Below, piece by piece: positions 1 through 64,000 of a stretch of DNA of 64,000 nucleotides. Each line of letters begins with the position of its first letter. Position 1 is the stretch's first letter. Below the pieces are notes generated by a model that made no database searches, was not told where the DNA came from, and worked only from the letters and a program-made list of their open reading frames with translations. This DNA comes from Liolophura sinensis (Eukaryota > Mollusca > Polyplacophora > Chitonida > Chitonidae), in assembly GCF_032854445.1 (NCBI RefSeq), contig NC_088297.1, forward strand, positions 25,971,915 to 26,035,914, written 5' to 3'. Position numbers and translations under genes: made by a program.

Positions 1-299
1 GCTTTTCACGTAACTGTGAACACAATTTTGGCCTTATCATTACCGTTTCTTCAGCAAGCCCGCCTGAATACCCTCCACATTCTCATAATATGTTGCATCT
101 CAGTGGAACATTTGGTCAAAGATGTCAAATTTAACAACGTTCACCCACGACGCCTTCGGCAATCTCAGTGAACTAAAAGTGTGGCAATAAATCAAGTGAC
201 TCTGTATGTGCCAGAAGCCTTATCATGCATCAACTTTCAACCTTAAATCTAACTTACTGACAACAGTTTGCACTGAAGCCGATTTGACAAAAGCAGCAA

Positions 300-418
300 C
301 TTGTGGATGGTCATGAGTTTACCTCTGTCGGGTTTTCTCCTACCATACTGCTGGCTGCCGTCGTATAAGTTAAATATTCGTTAATACGGCGTAAAACACC
401 AGTCAAATAAATAAATGA
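300..418 (+). mobile_element. SINE family 1, 5'-truncated copy
   Basis: The 3' half of SINE family 1 is present in forward orientation: 'ggatggtcatgagttt', 'accatactgctggctgccg', a 'gtataagttaaatattcg' block, 'acggcgtaaaacacc' and the A-rich 'caaataaataaatga' tail. The same blocks occur in the full-length copy at 12224-12481. The tRNA-like head is missing. Confidence 0.75.
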
Positions 419-579
419 AATTTGAATAATAGGTCTAACATATAACGACACCAACACATCAGCGTCCGATATAAGGTCGCGTGTGAACAAAATCCATGGT
501 CTTTATACCTATACCCGCTATTTAAGTGCCTTCGATTCGATGAAATTCAAGTTTACACACATGAAAACATGTATATGAC

Positions 580-2590
580 TTGCGTGGTAAAATAAACAAA
601 TATCTATCACACCTTATTCAAGCATGTCTTTCATTTATACGACAGCGGTCATTTTTTTCAGCGGAGGAAATTCGGAGTGGCTGGGACAAACCACTTATAC
701 TTTTGCAATTTTCTGACGAAATTTACGTCATATTGGTGGAAGACATGCCAAACTGCATAAATGGTCTTCATCGACATGCCAGACTGCACAAATGGTCTTC
801 ATCGACATGCCAGACTGCACAAATGGTCTTCATAGACATGCCAGATTGCACAAATGGTCTTCATAAACATGCCAGATTGCACAAATGGTCTTCATCAATA
901 TGCCAGATTGCACAAATGGTCTTCATCAACATGCCAGATTGCACAAATGGTCTTCATCAACATGCCAGTCTGGCCAAATGGTCTTCATCTTCATGCCAGA
1001 CTGCACAAATGGTCTTCATCGACATGCCAGATTGCACAAATGGTCTTCATCAACATGTCAGATTGCACAAATGGTCTTCATCAACATGCCAGTCTGCACA
1101 AATGATCTTCATCAACATGCCAGTCTGCACAAATGGTCTTCATCGACATGCCAGATTGCACAAATGGTTTTCATAGACATGCCAGATTGCACAAATGGTT
1201 TTCATAGACATGCCAGATTGCACAAATGGTCTTCATCAACATGCCAGATTGCACAAATGGTCTTCATCAACATGCCAGTCTGGCCAAATGGTCTTCATCT
1301 TCATGCCAGACTGCACAAATGGTCTTCATCGACATGCCAGATTGCACAAATGGTCTTCATCAACATGTCAGATTGCACAAATGGTCTTCATCAACATGCC
1401 AGTCTGCACAAATGATCTTCATCAACATGCCAGTCTGCACAAATGGTCTTCATCGACATGCCAGATTGCACAAATGGTTTTCATAGACATGCCAGATTGC
1501 ACAAATGGTCTTCATAGACATGGGAGATTGCACAAATGGTCTTCATAAACATGCCAGTCTGCACAAATGGTCTTCATCGACATGCCAGATTGCACAAATG
1601 GTTTTCATAGACATGCCAGATTGCACAAATGGTCTTCATAGACATGGGAGATTGCATGAATGGTTTTCATCGACATGCCAGTCTGCACAAATGGTCTTCA
1701 TAAACATGCCAGTCTGCACAAATGGTCTTCAGAGACATGCCAGTCTGCACAAATGGTCTTCAGAGACATGCCAGTCTGCACAAATGGTCTTCATAAACAT
1801 GCCAGTCTGCACAAATGGTCTTCATCGACATGCCAGTCTGCACAAATGGTCTTCAGAGACATGCCAGACTGCACAAATGGTCTTCATAAACATGCCAGTC
1901 TGCACAAATGGTCTTTATAAACATGCCAGTCTGCACAAATGGTCTTCATAAACATGCCAGACTGCACAAATGGTCTTCATAGACATGCCAGATTGCACAA
2001 ATGGTCTTCATCGACATACCAGTCTGCACAAATGGTCTTTACAGACATGCCAGTCTGCACAAATGGTCTTCATAAACATGCCAGTCTGCACAAATGGTTT
2101 TCATCGACATGCCAGTCTGCACAAATGGTCTTCATCGACATGCCAGTCTGCACAAATGGTCTTCATCGACATACCAGTCTGCACAAATGGTCTTCATAAA
2201 CATGCCAGTCTGCACAAATGGTCTTCATCGACATGCCAGTCTGCACAAATGGCCTTCATCGACATGCCAGTCTGCACAAATGATCTTGATAAACATGCCA
2301 GACTGCACAAATGGTCTTCATCGACATGCCAGTCTGCACAAATGGTCTTCATAAACATGCCAGATTGCATGAATGGTCTTCATCGACATGCCAGACTGCA
2401 CAAATGGCTTTCATCGACATGCCAGATTGCACAAATGGTCTCCATCGTCATGCCAGACTGCACAAATGGTCTTCATCGACATGCCAGACTGCAGAAATGG
2501 CCTTCATAGACATGCCAGATTGCACAAATGGTCTTCATCGACATGCCAGATTGCATGAATGGTTTTCATAGACATGCCAGACTGCACGAA
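580..2590. repeat. 31-bp minisatellite with 310-bp higher-order repeat
   Basis: From about 750 to 2590 the sequence is a head-to-tail array of about 59 copies of a 31-bp unit (core 'gtcttcatcgacatgccag' followed by 'actgcacaaatg'). Because 31 is not a multiple of three, each forward reading frame cycles through all three phases of the unit. The unit has no stop in any of them, so long open frames of Cys/His/Lys/Ser-rich peptide appear and should not be taken as genes. A rare variant containing 'tctggccaaatgg' recurs at 968 and 1278, exactly ten units apart, marking a 310-bp segmental duplication inside the array. The bases from 580 to 750 are ordinary flank. Confidence 0.95.
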
Positions 2591-2599
2591 GAACCCCAC

Positions 2600-4224
2600 A
2601 AGTGTGTTGGGCCGCGTTATTTATTTCTTTCTTTATTTATTTATTTCTTTATCTGTTTGAGGTTTAGCGTGGCTGTAATAAATATTACCACATCTATCAA
2701 TCAATGAATGTGGAGAACACCATCTTTTGCCATGTAGTTATCTGACAAAGTTTAGCTGCAGTAGAACCAGCTGGAGGTAGATTCGAACTGGCGACTGGTA
2801 GTTAGGGACCTACAAGGCCTGGATTCACTAAGTGATCTTAATTAGGCTTAAGCCAAAAGTTCAATCATTAGACTTGGTAGGTATGTTCTGTTATTTGAGA
2901 TGAAAGTTGTTTTACAATAACCGACAAGGAATTTACCTTGTAAAACAATATTTTAACCTGGTACATATAAAATAAGAATTTTAAAGTGATTTAAAATTTT
3001 GACTTACATCTAAATCGCTTCGTGGTTCCGGGGTCATTCGTCTGTGTGATGGAGCCGGACAGAGCGAGGTGAAAGCGCATCTTTTGTCAAGCTATACCTG
3101 ACAAACCTAATAATAATTCAACAGTTCTACCAGCCAGAGGCCGGATTCGAACCCACGTATTGGGTTACAGTGATGATATGTGACGCTTACAGGTTCAATG
3201 CTATATTTTACACATGACATATTACACATGATTTTTTTTGTATTCAAGCTTACATAATAGGCCAACAGGAAAACCTTGACAAAACACGTTTGATATTTCT
3301 TTTTCTTACACCTTTTATTGTGAGGGCAGTTTGTTATTATGTCTCAAACCTCCGGTCAGTCCGTCATAGTTTGGCAGATGTAGGCCTAGCTAGTGACCTA
3401 CATGTGAAAATCTATTCGATTTAGTGAAAAATAATGAAGGACGATGAACAAATATCGTAATAAATTTGACCAATATCAGTATCCCTTAAAGTTGAAACAA
3501 GAGGATGAGCGCAACATACAAAATACGCACTGGCTGTGTTGAATCTTGCACCACAAAAATAATGACCCCTTGCCAAAGCCGTACCCGCCTCAGACAGCCC
3601 GTGACATGGACGGTCAGTGGGTAAACAGTCAGTGTACAAACAGCTTGACGTAACTTGATACTGCGTACGACTGCGAATGAGAGAGAAATGAAATATTTAC
3701 AAGCCCCAGATAGACAGTTGCATAAATTAGACATGACTCCATGTGAGGAAAGCAAAACGACAATCTGAGGTTGCACTTTGATCTTTCCATGGGTGGAGAA
3801 ATAGAAATTTGGCACACCCCCTGAACTCCTGCAACAACAACAACGCTGTGTTAAGTAATGCCACATCATAGTAGACCTGTTGATACCAAGGTAAAGTCAG
3901 TGTGTGGGTCAAAACGGGATGATTAAGGCTATTTCAGTGGTGTATGTGTCTTATTTAAACAGACATTATTATGTAAAAATCGTTAAAATTGTCATTTGAT
4001 TTCTTTCTTCAGAGTTTAGTGATATTAGTTTAAAGACAAAAAGACATTGTAAGAGGCAATTTTAGAGGTATACAGGAATAAATTCTAATGACGCACCATT
4101 ATTGAGGAGACAACAATGGCTTCAGTTTCCTAGCCCTTGGACAAATGATATCATAGGTTCAAATCCAGCTCATACTGTCCAGTTCAGCTTCAGCTATTGG
4201 TCCAGAGAATTGTCATGGAGTTCT
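2600..4224. other. Non-coding stretch with SINE-like B-box fragments
   Basis: No gene is supported here. Reverse-orientation RNA polymerase III B-box-like words occur at about 2785-2800 ('gattcgaactggcgac') and 3130-3150 ('ccggattcgaacccacg', whose complement contains ggttcgaatcc). A forward 'ggttcaaatccagctca' lies near 4157. They suggest decayed tRNA-derived SINEs. The minus-strand open frames between 3421 and 3912 lack splice context or recognisable domains. Confidence 0.4.
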
Positions 4225-5405
4225 GTCTGCTTTTCTCTACCCAATAACCTGGCCGCTCTCGAACATAAAATGTACAGTGTATCTGCTTTTCTCTACTCAA
4301 TAACCTGGCCGCTCTCAAAGATAAAATGTACAGTGTGTCTGCTTTTCTCTACCCAATAACCTGGCCGCTCTCAAAGATAAAGTGTACAGTGTTTCTGCTT
4401 TTCTCTACTCAATAACCTGGCCGCTCTCAGATATAAAGTGTACAGTGTTTCTGCTTTTCTCTACCCAGTAACCTGGCCGCTCTCAAACATAAAGTGTACA
4501 GTGTGTCTTCTTTTCTCTACTCAATAACCCGGCAGCTCTCAGATATAAAGTGTACAGTGTGCCTGCTTTTCTCTACCCAATAACCTGGCCGCTCTCAAAC
4601 ATAAAGTGTACAGTGTGTCTGCTTTTCTTTACCCAATAACCTGGCCCCTCTGAAATATAACGTGTACAGTGTGTCTGCTTTTCTCTACCCAATAACCTGG
4701 CCGCTCTCGAACATAAAATGTACAGTGTGTCTGCTTTTCTCTACCCAATAGCCTGGCCCCTCTGAAATATAAAGTGTACAGTGTGTCTGCTTTTCTCTAC
4801 CCAATAACCTGGCCGCTCTCGAACATAAAATGTACAGTGTGTCTGCTTTTCTTTACCCAATAACCTGGCCGCTCTCAAACATAAAATGTACAGAGTGTCT
4901 GCTTTTCTTTACCCAATAACCTGGCCGCTCTCGAACATAAAGTGTACAGTGTGTCTGCTTTTCTCTACCCAATAACCTGGCCGCTCTCGAACATAAAGTG
5001 TACAGTGTGTCTGCTTTTTCTCTACCCAATAACCAGGCCGCTCTCAAAGATAAAGTGTACAGTGTTTCTGCTTTTCTCTACCCAATAACCTGGCCGCTCT
5101 GAAATATAAAGTGTACAGTGTGTCTGCTTTTCTCTACCCAATAACCTGGCTGCTCTCGAACATAAAATGTACAGTGTGTCTGCTTTTCTTTACCCAATAA
5201 CCTGGCCGCTCTGAAATATAAAGTGTACAGTGTGTCTGCTTTTCTCTACCCAATAACCTGGCCGCTCTCGAACATAAAATGTACAGTGTGTCTGCTTTTC
5301 TTTACCCAATAACCTGGCCGCTCTCAAACATAAAATGTACAGAGTGTCTGCTTTTCTTTACCCAATAACCTGGCCGCTCTCAAACATAAAATGTACCGTG
5401 TGTCT
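4225..5405. repeat. 56-bp minisatellite, about 21 copies
   Basis: Tandem copies of a 56-bp unit built from 'taacctggccgctctc', 'gaacataaaatgtacag' and 'tgtgtctgcttttctctac'. Two alternating variants differ at 'gaacataaaatg' versus 'gaaatataaagtg'. Short minus-strand open frames within it are products of the repeat. Confidence 0.95.
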
Positions 5406-6295
5406 GTTTAACTTAATACTAATTAGATTTTCCATCTGGTAGAGCTCTGAAATTCATGTTTACATGTAGAACTGCGTGTACCATTAGCACACATTAATAT
5501 TTTACTGGGTGTAACATCGGGAATGCGTGGGTTCAGTCCCAAGCTGGGGCATGCATGGCAATATGGGAAAGGTGGAAACTGAGTTACTTCATAGGTTGAT
5601 CATACACATGGTGAAGGAAGGTGTCCAGGTATGTGTACATGTCCAGGTAATAGCCCAGTGTCTGTGTGTGTACTGCATCTGGCCTAGTGTCTGTGTGTGT
5701 ACTGCATCTGGATGGGGTGTTTTCTACATGTACTTGGCATGGACTAATCCCGTTTTTATTTACGGTGGAACAGTACATACATGTACATTAGCTTTATGAC
5801 AGTATTTATAATAATAATAATTATGCATTTATTTGCATAAAGGCCTTAGGCCTGAATACAATACAGATTGCCAACAGCTTCGAGTCATTTGGGGATGCAG
5901 CATAATCATTTTGCTGTAAGCTCTATGCAGACTTGAAGTACTGTAGTCATTTCTTCAAAGTTTGCTGCATTTCAGAGCAACATTTATGATTAGAGACTCC
6001 ATTCATGTGTAATAAATGCATAGGTTTGTTATAATATTGAAGACAAATTATTCAATGACATTGAAGCATAAAACCTTTATACTTTTTCTCTATATTTCCC
6101 AAGTGTTTAAATTGTTGAGAGGTTATGAGAAAATGAAACTGGTGTTTGATCTGCTGTACATGTGAATCACATAAATGACACTACCAGTATCCACACTCTT
6201 TTGGGGTACTCTTTATTAAAGCAGTTGCTATGGTGATGTGACAGAAATAAAGAATGTAAACACCTAACTTACAAATAATTAATTATGTTTTGCAG

Positions 6296-6746
6296 GTTTT
6301 GACACTCCTATGTCTGGGAGAGCAAAGAGTAACTCTGAGGCATACTCATTAGACAGTATCTCAGGACTGGAGTCGTTTGACAGTAGAATGGAAGCGTCTA
6401 GACAAGCCCCGCTGATACACCTCGGGGATGAGGACCCAGCGCTGTCGGTCCCAGTCCGGGATGTGTCCATGAGCAGCCATGACAGCGGGCTGGCTGACCG
6501 GGAGCTGGAGTCTGGTGATCGCTTTGAGACTTCTTCAGGACTTCCACCGTCCATACCTGAGCAGGATAGAGAACAGTCAAGGGAAGGAGTACAGCAACGA
6601 CCTTTGGCCTCCAAGCACAGGGGACCTTCCCGACAGGGTTTTCTCCCCTTGAAGTCATGCCCAGACGTTTTGCGCTCTAGAGAAGCAGAGGAATCAGCAC
6701 GAAACTTTGAGCGCATGTTTGGACTTCGGTTATCTGGACGCAGAAG
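6296..6746 (+). CDS. Membrane protein gene, first recognised exon
   Basis: Acceptor 'tgttttgcag' precedes 6296 and donor 'gtgaga' follows 6746. The exon starts with the last two bases of a codon and ends with two bases of an Arg codon completed at 8759. It encodes about 150 hydrophilic residues rich in Ser, Glu, Asp and Arg (for example ISGLESFDSRMEASR). The internal ATG at 6310 would start translation if the upstream exon is untranslated. Otherwise the protein extends further. Confidence 0.75.
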
Positions 6747-9700
6747 GTGAGACTGAAGCTGAAGTGTAGTAAGAATTTTTGGCATATACATGTGTGTACA
6801 AACAATATGTACCTGCAGGTCAGTTTGACTATCTGATCCAGGTCAAGTGGTGAAGCAAAGGCTATTGCGATGAACATATGTGTTCTGGGTTCAACACCCG
6901 TCCCGTCACATATGCGTATATATTGTTTAGTGTTTTAGGGTCATGTAATATATTAGTGTGCGAACCCAGCCTTGGCCATTTGTGCAAACATTAAAGACCA
7001 TTTGTCTTCCATCAGTATGGTGTGTGTATTTCACATGTGGAGTAATTCATCAGTAACTTGCCACTTGACACTCCAGTTTCTCCAGCCACGAAAACAACCA
7101 TCAAAAAATTATTGTGTAAGGAGTTAAACAGCAATCAGACCTGTGAATTACACACCAAACAAACATGGTTTGGCAGTTGCGCATTTTAGAAATTTGCAGG
7201 TAACACAGATACCTACCTTTTTGGAAAATAAGATAATTAATGGACAATAATTTTGTGGGAAGTATTGATTGTATATTGTACAGAGAGAAATAGTTGTTAT
7301 TGTTGTACATGACAGGAGTAATGTTTGTTGTTTTTATTTATATATATAGTCCATTGTTGTTTTAGTAGTGTCATAATAACTTACCCATGTACAAACATGT
7401 ATTGCTTTTTTTGTGGAGGAAAAGTCTGGGGGAAACCACCAACATTTTTCCAAATTACTGATTAACTGCAAAAGCATTATTATAACATTTTTATGATGCT
7501 GTTGTTTATATAAATTCATATTGTTACATTTTATTTGTACAATGTATACATTTATGGCCTTGACCTAACAACTTTGTTGACAGCTCATGGACATGTATCA
7601 GTAGTTTATTCTCCCTAAAAAATTCACCTGAAAAGTTCATCTATATTGGCAAGTAAAGTTCATTTGTTAAAAGTATTTCTTTTGGTGCTGAAATTTTCCG
7701 CACAGGATATCATTCTACCCTCTGAGAAAACATCTGCACACCTCAAGGCTAACAGAACTGTTGATCTCAGAGTATCAGGCAAACTGAGTAACTGTCTCGG
7801 GTGAAATTTTAGGTAAAGTACATTGACAGTACAGTACATACAGGTATCTCTGAAGCAGGGTGAGAGGCCTGCAGACCATGAAGATTGTGTTATCACAGAC
7901 TCTTGTGATAGTGTCTGGGGGACAGTATGTCAGGGAACAATATAACACCACCACCCCCCACCCCCACCCCCAAACACACCACAAACACCAAGAAAGGGGA
8001 AGTACAAAGTCTAAAGTCTCCTGTCTCTCACATCCTCTTTGTGAGGCCTGACTGGAGTGCCTGTGTACATATGTGTTAAAAGCTGCCACAATGTCAGAGG
8101 GAATGTCTACCAGTGGCTGGTTTTACATGAGGGATTCGATTTCTAACCTTCTGAAGATTTTCAAAAGGTCAGCCACAGAAGTTAGGGTTTTTATGTTGAG
8201 AGTACCCTGTACTCTGTAATATTGCACTGTGTTGACCAGTGGACTTGTACAGTGTACCTGTCTGCTGGTGATCAGTCCGGGTAATAGGTCAGCTGTTCAA
8301 ATGGACTGGATACAGTTACCATGGTTACATGTTTGTACTGTAGGTGTCTGATACTGTCATTCTTCAACCTTTTGGCATGATTGCATGATTTTTTTGTCAA
8401 GCATATTCTCATGGCCGTATTCTGTGTAGACTGATGAATACTTTCTCTGCATCCGTGAAGAATAGCCAACCCACTCAATGTAGATTGGCTTCAGATCTAA
8501 TGAAAAAGGCCTTTCACATGCGAAATGGTTGAGGAATTAGTGTTACTTAATGATTTTTAAGAAATTAACAAAGAAAGAAAAATTTTAAAATGTGAAAAAA
8601 CCTAAAATTTCATTGAAAAATTCCGTTTTTGGTTGTGCCCATTGTGGTAGTGCCCTTTTTGGGAGGGACTGTACCGTAACGCTCACTGGAATTATTTTTA
8701 ATGATGTTTGCAGAATTAATTAAATATATGTTTATGATGTATCGTTGTTTTTCTACAGACCTCGGCATCCAGTGGGCCGAGTGCAGTCCGTGTCGGAGAG
8801 GTTTTACGATGAGTCCGGTGAACAGAGAAGTAACATCCGGCCAGATTTGTATGTTAGTTTTGATGAAGAGCCAAGACGGGCTCAAATAAAACAGTCCAAG
8901 AAACTACCCGGCTGGGCTTGGTACCTTCTGTCCAAGTCCCTTGGGGTGAAGTCTCACCCCAGGGAGAAGCCGATCTTTGCCACATTTCTTCACGTGTTGA
9001 CGTTAACGTTTGGGCTAACATTTCTGGTGACCTACACCTGGCATAAGGTATACGATATCGTCAGCATCATGACCAAGTCCACCGTTCTCACTGGCATGGT
9101 GGAGATTGTCATCTGTATCTGCTGGGTCTCCTTGACCATTTATGCCAATAAGTGTGCAGCCAGGTTGTTTAGCAGTAAGAACTTCATCCGCAGCGTACGC
9201 CTCCATTCCAAGACAATATTCAAAGTGAGTGCGGTGGGGCTGATGGGCATTCTGGGTGTGTCGTTTATGACTGTGAACAGCTACCACGCCGTCAGCACAT
9301 TTCAGGACGAACACTGTCTCTCTGTCAACCTCAGCTTTGTCGTGTGTAAAATCGTGTATCCAGCTCGTGTGTCCTTCAACATCTTTGGAATTATCTGGAA
9401 TATGATTGTGGCGGCCGTTCTTCTGTCTGTCTGTCGCACGCACACAGTCGGTAAGTCAGGGTGTCAGTAGGACATTTGCATTCTTAGCCTCATTTGGCTG
9501 TGTGAGTTGCCTTTTCTGAATCTTTTAAATGGAGCGTGATTGTATTAATTAAATAGGGTTTATAATTTCATACTTCATGGAAGTGAGATGTTCTTGAGTG
9601 CAATGTTGAGCATCAGGCCAGAAAATAAGTACATGATAATAATAAAATGTATTAAGCATGTAGTCGGTGAGGTCAGAGACCATCCCCTCTGCAATTCTAT

Positions 9701-12700
9701 GGTCCTCTGGGTTTCCATTTTAAATCAGTATGTGTACATTAACATATCATTACACTGTATGTAGACCAGCATTTACATTTCCTTGCCCTTTGAGAATTGG
9801 AAATTTTTACTTTGTTTCCTGTCATTGAAGCATGTAAATTACGTGTATGTACCTAGTCCCAAGTATCCAATCAATATGTAGCAGATATACCATGATCACA
9901 TGATCATTACAGATTATAGTTTTTGAGGGGCGAGGCCCTGTAATGCGTCATTTGTGACCTCATTAACATAAATGGGCTGAGCATTTCAAATCATCAGTGA
10001 CTTGTTGTGAATGTTTGCGTCTTAGAACTTCCTGAACTGTTAACTTTTCTGTGACGTCCTGGCCCCTCAAGAGTCCTGTTTGCCGACGTATTCTATGAGC
10101 CGTGAAAGTGACATCAGGCATCACAGACGCTGCCTGTATCCTGCACTATCAGCTGTCTGAATTTGTCAGACGGAGACTGACACTGCCTGTATCCTGCACT
10201 ATCAGCTGTCTGAATTTGTCAGACGGAGACTGACGCTGCCTGTATCCTGCACTATCAGCTGTCTGAATTTGTCAGACGGAGACTGAAACTGCCTGTATAA
10301 GGGCACTACACCCATTAAATGGCTGGAGAGTGAATTGGGCACAACCCTTTTTAACAATCGTCTTACACGTGTAGATTGAAACCTCCATCCATAATTGGTA
10401 GAATTCCGTGATATAGAAAATATTCACACCTTTTCTAGCCATTTCATTGGTCAGTGTGCCTCAATCATATGATGAATGTCCACTTTACTGTTTTGTGTAA
10501 TCATTTTTTCTTTCTTTTCTCTGTAACAAAGGCATCAGAAGGTTCATTAAGGAACTGGAGATGGACGGGAAGAAATATGAAGACTTCTGGAAGGAGAGGA
10601 TGTCAGGAAATCCCACACAGTCTTTGTTAGACCTAGATAATCTACACGACCTTGACGCCATGTCTGACGGGGGTAAGATAACCTTCATGACCTTGACCTT
10701 GACACCATGTCTGGTATTAAAGATAGCCTGTTTTACCTGAAAAAAATACGCTTTAACAACATCCACAATCGTCAGTAGACAAAAATGTTTGATGTTTGTC
10801 ATGTTTGCCATACGTCAGTTGTATGACCTATGTGTTTTTGTCTTTTCCAGAGTTTGGGTCGGAGTGGATAGTCTGGCAGGAGAACCATGCTTCAACACCC
10901 CCGCAGGATGACAGAGCTGAGGGCGTCCGACAGAGGTCAAGATGCAGCACTGGGGAAACACAACACACAGGGGAGATAACCCGCTCTGTGTCTCAGCTGG
11001 GGCACAGGCCCGACAATGAAGCAGGGCTCACTCCAATTGTAGAACCACTGTGGTCGACTAGCATTCCTGAGTCTCCAGGTGAGGTGGGTAGCACACAACC
11101 CTCTGTAACTGGTCCCTCTTACCCTGGACCCGTGAGACGATCCAGCGTCCCCGAATCAGAGGCACAGCCAGCTAATGGGCCATCTGGTGACCAGTATGAA
11201 CAGGTACTCTTCACACGAGATTCTCACATTCTTATAGTGCAAAGGTGTTTTCAAATGGCCTCTGATGTTCTCTGTACACATATGCAATAGTAACGTCATC
11301 TTGTGTGGGCCAACTGTCTGAAGGAAGGAAAAAGAAGATATGCTCTGTTCCCAACCTCTTCACTTGTACATATGCAGCTTGAGACTTCTAATCAATGCAG
11401 CTTGAGACTTCTAATCAATGCATTTGCAATACCCCTGACTCCAGTAGTACAGTAGGCATATTGAAACTTCAGGCATGCTACTGGCAAACTTCAATGATGC
11501 ACCAGACAAAATGGATCTCCAATAATGCAACTGACAAATTAAGTCTCCAATATCGCAACTGATAAGTTAGGGATCCAACAATGCAATTGACAAATTGAAT
11601 CTCCAACAATACAACTGACAAATTGAGTCTCCATTAAGGCACATGACAGATTGATACTCTAAGTCTATTAGCACAAGATAAGTCTTATTCTTAAATAAAG
11701 TTGTTTTAGCCCATGACTGTAACCAGTAATCTAAAATGAAATAAAAAAAAAATGAAGTCAGAAAAGTACATAAAATATTACCTAGACTTTTGTGCATTTT
11801 GCTTTGTTTGGTGTATGATGACATTGAAAGGATCTGGACTGAAGTGTAACACTGATTATTGGCACATTCTCCTAGGCATATGACAATGAGGATGGCGCCA
11901 ACGCCCCTGCTGAGGAGAATGGCTACCCCGATGATGAGGCTCCTCCCATAATGACCAACGAGGATATCCTGCTGTGTTACTGGAAGATCTCTGTAAGTAG
12001 CAATCCTCATTGAAAATCATGTGGTATAGAAATCCATACAGGGAATCAGATAATTTGTATTTATTACTGAGTTTTTCTATCTGTCTACCTGTGTGAAGGC
12101 GTTGTCTTGGGGATACACAGGTTGTGTGTTTGTAAGTTTATCAGTGTAATGAATTTATGATCCATTAGATATCCTTCCTGTCACTTTAATATTTCCTCAA
12201 GGTGCATGGTTTATCATGGGACTGGGGCCCTCAGTGGCTCAGTTGGTTAGCGCGCTAGGGCAGCGTAATGACCCAGGTGCCTCTTACCAATGCGGTTGTT
12301 GTGAGTTCAAGTCCAGCTCATGCTTGCTTCCTCTCTGGCTGTAAGGGGAAGGTCTGCCAGCAGCCTGTGGATGGTCGTGGTTTTCCCCGGTCTGTGCCCG
12401 GTTTCCTCCTATCATAATGCTGGCTGTGGTCATATAAGTGAAATATTCTTGAGTACGGCCTAAAACACCAATCAATTAAATATCTTGGGACTGAAGCAGA
12501 TGTGGCACTTTAACATTCATTCTTCACTCAGTCTACATTTGTTAAGATGTGTATATACTGTACTTAAAGTTTGTCTAATTACGTGTCCATTTGTTCATTG
12601 TAAAAGCCCTGGTACAGGCCCTGCTTTCATTCTTTGCTCAGTTTCTGTGCACCTTAAGATATTCACATAGGATGTTCCTTGGGGCTGGTCATATCCATAT

Positions 12701-15700
12701 CTACATGTAAATGTGTCTCTGAAGTGAATGAGGAATGAGTTGTGGACAAGTGGTTACGACGCTTGTCTTTCATGTTGTCGTGGACAGAGAGTTCTTGGTG
12801 AAATAACGAGTCCACGGCACTTGTGTGTGGTTTGCCCACATGTTAAAGACCCCTTGTCTTCTTCCAACAACATAGTGTGCATGACAGCGCCTGAAACATG
12901 GGAAAGTTTGTCAGTAACTTGCCAAAGGTTGCTGGTTTAATTATTGGATCTTTTTGTTTCCTCATTAGACTGACAACCATGAAAAGTGACTAATTCTTGA
13001 GTGTGGCATTCTACCACATAAATTGTACTGAATAATCCAGAGTGACCTGTGTGTTTGTCCAGTGTCGCATGCGAGTGACATCCATGTGTCTCCAGAGATG
13101 GCTGTCCTCGTGGATTGCCTTTGTGGTGCTCTGGTGTGCCAACTACATCATCTACTGGACCAGTCATGACGCAACCATCATCGCCATCGTCGAGTTTATC
13201 ATCCCACTCCTCATGATTCCTCTGCTGGCGTCGGCGTACGCCGAGGCGAACACTGAGGGGCAAAGGATGATTCGAGTGAGTATAGTCACCAGAGAGTGGG
13301 CATGTCTCAGGGGTAGTGTGCATCAGCCCCAGTGGCTGGGATTCTAAGGCTTACCCTCCCACCATAGGGACCTCGGTCACTGTGATCTGTCAAAGGCATC
13401 TGTAAGACAGCTTGTGCAGTCTAACTGTGTTCAGCGAAGATCACTTGACTCAAACCAATATGGCATGCATATCTTTTTGTCACGTGGGTATGTCGGCCAG
13501 TAATTTGCTTAAGGTCGGGGTTATATTTTACTCTGAGCACTCCGGTCTCCTCACCTATCAATCTCATGGCTGTTGCGTTTGTGAAATGTTTTTGAATGTA
13601 GCCTTTGACAACAATCAGATAAATATATATTATTGAGTAGAATCCAATGTGATGTTTTTTATGGAACAGGAATTTATCTGAAATTTATCCATAGGCACCA
13701 CACATGCACGTCCACAGGCACCACACACTGATGTCCACAGACACCACACATGCTCATCCACAGACACCACACATGCACATCCTCAGGCACCACACTCGCA
13801 TGTCCACAGGCACCACACACACATGTCCACAGACACCACACATGTATGTCCACAGACACCACACATGCACATCCACAGACACCACACACTCATGTCCACA
13901 GACACCAGACACGCCTGTACACAGACACCACACATGCACATCCTCAGGCACCACACATGCATGTCCACAGGCACCACACATGCACGTCCACAGACACCAC
14001 ACATGCACGTCCACAGACGCCACACATGCACGTCCACAGACACCACACACTCATGTCCACAGACACCACACACTCATGTCCACAGACACCACACATGCAC
14101 ATCCTCAGGCACCACACACGCATGTCCACAGGCACCACACACGCACGTCCACAGACACCACACATGCATGTCCACAGACACCACACACGCATGTCCACAG
14201 ACACCACACATGCACGTCCACAGACACCACACACGCCTGTCTACAGGCACTCCACACGCACGTCCACAGGCACCACACACGCACATGCACAGGCACCCCA
14301 CACGCATGTCCACAGGCACCACACATGCACGTGCACAGGCACCACACATGCATGTCCACAGACACCACACATGCACGTGCACAGACACCACGCACACATG
14401 TCAACAGACACCACACACGCATGTGCACAGGCACCACACACACCTGTCCACAGGCACCACACATGCACGTGCACAGACACCACACACGCACGTGCACAGA
14501 CACCACGCACGCATGTCCACAGGCACTACACACGCACATCCACAGACACCACACATGCATGTCCACAGGCAACACACATGCATGTCCACAGGCACCATAC
14601 GCGCATGTCCTCCACCATCTTTAGTCAAATCAATAAATAAATTGATACTTATGATTTCAGTCTATTTGCCCCGTCCAAGAACGCCTCGCCCTGCTGTTCT
14701 ACCTCAGTCAGCAACCTCTACAGATGACGGTAAGGGAGACTAACACATGATCTCACGAGGGAGCTCAAATCTCCAGGAGACAGAAAATCATGTCTCTCTT
14801 GTAGTACTCATACATGTCCATGTCGGTTTAATTTCCAAATACTATATCTTTGATCGAATCTCTTCATTTCCCTGATTTAATCTCTTCTTCATTTTCCTGA
14901 TTTAATCTCTGTTTTCGTTTCATCCTCTCTTTCTTTGTGTGATGAAAGATGTGACTTCGTGGTTGAGTCTTTTGTTTCACTTTGTGATTGAATGGCTGAA
15001 ATATGTCATCTAACCTTGGTTTCTACATTCATGTATCACTTACGGGCACAGTTCGGAGGGTTTGATTGCTCATATATATAGCAACAAAACCAATTTAAGA
15101 TGTGATCAGGATGGCAAAGCATGACGGTCATAGGTGTATTATGGGGTATGTTTACCTGGTGAAGGGTGACACTGTATGTGGTACATAAACCTGACTGACG
15201 TGTATGTGGTACATCAACCTGACTGACATGTATGTGGTACATAAAGCTGACTGGCATGTATGTGGTACATAAAGCTGACTGATGATGTGGTACGTCAACG
15301 TGACTGACATGTATATGGTACATATCCATGATTGACATGTATGTGGTACATAAAGCTGACTGACATGTATGGTGGTACATAAACCTGACTGACATGTATG
15401 TGGTACATAAACCTGACTGACATGTATGTGGTACATAAAGCTGACTGACATGTATTTGGTACATAAAGCTGACTGACATGTATGGTGGTACATAAAGCTG
15501 ACTGACATGTATGTGGTACATAAAGCTGACTGACGTATGTGGTACATAAACCTGACTGACATGTATGTGGTACATAAAGCTGACTGACATGTATGTGGTA
15601 CATAAACCTGGCGGAAGTGTATGTGGTACATAACCATGATTGACATTGACATAAAGTGAAACCTTCATGAGTAAGGCGTTAAATACCAGTCCAGTAAATA

Positions 15701-17111
15701 AACTAATTCCTCGGTGAGGTATGAGATGTATCATTAGGTGTTATGAGATGTCATGAGGTGTTGTGAGGTGTTGTGCGGTGTTGTGAGGTATTATGAGGTG
15801 TTGTGAGGTGTTATGAGATGTTGTGAGATGTTATGAGGTGTTATGAGATGTTATGAGATGTTGTGAGATGTTATGAGGTGTTATGAGATGTTATGAGATG
15901 TTTTGAGGTGTTATGAGATGTTATGAGATGTTATGAGGTGTTTTGAGGTGTTATGAAATGTTATGCGGTGTTGTGAGGTGTTATTAAATGTTGTGAGATG
16001 TCATTAGGTGTTGTGAGATGTTGTGAGGTGTTGTGAGGTGTTATGAAATGTCATTAGGTGTTATGAAATGTCATTAGGTGTTATGAGATGTTATGAGGTG
16101 TTATGAGGTGTTTTGAGGTGTTATGAGATGTTATGGGGTGTTTTGAGGTGTTGTGAGGTGTTATGAAATGTTATGAGGTGCTGTGAGGTGTTATTAAATG
16201 TTGTGAGATGTCATTAGGTGTTGTGAGATGTTGTGAGGTGTTATGAAATGTCATTAGGTGTTGTGAGATGTTATGAGATGTTGTGAGATGTTATGAGGTG
16301 TTATGAGATGTTGTGAGGTGTTATGAGATGTTATGAGATGTTATGAGGTTTAATGAGGTGTTTTGAGGTGTTGTGAGGTGTTATGAAATGTCATGAGGTG
16401 TTGTGAGGTGTTATTAAATGTTGTGAGATGTCATTAGGTGTTGTGAGATGTTGTGAGGTGTTATGAAATGTCATTAGGTGTTGTGAGATGTTATGAGATG
16501 TTGTGAGATGTTATGAGGTGTTATGAGATGTTGTGAGGTGTTATGAGATGTTATGAGATGTTATGAGGTTTAATGAGGTGTTTTGAGGTGTTGTGAGGTG
16601 TTGTGAGGTGTTATGAGATGTTGTGAGGTGTTATGAAATGTCATTAGGTGTTGTTAGATGTTATGAGGTGTTGTAAGGTGTTATGAAATGTTATTAGGTG
16701 TTGTGAGGTGTTATGAGATGTTATGAGGTGTTATGAAATGTCATTAGGTGTTGTGAGATGTTATGAGGTGTTGTGAGGTGTTATGAAATGTTATGAGGTG
16801 TTATGAGATGTTATGAGGTGTTATGAGATGTTGTGAGGTGTTGTGAGGTGTTATGAGATGTCATGAGGTGTTGTGAGGTGTTGTGCAGTGTTGTGAGATG
16901 TTATGAAATGTTGTGAGATGTTGTGAGGTGTTGTGAGATGTTATGAGGTGGTTTGAGGTGTTGTGAGGTGTTATGGTTTTAAGAGGTTGTATTATTTTGG
17001 CTTCAGATATTCAACTTCCCAGTGACGTACCAAGGCATTGTGGGTGTGATAGCTGCGTTCTCTGTGGCATTTGCTTCTAGGATTGTTCTGGACGAGGTCT
17101 TAGTTAAGTGA
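6296..17111 (+). CDS. Polytopic membrane protein, gustatory-receptor-like candidate (8 exons, 5' incomplete)
   Basis: Eight exons join in perfect phase: 6296-6746, 8759-9450, 10532-10672, 10851-11203, 11876-11992, 13063-13275, 14661-14729 and 17007-17111 (stop TGA 17109-17111). They give 713 visible residues. Each junction has GT donor and AG acceptor bases. Residues 1-220 are hydrophilic and Ser/Asp/Glu-rich. Hydrophobic helices lie at about 223-245, 259-281, 303-325, 353-376, 599-617, 622-642 and 680-705. Between helices 4 and 5 is a roughly 220-residue acidic, Pro/Ser-rich, probably disordered loop. Seven helices, a long loop between the fourth and fifth, and a short C-terminus ending just after the last helix match the gustatory/odorant-receptor-like superfamily layout. 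The final segment (ERLALLFYLSQQ ... IFNFPVTYQGIVGV) is reminiscent of the TM7 region, but the arthropod TYxxxxxQF motif is not intact. That family call is inference; the gene structure is secure. The first in-frame Met is at 6310, but upstream coding exons may exist. Confidence 0.72.
6880..7100. mobile_element. Decayed SINE-like element (family 3)
   Basis: Contains a B-box-like 'gggttcaacacccgtc' and then 'ttaaagaccatttgtctt', 'catcagtaacttgcca' and 'ccagtttctccagcca'. The same ordered words recur at 12730-12960, in part at 17260-17475, and as 'tttattgccaaaggttactgg' near 52350. This indicates a third dispersed family, heavily decayed, within the first intron of the membrane protein gene. Confidence 0.5.
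8759..9450 (+). CDS. Membrane protein gene, exon with transmembrane helices 1-4
   Basis: Acceptor 'ttttctacag', donor 'gtaagt'. Encodes 230 complete codons: a basic juxtamembrane stretch (KQSKKLPGWAWYLLSKSLG) and then four hydrophobic helices separated by short loops. The second loop carries the basic motif KNFIRSVRLHSK and the third holds Cys residues (EHCLSV, FVVCKIV). A long antisense open frame over the same bases is a shadow. Confidence 0.8.
10105..10305. repeat. 53-bp tandem repeat, about 3.5 copies
   Basis: The unit runs through 'cactgcctgtatcctgcac', 'tatcagctgtctgaatttg' and 'tcagacggagactga'. Each copy contains a small hairpin, gtctga-atttg-tcagac. Confidence 0.9.
10532..10672 (+). 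CDS. Membrane protein gene, loop exon
   Basis: Acceptor AG at 10530-10531 and donor 'gtaaga'. Phase matches both neighbours (one base carried in, one carried out). It encodes a charged amphipathic segment (IRRFIKELEMDGKKYEDF) followed by an acidic Leu/Asp stretch (LLDLDNLHDLDAMSDG), the start of the long loop after helix 4. Confidence 0.72.
10851..11203 (+). CDS. Membrane protein gene, disordered loop exon
   Basis: Acceptor 'tcttttccag', donor 'gtactc'. It encodes 117 codons rich in Ser, Pro, Glu, Gln and Gly with no hydrophobic helix, consistent with a flexible cytoplasmic loop. The flanking phases match exactly. Confidence 0.72.
11490..11650. repeat. Short degenerate tandem repeat of about 33 bp
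   Basis: Four to five diverged copies of a unit reading 'ccaacaatgcaactgacaaa' then 'ttgagtct', in the intron before 11876. Confidence 0.75.
11876..11992 (+). CDS. Membrane protein gene, acidic loop exon
   Basis: Acceptor 'cattctcctag', donor 'gtaagt'. It is an exact 39-codon exon. It begins AYDNEDGANAPAEENG and ends with an amphipathic ILLCYWKIS that leads into helix 5. Confidence 0.72.
12224..12481 (+). mobile_element. SINE family 1, full-length copy with target-site duplication
   Basis: The tRNA-related head has an A-box-like 'tggctcagttggttagcgcg' and a B-box-like 'gagttcaagtccagctca'. The body includes 'ggtctgccagcagcctg' and 'cctatcataatgctggc', and the tail 'aatattcttgagtacggcc' then 'aaacaccaatcaattaaa'. 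It is flanked by 'atcatgggact' (12213-12223) and 'atcttgggact' (12482-12492), an 11-bp target-site duplication with one mismatch. It lies in the intron between the exons ending at 11992 and starting at 13063. Confidence 0.9.
12730..12960 (+). mobile_element. SINE-like element, family 3
   Basis: Ordered blocks 'gtggttacgacgcttgtc', 'gtttgcccacatgttaaaga', 'cccttgtcttcttcc' and 'cagtaacttgccaaaggttg' are shared with the fragments at 6880-7100 and 17260-17475. No coding potential is seen. Confidence 0.5.
13063..13275 (+). CDS. Membrane protein gene, exon with helices 5 and 6
   Basis: Acceptor 'tgtttgtccag', donor 'gtgagt'; exactly 71 codons. It holds a Trp/Cys-rich helix (WLSSWIAFVVLWCANYII), a short polar turn (YWTSHD) and a second helix (IIAIVEFIIPLLMIPLL), then a charged segment ending EGQRMIR. 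Confidence 0.78.
13690..14615. repeat. 23-bp minisatellite, about 40 copies
   Basis: The unit is 'accacacatgcacgtccac' plus 'agac', with variants in the 'tgcacg/cgcatg/tgctca' positions. Both strands are open in several frames. This produces spurious His/Thr/Pro-rich and Cys/Val/Gly-rich reading frames of up to about 300 codons; they are repeat products, not genes. Confidence 0.95.
14661..14729 (+). CDS. Membrane protein gene, 23-codon exon
   Basis: Acceptor 'tatgatttcag', donor 'gtaagg'. It encodes SICPVQERLALLFYLSQQ then PLQMT, in phase 0 with both neighbours. It starts only about 50 bases after the 23-bp minisatellite ends. Confidence 0.68.
15170..15655. repeat. 28-bp minisatellite, about 17 copies
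   Basis: The unit reads 'atgtatgtggtacataaagc' then 'tgactgac'. It lies in the last intron of the membrane protein gene and is followed at about 15660-15705 by a SINE family 1 tail fragment. Confidence 0.93.
15715..16975. repeat. 10-bp satellite with 220-bp higher-order repeat
   Basis: About 126 copies of a decamer (ttatgaggtg / ttatgagatg / ttgtgagatg / tcattaggtg) hold strict 10-bp register across the whole array. A 22-monomer block starting at 16201 repeats at 16421, and the rare 'gaggtttaatgaggtg' variant recurs at the same offset (16345 and 16565 areas). The array ends about 20 bases before the acceptor of the terminal exon. Confidence 0.95.
17007..17111 (+). CDS. Membrane protein gene, terminal exon with helix 7
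   Basis: Acceptor 'ttttggcttcag' at 16995-17006 lies directly after the 10-bp satellite. Thirty-four codons and TGA encode IFNFPVTYQGIVGVIAAFSV and end in IVLDEVLVK. The protein stops about eight residues after the last helix, as gustatory-type receptors do. Confidence 0.72.
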   Translation: MFNFPVTYQGIVGVIAAFSVAFASRIVLDEVLVK

Positions 17112-18210
17112 GCTGTACCTGGAACTTCAGGAGCTTCTGTCAGAACGTGTTTAGGACCCAGGCCATCAAGCAAATGGATATAATCTGACCTCAGGACCTC
17201 ACCAGATAAACTTCAGACCCAACCGCAGCCTTGAACGGGGATTCCCCCCACTGTGTCGTTGTTGTTGAGGTCTCATAGTGATTTTAAGCCATCCATGTTG
17301 CTCTCTGAGAACATTTACACAGTCGTATGTTGGTTGAAACTCATCATGTGTAGATCAAGTTAGTCAGTAAGTTGCCAAAAGCTGGTGGTTTATTCCAGGC
17401 TTCCAGGCTTTACTCATAAGCTAGGACCATCATCGTATTAGTCAGACCAATAATAAATATCTGTTAGATAAATAAACAAATGTGGGACATTAGGAGAGAG
17501 ATCATTATTCCGTGTGAGCGTTTTCACATGAATTCTAGACCTGTACACAGAACAAACTTATATGATGGCCTACTGTGATGGATGTTTTGTTTGTTAAGAG
17601 CTACATGCATCCATTAAACTGTAGGGTATATTTTAACTTTTACACCTTCATGCTTACATGTATATAGTGTCTTTCGTAGTACACTTTTACTTATGTGCAG
17701 ATGTAGTTTAGACGTCAGTGTTTTCATTTTGTATAAGTTTGTTTTATTTACTCTACTGTTTTTCTAAATGTGTTTAGAAGTGGCATAATATTAACAGATT
17801 TTAGATTTTGCACGACTGATTTTCTGATACTAAAGCATGAGGAGATTGTTGTTGACTGTCTTGGTCATTCTTCGTGAAGGTAAATGTCTAGTTGAACTAT
17901 TGGAGAAGTGGAAATGGATAACCATTTTAGTGTGATCACTAAAAGGTAAGGCATACTGATAAATGAATGAATTGTCAGTCATCCATGGGTATTAATTACA
18001 GTAGATTGTCAGTCATTTTATCTGGATTTTCTTTGTTATTTGAAAGTTATTAACCTAACTGAATAGTAATATCGGCCAAAGCCTTGTTGTCTTGCCGAAG
18101 GCATGTATAGGAAATTGCTGCTCAGTTTGTAACTCTGACATGCAAAAAAAGTGGAAGTTGAACTGCTTTGCTTTCTTCTGTATATTAAATGAATATCGAC
18201 AAAAGGATAT
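17112..18210 (+). other. 3' region of the membrane protein gene
   Basis: Non-coding sequence after the stop. It includes a family 3 SINE fragment (about 17260-17475) with an A-rich tail ending in 'gataaataaacaaa'. A transcript end is not fixed; AATAAA-like words occur in the SINE tail near 17450. Confidence 0.4.
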
Positions 18211-18214
18211 ACAT

Positions 18215-18700
18215 ATTCACTTCATTTGGAGTAATGAGCATTGACTTTGTTCGGCGTAATGAACATTGACTTTGTTTGGCGTAATGAACATTGACTTTGT
18301 TTGGCGTAATGAACATTGACTTTGTTTGGCGTAATGAGCATTGACTTTGTTTGGCGTAATGAGCATTGACTTTGTTTGGAGTAATGAGCATTGACTTTGT
18401 TCGGCGTAATGAACATTGACTTTGTTTGGCGTAATGAGCATTGACTTTGTTCGGCGTAATGAACATTGACTTTGTTCGGCGTAATGAGCATTGACTTTGT
18501 TCGGCGTAATGAGCATTGACTTTGTTTGGCGTAATGAGCATTGACTCTGTTTGGTGTAATGAGCATTGACTTTGTTCGGCGTAATGAGCATTGACTTTGT
18601 TTGGCGTAATGAGCATTGACTTTGTTTGGAGTAATTAGTATTGACTTTGTTTGGAGTAATGAGTATTAACATTGTTTGGAGTAATTAGTATTGACTTTGT
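18215..18700. repeat. 25-bp minisatellite, about 19 copies
   Basis: The unit is 'gtaatgagcattgactttg' plus 'tttggc'. Open frames on the minus strand (repeating around MLITPNKVNAHY) arise because 25 is not a multiple of three and the unit lacks stops. Confidence 0.95.
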
Positions 18701-21700
18701 TTTGGAAAAGATATGTTTTTGAACTGACAACTTATGTTGATTTGGATGTTGTATGTGGATAGAAACATTAGTTTGTAAGATTGTGTTAGATTTTGTTTTA
18801 TAGTGTTACAGTCACATTGTTTTTTTTCAGATGAAGAAGTAAGTAGCCATGATAGAACAGATATATAAATACCATGATCTACCCTACATACTGCAGGTAT
18901 TATCTGTGCACACCATGTTTTGTCATTTTCTGTCAGCTTGCCAACTTCTAAATGTGTTTTGTTAATTTTCCTTTCCAGTGGTACTTTAACTTGTCTTGTT
19001 ATTTGTCCATAATCACATGTATGTAAAATAGTTTCTCTATGATTGTAGAGTATACGGTTTTTCAATTTTTACTGACATCTACATGGCGTATTCAATGTAA
19101 AGAACATGTCTTGAAGAAATCAGTCAAGAATTTAAGTCTTGTTTTGAGTGAATGTGTCCAAGTACATGTAATTGTACTTACATTTTTCTCATGTTCAACT
19201 TAAGGACCATTTCTGAAGAAATCAGTTTGTTATCAATGGGTATAATTTTCACAAATGTAATATGAACTGAACTTTTTTTCCAGACACATGTACAAATGTG
19301 AAAAAAACAAAAACAAAAAAACACAAAACCTGTAGTAAAACTTCTATTCTTGCTGACAGCTAGTGATAGGAAAAAATGGAAATGTTATTTTAGGTTTGAA
19401 AATTCTGAAATATATTAGGTACCTGTGTGATGTCATGATATTAGATGTGATAATGTTGACCTACAGTGTATGTACGTACACAGGTGTTATCAGGCTTCTC
19501 AGTCTCTCTATAATTATCTACATTTCATTTAATGTATTGTTTAACCTTTTTGTTTTTTTACAGAAAGTGCAATGGAAGTTTTTACAGTAAACTGTGATGT
19601 TGAATATTGTCTTCATTCATGCTGTAGGATTGGGTAGAAAACCTCTTGTTTGTATTTATGTGTAACATCAAAACGGGGATATGTTCTCCATGTAATTACA
19701 TAACCCTCTGAGTATGGAGTGCTCTCCTTTTTTATGTGCCAGTTGACTTATGATGTTTGCTGTTTTATTCTTATGTCTCACAAATACAGTAGATAAATCA
19801 CATGAAGTATTCCACTGAATGCGCTTACTCCCTCTGCATATATAAAAAGCTGTTAGGGTCTGTGTAATTAAGCCCTGCATCATCATACAGACAGTGTGAT
19901 TTGTAGTACCGCTACAGACTTGTAGGCATCGGCAAACTTGCAACGTGTGAATCCTAGTCAAATGTTCAAAACTGGGGCTGCATTCTGTGACGTTGACGGA
20001 CTGTGAGTGCATTCTGTGACGTTTACAGGCTGTGTGCATTCTGTGACGTTTACAGGCTGTGTGTAGCCTATTCTGGGACGCTGACAGACTGTGAGTGCAT
20101 TTTGTGATGCTGACAGACTGTGAGTGCACTCTGTGACGTTGGCGGACTGCAAGGGCATTATGGGACGTTGACAGTCTGTGAGTGCATTTTATGTAAATGT
20201 AATGTAATATTGACAGTGTGTGAGTGCATGCGTTAAGTGATGTTGACAGAGTAGATTTCTGTGATGTACTTAACCGGACCAGCTCAGAATATATCTTTGT
20301 ATAATTATATTTTTGTAAATTTCCACAAAAAGTATATTTTCTATGCTTGATTTAAGCAGGGATCATATCATACAGCTGTGATTAAATATAACAAATAAAA
20401 CTTATATTCTTGTGAAATTCTGTATTGGTAAATTTGTAAATGACAGTTTGATATAAACTTGACCAAAGTGTTTACACATTAAAAACCTTCGCTTTTCTCT
20501 CCAGTTCACTATTGGTGTTGGTGCAGTTGTGTTAAATTTGGTTCCAGCATTTTGTCTTTGCATCTATTGATGTGAGTTGTCATAGAGGTGAGATTGTCAG
20601 AACTGAAGAACTGGTGACTAGTTAACGAATCAGTTCAAGCTGACTGTGCCACAGGAAAGAGGCCCTGGACAAGACATCACGGTAATCGATCAGATATGTA
20701 GAGAATTGTGACAATCAATATGTTCTTGGTCTCTTTTTTTTTTTTCTGAGGTTTCTTTTCTGGACATCGCAGTTCAACGCAAAACAGATTTTATCGGCGC
20801 TAGTTATTCATTCTTTATCAAGCAACACAATTAGTTTTGGATTGTTTTCAGATTTAATCGTCCTCTCTAGCCAGTTAGAAACCACTAACATTAAAGAAGC
20901 TGTTAAACGGCCATTGTGTTGTACACAGTCACTATTTGTTAGAAGCTCACTCATTGATCGACAGGAGAGACACAGCCAATGGGATAGCGTGTATCAAAGC
21001 AGCATTCATTGGAACCCAGCACGTGTTGGTATCTACTTTTCTTTCTCTTCAGACTGCTGCGCTGACAGGAGTTGTGATAAGGAAGATTTCACATGAATAC
21101 TACTACGGGTACCTGTAGCATATGATACAAAATATAGTACTGGAAATTTTTTTTTTTTGCAGGAGTAATTTTTCGCGGCAAATTTTGCACAGTATAGGAT
21201 AATGGTACCGTAATAGTGACGTAAAAAATATCGTACGACAAATGTATGGTAAAAAAACCTGTCGTAGGCCACTTTGTGAGACTGGGCCCTACAGTGTTGT
21301 GTTAATGTACAGTATGTGGAGCCAGTCTGTTTCACTGGTGGTTTTAAGTTTCTCACAGGACAGGCAAACTAGGCCTAATGGTTATTCTGTTTTGCCGTGG
21401 GAACTACTGACATGTAGGTGTTGTTACCTAAATCACCTGTTTGTATGTCTGTAATAAATCAGAAACTGAACAATACAGAGAAGGGCTTTTGTTGTTTCTC
21501 AACGGAATAGAGTTTGGCCTGACAAAATTGCGACAGTCATATTATAGTCCATGGGCCAGACACGATATTGGTACGAACATGTTTATAGGGTCAATAGGAG
21601 TAAATTAAGACTTGAAAGCCTTTCTGCAATGGTAGCTTTATCACACATTCTGACAAAATGAAAAATAAAAACCATACAAAGCGTTGCACAAATTACAAAA

Positions 21701-22715
21701 AAAAAACAGAGAAACGTCAATATATCGTGGATATATTGGGTTGATAACAGTTTATCAAGTGCATCTGCCCAGCGGTGTACTTCTTTTATTTACACCCATT
21801 ATTACGGTTAGCTAAGATAGGTTAGCTCAGGTAAGTGATCTATAAAAATCTAAAAACTATAATATCAGAGCAAACCCTTGATCAGATTTTTGACTTTCCA
21901 TCAAAAAAACTGGTAACTGAAAGTTCTGCCAAACACTGATATTTAGGACTAGATTGTTTCGTAGTACTATATGTAAACGTCTATTTTGAAGTTAGACAAA
22001 AAAAAGAGGAAAAAAAATACATTATCGTGAAGTGTATGTGAGACCATTTTTTATTACAACGGAGTAAATTGCTTTTAAAACAATGGATACTTGAGTGGCC
22101 TTCTCTGACCATATTGTGAACAGTGACATGTGACTGTTACTCTGAAAAAATCAAAAATCTTGCAGTTTTCTTTAGTTTTTGGGGTCATTGGAAGACCCCA
22201 ACTGTGTGCCATTTGGCATTTAAAAGTTGGATATTTAGACCTTATGTCAACAGTTAACACAACCACGATAGAATGACCTAAAATGTTAGAAAAATATTAC
22301 AAAACATAAGCTTTGTTTTCTATCGCTTTTCTGGCTGCAAAGAAAACCTGCACTACAAATCCAAACCGAGAGAGAGCTAAAATGTCATTTTCCATCAATA
22401 AATCTGCCATTATGTTTGAAAACATTAGCTTGAATTAGTTATTGAATTATTAGAAGTATTCCTAAAGGTAAAGACTCTCTGTTCCTGAGTTGACTGGGGG
22501 CTCAAATAGCGGTGATATTGTATGACTGTTGGCAGTATATGAGTTAGCACACCGAACAATAAATATATTTATCAAGGGGATATAACCCATACAAAGCTAC
22601 CCATCTACAAGGGCTATCCTATCAAAACATGAACTCAACACACGCTTCAACTTAAAAATAGCAAGGGGAATTGGCCACCTTGAGTGGTACCAATATGTGA
22701 CATTTTAGGCCTTGG
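18701..22715. other. Gene-poor stretch downstream of the membrane protein gene
   Basis: AT-rich sequence without supported exons. It includes a degenerate tandem repeat at about 19975-20245 (units reading 'gactgtgagtgcattctgtg' then 'acgttgac'). At about 21150-21295 is a possible inverted-repeat element end ('ggccactttgtgagactggg'). Short open frames near 20842-21118 have no recognisable domain. Confidence 0.4.
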
Positions 22716-22717
22716 TC

Positions 22718-23075
22718 CATGGAATGAGTGAATGATTGTGGCTTAACGCCACATGAGTAGGCCTAATATTTCAGCCATATCCTGGCGACCTTGGCCCATG
22801 GACTATTAGAACCTGGTTACTTCCTATAGCTGTCCATGTCAGTATCACCCATATCCTGGCGACCTTGGCCCATGGACTGTTAGAACCTGGTTACTTCCTA
22901 TAGCTGTCCATGTCAGTATCACCCATATCCTGGCGACCTTGGCCCATGGACTGTTAGAACCTGGGTACTTTCTATAGCTGTCCATGTCAGTATCACCCAT
23001 ATCCTGGCGACCTTGGCCCATTGACCGTTAGAACCTGGTTACTTTCTATAGCTGTTCATGTCAGTATCACTGCAG
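22718..23075 (-). repeat. SINE family 2 tail followed by four tandem copies of about 74 bp
   Basis: At 22720-22795 the complement of the SINE family 2 3' end is recognisable ('gtggcttaacgccac', 'tttcagccatatcctggcg'). From 22776 to 23072 a unit beginning 'atatcctggcgaccttggc' and ending 'gtccatgtcagtatcaccc' is repeated four times. The unit starts inside the SINE end, so the array appears to have grown from the insertion boundary. Confidence 0.75.
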
Positions 23076-23224
23076 CATGGCTGAATTTTGTCCCTGACAG
23101 ACTTTGTCATAAGAAAAAGCTTAGGATTTGTAGGAATGCCCGTGCGACAAATTTGTTATTTAGTCTCTCTTGATGAACTCAGTGTGTCATTAAAAAAGAT
23201 AAAAACACACAGTACTAGGGTTCT

Positions 23225-23540
23225 GTTGAATGTCAGAATGGTAAAATAACACACACTGAGTCCATCTAAATGGACTGATCTTGTATCATACTGTTTTATT
23301 TACCACTGATACATGGACAAGTAAGTGATGGTAAAAAAGTTCAGCGGTCCATGGGAAATTGCTCACATCAGGGATCAGCTGACAGCTACATTTAAAAGGC
23401 CCTCTACACTGTCCCACCTCCCTTTGTCCGACTATATTGGGCTTGTTGCCCAGCCCCTTTATCTTCAGCACAGCTAGTATGTCTAGAGGGATCTAGCTAG
23501 ATAGACTCAGTGTGCTAGTTTAAAATTCTGACATTCATCG
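23225..23540. mobile_element. Inverted-repeat (MITE-like) element
   Basis: The stretch 23225-23273 (gttgaatgtcagaatgg ... cactgagtccatct) is matched imperfectly in reverse complement at 23493-23540. This gives terminal inverted repeats of about 48 bp around a 219-bp interior without coding capacity. A third copy of the same terminal sequence lies at 24038-24155. The superfamily is not determined. Confidence 0.6.
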
Positions 23541-24073
23541 TAACACTGAGTGCATCAACGTCCCACAAAAAACATGGCGCGGATTTTCAAACTCCCATCT
23601 CCTTCTCATTAATGGCAATGTAACTCACCTCCTATATGTAATTTTATGGTGGAATCTCTAATACTATCCTCTTAATTTACTACCCTCATCAATGAAACTA
23701 ATTAATTTGCTGCGTGGTGGTCACATTGACTGCTTGAAGTCCAGCGAAACCAAGTACCTCGCTATCGACAGCCATTTTGAAGTGCCACGTAACATACTTC
23801 TGGGTTTGAAATGCAACTGAGTATTGGTATTGAAATCCTCTGGAAAACTATTATATTTGGATTGCCGTCTGCAGGAACAACTTCAGCCTTCTTAATTCAA
23901 TCTAAAAATCCCCCAAAAGAACTTGTATTTTTAGTGCAGGTAAGTTTAGGTGCCATGAGCGCGAACCTCATTGAGATCGGCTCCATCCAGTTGGAGGGCG
24001 CAGAGTGCGACGATTTGTTTGAGAGTCCGCGATGGGCTCAGTGTTACGATGAATGTCAGAATTTTAGAATAGA

Positions 24074-24121
24074 TTTGGTTTATTTATTTGATTGGTATTT
24101 TACGCCGTACTCAAGAATATT
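24074..24121 (-). mobile_element. Extremely short SINE family 1 tail insertion
   Basis: Only the 3' tail of SINE family 1 is present, in reverse ('tttatttatttgattgg', 'tattttacgccgtactc', 'aagaat'). The 13-bp duplication 'attttagaataga' occurs at 24061-24073 and again at 24122-24134. This marks a true insertion truncated to about 48 bp, placed inside a copy of the neighbouring inverted-repeat sequence. Confidence 0.82.
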
Positions 24122-24159
24122 ATTTTAGAATAGAACACTGAGTCTATCTAGATGGGTTA

Positions 24160-25185
24160 TACCACACCCAAAGTGTGGAGAATAAGTTTTTTCCTCGAGG
24201 TTATAAGATATCTGGCACTGACCAGATGCATGAATACTAACGACGTTTGTAGTAGACTGATTAAATGATCTCAGCATGTCGACGGCCAAAGGCGGCTAAG
24301 AATAAACAGTAGCTATGTGACTGTTCTAGGCAGTGACATTCGTCCTACCATTGACGGGTGCTGTTAAACATGGCCTGGTTGATAATCAGACTTCATGCGG
24401 AGTCTAGTTAACTTCTTGCGAAGTTAGATAAAAGGGTTTTATGTGAAATGTCATTGGCGGTCAGACGTCGTTTTATGGGCCTGGTGTCAACGGCGACACA
24501 AAAATGGTAACGAGTACTAAGAGCAGTCGTTTGCATGCATCCACATAGCATTCCATGCAGGTGAAAGACACCCACGATCACCTGATGAACAAAAACTCGC
24601 ATCGCACAGTCGCACGAGCTACACATCGCAACATGCACATGGTGTGTAGCAGGTAACAAGGAAACAGGAAGGAAATTATTTATACAGTGTTGTACAAAGT
24701 GTTAAACTGTACATAATGTGATAAAACACGCAACTTGGCTGTCTTGATACGGAACATCAACGGCAGGATCGAGCGCATGAAATAGTACAGATCTCCTACT
24801 CAAGACGTAATGAAGATCTCGGGAGCACGAGATAGCTAATTGACCAATAGAAAGTGTGCAGGAGATCTTTATTAAGACTTGCGCACGAGGGAAAAAAAAA
24901 CATAACAGACACTTTGAAAGTTGTGTGTCTGTGTGTGTGTTTTTTTTTCTATTGAAAATTTTTTCTAACCACTTCACTTTTATGGCTCCGTAGAGAGCAC
25001 ATGCATGAGTAACGTAGAATTTTGATGCTACCAGTATATACTTGTTTAAACAGCACTCTTATGTATAACAGTTGTGTATGTGATAAATGATTAATCAGGT
25101 CATGTAAAACTATGCAAGCTGAAACAGATTTCAGCTTGAAACATACTCTTAAGTGAATGAAAAGAAAACTTGAAAACAACCTGAC
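24160..25185. other. Non-coding stretch, nothing recognised
   Basis: No exon, RNA gene or repeat array can be supported here. A short 'gtgtgtctgtgtgtgtg' run lies near 24925. Confidence 0.35.
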
Positions 25186-25189
25186 ACTC

Positions 25190-28100
25190 CTGGGCTAATA
25201 TATGTACTTACACACAGACAGAGCCCAAAGTCAGGTCTAAGTATAGCTGATCTATGCACTTTCACACACACATACTCACACACATAGCCCAAAGTCAGGT
25301 CTACGTATAGGAAATATATGTACTTACACACATACATACTCACAGACAGAGCCCAAAGTGAGGTCTAAGTATAGCTGATATATGTACTTACACACATACA
25401 TACTCACAGACATAGCCCAAAGTCAGGTCTAAGTATAGCTGATATATGTACTTACACACATACATACACACACACACATAGCCCAAAGTCAGGTCTATGT
25501 ATAGCTAATATATGTACTTACACACACACATACTCACACACATAACCCAAAGTCAGGTCTAAGTGTAGCTGATATATGTACTTACACACACACATACTCA
25601 CACACATAGCCCAAAATCAGGCCTAAGTATAGCTGATATTTGTACTTACACACATACATACTCACACACATAGCCCAAAGTCAGGTCTAAGTATAATTTA
25701 TTTTTATTTATTTATTTATTTATTTGATTGGTGTTTTACGCCGTACTCAAGAGGGTGGAATCCGGGCACAGCCCGGGGGAAACCCATGGCCATCCGCAGG
25801 CTGCTGGCAGACCTTCCCACGTGCGGCCGGAGAGGAAGCCAGCATTAGCTAAACTTGAACCCACAGCGACAGCATTGGTGAGAGACTCCTGGGTCATTAC
25901 GCTGCGCTAGCGCGCTAACCAACTGAGCCACGGAGGCCCCAGGTCTAAGTATAGTTGATATATGTACTTACACACACACATACTCACACATATAACCCAA
26001 AGCCAGGTCCAAGTATAGTTGATATATGTACTTACACACATACATACACACACACATAGCCCAAAGTCAGATCTAAGTATAGTTGATATATGTACTTACA
26101 CACATACATACACACACACATAGCCCAAAGTCAGATCTAAGTATAGTTGATATATGTACTTACACACATACATACTCACACACATAGCCCAAAGTCAGGT
26201 CTAAGTATAGCTGATGTATGTACTTACACACACATACTCACACACATAGCCCAAAGTCAGGTCTAAGTATAGCTAATATATGTACTTACACACATACATA
26301 CTCACACACATAGCCCAAAGTCAGGTCTAAGTATAGCTAATATATGTACTTACACACATACATACTCACACACATAGCCCAAAGTCAGGTCTAAGTATAG
26401 CTGATGTATGTACTTACACACACATACTCACACACATAGCCCAAAGTCAGGTCTAAGTATAGCTAATATATGTACTTACACACATACATACTCACACACA
26501 TAGCCCAAAGTCAGGTCTAAGTATAGCTGATGTATGTACTTACACACACATACCCACACACATAGCCCAAAGTCAGGTCTAAGTATAGCTAATATATGTA
26601 CTTACACACATACATACTCACACACATAGCCCAAAGTCAGGTCTAAGTATAGCTGATTGTATGTACTTACACACACATACTCACACACATAGCCCAAAGT
26701 CAGGTCTAAGTATAGCTAATATATGTACTTACACACATACATACTCACACACATAGCCCCAAAGTCAGTTCTAAGTATAGCTGATGTATGTACTTACACA
26801 CACATACTCACACACATAGCCCAAAGTCAGGTCTAAGTATAGCTGATATATGTACTTACACACACATACTCACACACATAGCCCAAAGTCAGGTCTAAGT
26901 ATAGCTGATATATGTACTTACACACATACATACTCACACACATAGCCCAAAGTCAGGTCTAAGTATAGCTGATGTATGTACTTACACACACATACTCACA
27001 CACATAGCCCAAAGTCAGGTCTAAGTATAGCTGATATATGTACTTACACACATACATACTCACACACATAGCCCAAAGTCAGGTCTAAGTATAGCTGATA
27101 TATGTACTTACACACACATACTCACACACATAGCCCAAAGTCAGGTCTAAGTATAGCTGATATATGTACTTACACACATACATACTCACACACATAGCCC
27201 AAAGTCAGGTCTAAGTATAGCTGATGTATGTACTTACACACACATACTCACACACATAGCCCAAAGTCAGGTCTAAGTATAGCTAATATATGTACTTACA
27301 CACATACATACTCACACACATAGCCCAAAGTCAGGTCTAAGTATAGCTGATATATGTACTTACACACACATACTCACACACATAGCCCAAAGTCAGGTCT
27401 AAGTATAGCTAATATATGTACTTACACACATACGTACTCACACACATAACCCAAAGTCAGTTCTAAGTATAGCTGATGTATGTACTTACACACACATACT
27501 CACACACATAGCCCAAAGTCAGGTCTAAGTATAGCTAATATATGTACTTACACACATACATACTCACACACATAGCCCAAAGTCAGGTCTAAGTATGGCT
27601 AATATATGTACTTGCACACACACATACTCACACACATAGCCCAAAGTCAGGTCTAAGTATAGCTAATATATGTACTTACACACACATACTCACACACATA
27701 GCCCAAAGTCAGGTCTAAGTATAGCTAATATATGTACTTACACACATACATACTCACACACATAGCCCAAAGTCAGGTCTAAGTATGGCTAATATATGTA
27801 CTTGCACACACACATACTCACACACATAGCCCAAAGTGAGGTCTAAGTATAGCTAATATATGTACTTACACACATACATACTCACACACATAGCCCAAAG
27901 TCAGGTCTAAGTGTAGCTAATATTTGTACTTACACACATACATACTCACACATAGCCCAAAGTCAGGTCCAAGTATAGCGAATATTTGTACTTACACACA
28001 CATACTCACACACATAGCCCAAAGTCAGGTCTAAGTATAGCTGATATATGTACTTACACACACACATACCGGTACTCACAGACATAGCCCAAAGTCAGGT

Positions 28101-28225
28101 CTAAGTATAGCTGATATATGTACTTACACACACACATACTCACACACATAGCCCAAAGTCAGGTCTAAGTATTGCGAATGTATGTACTTACACACACACA
28201 CATACTCACACACATAGCCCACTAG
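25190..28225. repeat. 60-64-bp minisatellite, about 45 copies, interrupted by a SINE
   Basis: The unit is built from 'acacacatactcacacacat', 'agcccaaagtcaggtctaag' and 'tatagctgatatatgtactt'. Lengths alternate between about 60 and 64 bp depending on an extra 'cata'. The array is split by a SINE family 1 insertion at 25696-25940. It lies just upstream of the candidate early ADHFE1 exon. Confidence 0.95.
25696..25940 (-). mobile_element. SINE family 1, near full-length, inserted in a minisatellite
   Basis: The reverse-complement copy reads from its A-rich tail ('atttatttatttgattgg') to the head ('gctaaccaactgagccac', 'ggaggcccc'). The 13-bp target-site duplication 'aggtctaagtata' is at 25683-25695 and 25941-25953, both within satellite units. 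The insertion therefore postdates local amplification. Confidence 0.92.
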
Positions 28226-29010
28226 TAAACTTCACTGCTATTTTCTAGTTGAGCATACTGTTAAACAATTTCTTCAGCAGATTGACATATACATGCATTA
28301 CAGATACTGTATTTTTCTCACAGTTTTTGATTCTGATGTTTTTATTGTTATTTGCAGGCCGTGTTATCCCCATGTGACTTGTTTAAGTAGGCTACTTGTA
28401 TCTAACCAACAAGGTGGGTAATAACTCTTGTGTGTTGTCACATTGTGCGTAATATGACTGGTTCGTAGCTATAAGTCACATTCATGGCGCCAGAAGTCCA
28501 TTACCTACAAGAATGCACCTTCCCTATAGCTGGTCACCACGGCACAGTACACATGTTACGTCATCTGTAGAAGCTCGCTCCACCTGGCGGAGAAATATGC
28601 TAACCTCTTGGGTGGAAATTGTGAACTGAATCATGGGAAATCTAATTGTTGATGTCTGCTACAAGAACTGGCTACACCTTGAAACTGAAACTCTGTGTTT
28701 AAAAACCACGATTTCGCTGATCATTGTTGTTATACTGTTAAGAACCTATTGACTATTTTTATATTTCCAAGCAACTATAAAACAATTACTATTAAAGACG
28801 ACATTTGATCCAAAGTCTCGATCCGTTGTCTATTTCTACACAGCCGCGTTTGGAACCCATCATGCATCAGCCATTTCTCAAACGTTTGCTGTGCAATATA
28901 AAAAAAGAAAATACATGGCTGAGGAGATACGTCGCATAATGTGTTAGAGATGGAAGAAAAGTGTAAAGTGGTGTGGAGACTAGCTAATAGGCTAGGTGCA
29001 TACTTGTAGG
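28226..29010. other. Intron or upstream region around the candidate ADHFE1 exon
   Basis: Apart from the candidate exon at 28358-28413, this non-repetitive stretch shows no supported coding sequence. The ATG at 28491 opens a 24-codon frame without presequence character. Confidence 0.35.
28358..28413 (+). CDS. ADHFE1: ADHFE1, candidate early exon (targeting-peptide region)
   Basis: A strong pyrimidine tract ends in 'ttgttatttgcag' before 28358, and 'gtgggtaa' follows 28413. Read with two bases brought in from an upstream exon, it encodes [17 protein letters not shown] and ends with a lone G. That G completes GAT (Asp) with the 'at' opening the secure exon at 33765. The phase fits, and a low-acid stretch with an Arg is consistent with a mitochondrial presequence, but nothing conserved confirms it. 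The exon with the start codon was not found. Confidence 0.42.
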
Positions 29011-32000
29011 AGATACCGGCCCGGATAGCACAGTTGGTAGAGCGTCCCCTTCGGGACCGGTAGATCCAGGATCAATCCTTGATCGAGTCACACCTAAGAC
29101 TTTAAAAGAGGAAGTTGTAACTTCCTCGCTTGGCGTTCAGCATGAAGGGGAAGGTTGACCCGTATCAGTATAATGGCTCGGGCGGCTTAATTGCCTTCGG
29201 TAAGTCGTCTCAGTGAAGCAGCACTAAATCAAAGAGCGGTGGAAATCGGTCCTGCAACAAGGAGGCACATTACACGTACATGCACCCTAATGATTCCTTC
29301 GTCGTCATATGACTGAAAAATTGTTGAGTACGACGTTAAACCCCAAGCACTCACTCACTTACTTGTAGGAGATGGACTTGTGATGGCACAAACTAGCACC
29401 TTCAACAGTGATGACAGTGGGGTTACCAGCCCTGTACAAAGAGAAGCAAACCTTGCAATCCAGGATCCATAGAATCCTCTGTACTTACTGGAATAACAAC
29501 ACTGTGGTTAAGTGATTTCAAGAATAGTACATGTGATCATGATTAATGGCAGCGAGTGTAGTTATTCCAGTAGTCAGAGGGCAGTGATGTTCCATGAGTT
29601 ACAAGTCAGAGGGCAATGATGTTCCATGAGTTATAAGTCAGGGGGTACTGATGTTCCCTGAGTTACAAGTCAGAGGGCACTGATGTTCCATGAGTTACAA
29701 GTCAGGGGGTACTGATGTTCCCTGAGTTACAAGTCAGGGGGCACTGATGTTCCCTGAGTTACAAGTCAGAGAACACTGAAATTACAAGTCAGAGGGCACT
29801 GATGTTCCCTGAGTTACAAGTCAGAGGGCACTGATGTTCCATGAATTACAAGTCAGGGGGTACTGATGTTCCCTGAGTTACAAGTCAGAGGGCACTGATG
29901 TTCCCTGAGTTACAAGTCAGGGGGCACTGATGTTCCCTGAGTTACAAGTCAGAGGGCACTGATGTTCCATGAGTTACAAGTCAGGGGGCACTGATGTTCC
30001 CTGAGTTACAAGTCAGAGAACACTGAAATTACAAGTCAGAGGGCACTGATGTTCCCTGAGTTACAAGTCAGAGGGCACTGATATTCCATGAATTACAAGT
30101 CAGAGGGTACTGATGTTCCCTGAGTTACAAGTCAGAGAACACTGAAATTACAAGTCAGAGGGCACTGATGTTCCATGAGTTACAAGTCAGAGGGCACTGA
30201 TGTTCCCTGAGTTACAAGTCAGAGGGCACTGATGTTCCATGAGTTATAAGTCAGGGGGTACTGATGTTTCCTGAGTTACAAGTCAGAGGGCACTGATGTT
30301 CCATGAGTTACAAATCAGAGGGCACTGATGTCCCATGAGTTACTGAGTGACTGACCACACTTGTGGATAACTGATTGGCTAAGCTGTTTGCACTGTGAGT
30401 AATGACTGACCGCACATGTGGATAACCGAGTGGCTCAGCTGTTTCCACTGTGAGTAATGACTGACCACACATGTGGATAACCGAGTGGCTAAGCTGTTTA
30501 CACCATGAGTAATGACTGACCACACATGTGGATAACCGAGTGGCTCAGCTGTTTCCACTGTGAGTAATGACTGACCACACATGTGGATAACCGAGCGGCT
30601 CAGCTGTTTCCACTGTGAGTAATGACTGACCACACATGTGGATGACCGAGTGGCTCAGCTGTTTCCACTGTGAGTAATGACTGACCACACATGTGGATGA
30701 CTAAGCTGTTTCCACTGTGAGTAATGACTGACCACACATGTGGATAACCGAGTGGCTCAGCTGTTTACACCATGAGTAATGACTGACCACACATGTGGAT
30801 AACCGGGTGGCTCAGCTGTTTCCACTGTGAGTAATGACTGACCACACATGTGGATAACCGGGTGGCTCAGCTGTTTCCACTGTGAGTAATGACTGACCAC
30901 ACATGTGGATAACCGGGTAGCCAAGCTGTTTACACCATGAGTAATGACTGACCACACATGTGGATGACTAAGCTGTTTCCACTGTGAGTAATGACTGACC
31001 ACACATGTGGATGACTAAGCTGTTTCCACTGTGAGTAATGACTGACCACACATGTGGATGACTAAGCTGTTTCCACCATGAGTAATGACTGACCACACAT
31101 GTGGATGACTAAGCTGTTTCCACTGTGAGTAATGACTGACCACACATGTGGATGACTAAGCTGTTTCCACTGTGAGTAATGACTGACCACACATGTGGAT
31201 GACTAAGCTGTTTCCACTGTGAGTAATGACTGACCACACATGTGGATAACCGAGTGGCTCAGCTGTTTCCACTGTGAGTAATGACTGACCACACATGTGG
31301 ATGACCGAGTGGCTAAGCTGTTTACACCATGAGTATTGACTGACCGCACATGTGGATAACCGGGTGGCTCAGCTGTTTACACCATGAGTAATGACTGACC
31401 ACACATGTGGATAACCGAGTGGCTCAGCTGTTTCCACTGTGAGTAATGACTGACCACACATGTGGATAACCGAGTGGCTAAGCTGTTTACACCATGAGTA
31501 ATGACTGACCACACATGTGGATAACCGAGTGGCTCAGCTGTTTCCACTGTGAGTAATGACTGACCACACATGTGGATGACTAAGCTGTTTCCACTGTGAG
31601 TAATGACTGACCACACATGTGGATAACCGGGTGGCTCAGCTGTTTACACCATGAGTAATGACTGACCACACATGTGGATAACCGAGTGGCTCAGCTGTTT
31701 CCACTGTGAGTAATGACTGACCACACATGTGGATAACCGGGTGGCTCAGCTGTTTCCACCATGAGTAATGACTGACCACACATGTGGATGACTAAGCTGT
31801 TTCCACTGTGAGTAATGACTGACCACACATGTGGATGACTAAGCTGTTTCCACTGTGAGTAATGACTGACCGCACATGTGGATAACCGAGCGGCTCAGCT
31901 GTTTCCACTGTGAGTAATGACTGACCACACATGTGGATAACCGAGTGGCTCAGCTGTTTCCACTGTGAGTAATGACTGACCACACATGTGGATAACCGAG

Positions 32001-35000
32001 TGGCTAAGCTGTTTACACCATGAGTAATGACTGACCACACATGTGGATAACCGAGTGGCTCAGCTGTTTCCACTGTGAGTAATGACTGACCGCACATGTG
32101 GATAACCGAGCGGCTCAGCTGTTTCCACTGTGAGTAATGACTGACCACACATGTGGATAACCGAGTGGCTCAGCTGTTTCCACTGTGAGTAATGACTGAC
32201 CACACATGTGGATGACTAAGCTGTTTCCACTGTGAGTAATGACTGACCACACATGTGGATGACTAAGCTGTTTCCACTGTGAGTAATGACTGACCACACA
32301 TGTGGATGACTAAGCTGTTTACACCATGAGTAATGACTGACCACACATGTGGATAACCGAGCGGCTCAGCTGTTTCCACTGTGAGTAATGACTGACCACA
32401 CATGTGGATAACCGAGTGGCTCAGCTGTTTCCACTGTGAGTAATGACTGACCACACATGTGGATAACCGAGTGGCTAAGCTGTTTACACCATGAGTAATG
32501 ACTGACCACACATGTGGATAACCGAGTGGCTCAGCTGTTTCCACTGTGAGTAATGACTGACCGCACATGTGGATAACCGAGCGGCTCAGCTGTTTCCACT
32601 GTGAGTAATGACTGACCACACATGTGGATAACCGAGTGGCTCAGCTGTTTCCACTGTGAGTAATGACTGACCACACATGTGGATGACTAAGCTGTTTCCA
32701 CTGTGAGTAATGACTGACCACACATGTGGATGACTAAGCTGTTTCCACTGTGAGTAATGACTGACCACACATGTGGATGACTAAGCTGTTTCCACTGTGA
32801 GTAATGACTGACCACACATGTGGATAACCGAGTGGCTAAGCTGTTTACACCATGAGTAATGACTGACCACACATGTGGATAACCGAGTGGCTCAGCTGTT
32901 TCCACTGTGAGTAATGACTGACCACACATGTGGATAACCGAGTGGCTCAGCTGTTTCCACTGTGAGTAATGACTGACCACACATGTGGATAACCGAGTGG
33001 CTCAGCTGTTTCCACTGTGAGTAATGACTGACCACACATGTGGATAACCGAGTGGCTAAGCTGTTTACACCATGAGTAATGACTGACCACACATGTGGAT
33101 AACCGAGTGGCTCAGCTGTTTCCACTGTGAGTAATGACTGACCACACATGTGGATAACCGAGTGGCTCAGCTGTTTCCACTGTGAGTAATGACTGACCAC
33201 ACATGTGGATGACTAAGCTGTTTCCACTGTGAGTAATGACTGACCGCACATGTGGATAACCGAGCGGCTCAGCTGTTTCCACTGTGAGTAATGACTGACC
33301 ACACATGTGGATAACTGAGTGGCTCAGCTGTTTGCACTGTGAGTAATGACTGACCACACATGTGGATGACTAAGCTGTTTCCACTGTGAGTAATGACTGA
33401 CCACACATGTGGATGACCGGGTGGCTCAGCTGTTTACACTGTGAGTAATGACTGACCACACATGTGGATAACCGAGCGGCTCAGCTGTTTCCACTGTGAG
33501 TAATGACTGACCACACATGTGGATAACTGAGTGGCTCAGCTGTTTGCACCATGAGTAATGACTGACCACACGGGTGGTTGTTTACAACCTGCAGACAGTC
33601 ATGGGTGTTCCACTGAGCTCTGTATTTTTTCCATCCATCATAATACTGGCCACCATTGTATTAAATATTCTTGAGTACATTGTAAAACGCCAATCAAATA
33701 GATAAATGAAGGAAAGGTATTACCATTTTTGTGTCATACATATTGAGACGTAATTATTTTACAGATGCTGGGTTTGGGACGACAAGCCAGACCAGACAGA
33801 ATGTGCAACAGACGGAGTATGCCTTTGAGGTGAGTGACAGTTGGGTTGTATTTGGAACATTTTGTCTGAGGTATAAATGAACTGTCTAAACTGTGACGAC
33901 TGAGTCGAAAAGATGTATACCTATGTAGAAAGAATGAATGAGTGGATCAGAGAAAAAAAATTTAACAAATGGGTCATTTTTTTATAAAAGCAAATAAACT
34001 AGTGTAGGTGTGTGGTGTCCCTTATGAATTCAACTGTGTTTTGTTTCAGATGGCATGTTCTAACATCAGGTATGGTGAGGGAGTCACACAGGAGGTTGGC
34101 ATGGTGAGTGGCAGAAGTGCGTCTTGGTTTTTAGCTTTTTAACAGTATAATTCCATCCCAGCCATATGATACTCAGTCAGATAGTGCATTTAAGTGTTCT
34201 CCTCCACAGTGCCGTTAGGAGTAAATCATGTGAGGCACTCAGTGAGACAGTGCATTAAGTTTTCCCCTCCACAATGCTGTTAGGAGTAAATTGTGTGAGG
34301 TACTCAGTCAGACAGTGCATTAAGTTTTCCCCTCCACAATGCTGTTAGGAGTAAATTGTGTGAGGGACTCAGTCAGACAGTGCATTAAGTTTTGCCCTCT
34401 ACAATGCTGTTAGGAGAAAATTGTGTGAGGGACTTAGTCAGACAGTGCGTTAAGTTTTCCCCTCCACAATGCTGCTAGGAGTAAATGGTGTGAGGGACTC
34501 AGTGAGACAGTGTGTTAAGTTTTGCCCTCTACATTGCTGTTAGGAGTAAATTATGTGGGGGACTCAGTCAGACAGTGCATTAAGTTTTGCCCTCTACAAT
34601 GCTGCTAGAAGTAAATTGTGTGAGGGACTCAGTCAGACAGTGCGCTAAGTGTTCCCCTCCACAGTGCTGTTAGGAGTAAATGGTGTGAGGAACTCGGTCA
34701 GACAGTGCGTTAAGTGTTCCCCTCCACAGTGCTGTTAGGAGTAAATGGTGTGAGGGACTCAGTCAGACAATGTGTTAAGTTTTCCCCTCCACAATGCTGT
34801 TAGGAGTAAATTGTGTGAGGGACTTAGTCAGACAGTGCGTTAAGTTTTCCCCTCCACAATGCTGCTAGGAGTAAATTGTGTGAGGGACTCAGTCAGACGG
34901 TGTGTTAAGTTTCCCCTCCACAATGCTGTTAGGAGTAAATGGTGTGAGGGACTCAGACAGTGCGTTAAGTTTTCCCCTCCACAATGCTCTAAGGAGTAAA

Positions 35001-38000
35001 TTGTGTGAGGGACTCAGTCAGACAGTGTGTTAAGTGTTCCCCTCCACAGTGCTGTTAGGAGTAAATGGTGTGAGGGACTCGATCAGACAGTGTGTTAAGT
35101 GTTCCCCTCCACAGTGCTTTTAGGAGTAAATGGTGTGAGGGACTCAGTCAGATAGTGCGTTAAGTTTTCCCCTCCACAATGCTGTAAGGAGTAAATTGTT
35201 TGAGGGACTCAGTCAGACAGTGTGTTAAGTGTTCCCCTCCACAGTGCTGTTTGGAGTAAATGGTGTGAGGGACTCGATCAGACAGTGTGTTTAGTTTTGC
35301 CCTCCACAATGCTGTTAGGAGTAAATTATGTGAGGGACTCAGTCAGACAGTGTGTTAAGTTTTCCCCTCCACAATGCTGTTAGGAGTAAATGGTGTGAGG
35401 GACTCAGTCAGACAGTGTGTTAAGTTTTCCCCTCCACAATGCTGTTAGGAGTAAATGGTGTGAGGGACTCAGTCAGACAGTGTGTTAAGTTTTCCCCTCC
35501 ACAATGCTGTTAGGAGTAAATGGTGTGAGGGACTCAGTGAGACAGTGTGTTAAGTTTTGCCCTCTACAATGCTGCTAGAAGTAAATTGTGTGAGGGACTC
35601 AGTCAGACAGTGCGTTAAGTGTTCCCCTCCACAGTGCTGTTAAGAGTAAGTGGTGTGAGGGACTTAGTCAGACAGTGCGTTAAGTGTTCCCCTCCACAGT
35701 GCTGTTAGGAGTAAATTATGTGGGGGACTCAGTCAGACAATGTGTTAAGTTTTCCCCTCCACAATGCTGTTACGAGTAAATTGTGTGAGGGACTTAGTCA
35801 GACAGTGCGTTAAGTTTTCCCTTCCACAATGCTACTAGGAGTAAATTGTGTGAGGGACTTAGTCAGACAGTGCGTTAAGTTTTCCCCTCCACAATGCTAC
35901 TAGGAGTAAATTGTGTGAGGGACTCAGACAGAGCATTAAATGTTCCCCTCCACAGTACAGTTAGGAGTAAATCATGTGAGGAACTCGGTCAGACAGTGCA
36001 TTTAAGTGTTCCCCTCCACAATGCTGTTAGGAGTAAATGGTGTGAGGGACTCAGTCAGATAGTGCATTAAGTGTTCCCCTCCACAATGCTGTTAGGAGTA
36101 AATGGTGTGAGGGACTCAGTCAGATAGTGCGTTAAGTTTTCCCCTGCGCAATGCTGTTAGGAGTAAATTATGTGAGGGACTCAGTCAGACAGTGTGTTAA
36201 GTTTTCCCCTCCACTATGCTGTTAGGAGTAAATGGTGTGAGGGACTCAGTCAGACAGTGTGTTAAGTTTTCCCCTCCACAATGCTGTTAGGAGTAAATTG
36301 TGTGAGGGACTCAGTCAGACAGTGTGTTAAGTTTTCCTCTCCACAATGCTGTTAGGAGTAAATGGTGTGAGGGACTCAGTGAGACAGTGTGTTAAGTTTT
36401 GCCCTCTACATTGCTGTTAGGAGTAAATTATGTGGGGGACTCAGTCAGACAGTGCATTAAGTTTTCCCCTCTACAATGCTGTTAGGAGAAAATTGTGAGG
36501 GACTTAGTCAGACAGTGCGTTAAGTTTTGCCCTCTACAATGCTGTTAGGAGAAAATTGTGTGAGGGACTTAGTCAGACAGTGCGTTAAGTGTTCCCCTCC
36601 ACAGTGCTGTTAGGAGTAAATGGTGTGAGGGACTCAGTCAGATAGTGCATTAAGTTTTCCCCTCCACAATCTGTTAGGAGTAAATTATGTGAGGGACTCA
36701 GTGAGACAGTGTGTTAAGTGTTCCCCTCCACAATGCTGTTCGGAGTAAATTATGTGGGGGACTCAGTCAGACAGTGCATTAAGTTTTCCCCTCCACAATG
36801 CTGTTAGGAGTAAATTGTGTGAGGGACTTAGTCAGACAGTGCGTTAAGTTTTCCCCTCCACAATGCTGCTAGGAGTAAATGGTGTGAGGGACTCAGTGAG
36901 ACAGTGTGTCAAGTTTTGCCCTCTACATTGCTGTTAGGAGTAAATTATGTGGAGAACTCAGTCAGACAGTGCATTAAGTTTTGCCCTCTACAATGCTGTT
37001 AGGAGAAAATTGTGTGAGGGACTTAGTCAGACAGTGCGTTAAGTGTTCCCCTCCACAGTGCTGTTAGGAGTAAATGGTGTGAGGGACTCAGTCAGATAGT
37101 GCATTAAGTGTTCCCCTCCACAGTGCTGTTAGGAGTAAATGGTGTGAGGGACTCAGTCAGATAGTGCGTTAAGTTTTCCCCTCCACAATGCTGTAAGGAG
37201 TAAATTTTGTGAGGGACTCAGTCAGACAGTGTGTTAAGTGTTCCCCTCCACAGTGCTGTTAGGAGTAAATGGTGTGAGGGACTCGATCAGACAGTGTGTT
37301 AAGTGTTCCCCTCCACAGTGCTGTTAGGAGTAAATGGTGTGAGGGACTTAGTCAGATAGTGCGTTAAGTGTTCCCCTCCACAATGCTGTTAGGAGTAAAT
37401 TATGTGAGGGACTCAGTCAGACAGTGTGTTAAGTTTTCCCCTCCACAATGCTGTTAGGAGTAAATTTTGTGAGGGACTTAGTCAGACAGTGTGTTAAGTT
37501 TTGCCCTCTACATTGCTGTTAGGAGTAAATTATGTGGGGGACTCAGTCAGACAGTGCATTAAGTTTTGCCCTCTACAATGCTGTTAGGAGAAAATTGTGT
37601 GAGGGACTCAGTCAGACAGTGCGTTAAGTGTTCCCCTCCACAGTGCTGTTAGGAGTAAATTATGTGGAGGACTCAGTCAGACAGTGCATTAAGTTTTGCC
37701 CTCTACAATGCTGTTAGGAGAAAATTGTGTGAGGGACTTAGTCAGACAGTGCGTTAAGTGTTCCCCTCCACAATGCTGTTAGGAGTAAATGGTGTGAGGG
37801 ACTCAGTCAGATAGTGCATTAAGTTTTCCCCTCCACAATCTGTTAGGAGTAAATTATGTGAGGGACTCAGTCAGACAGTGTGTTAAGTGTTCCCCTCCAC
37901 AATGCTGTTAGGAGTAAATTATGTGGGGGACTCAGTCAGACAGTGCATTAAGTTTTCCCCTCCACAATGCTGTTAGGAGTAAATTGTGTGAGGGACTTAG

Positions 38001-41000
38001 TCAGACAGTGCGTTAAGTTTTCCCCTCCACAATGCTGCTAGGAGTAAATGGTGTGAGGGACTCAGTGAGACAGTGTGTCAAGTTTTGCCCTCTACATTGC
38101 TGTTAGGAGTAAATTATGTGGAGGACTCAGTCAGACAGTGCATTAAGTTTTGCCCTCTACAATGCTGTTAGGAGAAAATTGTGTGAGGGACTTAGTCAGA
38201 CAGTGTGTTAAGTTTTCCCCTCCACAATGCTGTTAGGAGTAAATGGTGTGAGGGACTCAGTGAGACAGTGTGTTAAGTTTTGCCCTCTACATTGCTGTTA
38301 AGAGTAAGTGGTGTGAGGGACTCGGTCAGACAGTGCGTTAAGTGTTCCCCTCCACAGTGCTGTTAGGAGTAAATTGTGTGAGGACTCAGTCAGACAGTGT
38401 GTTAAGTTTCCCCTCCACAATGCTGTTAGGAGTAAATTGTGTGAGGGACTCAGACAGTGCGTTAAGTTTTCCCCTCCACATTGCTGTTTGGAGTAAATTA
38501 TGTGGGGGACTCAGTCAGACAGAGCATTAAATGTTCCCCTCCACAGTACAGTTAGGAGTAAAACATGTGAGGAACTCGGTCAGACAGTGCATTTAAGTGT
38601 TCCCCTCCACAATGCTGTTCGGAGTAAATTGTTTGAGGGACTCAGTCAGACAGTGCGTTAAGTTTCCCCTCCACAGTGCTGTTAGGAGTAAATTTTGTGA
38701 AGGACTCAGTCAGACAGTGTGTTAAGTTTTCCCCTCCACAATGCTGTTATGAGTAAATGGTGTGAGGGACTCGGTCAGACAGTGTGTTAAGTTTTGCCCT
38801 CCACAATGCTGTTAGGAGTAAATTGTGTGAGGGACTCAGTCAGACAGTGTGTTAAGTTTTGCCCTCCACAATGCTGTAAGGAGTAAATTTTGTGAGGGAC
38901 TCAGTCAGACAGTGTGTTAAGTGTTCCCCTCCACAGTGCTGTTAGGAGTAAATGGTGTGAGGGACTCGATCAGACAGTGTGTTAAGTGTTCCCCTCCACA
39001 ATGCTGTTAGGAGTAAATGGTGTGAGGGACTTAGTCAGACAGTGTGTTAAGTTTTCCCCTCCACAATGCTGTTAGGAGTAAATTGTGTGAGGGACTCAGT
39101 CAGACAGTGCGTTAAGTTTTCCCCTCCACAATGCTGTAAGGAGTAAATTGTTTGAGGGACTCAGTCAGACAGTGTGTTAAGTGTTCCCCTCCACAGTGCT
39201 GTTAGGAGTAAATGGTGTGAGGGACTCGATCAGACAGTGTGTTTAGTTTTGCTCTCCACAATGCTGTTAGGAGTAAATTATGTGAGGGACTCAGTCAGAC
39301 AGTGTGTTAAGTTTTACCCTCCACAATGCTGTTAGGAGTAAATGGTGTGAGGGACTCAGTCAGACAGTGTGTTAAGTGTTCCCCTCCACAATGCTGTTAG
39401 GAGTAAATGGTGTGAGGGACTCAGTCAGACAGTGTGTTAAGTTTTCCCCTCCACAATGCTGTTAGGAGTAAATGGTGTGAGGGACTCAGTGAGACAGTGT
39501 GTCAAGTTTTGCCCTCTACATTGCTGTTAGGAGTAAATTATGTGGGGGACTCAGTCAGACAGTGCGTTAAGTTTTGCCCTCTACAATGCTGCTAGAAGTA
39601 AATTGTGTGAGGGACTTAGTCAGACAGTGCGTTAAGTGTTCCCCTCCACAGTGCTGTTAAGAGTAAGTGGTGTGAGGGACTCGATCAGACAGTGCGCTAA
39701 GTGTTCCCCTCCACAGTGCTGTTAGGAGTAAATTATGTGGGGGATTCAGTCAGAGAATGTGTTAAGTTTTCCCCTCCACAATGCTGTTACGAGTAAATTT
39801 TGTGAGGGACTTAGTCAGACAGTGCGTTAAGTTTTCCCCTCCACAATGCTACTAGGAGTAAATTGTGTGAGGGACTCAGTCAGACAGTGTTTTAAGTTTC
39901 CCCTCCACAATGCTGTTAGGAGTAAATTGTGTGAGGGACTCAGTCAGACAGTGTGTTAAGTATTCCCCTCCACGGTGCTGTTAGGAGTAAATTGTGTGAG
40001 GGACTCAGTCAGACAGTGCGTTAAGTTTCCCCTCCACAGTGCTGTTAGGAGTAAATTTTGTGAGGGACTCAGTCAGACAGTGTGTTAAGTTTTCCCCTCC
40101 ACAATGCTGTTATGAGTAAATGGTGTGAGGGACTCGGTCAGACAGTGTGTTAAGTTTTCCCCTCCACAATGCTGTTAGGAGTAAATTGTGTGAGTGACTC
40201 AGTCAGACAGTGTGTTAAGTTTTGCCCTCCACAATGCTGTAAGGAGTAAATTGTGTGAGGGACTCAGTCAGACAGTGTGTTAAGTGTTCCCCTCCACAGT
40301 GCTGTTAGGAGTAAATTGTGTGAGGGACTCGATCAGAGAGTGTGTTAAGTGTTCCCCTCCACAATGCTGTTTGGAGTAAATTATGTGGGGGACTCAGTCA
40401 GACAGAGCATTTAAGTGTTCCCCTCCACAATGCTGTTAGGAGTAAATTGTGTGAGGGACTCGATCAGAGAGTGTGTTAAGTGTTCCCCTCCACAATGCTG
40501 TTAGGAGTAAATTGTTTGAGGGACTCAGTCAGACAGTGCATTTAAGTGTTCCCCTCCACAATGCTGTTAGGAGTAAATTGTGTGAGGGACTCAGTCAGAC
40601 AGTGTGTTAAGTTTTCCCCTCCACAATGCTGTTAGGAGTAAATGGTGTGAGGGACTCAGTCAGACAGTGTGTTAAGTTTTCCCCTCCACAGTGCTGTTAG
40701 GAGTAAATGGTGTGAGGGACTCGGTCAGACAGTGTGTTAAGTTTTCCCCTCCACAATGCTGTTAGGAGTAAATTGTGTGAGGGACTCAGTCAGACAGTGT
40801 GTTAAGTTTTCCCCTCCACAATGCTGTTAGGATTAAATGGTGTGAGGGACTCAGTCAGACAGTGTGTTAAGTTTTGCCCTCCACAATGCTGTTAGGAGTA
40901 AATGGTGTGAGGGACTCAGTCAGACAGTGCGTTTAGTTTTCCCCACAATGCTGGTAGTTAGCGAAGCTATGCTGATCTACATGTGGTTTATCACATTTGT

Positions 41001-44000
41001 TTTTGGTGCCTATTCTAGGTCCATTTATGAAAAGTCCACAAAATTGACAACTTCTGTTACAGTGTATGTTACATGACATGTTAATGACTACAAATTTATA
41101 CTGGTCTGGTTTCAGGACTTCAAGAACCTTGGTCTGAAGAATGTGTGTGTAATTACAGACAAGAACCTGAGGAGCCATACATCAGTTCAGGTGTCACTAC
41201 AGTCCCTGGATCAAAGTGGTGTCAAATTCCAGGTGTTTGACAATGTACGCGTGGAACCTACCGATACGAGGTACATGATACTTGCTGGGCAAGCCATTGC
41301 TCCTAGCGGGCCAAATAGACATTGTAATGGATGACATTCCGTGTGTCAGACGATGTAGATGTTGAACCTACAGATATGAGGTACCTGATACTTGCTGGAC
41401 AAGCCAGTGCTCCTAGTGGGCCAAATAGACATTGTAATGGATGACATTCCGTGTGTCAGACGATGTAGATGTTGAACCTACACATATGAGGTACCTGATA
41501 CTTGCTGGACAAGCCAGTGCTCCTAGTGGGCCAAATAGACATTGTAATGGATGACATTCCGTGTGTCAGACGATGTAGATGTTGAACCTACAGGTATGAG
41601 GTACATGATACTTGCTGGACAAGCCAGTGCTCCTAGTGGGCCAAATAGACATTGTAATGGATGACATTTCGTGTGTCAGACGATGTAGATGTTGAACCTA
41701 CAGATATGAGCTACCTGATACTTGCTGGGCAAGCCAGTGCTCCTAGTGGGCCAAATAGACATTGTAATGGATGACATTCCATGTGTCAGACGATGTAGAT
41801 GTTGAACCTACAGATATGAGGTACATGATACTTGCTGGACAAGCCAGTGCTCCTAGTGGGCCAAATAGACATTGTAATGGATGACATTTCGTGTGTCAGA
41901 TGATGTAGATGTTGAACCTACAGATATGAGGTACATGATACTTGCTGGACAAGCCAGTGCTCCTAGTGGGCCAAATAGACATTGTAATGGATGACATTCC
42001 GTGTGTCAGACGATGTAGATGTTGAACCTACAGATATGAGGTACATGATACTTGCTGGACAAGCCAGTGCTCCTAGTGGGTCAAATAGACATTGTAATGG
42101 ATGACATTCCGTGTGTCAGACGATGTAGATGTTGAACCTACAGATATGAGGTACATGATACTTGGTGGGCAAGCCAGTGCTCCTAGTGGGCCAAATAGAC
42201 ATTGTAATGGATGACATTCCGTGTGTCAGACGATGTAGATGTTGAACCTACAGATATGAGGTACATGATACTTGGTGGGCAAGCCAGTGCTCCTAGTGGG
42301 CCAAATAGACATTGTAATGGATGACATTTCGTGTGTCAGATGATGTAGATGTTGAACCTACAGATATGAGGTACATGATACTTGCTGGACAAGCCAGTGC
42401 TCCTAGTGGGCCAAATAGACATTGTAATGGATGACATTCCGTGTGTCAGACGATGTAGATGTTGAACCTACAGGTATGAGGTACATGATACTTGCTGGAC
42501 AAGCCAGTGCTCCTAGTGGGCCAAATAGACATTGTAATGGATGACATTCCATGTGTCAGACGATGTAGATGTTGAACCTACAGGTATGAGGTACATGATA
42601 CTTGCTGGACAAGCCAGTGCTCCTAGTGGGCCAAATAGACATTGTAATGGATGACATTCCGTGTGTCAGACGATGTAGATGTTGAACCTACAGATATGAG
42701 GTACATGATACTTGCTGGACAAGCCAGTGCTCCTAGTGGGCCAAATAGACATTGTAATGGATGACATTCCGTGTGTCAGACGATGTAGATGTTGAACCTA
42801 CAGATATGAGCTACCTGATACTTGCTGGGCAAGCCAGTGCTCCTAGTGGGCCAAATAGACATTGTAATGGATGACATTCCGTGTGTCAGACGATGTAGAT
42901 GTTGAACCTACAGATATGAGGTACATGATACTTGGTGGGCAAGCCAGTGCTCCTAGTGGGCCAAATAGACATTGTAATGGATGACATTTCGTGTGTCAGA
43001 CGATGTAGATGTTGAACCTACAGATATGAGGTACATGATACTTGCTGGACAAGCCAGTGCTCCTAGTGGGCCAAATAGACATTGTAATGGATGACATTCC
43101 GTGTGTCAGACGATGTAGATGTTGAACCTACAGATATGAGGTACATGATACTTGCTGGACAAGCCAGTGCTCCTAGTGGGTCAAATAGACATTGTAATGG
43201 ATGACATTCCATGTGTCAGACGATGTAGATGTTGAACCTACAGGTATGAGGTACATGATACTTGCTGGACAAGCCAGTGCTCCTAGTGGGCCAAATAGAC
43301 ATTGTAATGGATGACATTCCATGTGTCAGACGATGTAGATGTTGAACCTACAGATATGAGGTACCTGATACTTGCTGGACAAGCCAGTGCTCCTAGTGGG
43401 CCAAATAGACATTGTAATGGATGACATTCCATGTGTCAGACGATGTAGATGTTGAACCTACAGATATGAGGTACCTGATACTTGCTGGACAAGCCAGTGC
43501 TCCTAGTGGGCCAAATAGACATTGTAATGGATGACATTCCGTGTGTCAGACGATGTAGATGTTGAACCTACAGATATGATGTACCTGATACTTGCTGGGC
43601 AAGCCAGTGCTCCTAGTGGGCCAAATAGACATTGTAATGGATGACATTCCGTGTGTCAGACGATGTAGATGTTGAACCTACAGATATGAGGTACATGATA
43701 CTTGCTGGGCAAGCCAGTGCTCCTAGTGGGTCAAATAGACATTGTAATGGATGACATTCCATGTGTCAGACGATGTAGATGTTGAACCTACAGGTATGAG
43801 GTACATGATACTTGCTGGGCAAGCCAGTGCTCCTAGTGGGTCAAATAGACATTGTAATGGATGACATTCCGTGTGTCAGACGATGTAGATGTTGAACCTA
43901 CAGGTATGAGGTACCTGATACTTGCTGGACAAGCCAGTGCTCCTAGTGGGCCAAATAGACATTGTAATGGATGACATTCCGTGTGTCAGACGATGTAGAT

Positions 44001-47000
44001 GTTGAACCTACAGATATGAGGTACCTGATACTTGCTGGACAAGCCAGTGCTCCTAGTGGGCCAAATAGACATTGTAATGGATGACATTCCGTGTGTCAGA
44101 CGATGTAGATGTTGAACCTACAGATATGAGGTACATGATACTTGCTGGACAAGCCAGTGCTCCTAGTGGGTCAAATAGACATTGTAATGGATGACATTCC
44201 ATGTGTCAGACGATGTAGATGTTGAACCTACAGATATGAGGGACATGATACTTGCTGGGCAAGCCAGTGCTCCTAGTGGGCCAAATAGACATTGTAATGG
44301 ATGACATTCCGTGTGTCAGACGATGTAGATGTTGAACCTACAGATATGAGGTACCTGATACTTGCTGGACAAGCCAGTGCTCCTAGTGGGCCAAATAGAC
44401 ATTGTAATGGATGACATTCCGTGTGTCAGACGATGTAGATGTTGAACCTACAGATATGAGGTACATGATACTTGCTGGACAAGCCAGTGCTCCTAGTGGG
44501 TCAAATAGACATTGTAATGGATGACATTCCATGTGTCAGACGATGTAGATGTTGAACCTACAGGTATGAGGTACCTGATACTTGCTGGGCAAGCCAGTGC
44601 TCCTAGTGGGCCAAATAGACATTGTAATGGATGACATTCTGTGTGTCAGACGATGTAGATGTTGAACCTACAGATATGAGGTACATGATACTTGCTGGGC
44701 AAGCCAGTGCTCCTAGTGGGCCAAATAGACATTGTAATGGATGACATTCCATGTGTCAGACGATGTAGATGTTGAACCTACAGATATGAGGTACATGATA
44801 CTTGCTGGGCAAGCCAGTGCTCCTAGTGGGCCAAATAGACATTGTAATGGATGACATTCCGTGTGTCAGACGATGTAGATGTTGAACCTACAGATATGAG
44901 GTACATGATACTTGCTGGACAAGCCAGTGCTCCTAGTGGGCCAAATAGACATTGTAATGGATGACATTCCGTGTGTCAGACGATGTAGATGTTGAACCTA
45001 CAGATATGAGGTACATGATACTTGCTGGACAAGCCAGTGCTCCTAGTGGGTCAAATAGACATTGTAATGGATGACATTCCATGTGTCAGACGATGTAGAT
45101 GTTGAACCTACAGGTATGAGGTACCTGATACTTGCTGGGCAAGCCAGTGCTCCTAGTGGGCCAAATAGACATTGTAATGGATGACATTCTGTGTGTCAGA
45201 CGATGTAGATGTTGAACCTACAGATATGAGGTACCTGATACTTGCTGGGCAAGCCAGTGCTCCTAGTGGGCCAAATAGACATTGTAATGGATGACATTTC
45301 GTGTGTCAGACGATGTAGATGTTGAACCTACAGATATGAGGTACCTGATACTTGCTGGACAAGCCAGTGCTCCTAGTGGGCCAAATAGACATTGTAATGG
45401 ATGACATTCCGTGTGTCAGATGTAGATGTTGAACCTACAGATATGAGGTACATGATACTTGCTGGACAAGCCAGTGCTCCTAGTGGGCCAAATAGACATT
45501 GTAATGGATGACATTCTGTGTGTCAGACGATGTAGATGTTGAACCTACAGATATGAGGTACATGATACTTGCTGGACAAGCCAGTGCTCCTAGTGGGCCA
45601 AATAGACATTGTAATGGATGACATTCAGTGTGTCAGACGATGTAGATGTTGAACCTACAGGTATGAGGTACATGATACTTGCTGGACAAGCCAGTGCTCC
45701 TAGTGGGCCAAATAGACATTGTAATGGATGACATTCCGTGTGTCAGACGATGTAGATGTTGAACCTACAGATATGAGGTACATGGACTATTCATTTTGGA
45801 CAAAATAGTGCTCTTAGCAGGGCAGATACATTGCTTTTGTTTGTTCAGAAGAAAGATGAGAAAAATGGTCAGAGAAATTTTTTCCTCGGGACAAAATTTA
45901 GGGAAATTAAAAGGAAACAAAAACAAAATGTAGAGTTGATAATGAGATTATGTCCTGCATTGGCCATTTGAGCTAAGATTACTTACTGCAGTTGCAGTTT
46001 GAGCTGAGATTACATACTGCAGTGGCAGTTTGAGCTGAGATTACATACTGCAGTGGCAGTTTGAGCTGAGATCACATACTGCAGTTGCAGTTTGAGCTGA
46101 GATTACATACTGCAGTTGCAGTTTGAGCTGAGATTACATACTGCAGTTGCAGTTTGAGCTGAGATTACTTACTGCAGTTGCAGTTTGAGCTGAGATTACA
46201 TACTGCAGTTGCAGTTTGAGCTGAGATTACATACTGCAGTTGCAGTTTGAGCTGAAATTACATACTGCAGTGGCAGTTTGAGCTGAGATTACATACTGCA
46301 TAATGGCAGTTTGAGCAAAGATTACATATTGCAGTGGCAGTTTGAGCTGAAATTACATACTGCAGTGGCAGTTTGAGCTGAGATTACATACTCCATAATG
46401 GCAGTTTGAGCAAAGATTACATATTGCATTGGCCATTTGAGCTGAGATTACATACTGCAGTGGCAGTTTGAGCTGAGATTTCACCCTGCATTGGCCATTT
46501 GAGCAGAGATTACATACTGCATTGGCCATTTGAGCTGAGATTACATACTGCAGTGGCAGTTTGAGCTGAGAATACATACTGCAGTGGCCATTTGAGCTGA
46601 GATTACATACTGCAGTGTCAGTTTGAGCTGAGAATACATACTGCAGTGGCAATTTGAGCTGAGATTACATACTGCAGTGGCAGTTTAAGCTGAGAATACA
46701 TACTGCAGTGGCAGTTTGAGCTGAGAATACATACTGCAGTGGCCGTTTGAGCTGAGATTACATACTGCAGTGGCCGTTTCAGCCGAGATTACAACTGCAT
46801 AATGTCAGTTTGAGCTAAGATTACATACTGCATTGGCCATTTGAGCTGAGATTACATAATGCAGTGTCAGTTTGAGCTGGGATTACATGCTGCAGTGGCA
46901 ATTTGAGCTGAGATTACATACTGCAGTGGCAGTTTGAGTGACCACCACATGAGCATTCATTCGCTAGGTGACACTTTTGCGATTGACCAACATAATGCTG

Positions 47001-50000
47001 AGGATGTGAGAGATAACAGATTTGATGTTCAATCCAGCCAGGCGGCATTCGTGTCGTAGTTGTTACTGTGCTGGTTCAGCGTAATGACCCATGAGCCTCT
47101 CACCAATACGGTCACTGTGAGTTTGTCCAGCTTGTGCTCACTTCCTCTCCGCTTATAAGTGGGAAGGTCTGTCAGCAGCCTGCAGATGGTCAGGGTTTTC
47201 CCTGGGATGTGCCTGGTTTTCTCTAACTAAAATCATGGCTCCCGTCATATAAGTGAAATATTCTTGAATACAGCATAAAACGCCAATCAAGTAAATAAAT
47301 CAACCTCCTCTTTTACCATTTTGACCCCTTCTTTTTGCCATTTTGACCCCTTCTTTTTGCCATTTTTTGATCCCTTCTTTTTGCAATTTTCATCTCTTCT
47401 TTTTATGACCTTTACTTCTCACCACTTTAATCAGTTTCAAGGAAGCCATATCATTTGCGATGTCCTCTGACTTTGATGGCTTTCTGGCAGTGGGTGGGGG
47501 CTCTGTGATTGACACCTGTAAGGCAGCCAATCTGTATGCTTCAAACCCTTCAGCTGACTTCCTGGATTATGTCAATGCTCCTGTGGGGAAAGGAAAACCT
47601 GTCACTCATCAAGTCAAACCTCTAATTGCAGGTAACTTTAAACATTGACCTTATGTGTCGTTTGAGTTCACTTTATATTTATTAACTTATGAAATGTAAG
47701 ACTCAGAGTACAAATTGCGACTGCTAATAGTCATTTTTTTGCCTGCGGTTTAACTTCTCCTTGAACAAAAATGTACTCACGCATATGTTATGGGTTCTGC
47801 CTATTACCACAACGCCATGCAGACACTACACATCTCATCCTGTTTGTATGAAGATGCAACAATTTTAACTCCACTTTAAAACAAAGAAGGACATTTTATG
47901 AACGTGCTCTTTTTCAAAATTTCTGTGAACAGCAGCAGATTTAAGCTTACTCTATTGCCTTATTTAGTCATGCTTTCGTCTAGAATTTACTTTATTATTT
48001 TGTTTGTCTTTCAGTGGCAACCACAGCAGGGACTGGCAGTGAAAACCACAGGGGTAGCCATCTTTGATCATGAACCACTTAAAGCTAAAACAGGTACATG
48101 TAGAAGTTGTTGCCAGAGCTACATGGCCAGAGCTACACGGTTAGAGCTACATGGCCAGTGCTAGACGGCTAGAGCTACACGTCCAGATCTACACATCCAG
48201 AGCTACACAACTAAAGCTACACGTTTAGAGCTACATGTTTAGAACTAAATGGCCAGTGCTACACAGCTAGAGCAACACGGCCAGAGCTACACGGCCAGAG
48301 CTACACGGCCAGAGCTACACGGCCAGATTTACATGGCCAGTGCTACACGGCTAGAGCTACATGGCTAATGCTACACGACCAGAGCTACACGACCAGAGCT
48401 ATACGGCCAGTGCTACACGGCCAGAGCTACATGGCCAGTGCTACACAGCCAGAGCTACACAGCCAGAGCTACATGGCCAGTGCTACACGGCCAGTGCTAC
48501 ATGGCCAGTGCTTCATGGCCAGAGCTACACGGCCATTGCTACCCGGCCAGAGTTACACAGCCAGAGCTACACGGGTTAGTGCTACACGGCCAGAGCTACA
48601 CGACCAGAGCTACACAGCCAGAACTACACGGCCAGTGTTACAGGGCTAGAGCTACACGGCTAGAGCCACACGGCCAGAGCTACATGGCCAGAGCTATACG
48701 GCCAGAGCTAAATGGTCATATTTACATGTCCAGTGCTACACGGCTAGAGCTACATGGCCAGAGCTATACGGCCAGAGCTAAACGGTCATATTTACATGTC
48801 CAGTGCTACACGGCTAGAGCTACATGGCCAGAGCTATACGGCCAGAGCTAAACGGTCATATTTACATGTCCAGTGCTACACGGCTAGAGCTACATGGCCA
48901 GAGCTATACGGCCAGAGCTAAACGGTCATATTTACATGTCCAGTGCTACACGGCTAGAGCTACATGGCCAGAGCTATACGGCCAGAGCTAAACGGTCATA
49001 TTTACATGTCCAGTGCTACACGGCTAGAGCCACACGGCCAGAGCTACATGGCCAGAGCTATACGGCCAGAGCTAAACGGTCATATTTACATGTCCAGTGC
49101 TACACGGCTAGAGCTACATGGCTAATGCTACACGACCAGAGGTATACAGCCAGTGCTACACGGCCAGAGCTACACGGCTACTGGGACACATATATAGATA
49201 GTACACCTCGTTTCTCACACATAAATGCCCCCAAGGCCATGGGTTTCCCCTGGACTTTATCCAGTTTCTTCCCACCATAATGCTGGGCATCGTCATACAA
49301 GTGAAATATTCTGAGTATGGCATGAAAGTCCAATTAAATAAATAAATAAGTGAATAAAAAGCATAACTTTTTATTTTTGTTATGCTGCACTACTAAGGTA
49401 TAGTAAGCAAAATCATGCACATTTAAATAAATATATAAATAAATATAGGAATAAATCAATGTCCCATATCTATTAATTGTATTTTATTTAGGTTATTACT
49501 GTGTTATGCCACACCAACGAATGTTCCACACCAAAGAATTTCCTACACCAAAGAATGCTCCACATCAAAGAATATCCCACACCAAAGAACATTCCACATC
49601 AAAGAATATTCCACACCAATGAATGTTCCACACCAAAGAATTTCCTACACCAACGAATGTTCCACACCAAAGAATTTCCTACACCAAAGAATGTTCCACA
49701 CCAAAGAATTCCCCACACCAAAGAATATTCCACAAATCTCCTGACTTGCACCTGAACCAATGGGAGTTGGATTCTAACATGCAAGCTCAGTAATCAGAGG
49801 TTCATTTTATTCTCTTTTGAGATAATCCAGTCAACAGCTTGATGAGAGCTTGACTTCAAGACACAGACAGATATTGTTAGAAGAAATTTAAAAGGCATAT
49901 TGTTAGAAGAACTTAAAGGCAATGAACGGTGGACAGTGCTTTCTCATGTAGTCTTACACGACGTTCATTTGAGACTTCTTCCCAAAATGTTGTCACACTT

Positions 50001-53000
50001 CCATTGTGTACCAGTACGTGAAAAACTATGATGTTAGCCAAAAACTGATCAATGTATCTATTACAGGTATAGCCAGTCGTGCTCTGAAACCCGTCCTAGG
50101 GATAGTGGATCCACTACACACCCTGACTGTCCCGGAGAGAGTCACCTGCTATACTGGATTTGACAGTCTCTGGTTTGTATGCTCCCTCTTCACACCCTGG
50201 GCTTAAAGATAGTGTGATGTGTTTGTACTGAATGATGATGTGTTTATACTGGAGATGATGATGTGTTTATACTGGATTATGATGTGTTTATACTGAATGA
50301 TGATGTGTTTATACTGGAGATGATGATGTGTTTATACTGGATTATGATGTGTTTATACTGAATGATGATGTGTTTATACTGGAGATGATGATGTGTTTAT
50401 ACTGGATTATGATGTGTTTATACTGGATGAGGATGAGGATGTGTTTATACTGAATGATGATGTGTTTATACTGGAGATGATGATGTGTTTATACTGGATT
50501 ATGATGTGTTTATACTGAATGATGATGTGTTTATACTGGAGATGATGATGTGTTTATACTGGATTATGATGTGTTTATACTGGATGAGGATGAGGATGTG
50601 TTTATACTGGATGATGATGTGTTTATACTGGATGGTGATGTGTTTATACTGGATGATGATGTGTTTATACTGAATGGTGATGTGTTTATACTGTGTTTAT
50701 ACTGGGTGGTGATGTGTTTATACTGGATGATGATGTGTTTATACTGGATGATGATGTCATGGAATATGATTTGTGTACATTTACATATAGATGCTGTTCC
50801 ATACTTGTATTCTAATACATGCTTTTTAGGTGAGTAAGCTGATGACTTATGGCCATTTTAGGTAAATAAGCTGATGACTTATTGGCAATTTTAGGTGAAT
50901 AAACTGATGACTTATGGCCATTTTAGGTGAATAAGCTGATGACTTATGGCCATTTTAGGTGAATAAGCTGATGACTTATGGCCATTTTAGGTGAATAAGC
51001 TGATGACTTATGGCCATTTTAGGTGAATAAGCTGATGACTTATTGGCATTTTAGGTGATGAGCTGATGACTTATGGCCATTTTAGGTGAATAAGATGATG
51101 ACTTGTCAAGAAATAACATGTTGTTAAGGTTGCAGGTTGTTAAGGTTAAATGTGGTGATAACTTGGCAGAAGTTTTCTTCTGAAGATGTATAAACCTTGT
51201 ATAAATGTATATAAAGGACATTTTGTCTGAACTAAGGCTGTCTGCATTTCACCCCCAGCTAGAGGGCCTGGGTTACTTAGATTTTATTTACCAGTATCAA
51301 GGATGTCTTGTCTGGAATAAGGCAGCCTGCATTTCACCGCCCAGCTGGAGTGCCGGGGTTACATAGATTTTATTTACCGGTATCAGGGACGTCTTGTCTG
51401 GACTAAGGCTGTCTGCATTTCACCCCCAGGTGGAGGGCTGGGGTTACTTAGACTTTATTTACCGATATAAAGGAGGTCTTGATTGGACTAAGGCTGCCTG
51501 CATTTCACCCCCAGGTGGAGGGCCAGGGTTACTTAGACTGTATTTACCGGTATCAGGGACGTCTTGTCTGGACTAAGGCTGTCTGCATTTCACCCCCAGC
51601 TAGAGGGCCGGGGTTACTTAGACTGTATTTACTGGTATTAGGGACGTCTTGTCTGGACTAAGGCTGCCTGCCTTTCACCCCCAGCTGGAGGGTTGGGGTT
51701 ACTTAGACTGTATTTACCAGTGTCAAGGACGTCTTGTTTGGACTAAGGCTGTCTGCATTTCACCCCCAGCTGGAGGGTTGGGTTTACTTAGACTGTATTT
51801 ACCAGTGTCAAGGACGTCTTGTCTGGACTAAGGCTGTCTGCCTTTCACCCCCAGCTAGAGGGCTGGGGTTACTTAGACTGTATTTACTGGTATTAGGGAC
51901 GTCTTGTCTGGACTAAGGCTGTCTGCCTTTCACCCCCAGCTAGAGGGCCGGGGTTACTTAGACTGTATTTACTGATATCAGGGACATCTTGTCTGGACTA
52001 AGGCTGTCTGCATTTCACCCCCAGCTAGAGGGCCGGGGTTACTTAGACTGTATTTACTGGTATTAGGGACGTCTTGTCTGGACTAAGGCTGTCTGCCTTT
52101 CACCCCCAGCTGGAGGGTTGGGGCTACTTAGACTGTATTTACCGGTGTCAAGGACGTCTTGTCTGGACTAAGGCTGTCTGCATTTCACCCCCAGGTGGAG
52201 GGCCTGGGTTACTTAGACTTAATTTACCAGTGTCCATACACAATGCTATCCACTTATCTGTATATCCCAGGTTAAGTGTACATGTGATGTAACATTGGAT
52301 GTGTTAGGGTTAATTTGCCTGCTTTAAGTATGAAAATACTTTATCAGTTTATTGCCAAAGGTTACTGGTTTTGGCCCCAGGCACTCTGGCTTCGTCCTTC
52401 CAGGAAACCATTGTACAAGTGAAACATTCTTGAACACATTGTTAAGCTGCAGTCAAATAAATGAACAAATAAAGACACCCTATTTTTTTCTGTTTTAGCC
52501 ATGCCTTAGAAGCCTTTACAGCTGTGCCGTATTACCAGCGAGAGCCTCGTCCAGAAAACCCCATATTACGGCCAGCGTATCAAGGTTCAAATCCCATCAG
52601 CGACATCTGGACACGGCACACAATGAAACTCTGCAAAGACTATCTGAAAAGGTGGGTCATATTATGTGCACTGTTTTATGTACTTTACGTTAAAGGGGTA
52701 AGTCTGTCAAGTTTCCCCAACCCATTAGACTGGCAGACATCATACACTCAGGTGTAATTGTGATGTTTGATATCAGTCTGTTAAATAAATAAAGTCATTT
52801 TAAATCAATTTTTTAAAGATCTTGGCTGATGTGATGTCTTATCTGAAGCAGAGTATACAAAGTAAAGGGAAGCATATCTTAGAGCTCATAAAGCACCAAT
52901 GCTGTCTACTTACTCGTGATTTCAGTACCAGTACAAGTGATAACACATGATCATAGCTGGCATTGTTGTTCAAGCTCCTGTTGGAAGATGGCACTGCGGT

Positions 53001-56000
53001 TTTAGGAGTTATCATTTGTTTCCCGTTTAAGAGGGCTGGATAAAGTACTCGTGAGTGCTTAGTTATCATACTCTGACACTGTGTCTTCAGCATGGCATTC
53101 CAGTGAGACAGCATGTGAACAATATACGCTGTCTCAGTGTAAAATAACAAGCGGACCATGGAAGAACATACATAAAATGGCGTATTAAAAATATGATGGA
53201 GAAGAGTTATAAAACTAGACTTAGTTTAGGATAGAATTCAGCTGATATGTGTATGTATGATGTCTGAATTCTCTGTTCCAGGGCTGTTTATGGAGCAGAT
53301 GACTTAGAGGCAAAAGCTGCCATGCACCAGGCAAGCTGCTTTGCTGGCATTGGCTTTGGGAATGCCGGGGTGCACTTGTGGTATGTTCATGATATATTCA
53401 TCCCATATGTGATATGTTCATGATGCATTCATCCCATTTGTGGTATGTTCATGGTACATTCATCCCATTTGTGGTATGTTCATGGTACATTCATCCCTTT
53501 TGTGGTATGTTCATGGTACATTCATCCCATTTGTGGTGTGTTCATGGTACATTCATCCCATTTGTGGTATGTTCATGGTACATTCATCCCATTTGTGGTA
53601 TGTTCATGATACATTCATCCCATTTGTGGTAAATTCACAGTAAATTCATCCCATTTGTGGTAAATTCACAGTAAATTCATCCCATTTGTGGTAAGTTCAT
53701 GATACATTTATCCCATTTGTGGTATGTTCATGGTACATTCATCCCATTTGTGGTATGCTCATGGTACATTCATCCCATTTGTGGTATGTTCATGATACAT
53801 TCATCCCATTTGTGGTATGTTCATGATACATTCATCCCATTTATGGTATGTTCATGATACATTCATCCCATTTATGGTATGTTCATGATACATTCATCCC
53901 ATTTGTGGTAAATTCACAGTAAATTCATCCCATTTGTGGTAAGTTCATGATACATTTATCCCATTTGTGGTAAGTTCACAAAGTTCAAATTCATTGCATT
54001 TGTGATGCATTCATGGTACCTACAACATACTGTTGTGGTAGTTTAGGGCAGTTTAAATCCACCTATCATGGTCTGATGGTTTGTGCGTGCGAACAATGGG
54101 CTGACGGTGAGCAAATCCGCCGTCATCATCGGCGTATCATCTGGGTATCATGTGTCGATGATGGTGGGACCATGGTGTGACAATTAGCGTAAGATTTTAT
54201 GATATTACCCGGTCATGTTGCTGTCATGGAATGAGTTATCTTGTATGGTGTGATTCTGTTGAAGTCATGGAATGAGTTACCCTGTCTGGTGTGATTCTGT
54301 TGTAGTTATGGAATGAGTTATCTTGTATGGTGTGATTCTGTTGAAGTCATGGAATGAGTTATCTTGTATGGTGTGATTCTGTTGAAGTCATGGAATGAGT
54401 TATCCTGTCTGGTGAGATTCTGTTGAAGTCCTGGAATGAGTTATCTTGTTTGGTATGATTCTGTTGAAGTCATGGAATGAATTACCCTGTCTGGTGTGAT
54501 TCTGTTGAAGTCATGGAATGAGCTATCCTGTATGGTTTGATTCTGTTGAAGTCATGGAATGAGTTATCTTGGATGGTGTGATTCTGTTGAAGTCATGGAA
54601 TGAGTTACCCTGTCTGGTGTGATTCTGTTGAAGTCCTGGAATGAGTTACCCTGTCTGGTGTGATTCTGTTGAAGTCATGGAATGAGTTATCTTGTTTGGT
54701 ATGATTCTGTTGAAGTCTTGGAATAAGTTACCCTGTATGGTGTGATTCTGTTGAAGTCATGGAATGAGTTATCCTGTATGGTGTGATTCTGTTGAAGTAA
54801 TGGAATGAGTTATCCTGTCTGGTGAGATTCTGTTGAAGTCCTGGAATGAGTTATCCTGTATGGTTTGATTCTGTTTTAGTCATGGAATGAGTTATCCTGT
54901 CTGGTGAGATTCTGTTGAAGTCCTGGAATGAGTTATCTTGTTTGGTATGATTCTGTTGAAGTCATGGAATGAGCTATCCTGTATGGTTTGATTCTGTTGA
55001 AGTCATGGAATGAGTTATCTTGGATGGTGTGATTCTGTTGAAGTCATGGAATGAGTTACCCTGTCTGGTGTGATTCTGTTGAAGTCATGGAATGATTATC
55101 TTATATGGTTTGATTCTGTTGAAGACATGGAATGAGTTACCCTGTCTGGTGTGATTCTGTTGCAGTCATGGAATGAGTTACCCAATCTCGGGCCTGTTGA
55201 AGTGGCTTGGGAAGACCTACACATCTGAGGGTTACCCCAACGATCACCCTATAGTGGTGGGTTTTTGGTCTAATGCTCCAAAGCGAAAAAAGTAAATTGT
55301 TAAATTTTTATTGAAACCTATTTCTGAGTTCTTAATAACTTAAATTATGTTCTTATTATAATGCGCTCTCTGATGGGGCAGTAATCAATATGTTAGTGCA
55401 CATATATGTGTGTTTCCATCATCCCACTTCTGACACCATAATTACTTATGTGTATGGATATACATATATAGTGATCAATGTTACAGTGTCCCTGTCCCAC
55501 TTCTGACACCATATTTTGCGTTTGTACTTGGATGTGATCAGTGTTCTAGTGTTCCTATCACACCTATGTTCACAGCCCCATGGTCTGTCTGTGGTGATTT
55601 CTGCCCCTGCTGTGTTTGAGTATACTGCCCCTGCTTGCCCAGCTCGCCACTTGGAAGCTGCAGAATTACTAGGTATTGGCACTCAAATACAAGTACTTGA
55701 AACTTTTATGAAAACTAGCTTATTAAGTGATAAACTAGTTTTCATAAAAGTTTCAAGGAAAAGGAACGCTAAAAATAAAGGAAGCATTGGTAGAAAAGAC
55801 GGTTAAAAATTGAAAATGCTTTGACTAGATGCAGTCAAGGGTTTGAATTCTGATATGGGTTTTACACGCCATGTTGATAATGCATGTTGTCAATGATGTA
55901 AAATTCATTTTGGTTTATACCTAAAGTAGTAAAGTTAATGTCAGATTCATATTATAGGCACACATTACATGATTTTAGTTCACAAGATGGTTTAATGCAT

Positions 56001-56579
56001 GTAAGAAACCTTCCATTTTGATTGTAGGTGCAGACATCAGCAATGTAAAAGAAGCTGATGCAGGGAAGTTGTTGGCAGATACGCTCAGATGGTACATGTG
56101 TGATTTGGGCATCCCAGATGGTATTTCCGTGTTTGGTTACACAAAGGATGACATCCCAGCTCTGGTCAAGGGCACATTGCCCCAGGTACCGTAACATTAA
56201 ATTGTTCAACTATTTATTGTTGAACAGGAATTGTTTACAGGTAGATTATAAACTTGACATTCAGCGTTATTTCCCTGATTTCTCAAGTGTGTTACCTGGT
56301 AGCAGATAGGTGTCTGATAAGTTACATATATTGTCTAAAGCTTCCTCACTGCAACACCAAGCAGGACCCCTGTTAACACCGGACCCCATTCTAAAAACAT
56401 TAATGTACAAATTTGTACGTGTACATGTGTAGCATATTAAATATTTGTTTGAAGTACGTAGTAGTTCCATGCATTTGTTTTTTCTTTTTCTCCAGCATCG
56501 TGTGATAAAGCTTTCACCGCGGCCAGTAGATGAGGAATCTTTGACACAGATGTTTGAGAACACACTGAATGTATATTGA
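28358..56579 (+). CDS. ADHFE1: Hydroxyacid-oxoacid transhydrogenase, mitochondrial (iron-containing alcohol dehydrogenase family)
   Basis: The product transfers hydride from gamma-hydroxybutyrate to 2-oxoglutarate, giving succinic semialdehyde and 2-hydroxyglutarate, in mitochondria. Secure exons are 33765-33829, 34050-34103, 41116-41270, 47435-47631, 48015-48093, 50067-50172, 52499-52651, 53282-53380, 55166-55256, 55576-55672, 56028-56185 and 56496-56579, with 28358-28413 as a candidate earlier exon. Phases agree at every junction and the secure set encodes about 445 residues, against 467 for the human protein. Landmarks in order: [33 protein letters not shown], the nucleotide-binding [78 protein letters not shown] and ALVKGTLPQ. 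The metal-ligand Asp and His positions of the family are kept. An extra A in the run at 48042-48045 breaks the frame in the fifth secure exon. The start codon and most of the targeting peptide were not located. Introns hold the largest arrays of the window. Confidence 0.93.
29015..29359 (+). mobile_element. SINE family 2, full-length, with perfect 14-bp target-site duplication
   Basis: The tRNA-like head has an A box ('gcacagttggtagagcg') and a B-box-like 'ggatcaatccttgatcga'. A long central body follows, then the 3' end 'aattgttgagtacgacg', 'ttaaaccccaagcac' and a 'tcactcact' run. 'tacttgtaggagat' flanks it on both sides (29001-29014 and 29360-29373), so the insertion is recent. The tail differs from family 1 but shares 'tgagtacg', suggesting related 3' domains. 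Confidence 0.92.
29570..30338. repeat. 32-bp minisatellite, about 24 copies
   Basis: The unit reads 'gtcagagggcactgatgttc' then 'cctgagttacaa'. A shorter variant, 'gtcagagaacactgaaattacaa', recurs three times (about 29765, 30008 and 30130), a sign of segmental duplication inside the array. It leads directly into the next array. Confidence 0.95.
30339..33585. repeat. 55/47-bp satellite with 471-bp higher-order repeat
   Basis: About 60 units start 'ctgtttccactgtgagtaat' and continue 'gactgaccacacatgtgg'. They end either 'ataaccgagtggctcag' (55 bp) or 'atgactaag' (47 bp). The pattern of long and short units from 31792 to 32297 is repeated from 32263 to 32768, an offset of 471 bp. Every unit contains the donor-like GTGAGTAA on the plus strand. 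Confidence 0.95.
33588..33710 (+). mobile_element. SINE family 1, 5'-truncated copy
   Basis: 'cctgcagacagtcatgggtg', 'ccatcataatactggccacc' and 'aaatattcttgagtacattg' followed by 'aaacgccaatcaaatagat' match the family body and tail. It ends about 55 bases before the ADHFE1 exon at 33765. Confidence 0.78.
33765..33829 (+). CDS. ADHFE1: ADHFE1 exon, start of mature protein
   Basis: Acceptor 'taattattttacag', donor 'gtgagt'. It encodes [21 protein letters not shown]. The final EYAFE aligns with the (D)YAFE at the beginning of the conserved region of vertebrate ADHFE1; the preceding part is linker. Confidence 0.88.
34050..34103 (+). CDS. ADHFE1: ADHFE1 exon, 18 codons
   Basis: Acceptor 'tgttttgtttcag', donor 'gtgagt'. 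It encodes [18 protein letters not shown], nearly residue for residue the family segment after YAFE. The initial ATG is internal, not a start. A 65-bp satellite of nearly 6.8 kb begins about 50 bases downstream. Confidence 0.92.
34155..40955. repeat. 65-bp satellite, about 104 copies
   Basis: This is the largest array in the window. It fills the ADHFE1 intron between 34103 and 41116. The unit is 'ttaagtgttcccctccacag', 'tgctgttaggagtaaatgg', then 'tgtgagggactcagtcagac' and 'agtgtg'. Frequent variants are 'cccctccacag' versus 'cccctccacaa' and 'gttttgccctctacaa'. Blocks of several units are duplicated within the array. Confidence 0.95.
41116..41270 (+). CDS. ADHFE1: ADHFE1 exon ending at a satellite-forming donor
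   Basis: Acceptor 'ctggtttcag', donor 'gtacat'. It encodes [20 protein letters not shown] and runs to [12 protein letters not shown] plus two bases of a Ser codon completed at 47435. The last 40 bases are the first, divergent copy of the exon half of the 110-bp satellite. Reading through the donor reaches a stop within about 65 bases. Confidence 0.92.
41231..45835 (+). repeat. 110-bp satellite spanning an ADHFE1 exon-intron junction, about 41 copies
   Basis: Each unit contains 40 bases like the end of the exon at 41116-41270 (gttgaacctacagatatgag at the junction), the donor 'gtacatgata' and 70 intron bases ending 'ggatgacattcc'. Register is kept at 110 bp throughout, apart from a 3-base loss near 45420. 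The last copy decays after 45785 ('gtacatggactattcatttt'). Confidence 0.95.
45935..46940. repeat. 31-bp minisatellite, about 32 copies
   Basis: The unit is 'gagctgagattacatactgc' then 'agtggcagttt', with 'ttggccattt' variants. It lies in the same intron as the 110-bp satellite. Confidence 0.95.
47068..47305 (+). mobile_element. SINE family 1, missing the A-box end
   Basis: Starts at 'cagcgtaatgacccatgag' and continues through 'ggtctgtcagcagcctgcag' and 'tgaaatattcttgaatacag' to 'caagtaaataaatcaa'. The first 30 or so bases of the tRNA-like head are lost. Confidence 0.82.
47305..47405. repeat. 22-bp tandem repeat, about 4 copies
   Basis: 'ttttgaccccttctttttgc' followed by 'ca', repeated with decay just upstream of the exon at 47435. 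Its pyrimidine-rich strand lies in the branch-point/acceptor neighbourhood. Confidence 0.8.
47435..47631 (+). CDS. ADHFE1: ADHFE1 exon with nucleotide-binding GGGS motif
   Basis: Acceptor 'actttaatcag', donor 'gtaact'. It encodes [20 protein letters not shown], then [20 protein letters not shown] and [14 protein letters not shown] ... KPLIA. The GGGS-x-x-D-x-x-K pattern is the dinucleotide-binding signature of iron-containing alcohol dehydrogenases. Confidence 0.95.
48015..48093 (+). CDS. ADHFE1: ADHFE1 exon with apparent one-base insertion
   Basis: Acceptor 'ttgtctttcag', donor 'gtacat'. The first half reads [10 protein letters not shown] in the expected frame. The second half reads [16 protein letters not shown] only in the next frame. 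The shift falls in AAAA at 48042-48045, where three A's would restore both exon phases. Sequencing error, a null allele or a decaying gene are all possible; every other exon is intact. Confidence 0.85.
48105..49185. repeat. 14-bp minisatellite with 70-bp higher-order repeat
   Basis: The basic unit is 'agagctacacggcc' (about 75 copies). From about 48675 to 49110 a five-unit block of 70 bp, containing 'aacggtcatatttacatgtc', repeats about six times. It starts a few bases after the ADHFE1 exon ending at 48093. Confidence 0.95.
49235..49350 (+). mobile_element. SINE family 1, 3' fragment
   Basis: 'cccaccataatgctgggc', 'aagtgaaatattctgagt' and 'ccaattaaataaataaataa' match the family 3' half. Confidence 0.75.
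49500..49738. repeat. 16-17-bp minisatellite, about 14 copies
   Basis: Units of 'ttccacaccaaagaatg' and 'tcctacaccaaagaatt'. Short open frames on both strands are repeat products. Confidence 0.93.
50067..50172 (+). CDS. ADHFE1: ADHFE1 exon with metal-ligand Asp
   Basis: Acceptor 'gtatctattacag', donor 'gtttgt' (non-consensus in its later positions). It encodes [19 protein letters not shown] and ends GFDSL plus TG of the Cys codon. The Asp in VDPLHTL corresponds to the first metal ligand region of the family. Confidence 0.92.
50215..50760. repeat. 18-21-bp minisatellite after the exon ending at 50172
   Basis: The unit is 'gatgatgtgtttatactgg' with 'atta', 'agat' and 'atga' variants and a block-level duplication (about 50230-50330 and on). 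The motif 'tatactggatt' also occurs in the adjacent exon at about 50150-50160. Confidence 0.93.
50822..51110. repeat. 32-bp minisatellite with embedded AG|GTGA, about 9 copies
   Basis: The unit is 'ttttaggtgaataagctgat' then 'gacttatggcca'. The first copy reads 'ttttaggtgagtaag', an acceptor-like tract directly abutting a donor consensus. Confidence 0.92.
51225..52240. repeat. 85-bp minisatellite, about 12 copies
   Basis: The unit runs 'actaaggctgtctgcatttc', 'acccccagctggagggctgg', 'ggttacttagactgtattta' and 'ccggtatcagggacgtcttg'. Each copy has a pyrimidine tract ending in CAG. Roughly 60-codon open frames recur at 85-base spacing and are products of the repeat. Confidence 0.95.
52350..52475 (+). 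mobile_element. SINE fragment
   Basis: 'tgccaaaggttactggttt', 'aagtgaaacattcttgaac' and 'cagtcaaataaatgaacaa' resemble family 3 middle and family 1 tail blocks. It ends about 25 bases before the exon at 52499. Confidence 0.6.
52499..52651 (+). CDS. ADHFE1: ADHFE1 exon with HALE and [11 protein letters not shown] motifs
   Basis: Acceptor 'tttctgttttag', donor 'gtgggt'. It encodes (C)[18 protein letters not shown], then [13 protein letters not shown] and LCKDYLKR. The His of HALE is the conserved metal-binding position. Confidence 0.94.
53282..53380 (+). CDS. ADHFE1: ADHFE1 exon, [12 protein letters not shown] segment
   Basis: Acceptor 'ctctgttccag', donor 'gtatgt'. It encodes [19 protein letters not shown] and [13 protein letters not shown] plus TG. 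The donor and about five exon bases are contained in every unit of the 31-bp array that follows immediately. Confidence 0.94.
53372..53990 (+). repeat. 31-bp array containing the ADHFE1 donor at 53380
   Basis: About 20 copies of 'cccatttgtggtatgttcat' plus 'ggtacattcat'. The first copy is the real junction ('cacttgtg|gtatgttcatg'). Some units carry 'gtaaattcacag' in place of 'gtatgttcatg'. Confidence 0.93.
54206..55183 (+). repeat. 41-bp array containing the ADHFE1 acceptor at 55165
   Basis: About 23-24 copies of 'tcatggaatgagttaccctg' followed by 'tctggtgtgattctgttgaag'. The last copy runs into the real exon, which starts with the same 18 bases. Copies at 54301-54305 and near 54870-54879 have TAG at the acceptor position; most have AAG and the terminal copy has CAG. 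Confidence 0.94.
55166..55256 (+). CDS. ADHFE1: ADHFE1 exon, HGMSYP segment, preceded by its own satellite
   Basis: Acceptor 'tctgttgcag', donor 'gtgggt'. It encodes [18 protein letters not shown] and then ends DHPIV. The HGMSYP His is a conserved metal ligand. The acceptor and first 18 exon bases are the unit core of the 41-bp array running up to this point; only this last copy has CAG at the acceptor. Confidence 0.94.
55576..55672 (+). CDS. ADHFE1: ADHFE1 exon, PHGLSVV segment
   Basis: Acceptor 'ctatgttcacag', donor 'gtattg'. It encodes [19 protein letters not shown] and [10 protein letters not shown]. The His in PHGL is a conserved active-site residue of the family. Confidence 0.93.
55696..55757. 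repeat. Perfect 23-bp inverted repeat with 16-base loop
   Basis: The left arm is 55696-55718 (starts cttgaaacttttatg, ends aaaactag). The right arm, 55735-55757, is its exact reverse complement. It lies in the ADHFE1 intron 23 bases after the donor at 55672, and either strand could fold into a hairpin. Confidence 0.9.
56028..56185 (+). CDS. ADHFE1: ADHFE1 exon, ALVKGTLPQ segment
   Basis: Acceptor 'ttttgattgtag', donor 'gtaccg'. It encodes [20 protein letters not shown], then [20 protein letters not shown] and ALVKGTLPQ, with strong family agreement. Confidence 0.93.
56496..56579 (+). CDS. ADHFE1: ADHFE1 terminal exon
   Basis: Acceptor 'tctttttctccag'. It encodes [20 protein letters not shown] and ENTLNVY, with stop TGA at 56577-56579. 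The RxxKLxPRP pattern and the short tail ending in Tyr match the vertebrate C-terminus. Confidence 0.93.
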   Translation, partial: HRVIKLSPRPVDEESLTQMFENTLNVY

Positions 56580-56671
56580 GACCTTTTACTGACGGCCTGT
56601 GTTATTCATAGATAGAAACACAGGGTTGAAGACACACTGAGAACTTTGACTAACTGACAGTGTTATTCATA

Positions 56672-56677
56672 AATAAA
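56672..56677 (+). promoter_or_regulatory. Likely ADHFE1 polyadenylation signal
   Basis: AATAAA lies 93 bases after the ADHFE1 stop, before the 83-85-bp downstream array. It is a single-motif call without transcript evidence. Confidence 0.4.
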
Positions 56678-56689
56678 AACACAGAAATA

Positions 56690-57650
56690 ATGCTACGGTC
56701 ATTTTAATACAAAGATGTCAGAGAACAAAGCTCATTCTCATTCACACAAAACTCAACTGATCTATGTTCTCACAAATCTGGGATACATGTAAGATCTAGG
56801 TACTGAGAACAAAGCTCAATCCCATTCACACAAAAGTCTACTGATCTATGTTCTCACAAATCTGGGATACATGTAAGATCTAGGTACTGAGAACAAAGCT
56901 CAATCCCATTCACACAAAACTTTACTGATCTATGTTCTCACAACTCTGGGATACATCTAAGATCTAGGTACTGAGAACAAAGCTCAATCCCATTCAACAA
57001 AACTCTACTGATCTATGTTCTCACAAATCTGGGATACATGTAAGATCTAGGAACTGACAACAAAGCTCAGTCCCATTCACACAAAAGTCTACTGATCTAT
57101 GTTCTCACAAATCTGGGATACATGTAAGATCTAGGTACTGAGAACAAAGCTCAGTCCAGTTCACACAAAAGTCTACTGATCTATGCTCTCACAACTTTGG
57201 GATACATGTAAGATCTAGGTACTGAGAACAAAGCTCAGTCCCATTCACACAAAACTTTACTGATCTATGTTCTCACAACTTTGGGATACATGTAAGATCT
57301 AGGTACTGAGAACAAAGCTCAATCCCATTCAACAAAACTTTACTGATCTATGTTCTCACAACTTTGGGATACATGTAAGATCTAGGTACTGAGAACAAAG
57401 CTCAATCCCATTCAACAAAACTTTACTGATCTATGTTCTCACAACTTTGGGATACATGTAAGATCTAGGTACTGAGAACAAAGCTCAATCCCATTCAACA
57501 AAACTTTACTGATCTATGTTCTCACAACTCTGGGATACATGTAAGATCTAGGTACTGAGAACAAAGCTCAATCCCATTCAACAAAACTTTACTGATCTAT
57601 GTTCTCACAACTCTGGGATACATGATGTAAGATCTAGGTACTGAGAAATT
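56690..57650. repeat. 83-85-bp minisatellite downstream of ADHFE1, about 11-12 copies
   Basis: The unit is 'actgagaacaaagctcaatc', 'ccattcaacaaaacttta', 'ctgatctatgttctcacaac' and 'tttgggatacatgtaagatc' then 'taggt'. It starts just past the putative polyadenylation signal. Confidence 0.93.
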
Positions 57651-59625
57651 GACATTAGAGAGAGAAAAAAAGGCTGGTTTGTCATGTTCAGCTTAAGTTG
57701 GAAGTTATTGTACAGGTATCAGACAAGACAATCATCTGCAGTCATTTTCATTTGCTCCAAGGGGAAAACACTTTATAACCTACTGGGCAGAACAGTCAGA
57801 GTAAAATTGGTGTTCACAGAACAAGCCAGTTGGTCCAAACAGCGGGCCAGTCAAATTAACACCACAGTTTTATTCCATGTGAAAGTATAGAGTGTTGTAT
57901 TTTTACAGTAGCAGAGTCAAATTCAGCTATTTTAATGTTAAAACTTGTCTAAGATTCCTACATGCAGTAGTTATATGGTGCTAATATTAATGCTAATCAA
58001 CTGTTTACATTACGTGTCGTATTATATGATGGGTTATATTTTATTTTCTCCAGAGATGTGTGGGCACTTATCCATGGATTGTATTATCAAGACAGAACTT
58101 AATATTTATATACATTAATACTTGTCTTATCATTCACGTGATTCTTAATGCATGGTAAATTATCAAATTTGCGTCCTTGTTTTTTTTTTTTGTATGTCAC
58201 GTAATTTCTCTTTAATAACATTAATTAATCATGTTATATTTTTAAAAGCGAAAGTAAATCATTGCTTAACATTTTACTCCAGTATACACATACTTGTAAC
58301 GTATTGATATTCACATGTGATTGGTTGTGCATTGATCTGTATTTGATTCTTTAGTTGATGACAAATTCAGTTTAAATTCACTCATTTACCTCATGTACAT
58401 CCAAGGTTTTAATTTAATAAAATTCTGCACTTCATTAAACAGATGTACTGAGTATTGAATCTTATGCATATCTATGCTTAAACATTTGCTCTGACGTCAC
58501 ACTATTGTCTGCAAAGTATTTTTTTTCAAAGAATCCACTTGCGAGTGAGAGGCTTGAACTGTGAAGGGTGATGACGTTTACCACCTGAGTGTGGCTTTGA
58601 TTGATGTACAGTAGAGCGTGACTAAAAAACCCACAAACACACACAAAGCTTTAAAACATTCCAATATCCCACTGAGTTATCCGGGAAGACCGTGCTGTAC
58701 AGTCTTCTTCTTTTAGACGATTTTAAACGTTTGTTGTGACGTCAATCCTTGGTCTAATCAATCATAAGAATGTTATACATCCATTCCTTTCTGATCAATG
58801 TGACATTTTTGTTCTTCAACTTCATTTCAAATACACCAAATGTTGCCAGAGTGAGACAAGGCAGCTTGGAGTCATCAGTTCTCTTAGGCACAAATATGAA
58901 CAGGAAAACAGAGTTTGTACTAAGGTGGACAGGTAGGTCTAATTTGTCGCATTCCGATTATGAACATTTTGGATATTTTGAAGCCTGGTTATGTCAATGC
59001 AACAGAAATTGTTTAATCTACTATCAGACTTCCCCAGATTATGCGTAAACTTCAATCAATTCAGATTTACTTTCCCGCATAATTAATTCCCACAATCTTA
59101 CACACCCAGTGTATGCTCATGTAGTAACCTATAACGAGTACAACAGACTGGACTCCCATTGGCTAAAAGCTCTAATGCTTTTGCACTAAAACTTCATGTA
59201 ACACCATCACGAAAGATCAACAATGCTATGTATTATTTTCAACTATGCAAATAAAGCGGCTGAGCTGCCTTGAAAGTGCATTCGCTGACGCTAATTTTGA
59301 TGTAACATTATTTTCTCATTTGTTTGAAATGATACTGCACGATTCTTGAAAAAGAATACCACAAACACTTTTTAAGTAGGAGAAACAACTCAGAACAGTT
59401 CTGTGCAACGCTCTGCATCTTATGGATTCTCTTTCAAGAATCAACTGATGCTCGTTGTTTCTTCACTACTTAACATGCAGTTTATATTTCTATTTACAAC
59501 AATCCACAATAAGGCTGTTTCCATGGACATGCAATTACATTTGAGTTACTTCATATGATTACTTGACACATTGTTACAGTGTTTCCACAGCTGATGCTTT
59601 GACAACTGCGATTCTACCCCATCAT
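57651..59625. other. Intergenic stretch without recognised genes
   Basis: AT-rich sequence with short open frames only. An imperfect inverted repeat of about 17 bp occurs at 59341-59357 and 59424-59441 ('gattcttgaaaaagaat' against 'attctctttcaagaatc'). Confidence 0.4.
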
Positions 59626-59627
59626 TC

Positions 59628-60560
59628 TACCCCACCAATGAACCCTTTGTCCTGTATGTTAACACTGGGACGTGTTCTCCACCAATGAACCTTTGTCCTG
59701 TATGTTAACACTGGGACGTGTTCTCCACCAATGAACCCTTTATCCTGTGTGTTAACACTGGGACGTGTTCTCCACCAGTGAACCTTTGTCCTGTGTGTTA
59801 ACACTGGGACGTGTTCCCCACCAGTGAACCTTTGCCCTGTGTGTTAACACTGGGACGTGTTCTCCACCAAGGAACCTTTGCCCTGTGTGTTAACACTGGG
59901 ACGTGTTCTCCACCAAGGAACCTTTGTCCTGTGTGTTAACACTGGGACGTGTTCTCCACCAAGGAACCTTTGTCCTGTCTATTAACACTGGGACGTGTTC
60001 TCCACCAAGGAACCTTTGTCCTGTGTGTTAACACTGGGACGTGTTCTCCACCAAGGAACCTTTGTCCTGTGTGTTAACACTGGGACGTGTTCTCCACCAA
60101 GGAACCTTTGTCCTGTGTGTTAACACTGGGACGTGTTCTCCACCAAGGAACCTTTGTCCTGTGTGTTAACACTGGGACGTGTTCTCCACCAATGAACCTT
60201 TGTCCTGTGTGTTAACACTGGGACGTGTTCTCCACCAATGAACCTTTGTCCTGTGTGTTAACACTGGGACGTGTTCTCCACCAATGAACCTTTGTCCTGT
60301 ATGTTAACACTGGGACGTGTTCTCCACCAATGAACCTTTGTCCTGTCTGTTAACACTGGGACGTGTTCTCCACCAAGGAACCTTTGTCCTGTATGTTAAC
60401 ACTGAGACGTGTTCTCCACCAAGGAACCTTTGTCCTGTCTGTTAACACTGGGACGTGTTCTCCACCAAGGAACCTTTGTCCTGTGTGTTAACACTGGGAC
60501 GTGTTCCCCACCAATGAACCTTTGTCCTGTGTGTTGACACTGGGATGTGTTCCACTGGCT
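59628..60560. repeat. 46-bp minisatellite, about 20 copies
   Basis: The unit is 'accaatgaacctttgtcctg' then 'tgtgttaacactgggacgtg' and 'ttctcc', with an 'accaagg' variant in the centre of the array. Confidence 0.95.
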
Positions 60561-60820
60561 CTGTGTTGATGCGTGTGTTAAAGAACCACTTGATTGAGTG
60601 AACAGAAACCATCTTGTCAGTTCAAGGAATCATATTTCCATGCTTACAATATTTTAATAACGCAGTAAATGATGTGGTATCTTAATACTTGCAAACAATC
60701 TCTAAGATGAAATAGAATTTCTAAGGAAGTTTTGGCAAAGCAAGTATGAATATAGCAGATACTGCTTAGTGAACTCATGGAGAAATACAAGCATTTGGTA
60801 TCAAAATTGAACAATACACA

Positions 60821-61055
60821 CTCAAAAAATAATCTGTTAATTTGAAGAGACCATCTGTTGTCTGAGTGATGGTAGAATGTATTCTGTTATTACAACCTAA
60901 CGATCTGTCGTATTCAACAGAATATCCTGATCGGCTAATACAATCTTTCTGTTGATTTAACATAAAATTTGTGCTGTATTGAACAGAATAATGTGCTGCA
61001 ATGACATCAATCGGACAACAGACTTTCTGTTAAATTTAACAGATTATTTTTTGAG
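60821..61055. mobile_element. MITE with perfect 20-bp terminal inverted repeats
   Basis: 'ctcaaaaaataatctgttaa' at 60821-60840 is exactly reverse-complemented at 61036-61055. The 235-bp element has no coding capacity and repeats 'aacagaat' / 'attctgtt' words inside. No clear target duplication is visible, so the superfamily is left open. Confidence 0.82.
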
Positions 61056-61059
61056 AGTA

Positions 61060-62230
61060 ACCATAAACAACAAGCTGTTTAACGTGAGTATACAGTGTTT
61101 GGATAACTCAACTTTGCTAAACATTGCCAAGCAGGAGAATCTGACTGAAGCTTGCTAAAACATTTATCCCAGAACCATACGATTTTCACAGGGTCAACAG
61201 GTTATAATCTTATATAATTGCAGAACCTGTAAAAACACAACACTGTAAGGTTCCAGTTAAAATGAGTGGAAGTTGATCAGCAGCATTAAATGTATTATCT
61301 ACAGACATAAATAACGGTATAAATATGTCAATATATAATAAAGGTAAAATTGGTAAAACAGTAGTTGCACTGAAAGTTTTAAAAAATGCATAATCTGAAT
61401 TAATAATGTAAATATTTACAAATGAGATTTCTTCCTTTTTTTTGACAATGCAATGCAGAAAGAAAATATTCATCGTAATTTCACAAATAAATATTTACTG
61501 CAACAGTATAAGCAAACAAAACACAATATAGTAAGAATTTATTGCATCAGGACTACCTACTTTTCTGACTAATGCTCGGGCAGAACGTGAAGTATGTTTA
61601 AAAGCAAACCTGTGAATTATCTTCAAATCACTATTTTTCTTCCCTAAAACTGTACAAGTGCTTATTAAAATCTCTATCAGACTAAATGTGATATGTGAGG
61701 AGCAATATTCGCTGACCATGCAGCAAACATGTTTCTGGCACATTGGTTTAGCCTTTAGCTCCTTAAATTAACAGAAAACTCACAGATTTTCTTGTAAATT
61801 TTCTCACAAATATTTCAATAGTCAGGACTAAGTAGAAATGGTAGAAAACCTTTATATGATCAATAACCGATCGACAATCAATATATTATTCAGTAACCTT
61901 TTAGCAACATATGTTTATAGCAATCTTTCCCCGAACCATTTACCATTTCACAGTTTCCTATCTTTTTGGAGAATTTTCATTTTTGCATTTGATATGCAGA
62001 AGGATCTTGCAAGACTCACAGACAGTATAGGCAAAAGGGCCCTATATTCATGATATTGCTACAAATAACTACCAATAAAACTCCTGTAATTCCTCAACCT
62101 GTTTGCACATTTGCAAGGACTTTATTTAAGCACACATGTATTCTGAAGGGATTCGGTACTGACTGATAAAATCATACTTTTTGTGAAGCAAATTCCACCT
62201 ATGCAGTATACCCACTATTTTTGGATCACA
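61060..62230. other. Intergenic stretch between the MITE and the synthetase gene
   Basis: No supported gene. Low-complexity AT-rich sequence; the open frames on either strand lack domains or splice context. TTTATT at 62121-62126 (AATAAA on the minus strand) is a possible polyadenylation signal for the synthetase gene. Confidence 0.35.
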
Positions 62231-62237
62231 TCCCAGA

Positions 62238-62362
62238 GCTTGACCAGCCAAACGGGGAAGGTCTGCCAGCAACCTGCGGATGGTCCTCCCACCATAATGC
62301 CGGCTGCCGTCGGATAAGTGAAATATGTTGTAAAACAACAATGCAAAAAATAAATAAATAAA
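62238..62362 (+). mobile_element. SINE family 1, 5'-truncated copy
   Basis: 'ggaaggtctgccagcaacct', 'cccaccataatgccggctgc' and a tail 'aataaataaataaa'. Part of the middle is missing. It lies just beyond the synthetase stop codon, possibly in its 3' UTR. Confidence 0.8.
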
Positions 62363-62411
62363 CCAAACATGACCTATCAAGGGAGACAACTTAAGTTGGT
62401 AACCTGTCTAT

Positions 62412-62639
62412 TCACCTCAGTAGATCATAGCCTATGAGCTCATCTGCAATGGCATCACACAGTGAAATGAGCTGAAATGGCGGATGTTGACTGATCTCCA
62501 GAGCGTGCGGCAGAGAGTCTGTGATCCAGAACGATTTTATGGGCAGCCCCGAATCGATGAACCGCTGCCAGGAGTTGTTAGGGAAGACTCCATGAGTGAC
62601 ATAGCAACTCACGCATGCAGCTCCCTTCTCCATCAAAGC
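62412..62639 (-). CDS. PRPP synthetase-like terminal exon
   Basis: On the minus strand the acceptor 'ttctgttctcag' precedes 62639. Seventy-five codons and a stop encode [20 protein letters not shown] through to ELIGYDLLR. The Met 32 bases upstream is intronic, not a start. Phase 0 agrees with the upstream donor. Confidence 0.85.
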   Translation of the reverse strand, partial: ALMEKGAACVSCYVTHGVFPNNSWQRFIDSGLPIKSFWITDSLPHALEISQHPPFQLISLCDAIADELIGYDLLR

Positions 62640-63912
62640 CTGAGAACAGAAAATAAACACTATAGGGAACATTTTGTCACTGAAACCAGGTACTTAATTA
62701 AAGAATTTTCAACTAATGGCAGAATATTAAACCCATTTTTGCCATTTTTCCATGGTACCCACACAGAAATTTCAACTTAGCAAATACCCTGCCCATTTAA
62801 ATTATAACACAGGGTAACAAGTCTGATCCACTTTTATATACACACACACTTTACAGAGCCATCTACTTTTCATCCTGCAGCATGACCTACTCTGACATTC
62901 TGTGGCATGATGTACTTTTTCATCCTGTAGCATGACCTACTCTGACATTCTGTGGCATGATGACCTTTTTCAGCCTGTAGCATGACTTACTCTGACATTC
63001 TGTGGCATGATGTACTTTTTCATCCTGCAGCATGCCCTACTCTGACATTCTGTGGTATGATGTACTTTTTGTCTTGTAGCATGACCTACTCTGACATTCT
63101 GTGGCATGATGTACTTTTTCATCCTGCAGCATGGCCTACTCTGACATTCTGTGGCAGGATGTACTTTTCGTCTTGCAGCATGACCTACTCTGACATTCTG
63201 TGGCATGATCTACTTTTTCATCCTGCAGCATGGCCTACTCTGACATTCTGTGGCATGATGTACTTTTCGTCTTGCAGCATGACCTACTCTGACATTCTGT
63301 GGCATGATGTACTTTTTCATCCTGTAGCATGACCTACTCTGACATTCTGTGGCATGATCTACTTTTTCATCCTGCAGCATGACCTACTCTGACATTCTGT
63401 GGCATGATGTACTTTTTCCGTCCTGCAGCATGACCTACTCTGACATTCTGTGGCATGATCTACTTTTTCCGCCATGTAGCATAACCTACTCAAGACATTC
63501 AGCACCATGATCTACTTCATAACTTCTGCAACATGACACATTTTGGATAATACAACCTAAAATATGACACCGTTAAACAATGACCTATTTTTACACTTTG
63601 CAACATAAACTCCTCTTAAGTAATGCTGCATCACCTACTTTTACAAACTGCAACATGACCTCCTTACACATAATGCAGCCTGACCTACTTTTACACACTA
63701 CAACATGACCTCATTTCACATAATGCAGCATGACCTACTTTTACACACTACATGACCTCATTTCACATAATGCAGCAAGACCTACTTTTACACACCACAA
63801 CATGGCCTTATTTCACATAATACAGCATGACCTACTTTTACACATTCAATGAGTGTCCCTCCTGTCATGACCAGATCATCAACAACAACAACATGTTTCC
63901 CTGTTGGATCAC
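62412..63912 (-). CDS. Phosphoribosyl-pyrophosphate synthetase, PRS3/PRS4-like, C-terminal part (2 exons; gene continues right of window)
   Basis: PRPP synthetase transfers the pyrophosphate of ATP to ribose 5-phosphate, feeding nucleotide synthesis. Two minus-strand exons are visible, 63912-63842 and 62639-62412, ending in TGA at 62414-62412. The first gives (G)[18 protein letters not shown] and then TLIEC, the ribose-5-phosphate/PRPP-binding loop of type I phosphoribosyltransferase folds. The second gives [20 protein letters not shown], then [11 protein letters not shown] and [16 protein letters not shown]. The THGVFP, WITDS and PPF-x-x-x-SL pattern is closer to the plant PRS3/PRS4 group than to animal PRPS1/2, whose binding loop reads VDDMADTCGT; that comparison is from memory of the families. 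The N-terminal exons are outside the window. Whether it is catalytic cannot be judged from this part. Confidence 0.82.
62865..63850 (-). repeat. 50-bp array filling the PRPP synthetase intron, two subfamilies
   Basis: From 62865 to about 63480 the plus-strand unit is 'catgatgtactttttcatcc', 'tgcagcatgacctactctga' and 'cattctgtgg'. From about 63580 to 63850 it is 'cataatgcagcatgacctac' then 'ttttacacactacaacatg' and 'acctcatttca'. Both are 50 bp and share 'gcagcatgacctact'. The rightmost unit includes the donor of the exon at 63842-63912. Confidence 0.9.
63842..63912 (-). CDS. PRPP synthetase-like exon with PRPP-binding loop
   Basis: Minus-strand acceptor 'ctctacag' before 63912 and donor 'gtaaaa' after 63842. 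It encodes [19 protein letters not shown] and LIEC. The two acidic residues followed by (V/M)TGGT are the ribose-phosphate-binding signature. The donor lies at the end of the 50-bp array filling the following intron. Confidence 0.85.
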
Positions 63913-64000
63913 CTGTAGAGAAGAAAATAATACACATAATTGTTCTGACCTATTGAATGTCACCACAGAACTGTTCTGACGGTTGTCCTGCTGAACGTCA

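Follow-up and report, generated by a model that had tools for sequence, protein, structure and literature searches.

A probable mirage-type intronic minisatellite across an exon–donor junction of ADHFE1 in the chiton Liolophura sinensis, with similar arrays at other splice junctions of the genome

An ADHFE1 exon and its donor are followed, in register with the authentic exon end, by 41 extra tandem copies of a 110-bp unit within a 64,000-bp stretch of the Liolophura sinensis genome (the window; assembly GCF_032854445.1, contig NC_088297.1, positions 25,971,915 to 26,035,914, forward strand). Our preferred reading, to which we give a probability of about 75% from the sequence, is a mirage-type intronic minisatellite, i.e., a tolerated duplication across the junction that was later homogenised, with the transcript using the first donor. 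The survey presented below shows the same architecture at many further splice junctions in the genome. The gene is taken by us to be ADHFE1 on the basis of a Pfam Fe-ADH match and of a likeness to the human protein. The features of the locus are as follows.

41116..41270, + strand: ADHFE1 exon 'B', by frame and boundaries; its last ~42 bases are array copy 1
41229..41338, + strand: copy 1, with the real exon end, the real donor (GT at 41271) and the first intron bases
41339..45735, + strand: copies 2–41; the 110-bp unit joins exon end, donor and intron start
45736..45845, + strand: copy 42, the right array edge, with exon part intact and intron part decayed
47435..47631, + strand: ADHFE1 exon 'C', in phase with 41116–41270; Pfam Fe-ADH
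53282..53380, + strand: ADHFE1 exon 'G', whose end and donor start the next array
53376..53978, + strand: second array over a junction, on the donor side, 31 bp × 19.5
54216..55180, + strand: third array over a junction, on the acceptor side, 41 bp × 23.6; it extends into the exon beginning at 55166

TRF reported a tandem array at 41254–45784 with a period of 110, 41.2 copies and 97% matches, and cutting at a conserved 8-mer yielded 42 copies, copy 1 corresponding to the exon's own end, with 40 of the 41 steps between copies exactly 110 and one 107, so that the initial annotation's estimate of about 41 copies of 110 bp was borne out. The unit spans the exon–intron boundary, with coding bases and splice site amplified together as had been proposed. 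The split, given there as 40 exon and 70 intron bases, is better stated as 38–42 and 68–72, since it varies with the point at which the exon part is set to start. The array had been placed beside the gene; it lies inside it, in the 6.2-kb intron between exons 41116–41270 and 47435–47631, of which it occupies about three quarters. A search of the whole genome (609.46 Mb, 632 contigs) with the unit, which passes over simple repeats and very common words, returned 41 matches at one candidate place, all of them in this array. Within the reach of that search, dispersed satellite DNA, with the same unit at many loci, was rejected, and the earlier term 'satellite' is misleading: the array is an intronic minisatellite private to its locus, and it is one among the many junction arrays of the genome. 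A frame-keeping coding repeat was also ruled out for this array, on account of the unit length of 110 bp and of the stops that come after.

The assembly was published as Liolophura japonica, with 632 scaffolds, 609,495,693 bp, a HiFi read mean of 8,347 bp and 14x coverage in the available text of the genome paper (PMC11068029), and a published correction gives the species as Liolophura sinensis (PMC12441733). The mitochondrial genes agree with a chiton and not with amphioxus as the source: read by eye, the gene order around COX1 is nad3–nad2–cox1–cox2–atp6, which occurs in chitons and other molluscs. Searches for the GFP family and for RAG1 gave no match, but neither did their controls. The depth of about 14x leaves some room for an assembler having invented or greatly lengthened the array. 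Against this, the mean HiFi read exceeds the 4.5-kb array, the copies carry point differences, and junction arrays of the same design, many of them under 1 kb, are present elsewhere, which makes an artefact extremely unlikely.

The relatedness of exon end and unit, which the initial annotation had made subject to a proper alignment, was upheld. The last 38 exon bases are identical to the unit at 29 of 38 positions without gaps, compared with a mean of 9.8 and a maximum of 22 for 20,000 shuffled units, and with 23 matches at most for any other 38-mer on the window's + strand. Read in the exon frame, the unit shows 12 residues that can be set by eye beside the 12 of the exon, and the coding origin of its exon part is sound.

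The exon part has nevertheless drifted, and the two parts of the unit differ strongly in this respect, 11 of the 42 exon bases of copy 1, against 3 of its 68 intron bases, deviating from the consensus of the array (Fisher P 0.002). The 39 inner copies differ among themselves by only ~3% in the exon part and ~2% in the intron part, with the edges excluded from this concerted evolution: the exon part of copy 1 is divergent, as is that of copy 42 in its intron part, which aligns with a score of 47 against a mean of 21 and a maximum of 42 for 300 shuffles. Plain copying from the present exon would have given equal differences in both parts, so the inequality points to an old, repeatedly homogenised array, and the reappearance of variant blocks in non-adjacent copies, such as 30–31 and 35–36, fits unequal exchange. 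Array sequence also appears to have overwritten the beginning of the intron in copy 1 as far as the splice site, where homogenisation would stop and spare the coding part. The simplest account of this sparing is that changes there alter the protein, so that replacements of the coding bases of copy 1 would have been removed by selection, though two apparent frame breaks in ADHFE1 make selection on the exon in this individual uncertain. The sharp step in identity at the splice site comes from this one array; most other junction arrays are less sharp, their exon and intron sides differing little and some in the opposite direction.

These observations suggest a history in which a tandem duplication once spanned the exon–donor junction of ADHFE1. 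The original exon would have remained joined to the first donor, and because of this the duplicate would have landed in the intron and been tolerated. Unequal exchange or conversion would then have produced the ~41 extra copies and homogenised them, as the near-identical copies and recurring variant blocks indicate. The transcript is most likely spliced from 41271 to 47435, and exon 41116–41270 joins exon 47435–47631, which matches Pfam Fe-ADH (E 2.4e-11), in phase.

Splice signals are well kept in the copies. GT is present in 38 of the 41 extra copies, whose donor 9-mers are GAGGTACAT, the exon's own, in 26, GAGGTACCT in 11 and GATGTACCT in one; over all 42 copies the counts are 27 (one being the real donor), 11 and one, with three copies lacking GT. 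The prediction that most copies keep a plausible donor thus proved right, 37 of the 41 extra copies having one of the two donors that had been named, and so did that of an acceptor-like site about 31 bases upstream, an AG being found there in 40 of 41, with copy 39, which misses 3 bases, as the exception. The real donor falls at the 19th percentile and the common variant at the 7th among 119 putative chiton donors, while the upstream AGs of the 40 copies lie between the 12th and 37th percentiles of 130 putative chiton acceptors. The reference donors and acceptors were placed by script around 148 sampled myosin and kinesin matches, and since the choice was made by consensus in the vicinity of Pfam matches, the percentiles are rough.

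Such signals could make the array a bank of cryptic exons, in which copies would serve as pseudo-exons of 31 bases or as alternative donors, reducing or regulating the output of ADHFE1, e.g., via nonsense-mediated decay. The retention of GT and AG in nearly all extra copies speaks for this, as does the weakness of the real donor itself, which makes competition conceivable. Conversely, the acceptors are weak to middling, GT is lost in three copies, and splicing in the 31 bases of copy 2, or using its donor, brings an early stop (translated for copy 2 alone), so the frame is kept by use of the first donor only; in the text available, amphioxus mirages were reported without disturbance of regular splicing (PMC3087553). 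The 31-base pseudo-exon of the initial annotation is therefore formally possible given donors at the 7th–19th and AGs at the 12th–37th percentiles, with the early stop counting against its inclusion at copy 2, and we regard a cryptic-exon bank as improbable. Judged on these features, the array is most likely tolerated rather than functional.

Two further junction arrays were found in ADHFE1. The array at 53376–53978 starts in the end of exon 53282–53380 and contains its donor, and that at 54216–55180 contains the acceptor and the start of the exon at 55166, so that both kinds of boundary are affected within one gene, two on the donor side and one on the acceptor side.

The survey of other conserved exons comprised an exploratory half with 60 Myosin_head matches in 17 regions (126,357 bp) and a confirmatory half with 93 Kinesin matches in 32 regions (127,732 bp). 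Scoring in the Pfam searches was confined to the top candidates (65 of 213 for myosin and 122 of 207 for kinesin), and the regions, chosen for exon density before the arrays were viewed, covered 60 of the 76 listed myosin and 93 of the 118 listed kinesin matches. The counting rule for the kinesin half was fixed before its regions were retrieved; junctions were called by eye and not blind. One kinesin match (L031, 3809–3931) was dropped as it lies within an array, leaving 152 matches overall, which after merging of overlaps gave 151 intervals and hence 302 boundaries. Two arrays of doubtful homology (L018 and L045) were left out of the count, as were three clear ones (L011, L019 with the array at 4591–5634, and L051) whose exon is outside the Pfam list. 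Less clean cases among the kinesin arrays are L021, where the exon was read past the Pfam match, and L048, where the exon part is short. The array of L037 has 2.4 copies.

Arrays over 100 bp make up 16% of the sequence in the myosin regions, where eight exons have a junction-spanning array (six donor, two acceptor), and arrays make up 13% in the kinesin regions, where such an array was observed at six of 92 matches (five donor, one acceptor). In all, 14 of 152 exons (9%, 95% interval 6–15%) or 14 of 302 boundaries (~5%) carry a junction array, which suggests that splice-junction amplification is common in this mollusc genome. Under a null model in which array units are placed randomly in non-coding DNA with junction-spanning placement freely allowed, 1.5 were expected against the eight seen for myosin (P 9e-5; with the longest period 2.0 expected, P 6e-4), 2.3 against six for kinesin (P 0.02; with the longest period 3.6 expected, P 0.13), and 3.8 against 14 for the pooled set (P 4e-5; P 0.002 with the longest period). 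The confirmatory kinesin half shows less enrichment than the exploratory myosin half, and no significant one with the longest period. Much of what is seen can therefore be accounted for by very active minisatellites combined with tolerance, and the moderate excess over random placement may point to a junction bias.

As junction arrays are commoner than random placement with full tolerance would give, such a bias may be missing from the account favoured here. In this lineage, tandem duplication may have mutational hot spots at splice junctions, with arrays born there preferentially; short homologies shared by real and cryptic splice sites, or transcription-linked breaks, are conceivable causes. 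The pooled excess argues for hot spots; the confirmatory half taken alone is weaker, the calls were not blind, and array placement may track other local features. We hold hot spots to be a tentative possibility, and we are equally cautious about the corresponding general statement that in chitons tandem amplification of DNA starts preferentially at splice junctions, affecting ~5% of the sampled conserved boundaries (14 of 302).

Twenty junction arrays were compared, namely the 14 counted, the three clear but uncounted ones and the three of ADHFE1. Their exon side aligns over 7–111 bases with 76–100% identity, the 110-bp ADHFE1 array being the most drifted. Donor-side arrays outnumber acceptor-side arrays by 15 to 5 over all 20 (P 0.04) and by 11 to 3 among those counted (P 0.057). 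Such an excess fits tolerance, because extra donors sit behind the exon whereas extra acceptors precede the real one, and acceptors ahead of the real acceptor can capture splicing. The unit length is a multiple of three in three of the 20 (P 0.10).

The many sense-strand donor copies held by donor-side arrays also raise the idea that arrays serve as U1 snRNP binding sites in long introns, protecting them from early polyadenylation. In the 60 of 80 arrays that do not span junctions, donor-like sites with a score ≥4 showed no strand bias (17 sense and 14 antisense, Wilcoxon P 0.21), which speaks against a U1-binding role for intronic arrays in general and makes this explanation very unlikely for the junction arrays too.

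The closest known systems are the 'mirages' of amphioxus, described for Adh3, the globins BflGb6 and BflGb9 and troponin C, with similar repeats in PGBD5 (PMC3087553, PMC3902484). In the available text of these papers, mirages are minisatellite-like tandem duplications across exon–intron boundaries on the donor or acceptor side, with units of 10–160 bp, AG/GT in many copies, homogenised interiors and divergent edges, all as in the chiton; RT-PCR suggested regular splicing, and somatic length instability at Adh3 is cited in the globin paper (PMC3087553). The chiton case differs in having 41 extra copies against the 3 and 6 given there for BflGb6 (PMC3087553), and in concerning a mollusc and ~9% of the sampled conserved exons; that the host is a chiton and not a cephalochordate bears on the range of occurrence, not on the architecture. 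Other systems are less close, as described in the portions available. Human segmental-duplication genes also have internal tandem repeats at exon–intron boundaries, with units averaging 30 bp, 4 repeats and ties to altered transcripts or novel introns (PMC2812944), whereas the chiton repeats presumably stay intronic. In the potato RdRp gene, a tandem duplication over an intron–exon boundary likewise copied splice signals, and it made a new intron (PMC4974935), whereas in the chiton an existing one was enlarged. The Caenorhabditis elegans CeRep25B is also an intronic minisatellite linked with splicing, though as a family over-represented near many alternative splicing regions (PMC4039745), while the chiton arrays each derive from their own junction.

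Among the matches listed in the open-licence literature, seen as titles and abstract starts, none described splice-boundary minisatellites in molluscs or chitons, which leaves their absence unproven. No word starting with 'intron' was found in the available part of the genome paper (PMC11068029), and the body of a study comparing chiton genomes (PMC12005716) contains none of 'tandem repeat', 'minisatellite' or 'satellite'. As far as searched, the mirage-type array is thus new for this phylum.

A phenomenon reported from amphioxus is thereby extended to a distant phylum, with a first rough frequency. The arrays, being of graded age, offer a test bed for intron birth, for the choice between near-identical competing donors and for selection against conversion into exons. 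They also carry a warning for annotation, as decayed exon copies in arrays can match protein profiles, as did the Kinesin match at L031 3809–3931. If the junction preference were true, this genome would be constantly making spare donors, acceptors and exon fragments, the process would have either arisen separately from that of amphioxus or extend among animals far beyond the cases known, and junction amplification could feed the birth of introns and exons.

Besides the 110-bp junction array of ADHFE1, an array of the same general build was observed in L031, one of the genomic regions sampled for the kinesin exon survey (local coordinates):

2188-4260, 73-bp array of kinesin exon end plus donor

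The repeated portion comprises about 54 bases of the kinesin exon end together with the donor, and one copy within the array gives a Pfam Kinesin match at 3809-3931 (E 4.5e-6).

Elsewhere in the chiton assembly, COX1 was found seven times on contig C99, with a spacing of about 15.5 kb, and once more on contig C632, which looks like a mitochondrial concatemer remaining in the assembly.

Unrelated minisatellites crowd the whole window, with 65 rows reported by TRF, many of which overlap each other. The TRF rows include:

25209-28221, minisatellite, 64 bp x 47
30348-33571, minisatellite, 55 bp x 61
34171-40944, minisatellite, 65 bp x 104
48112-49178, 14-bp array, 76 copies

The 14-bp array begins 18 bases downstream of the ADHFE1 donor at 48094, and its unit slightly resembles the junction at that donor. 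It could be a strongly decayed junction array.

Two apparent one-base frame breaks were noted in ADHFE1 when the frames were read by eye (48015-48093 and 55256-55576). One lies within exon 48015-48093, where the frame at one end differs from that at the other. The second falls where splicing would enter the exon at 55576; inspection of 55256-55576 by eye revealed no donor of fitting phase for this junction. An error in the assembly may account for these breaks, or the gene may have decayed in this individual.
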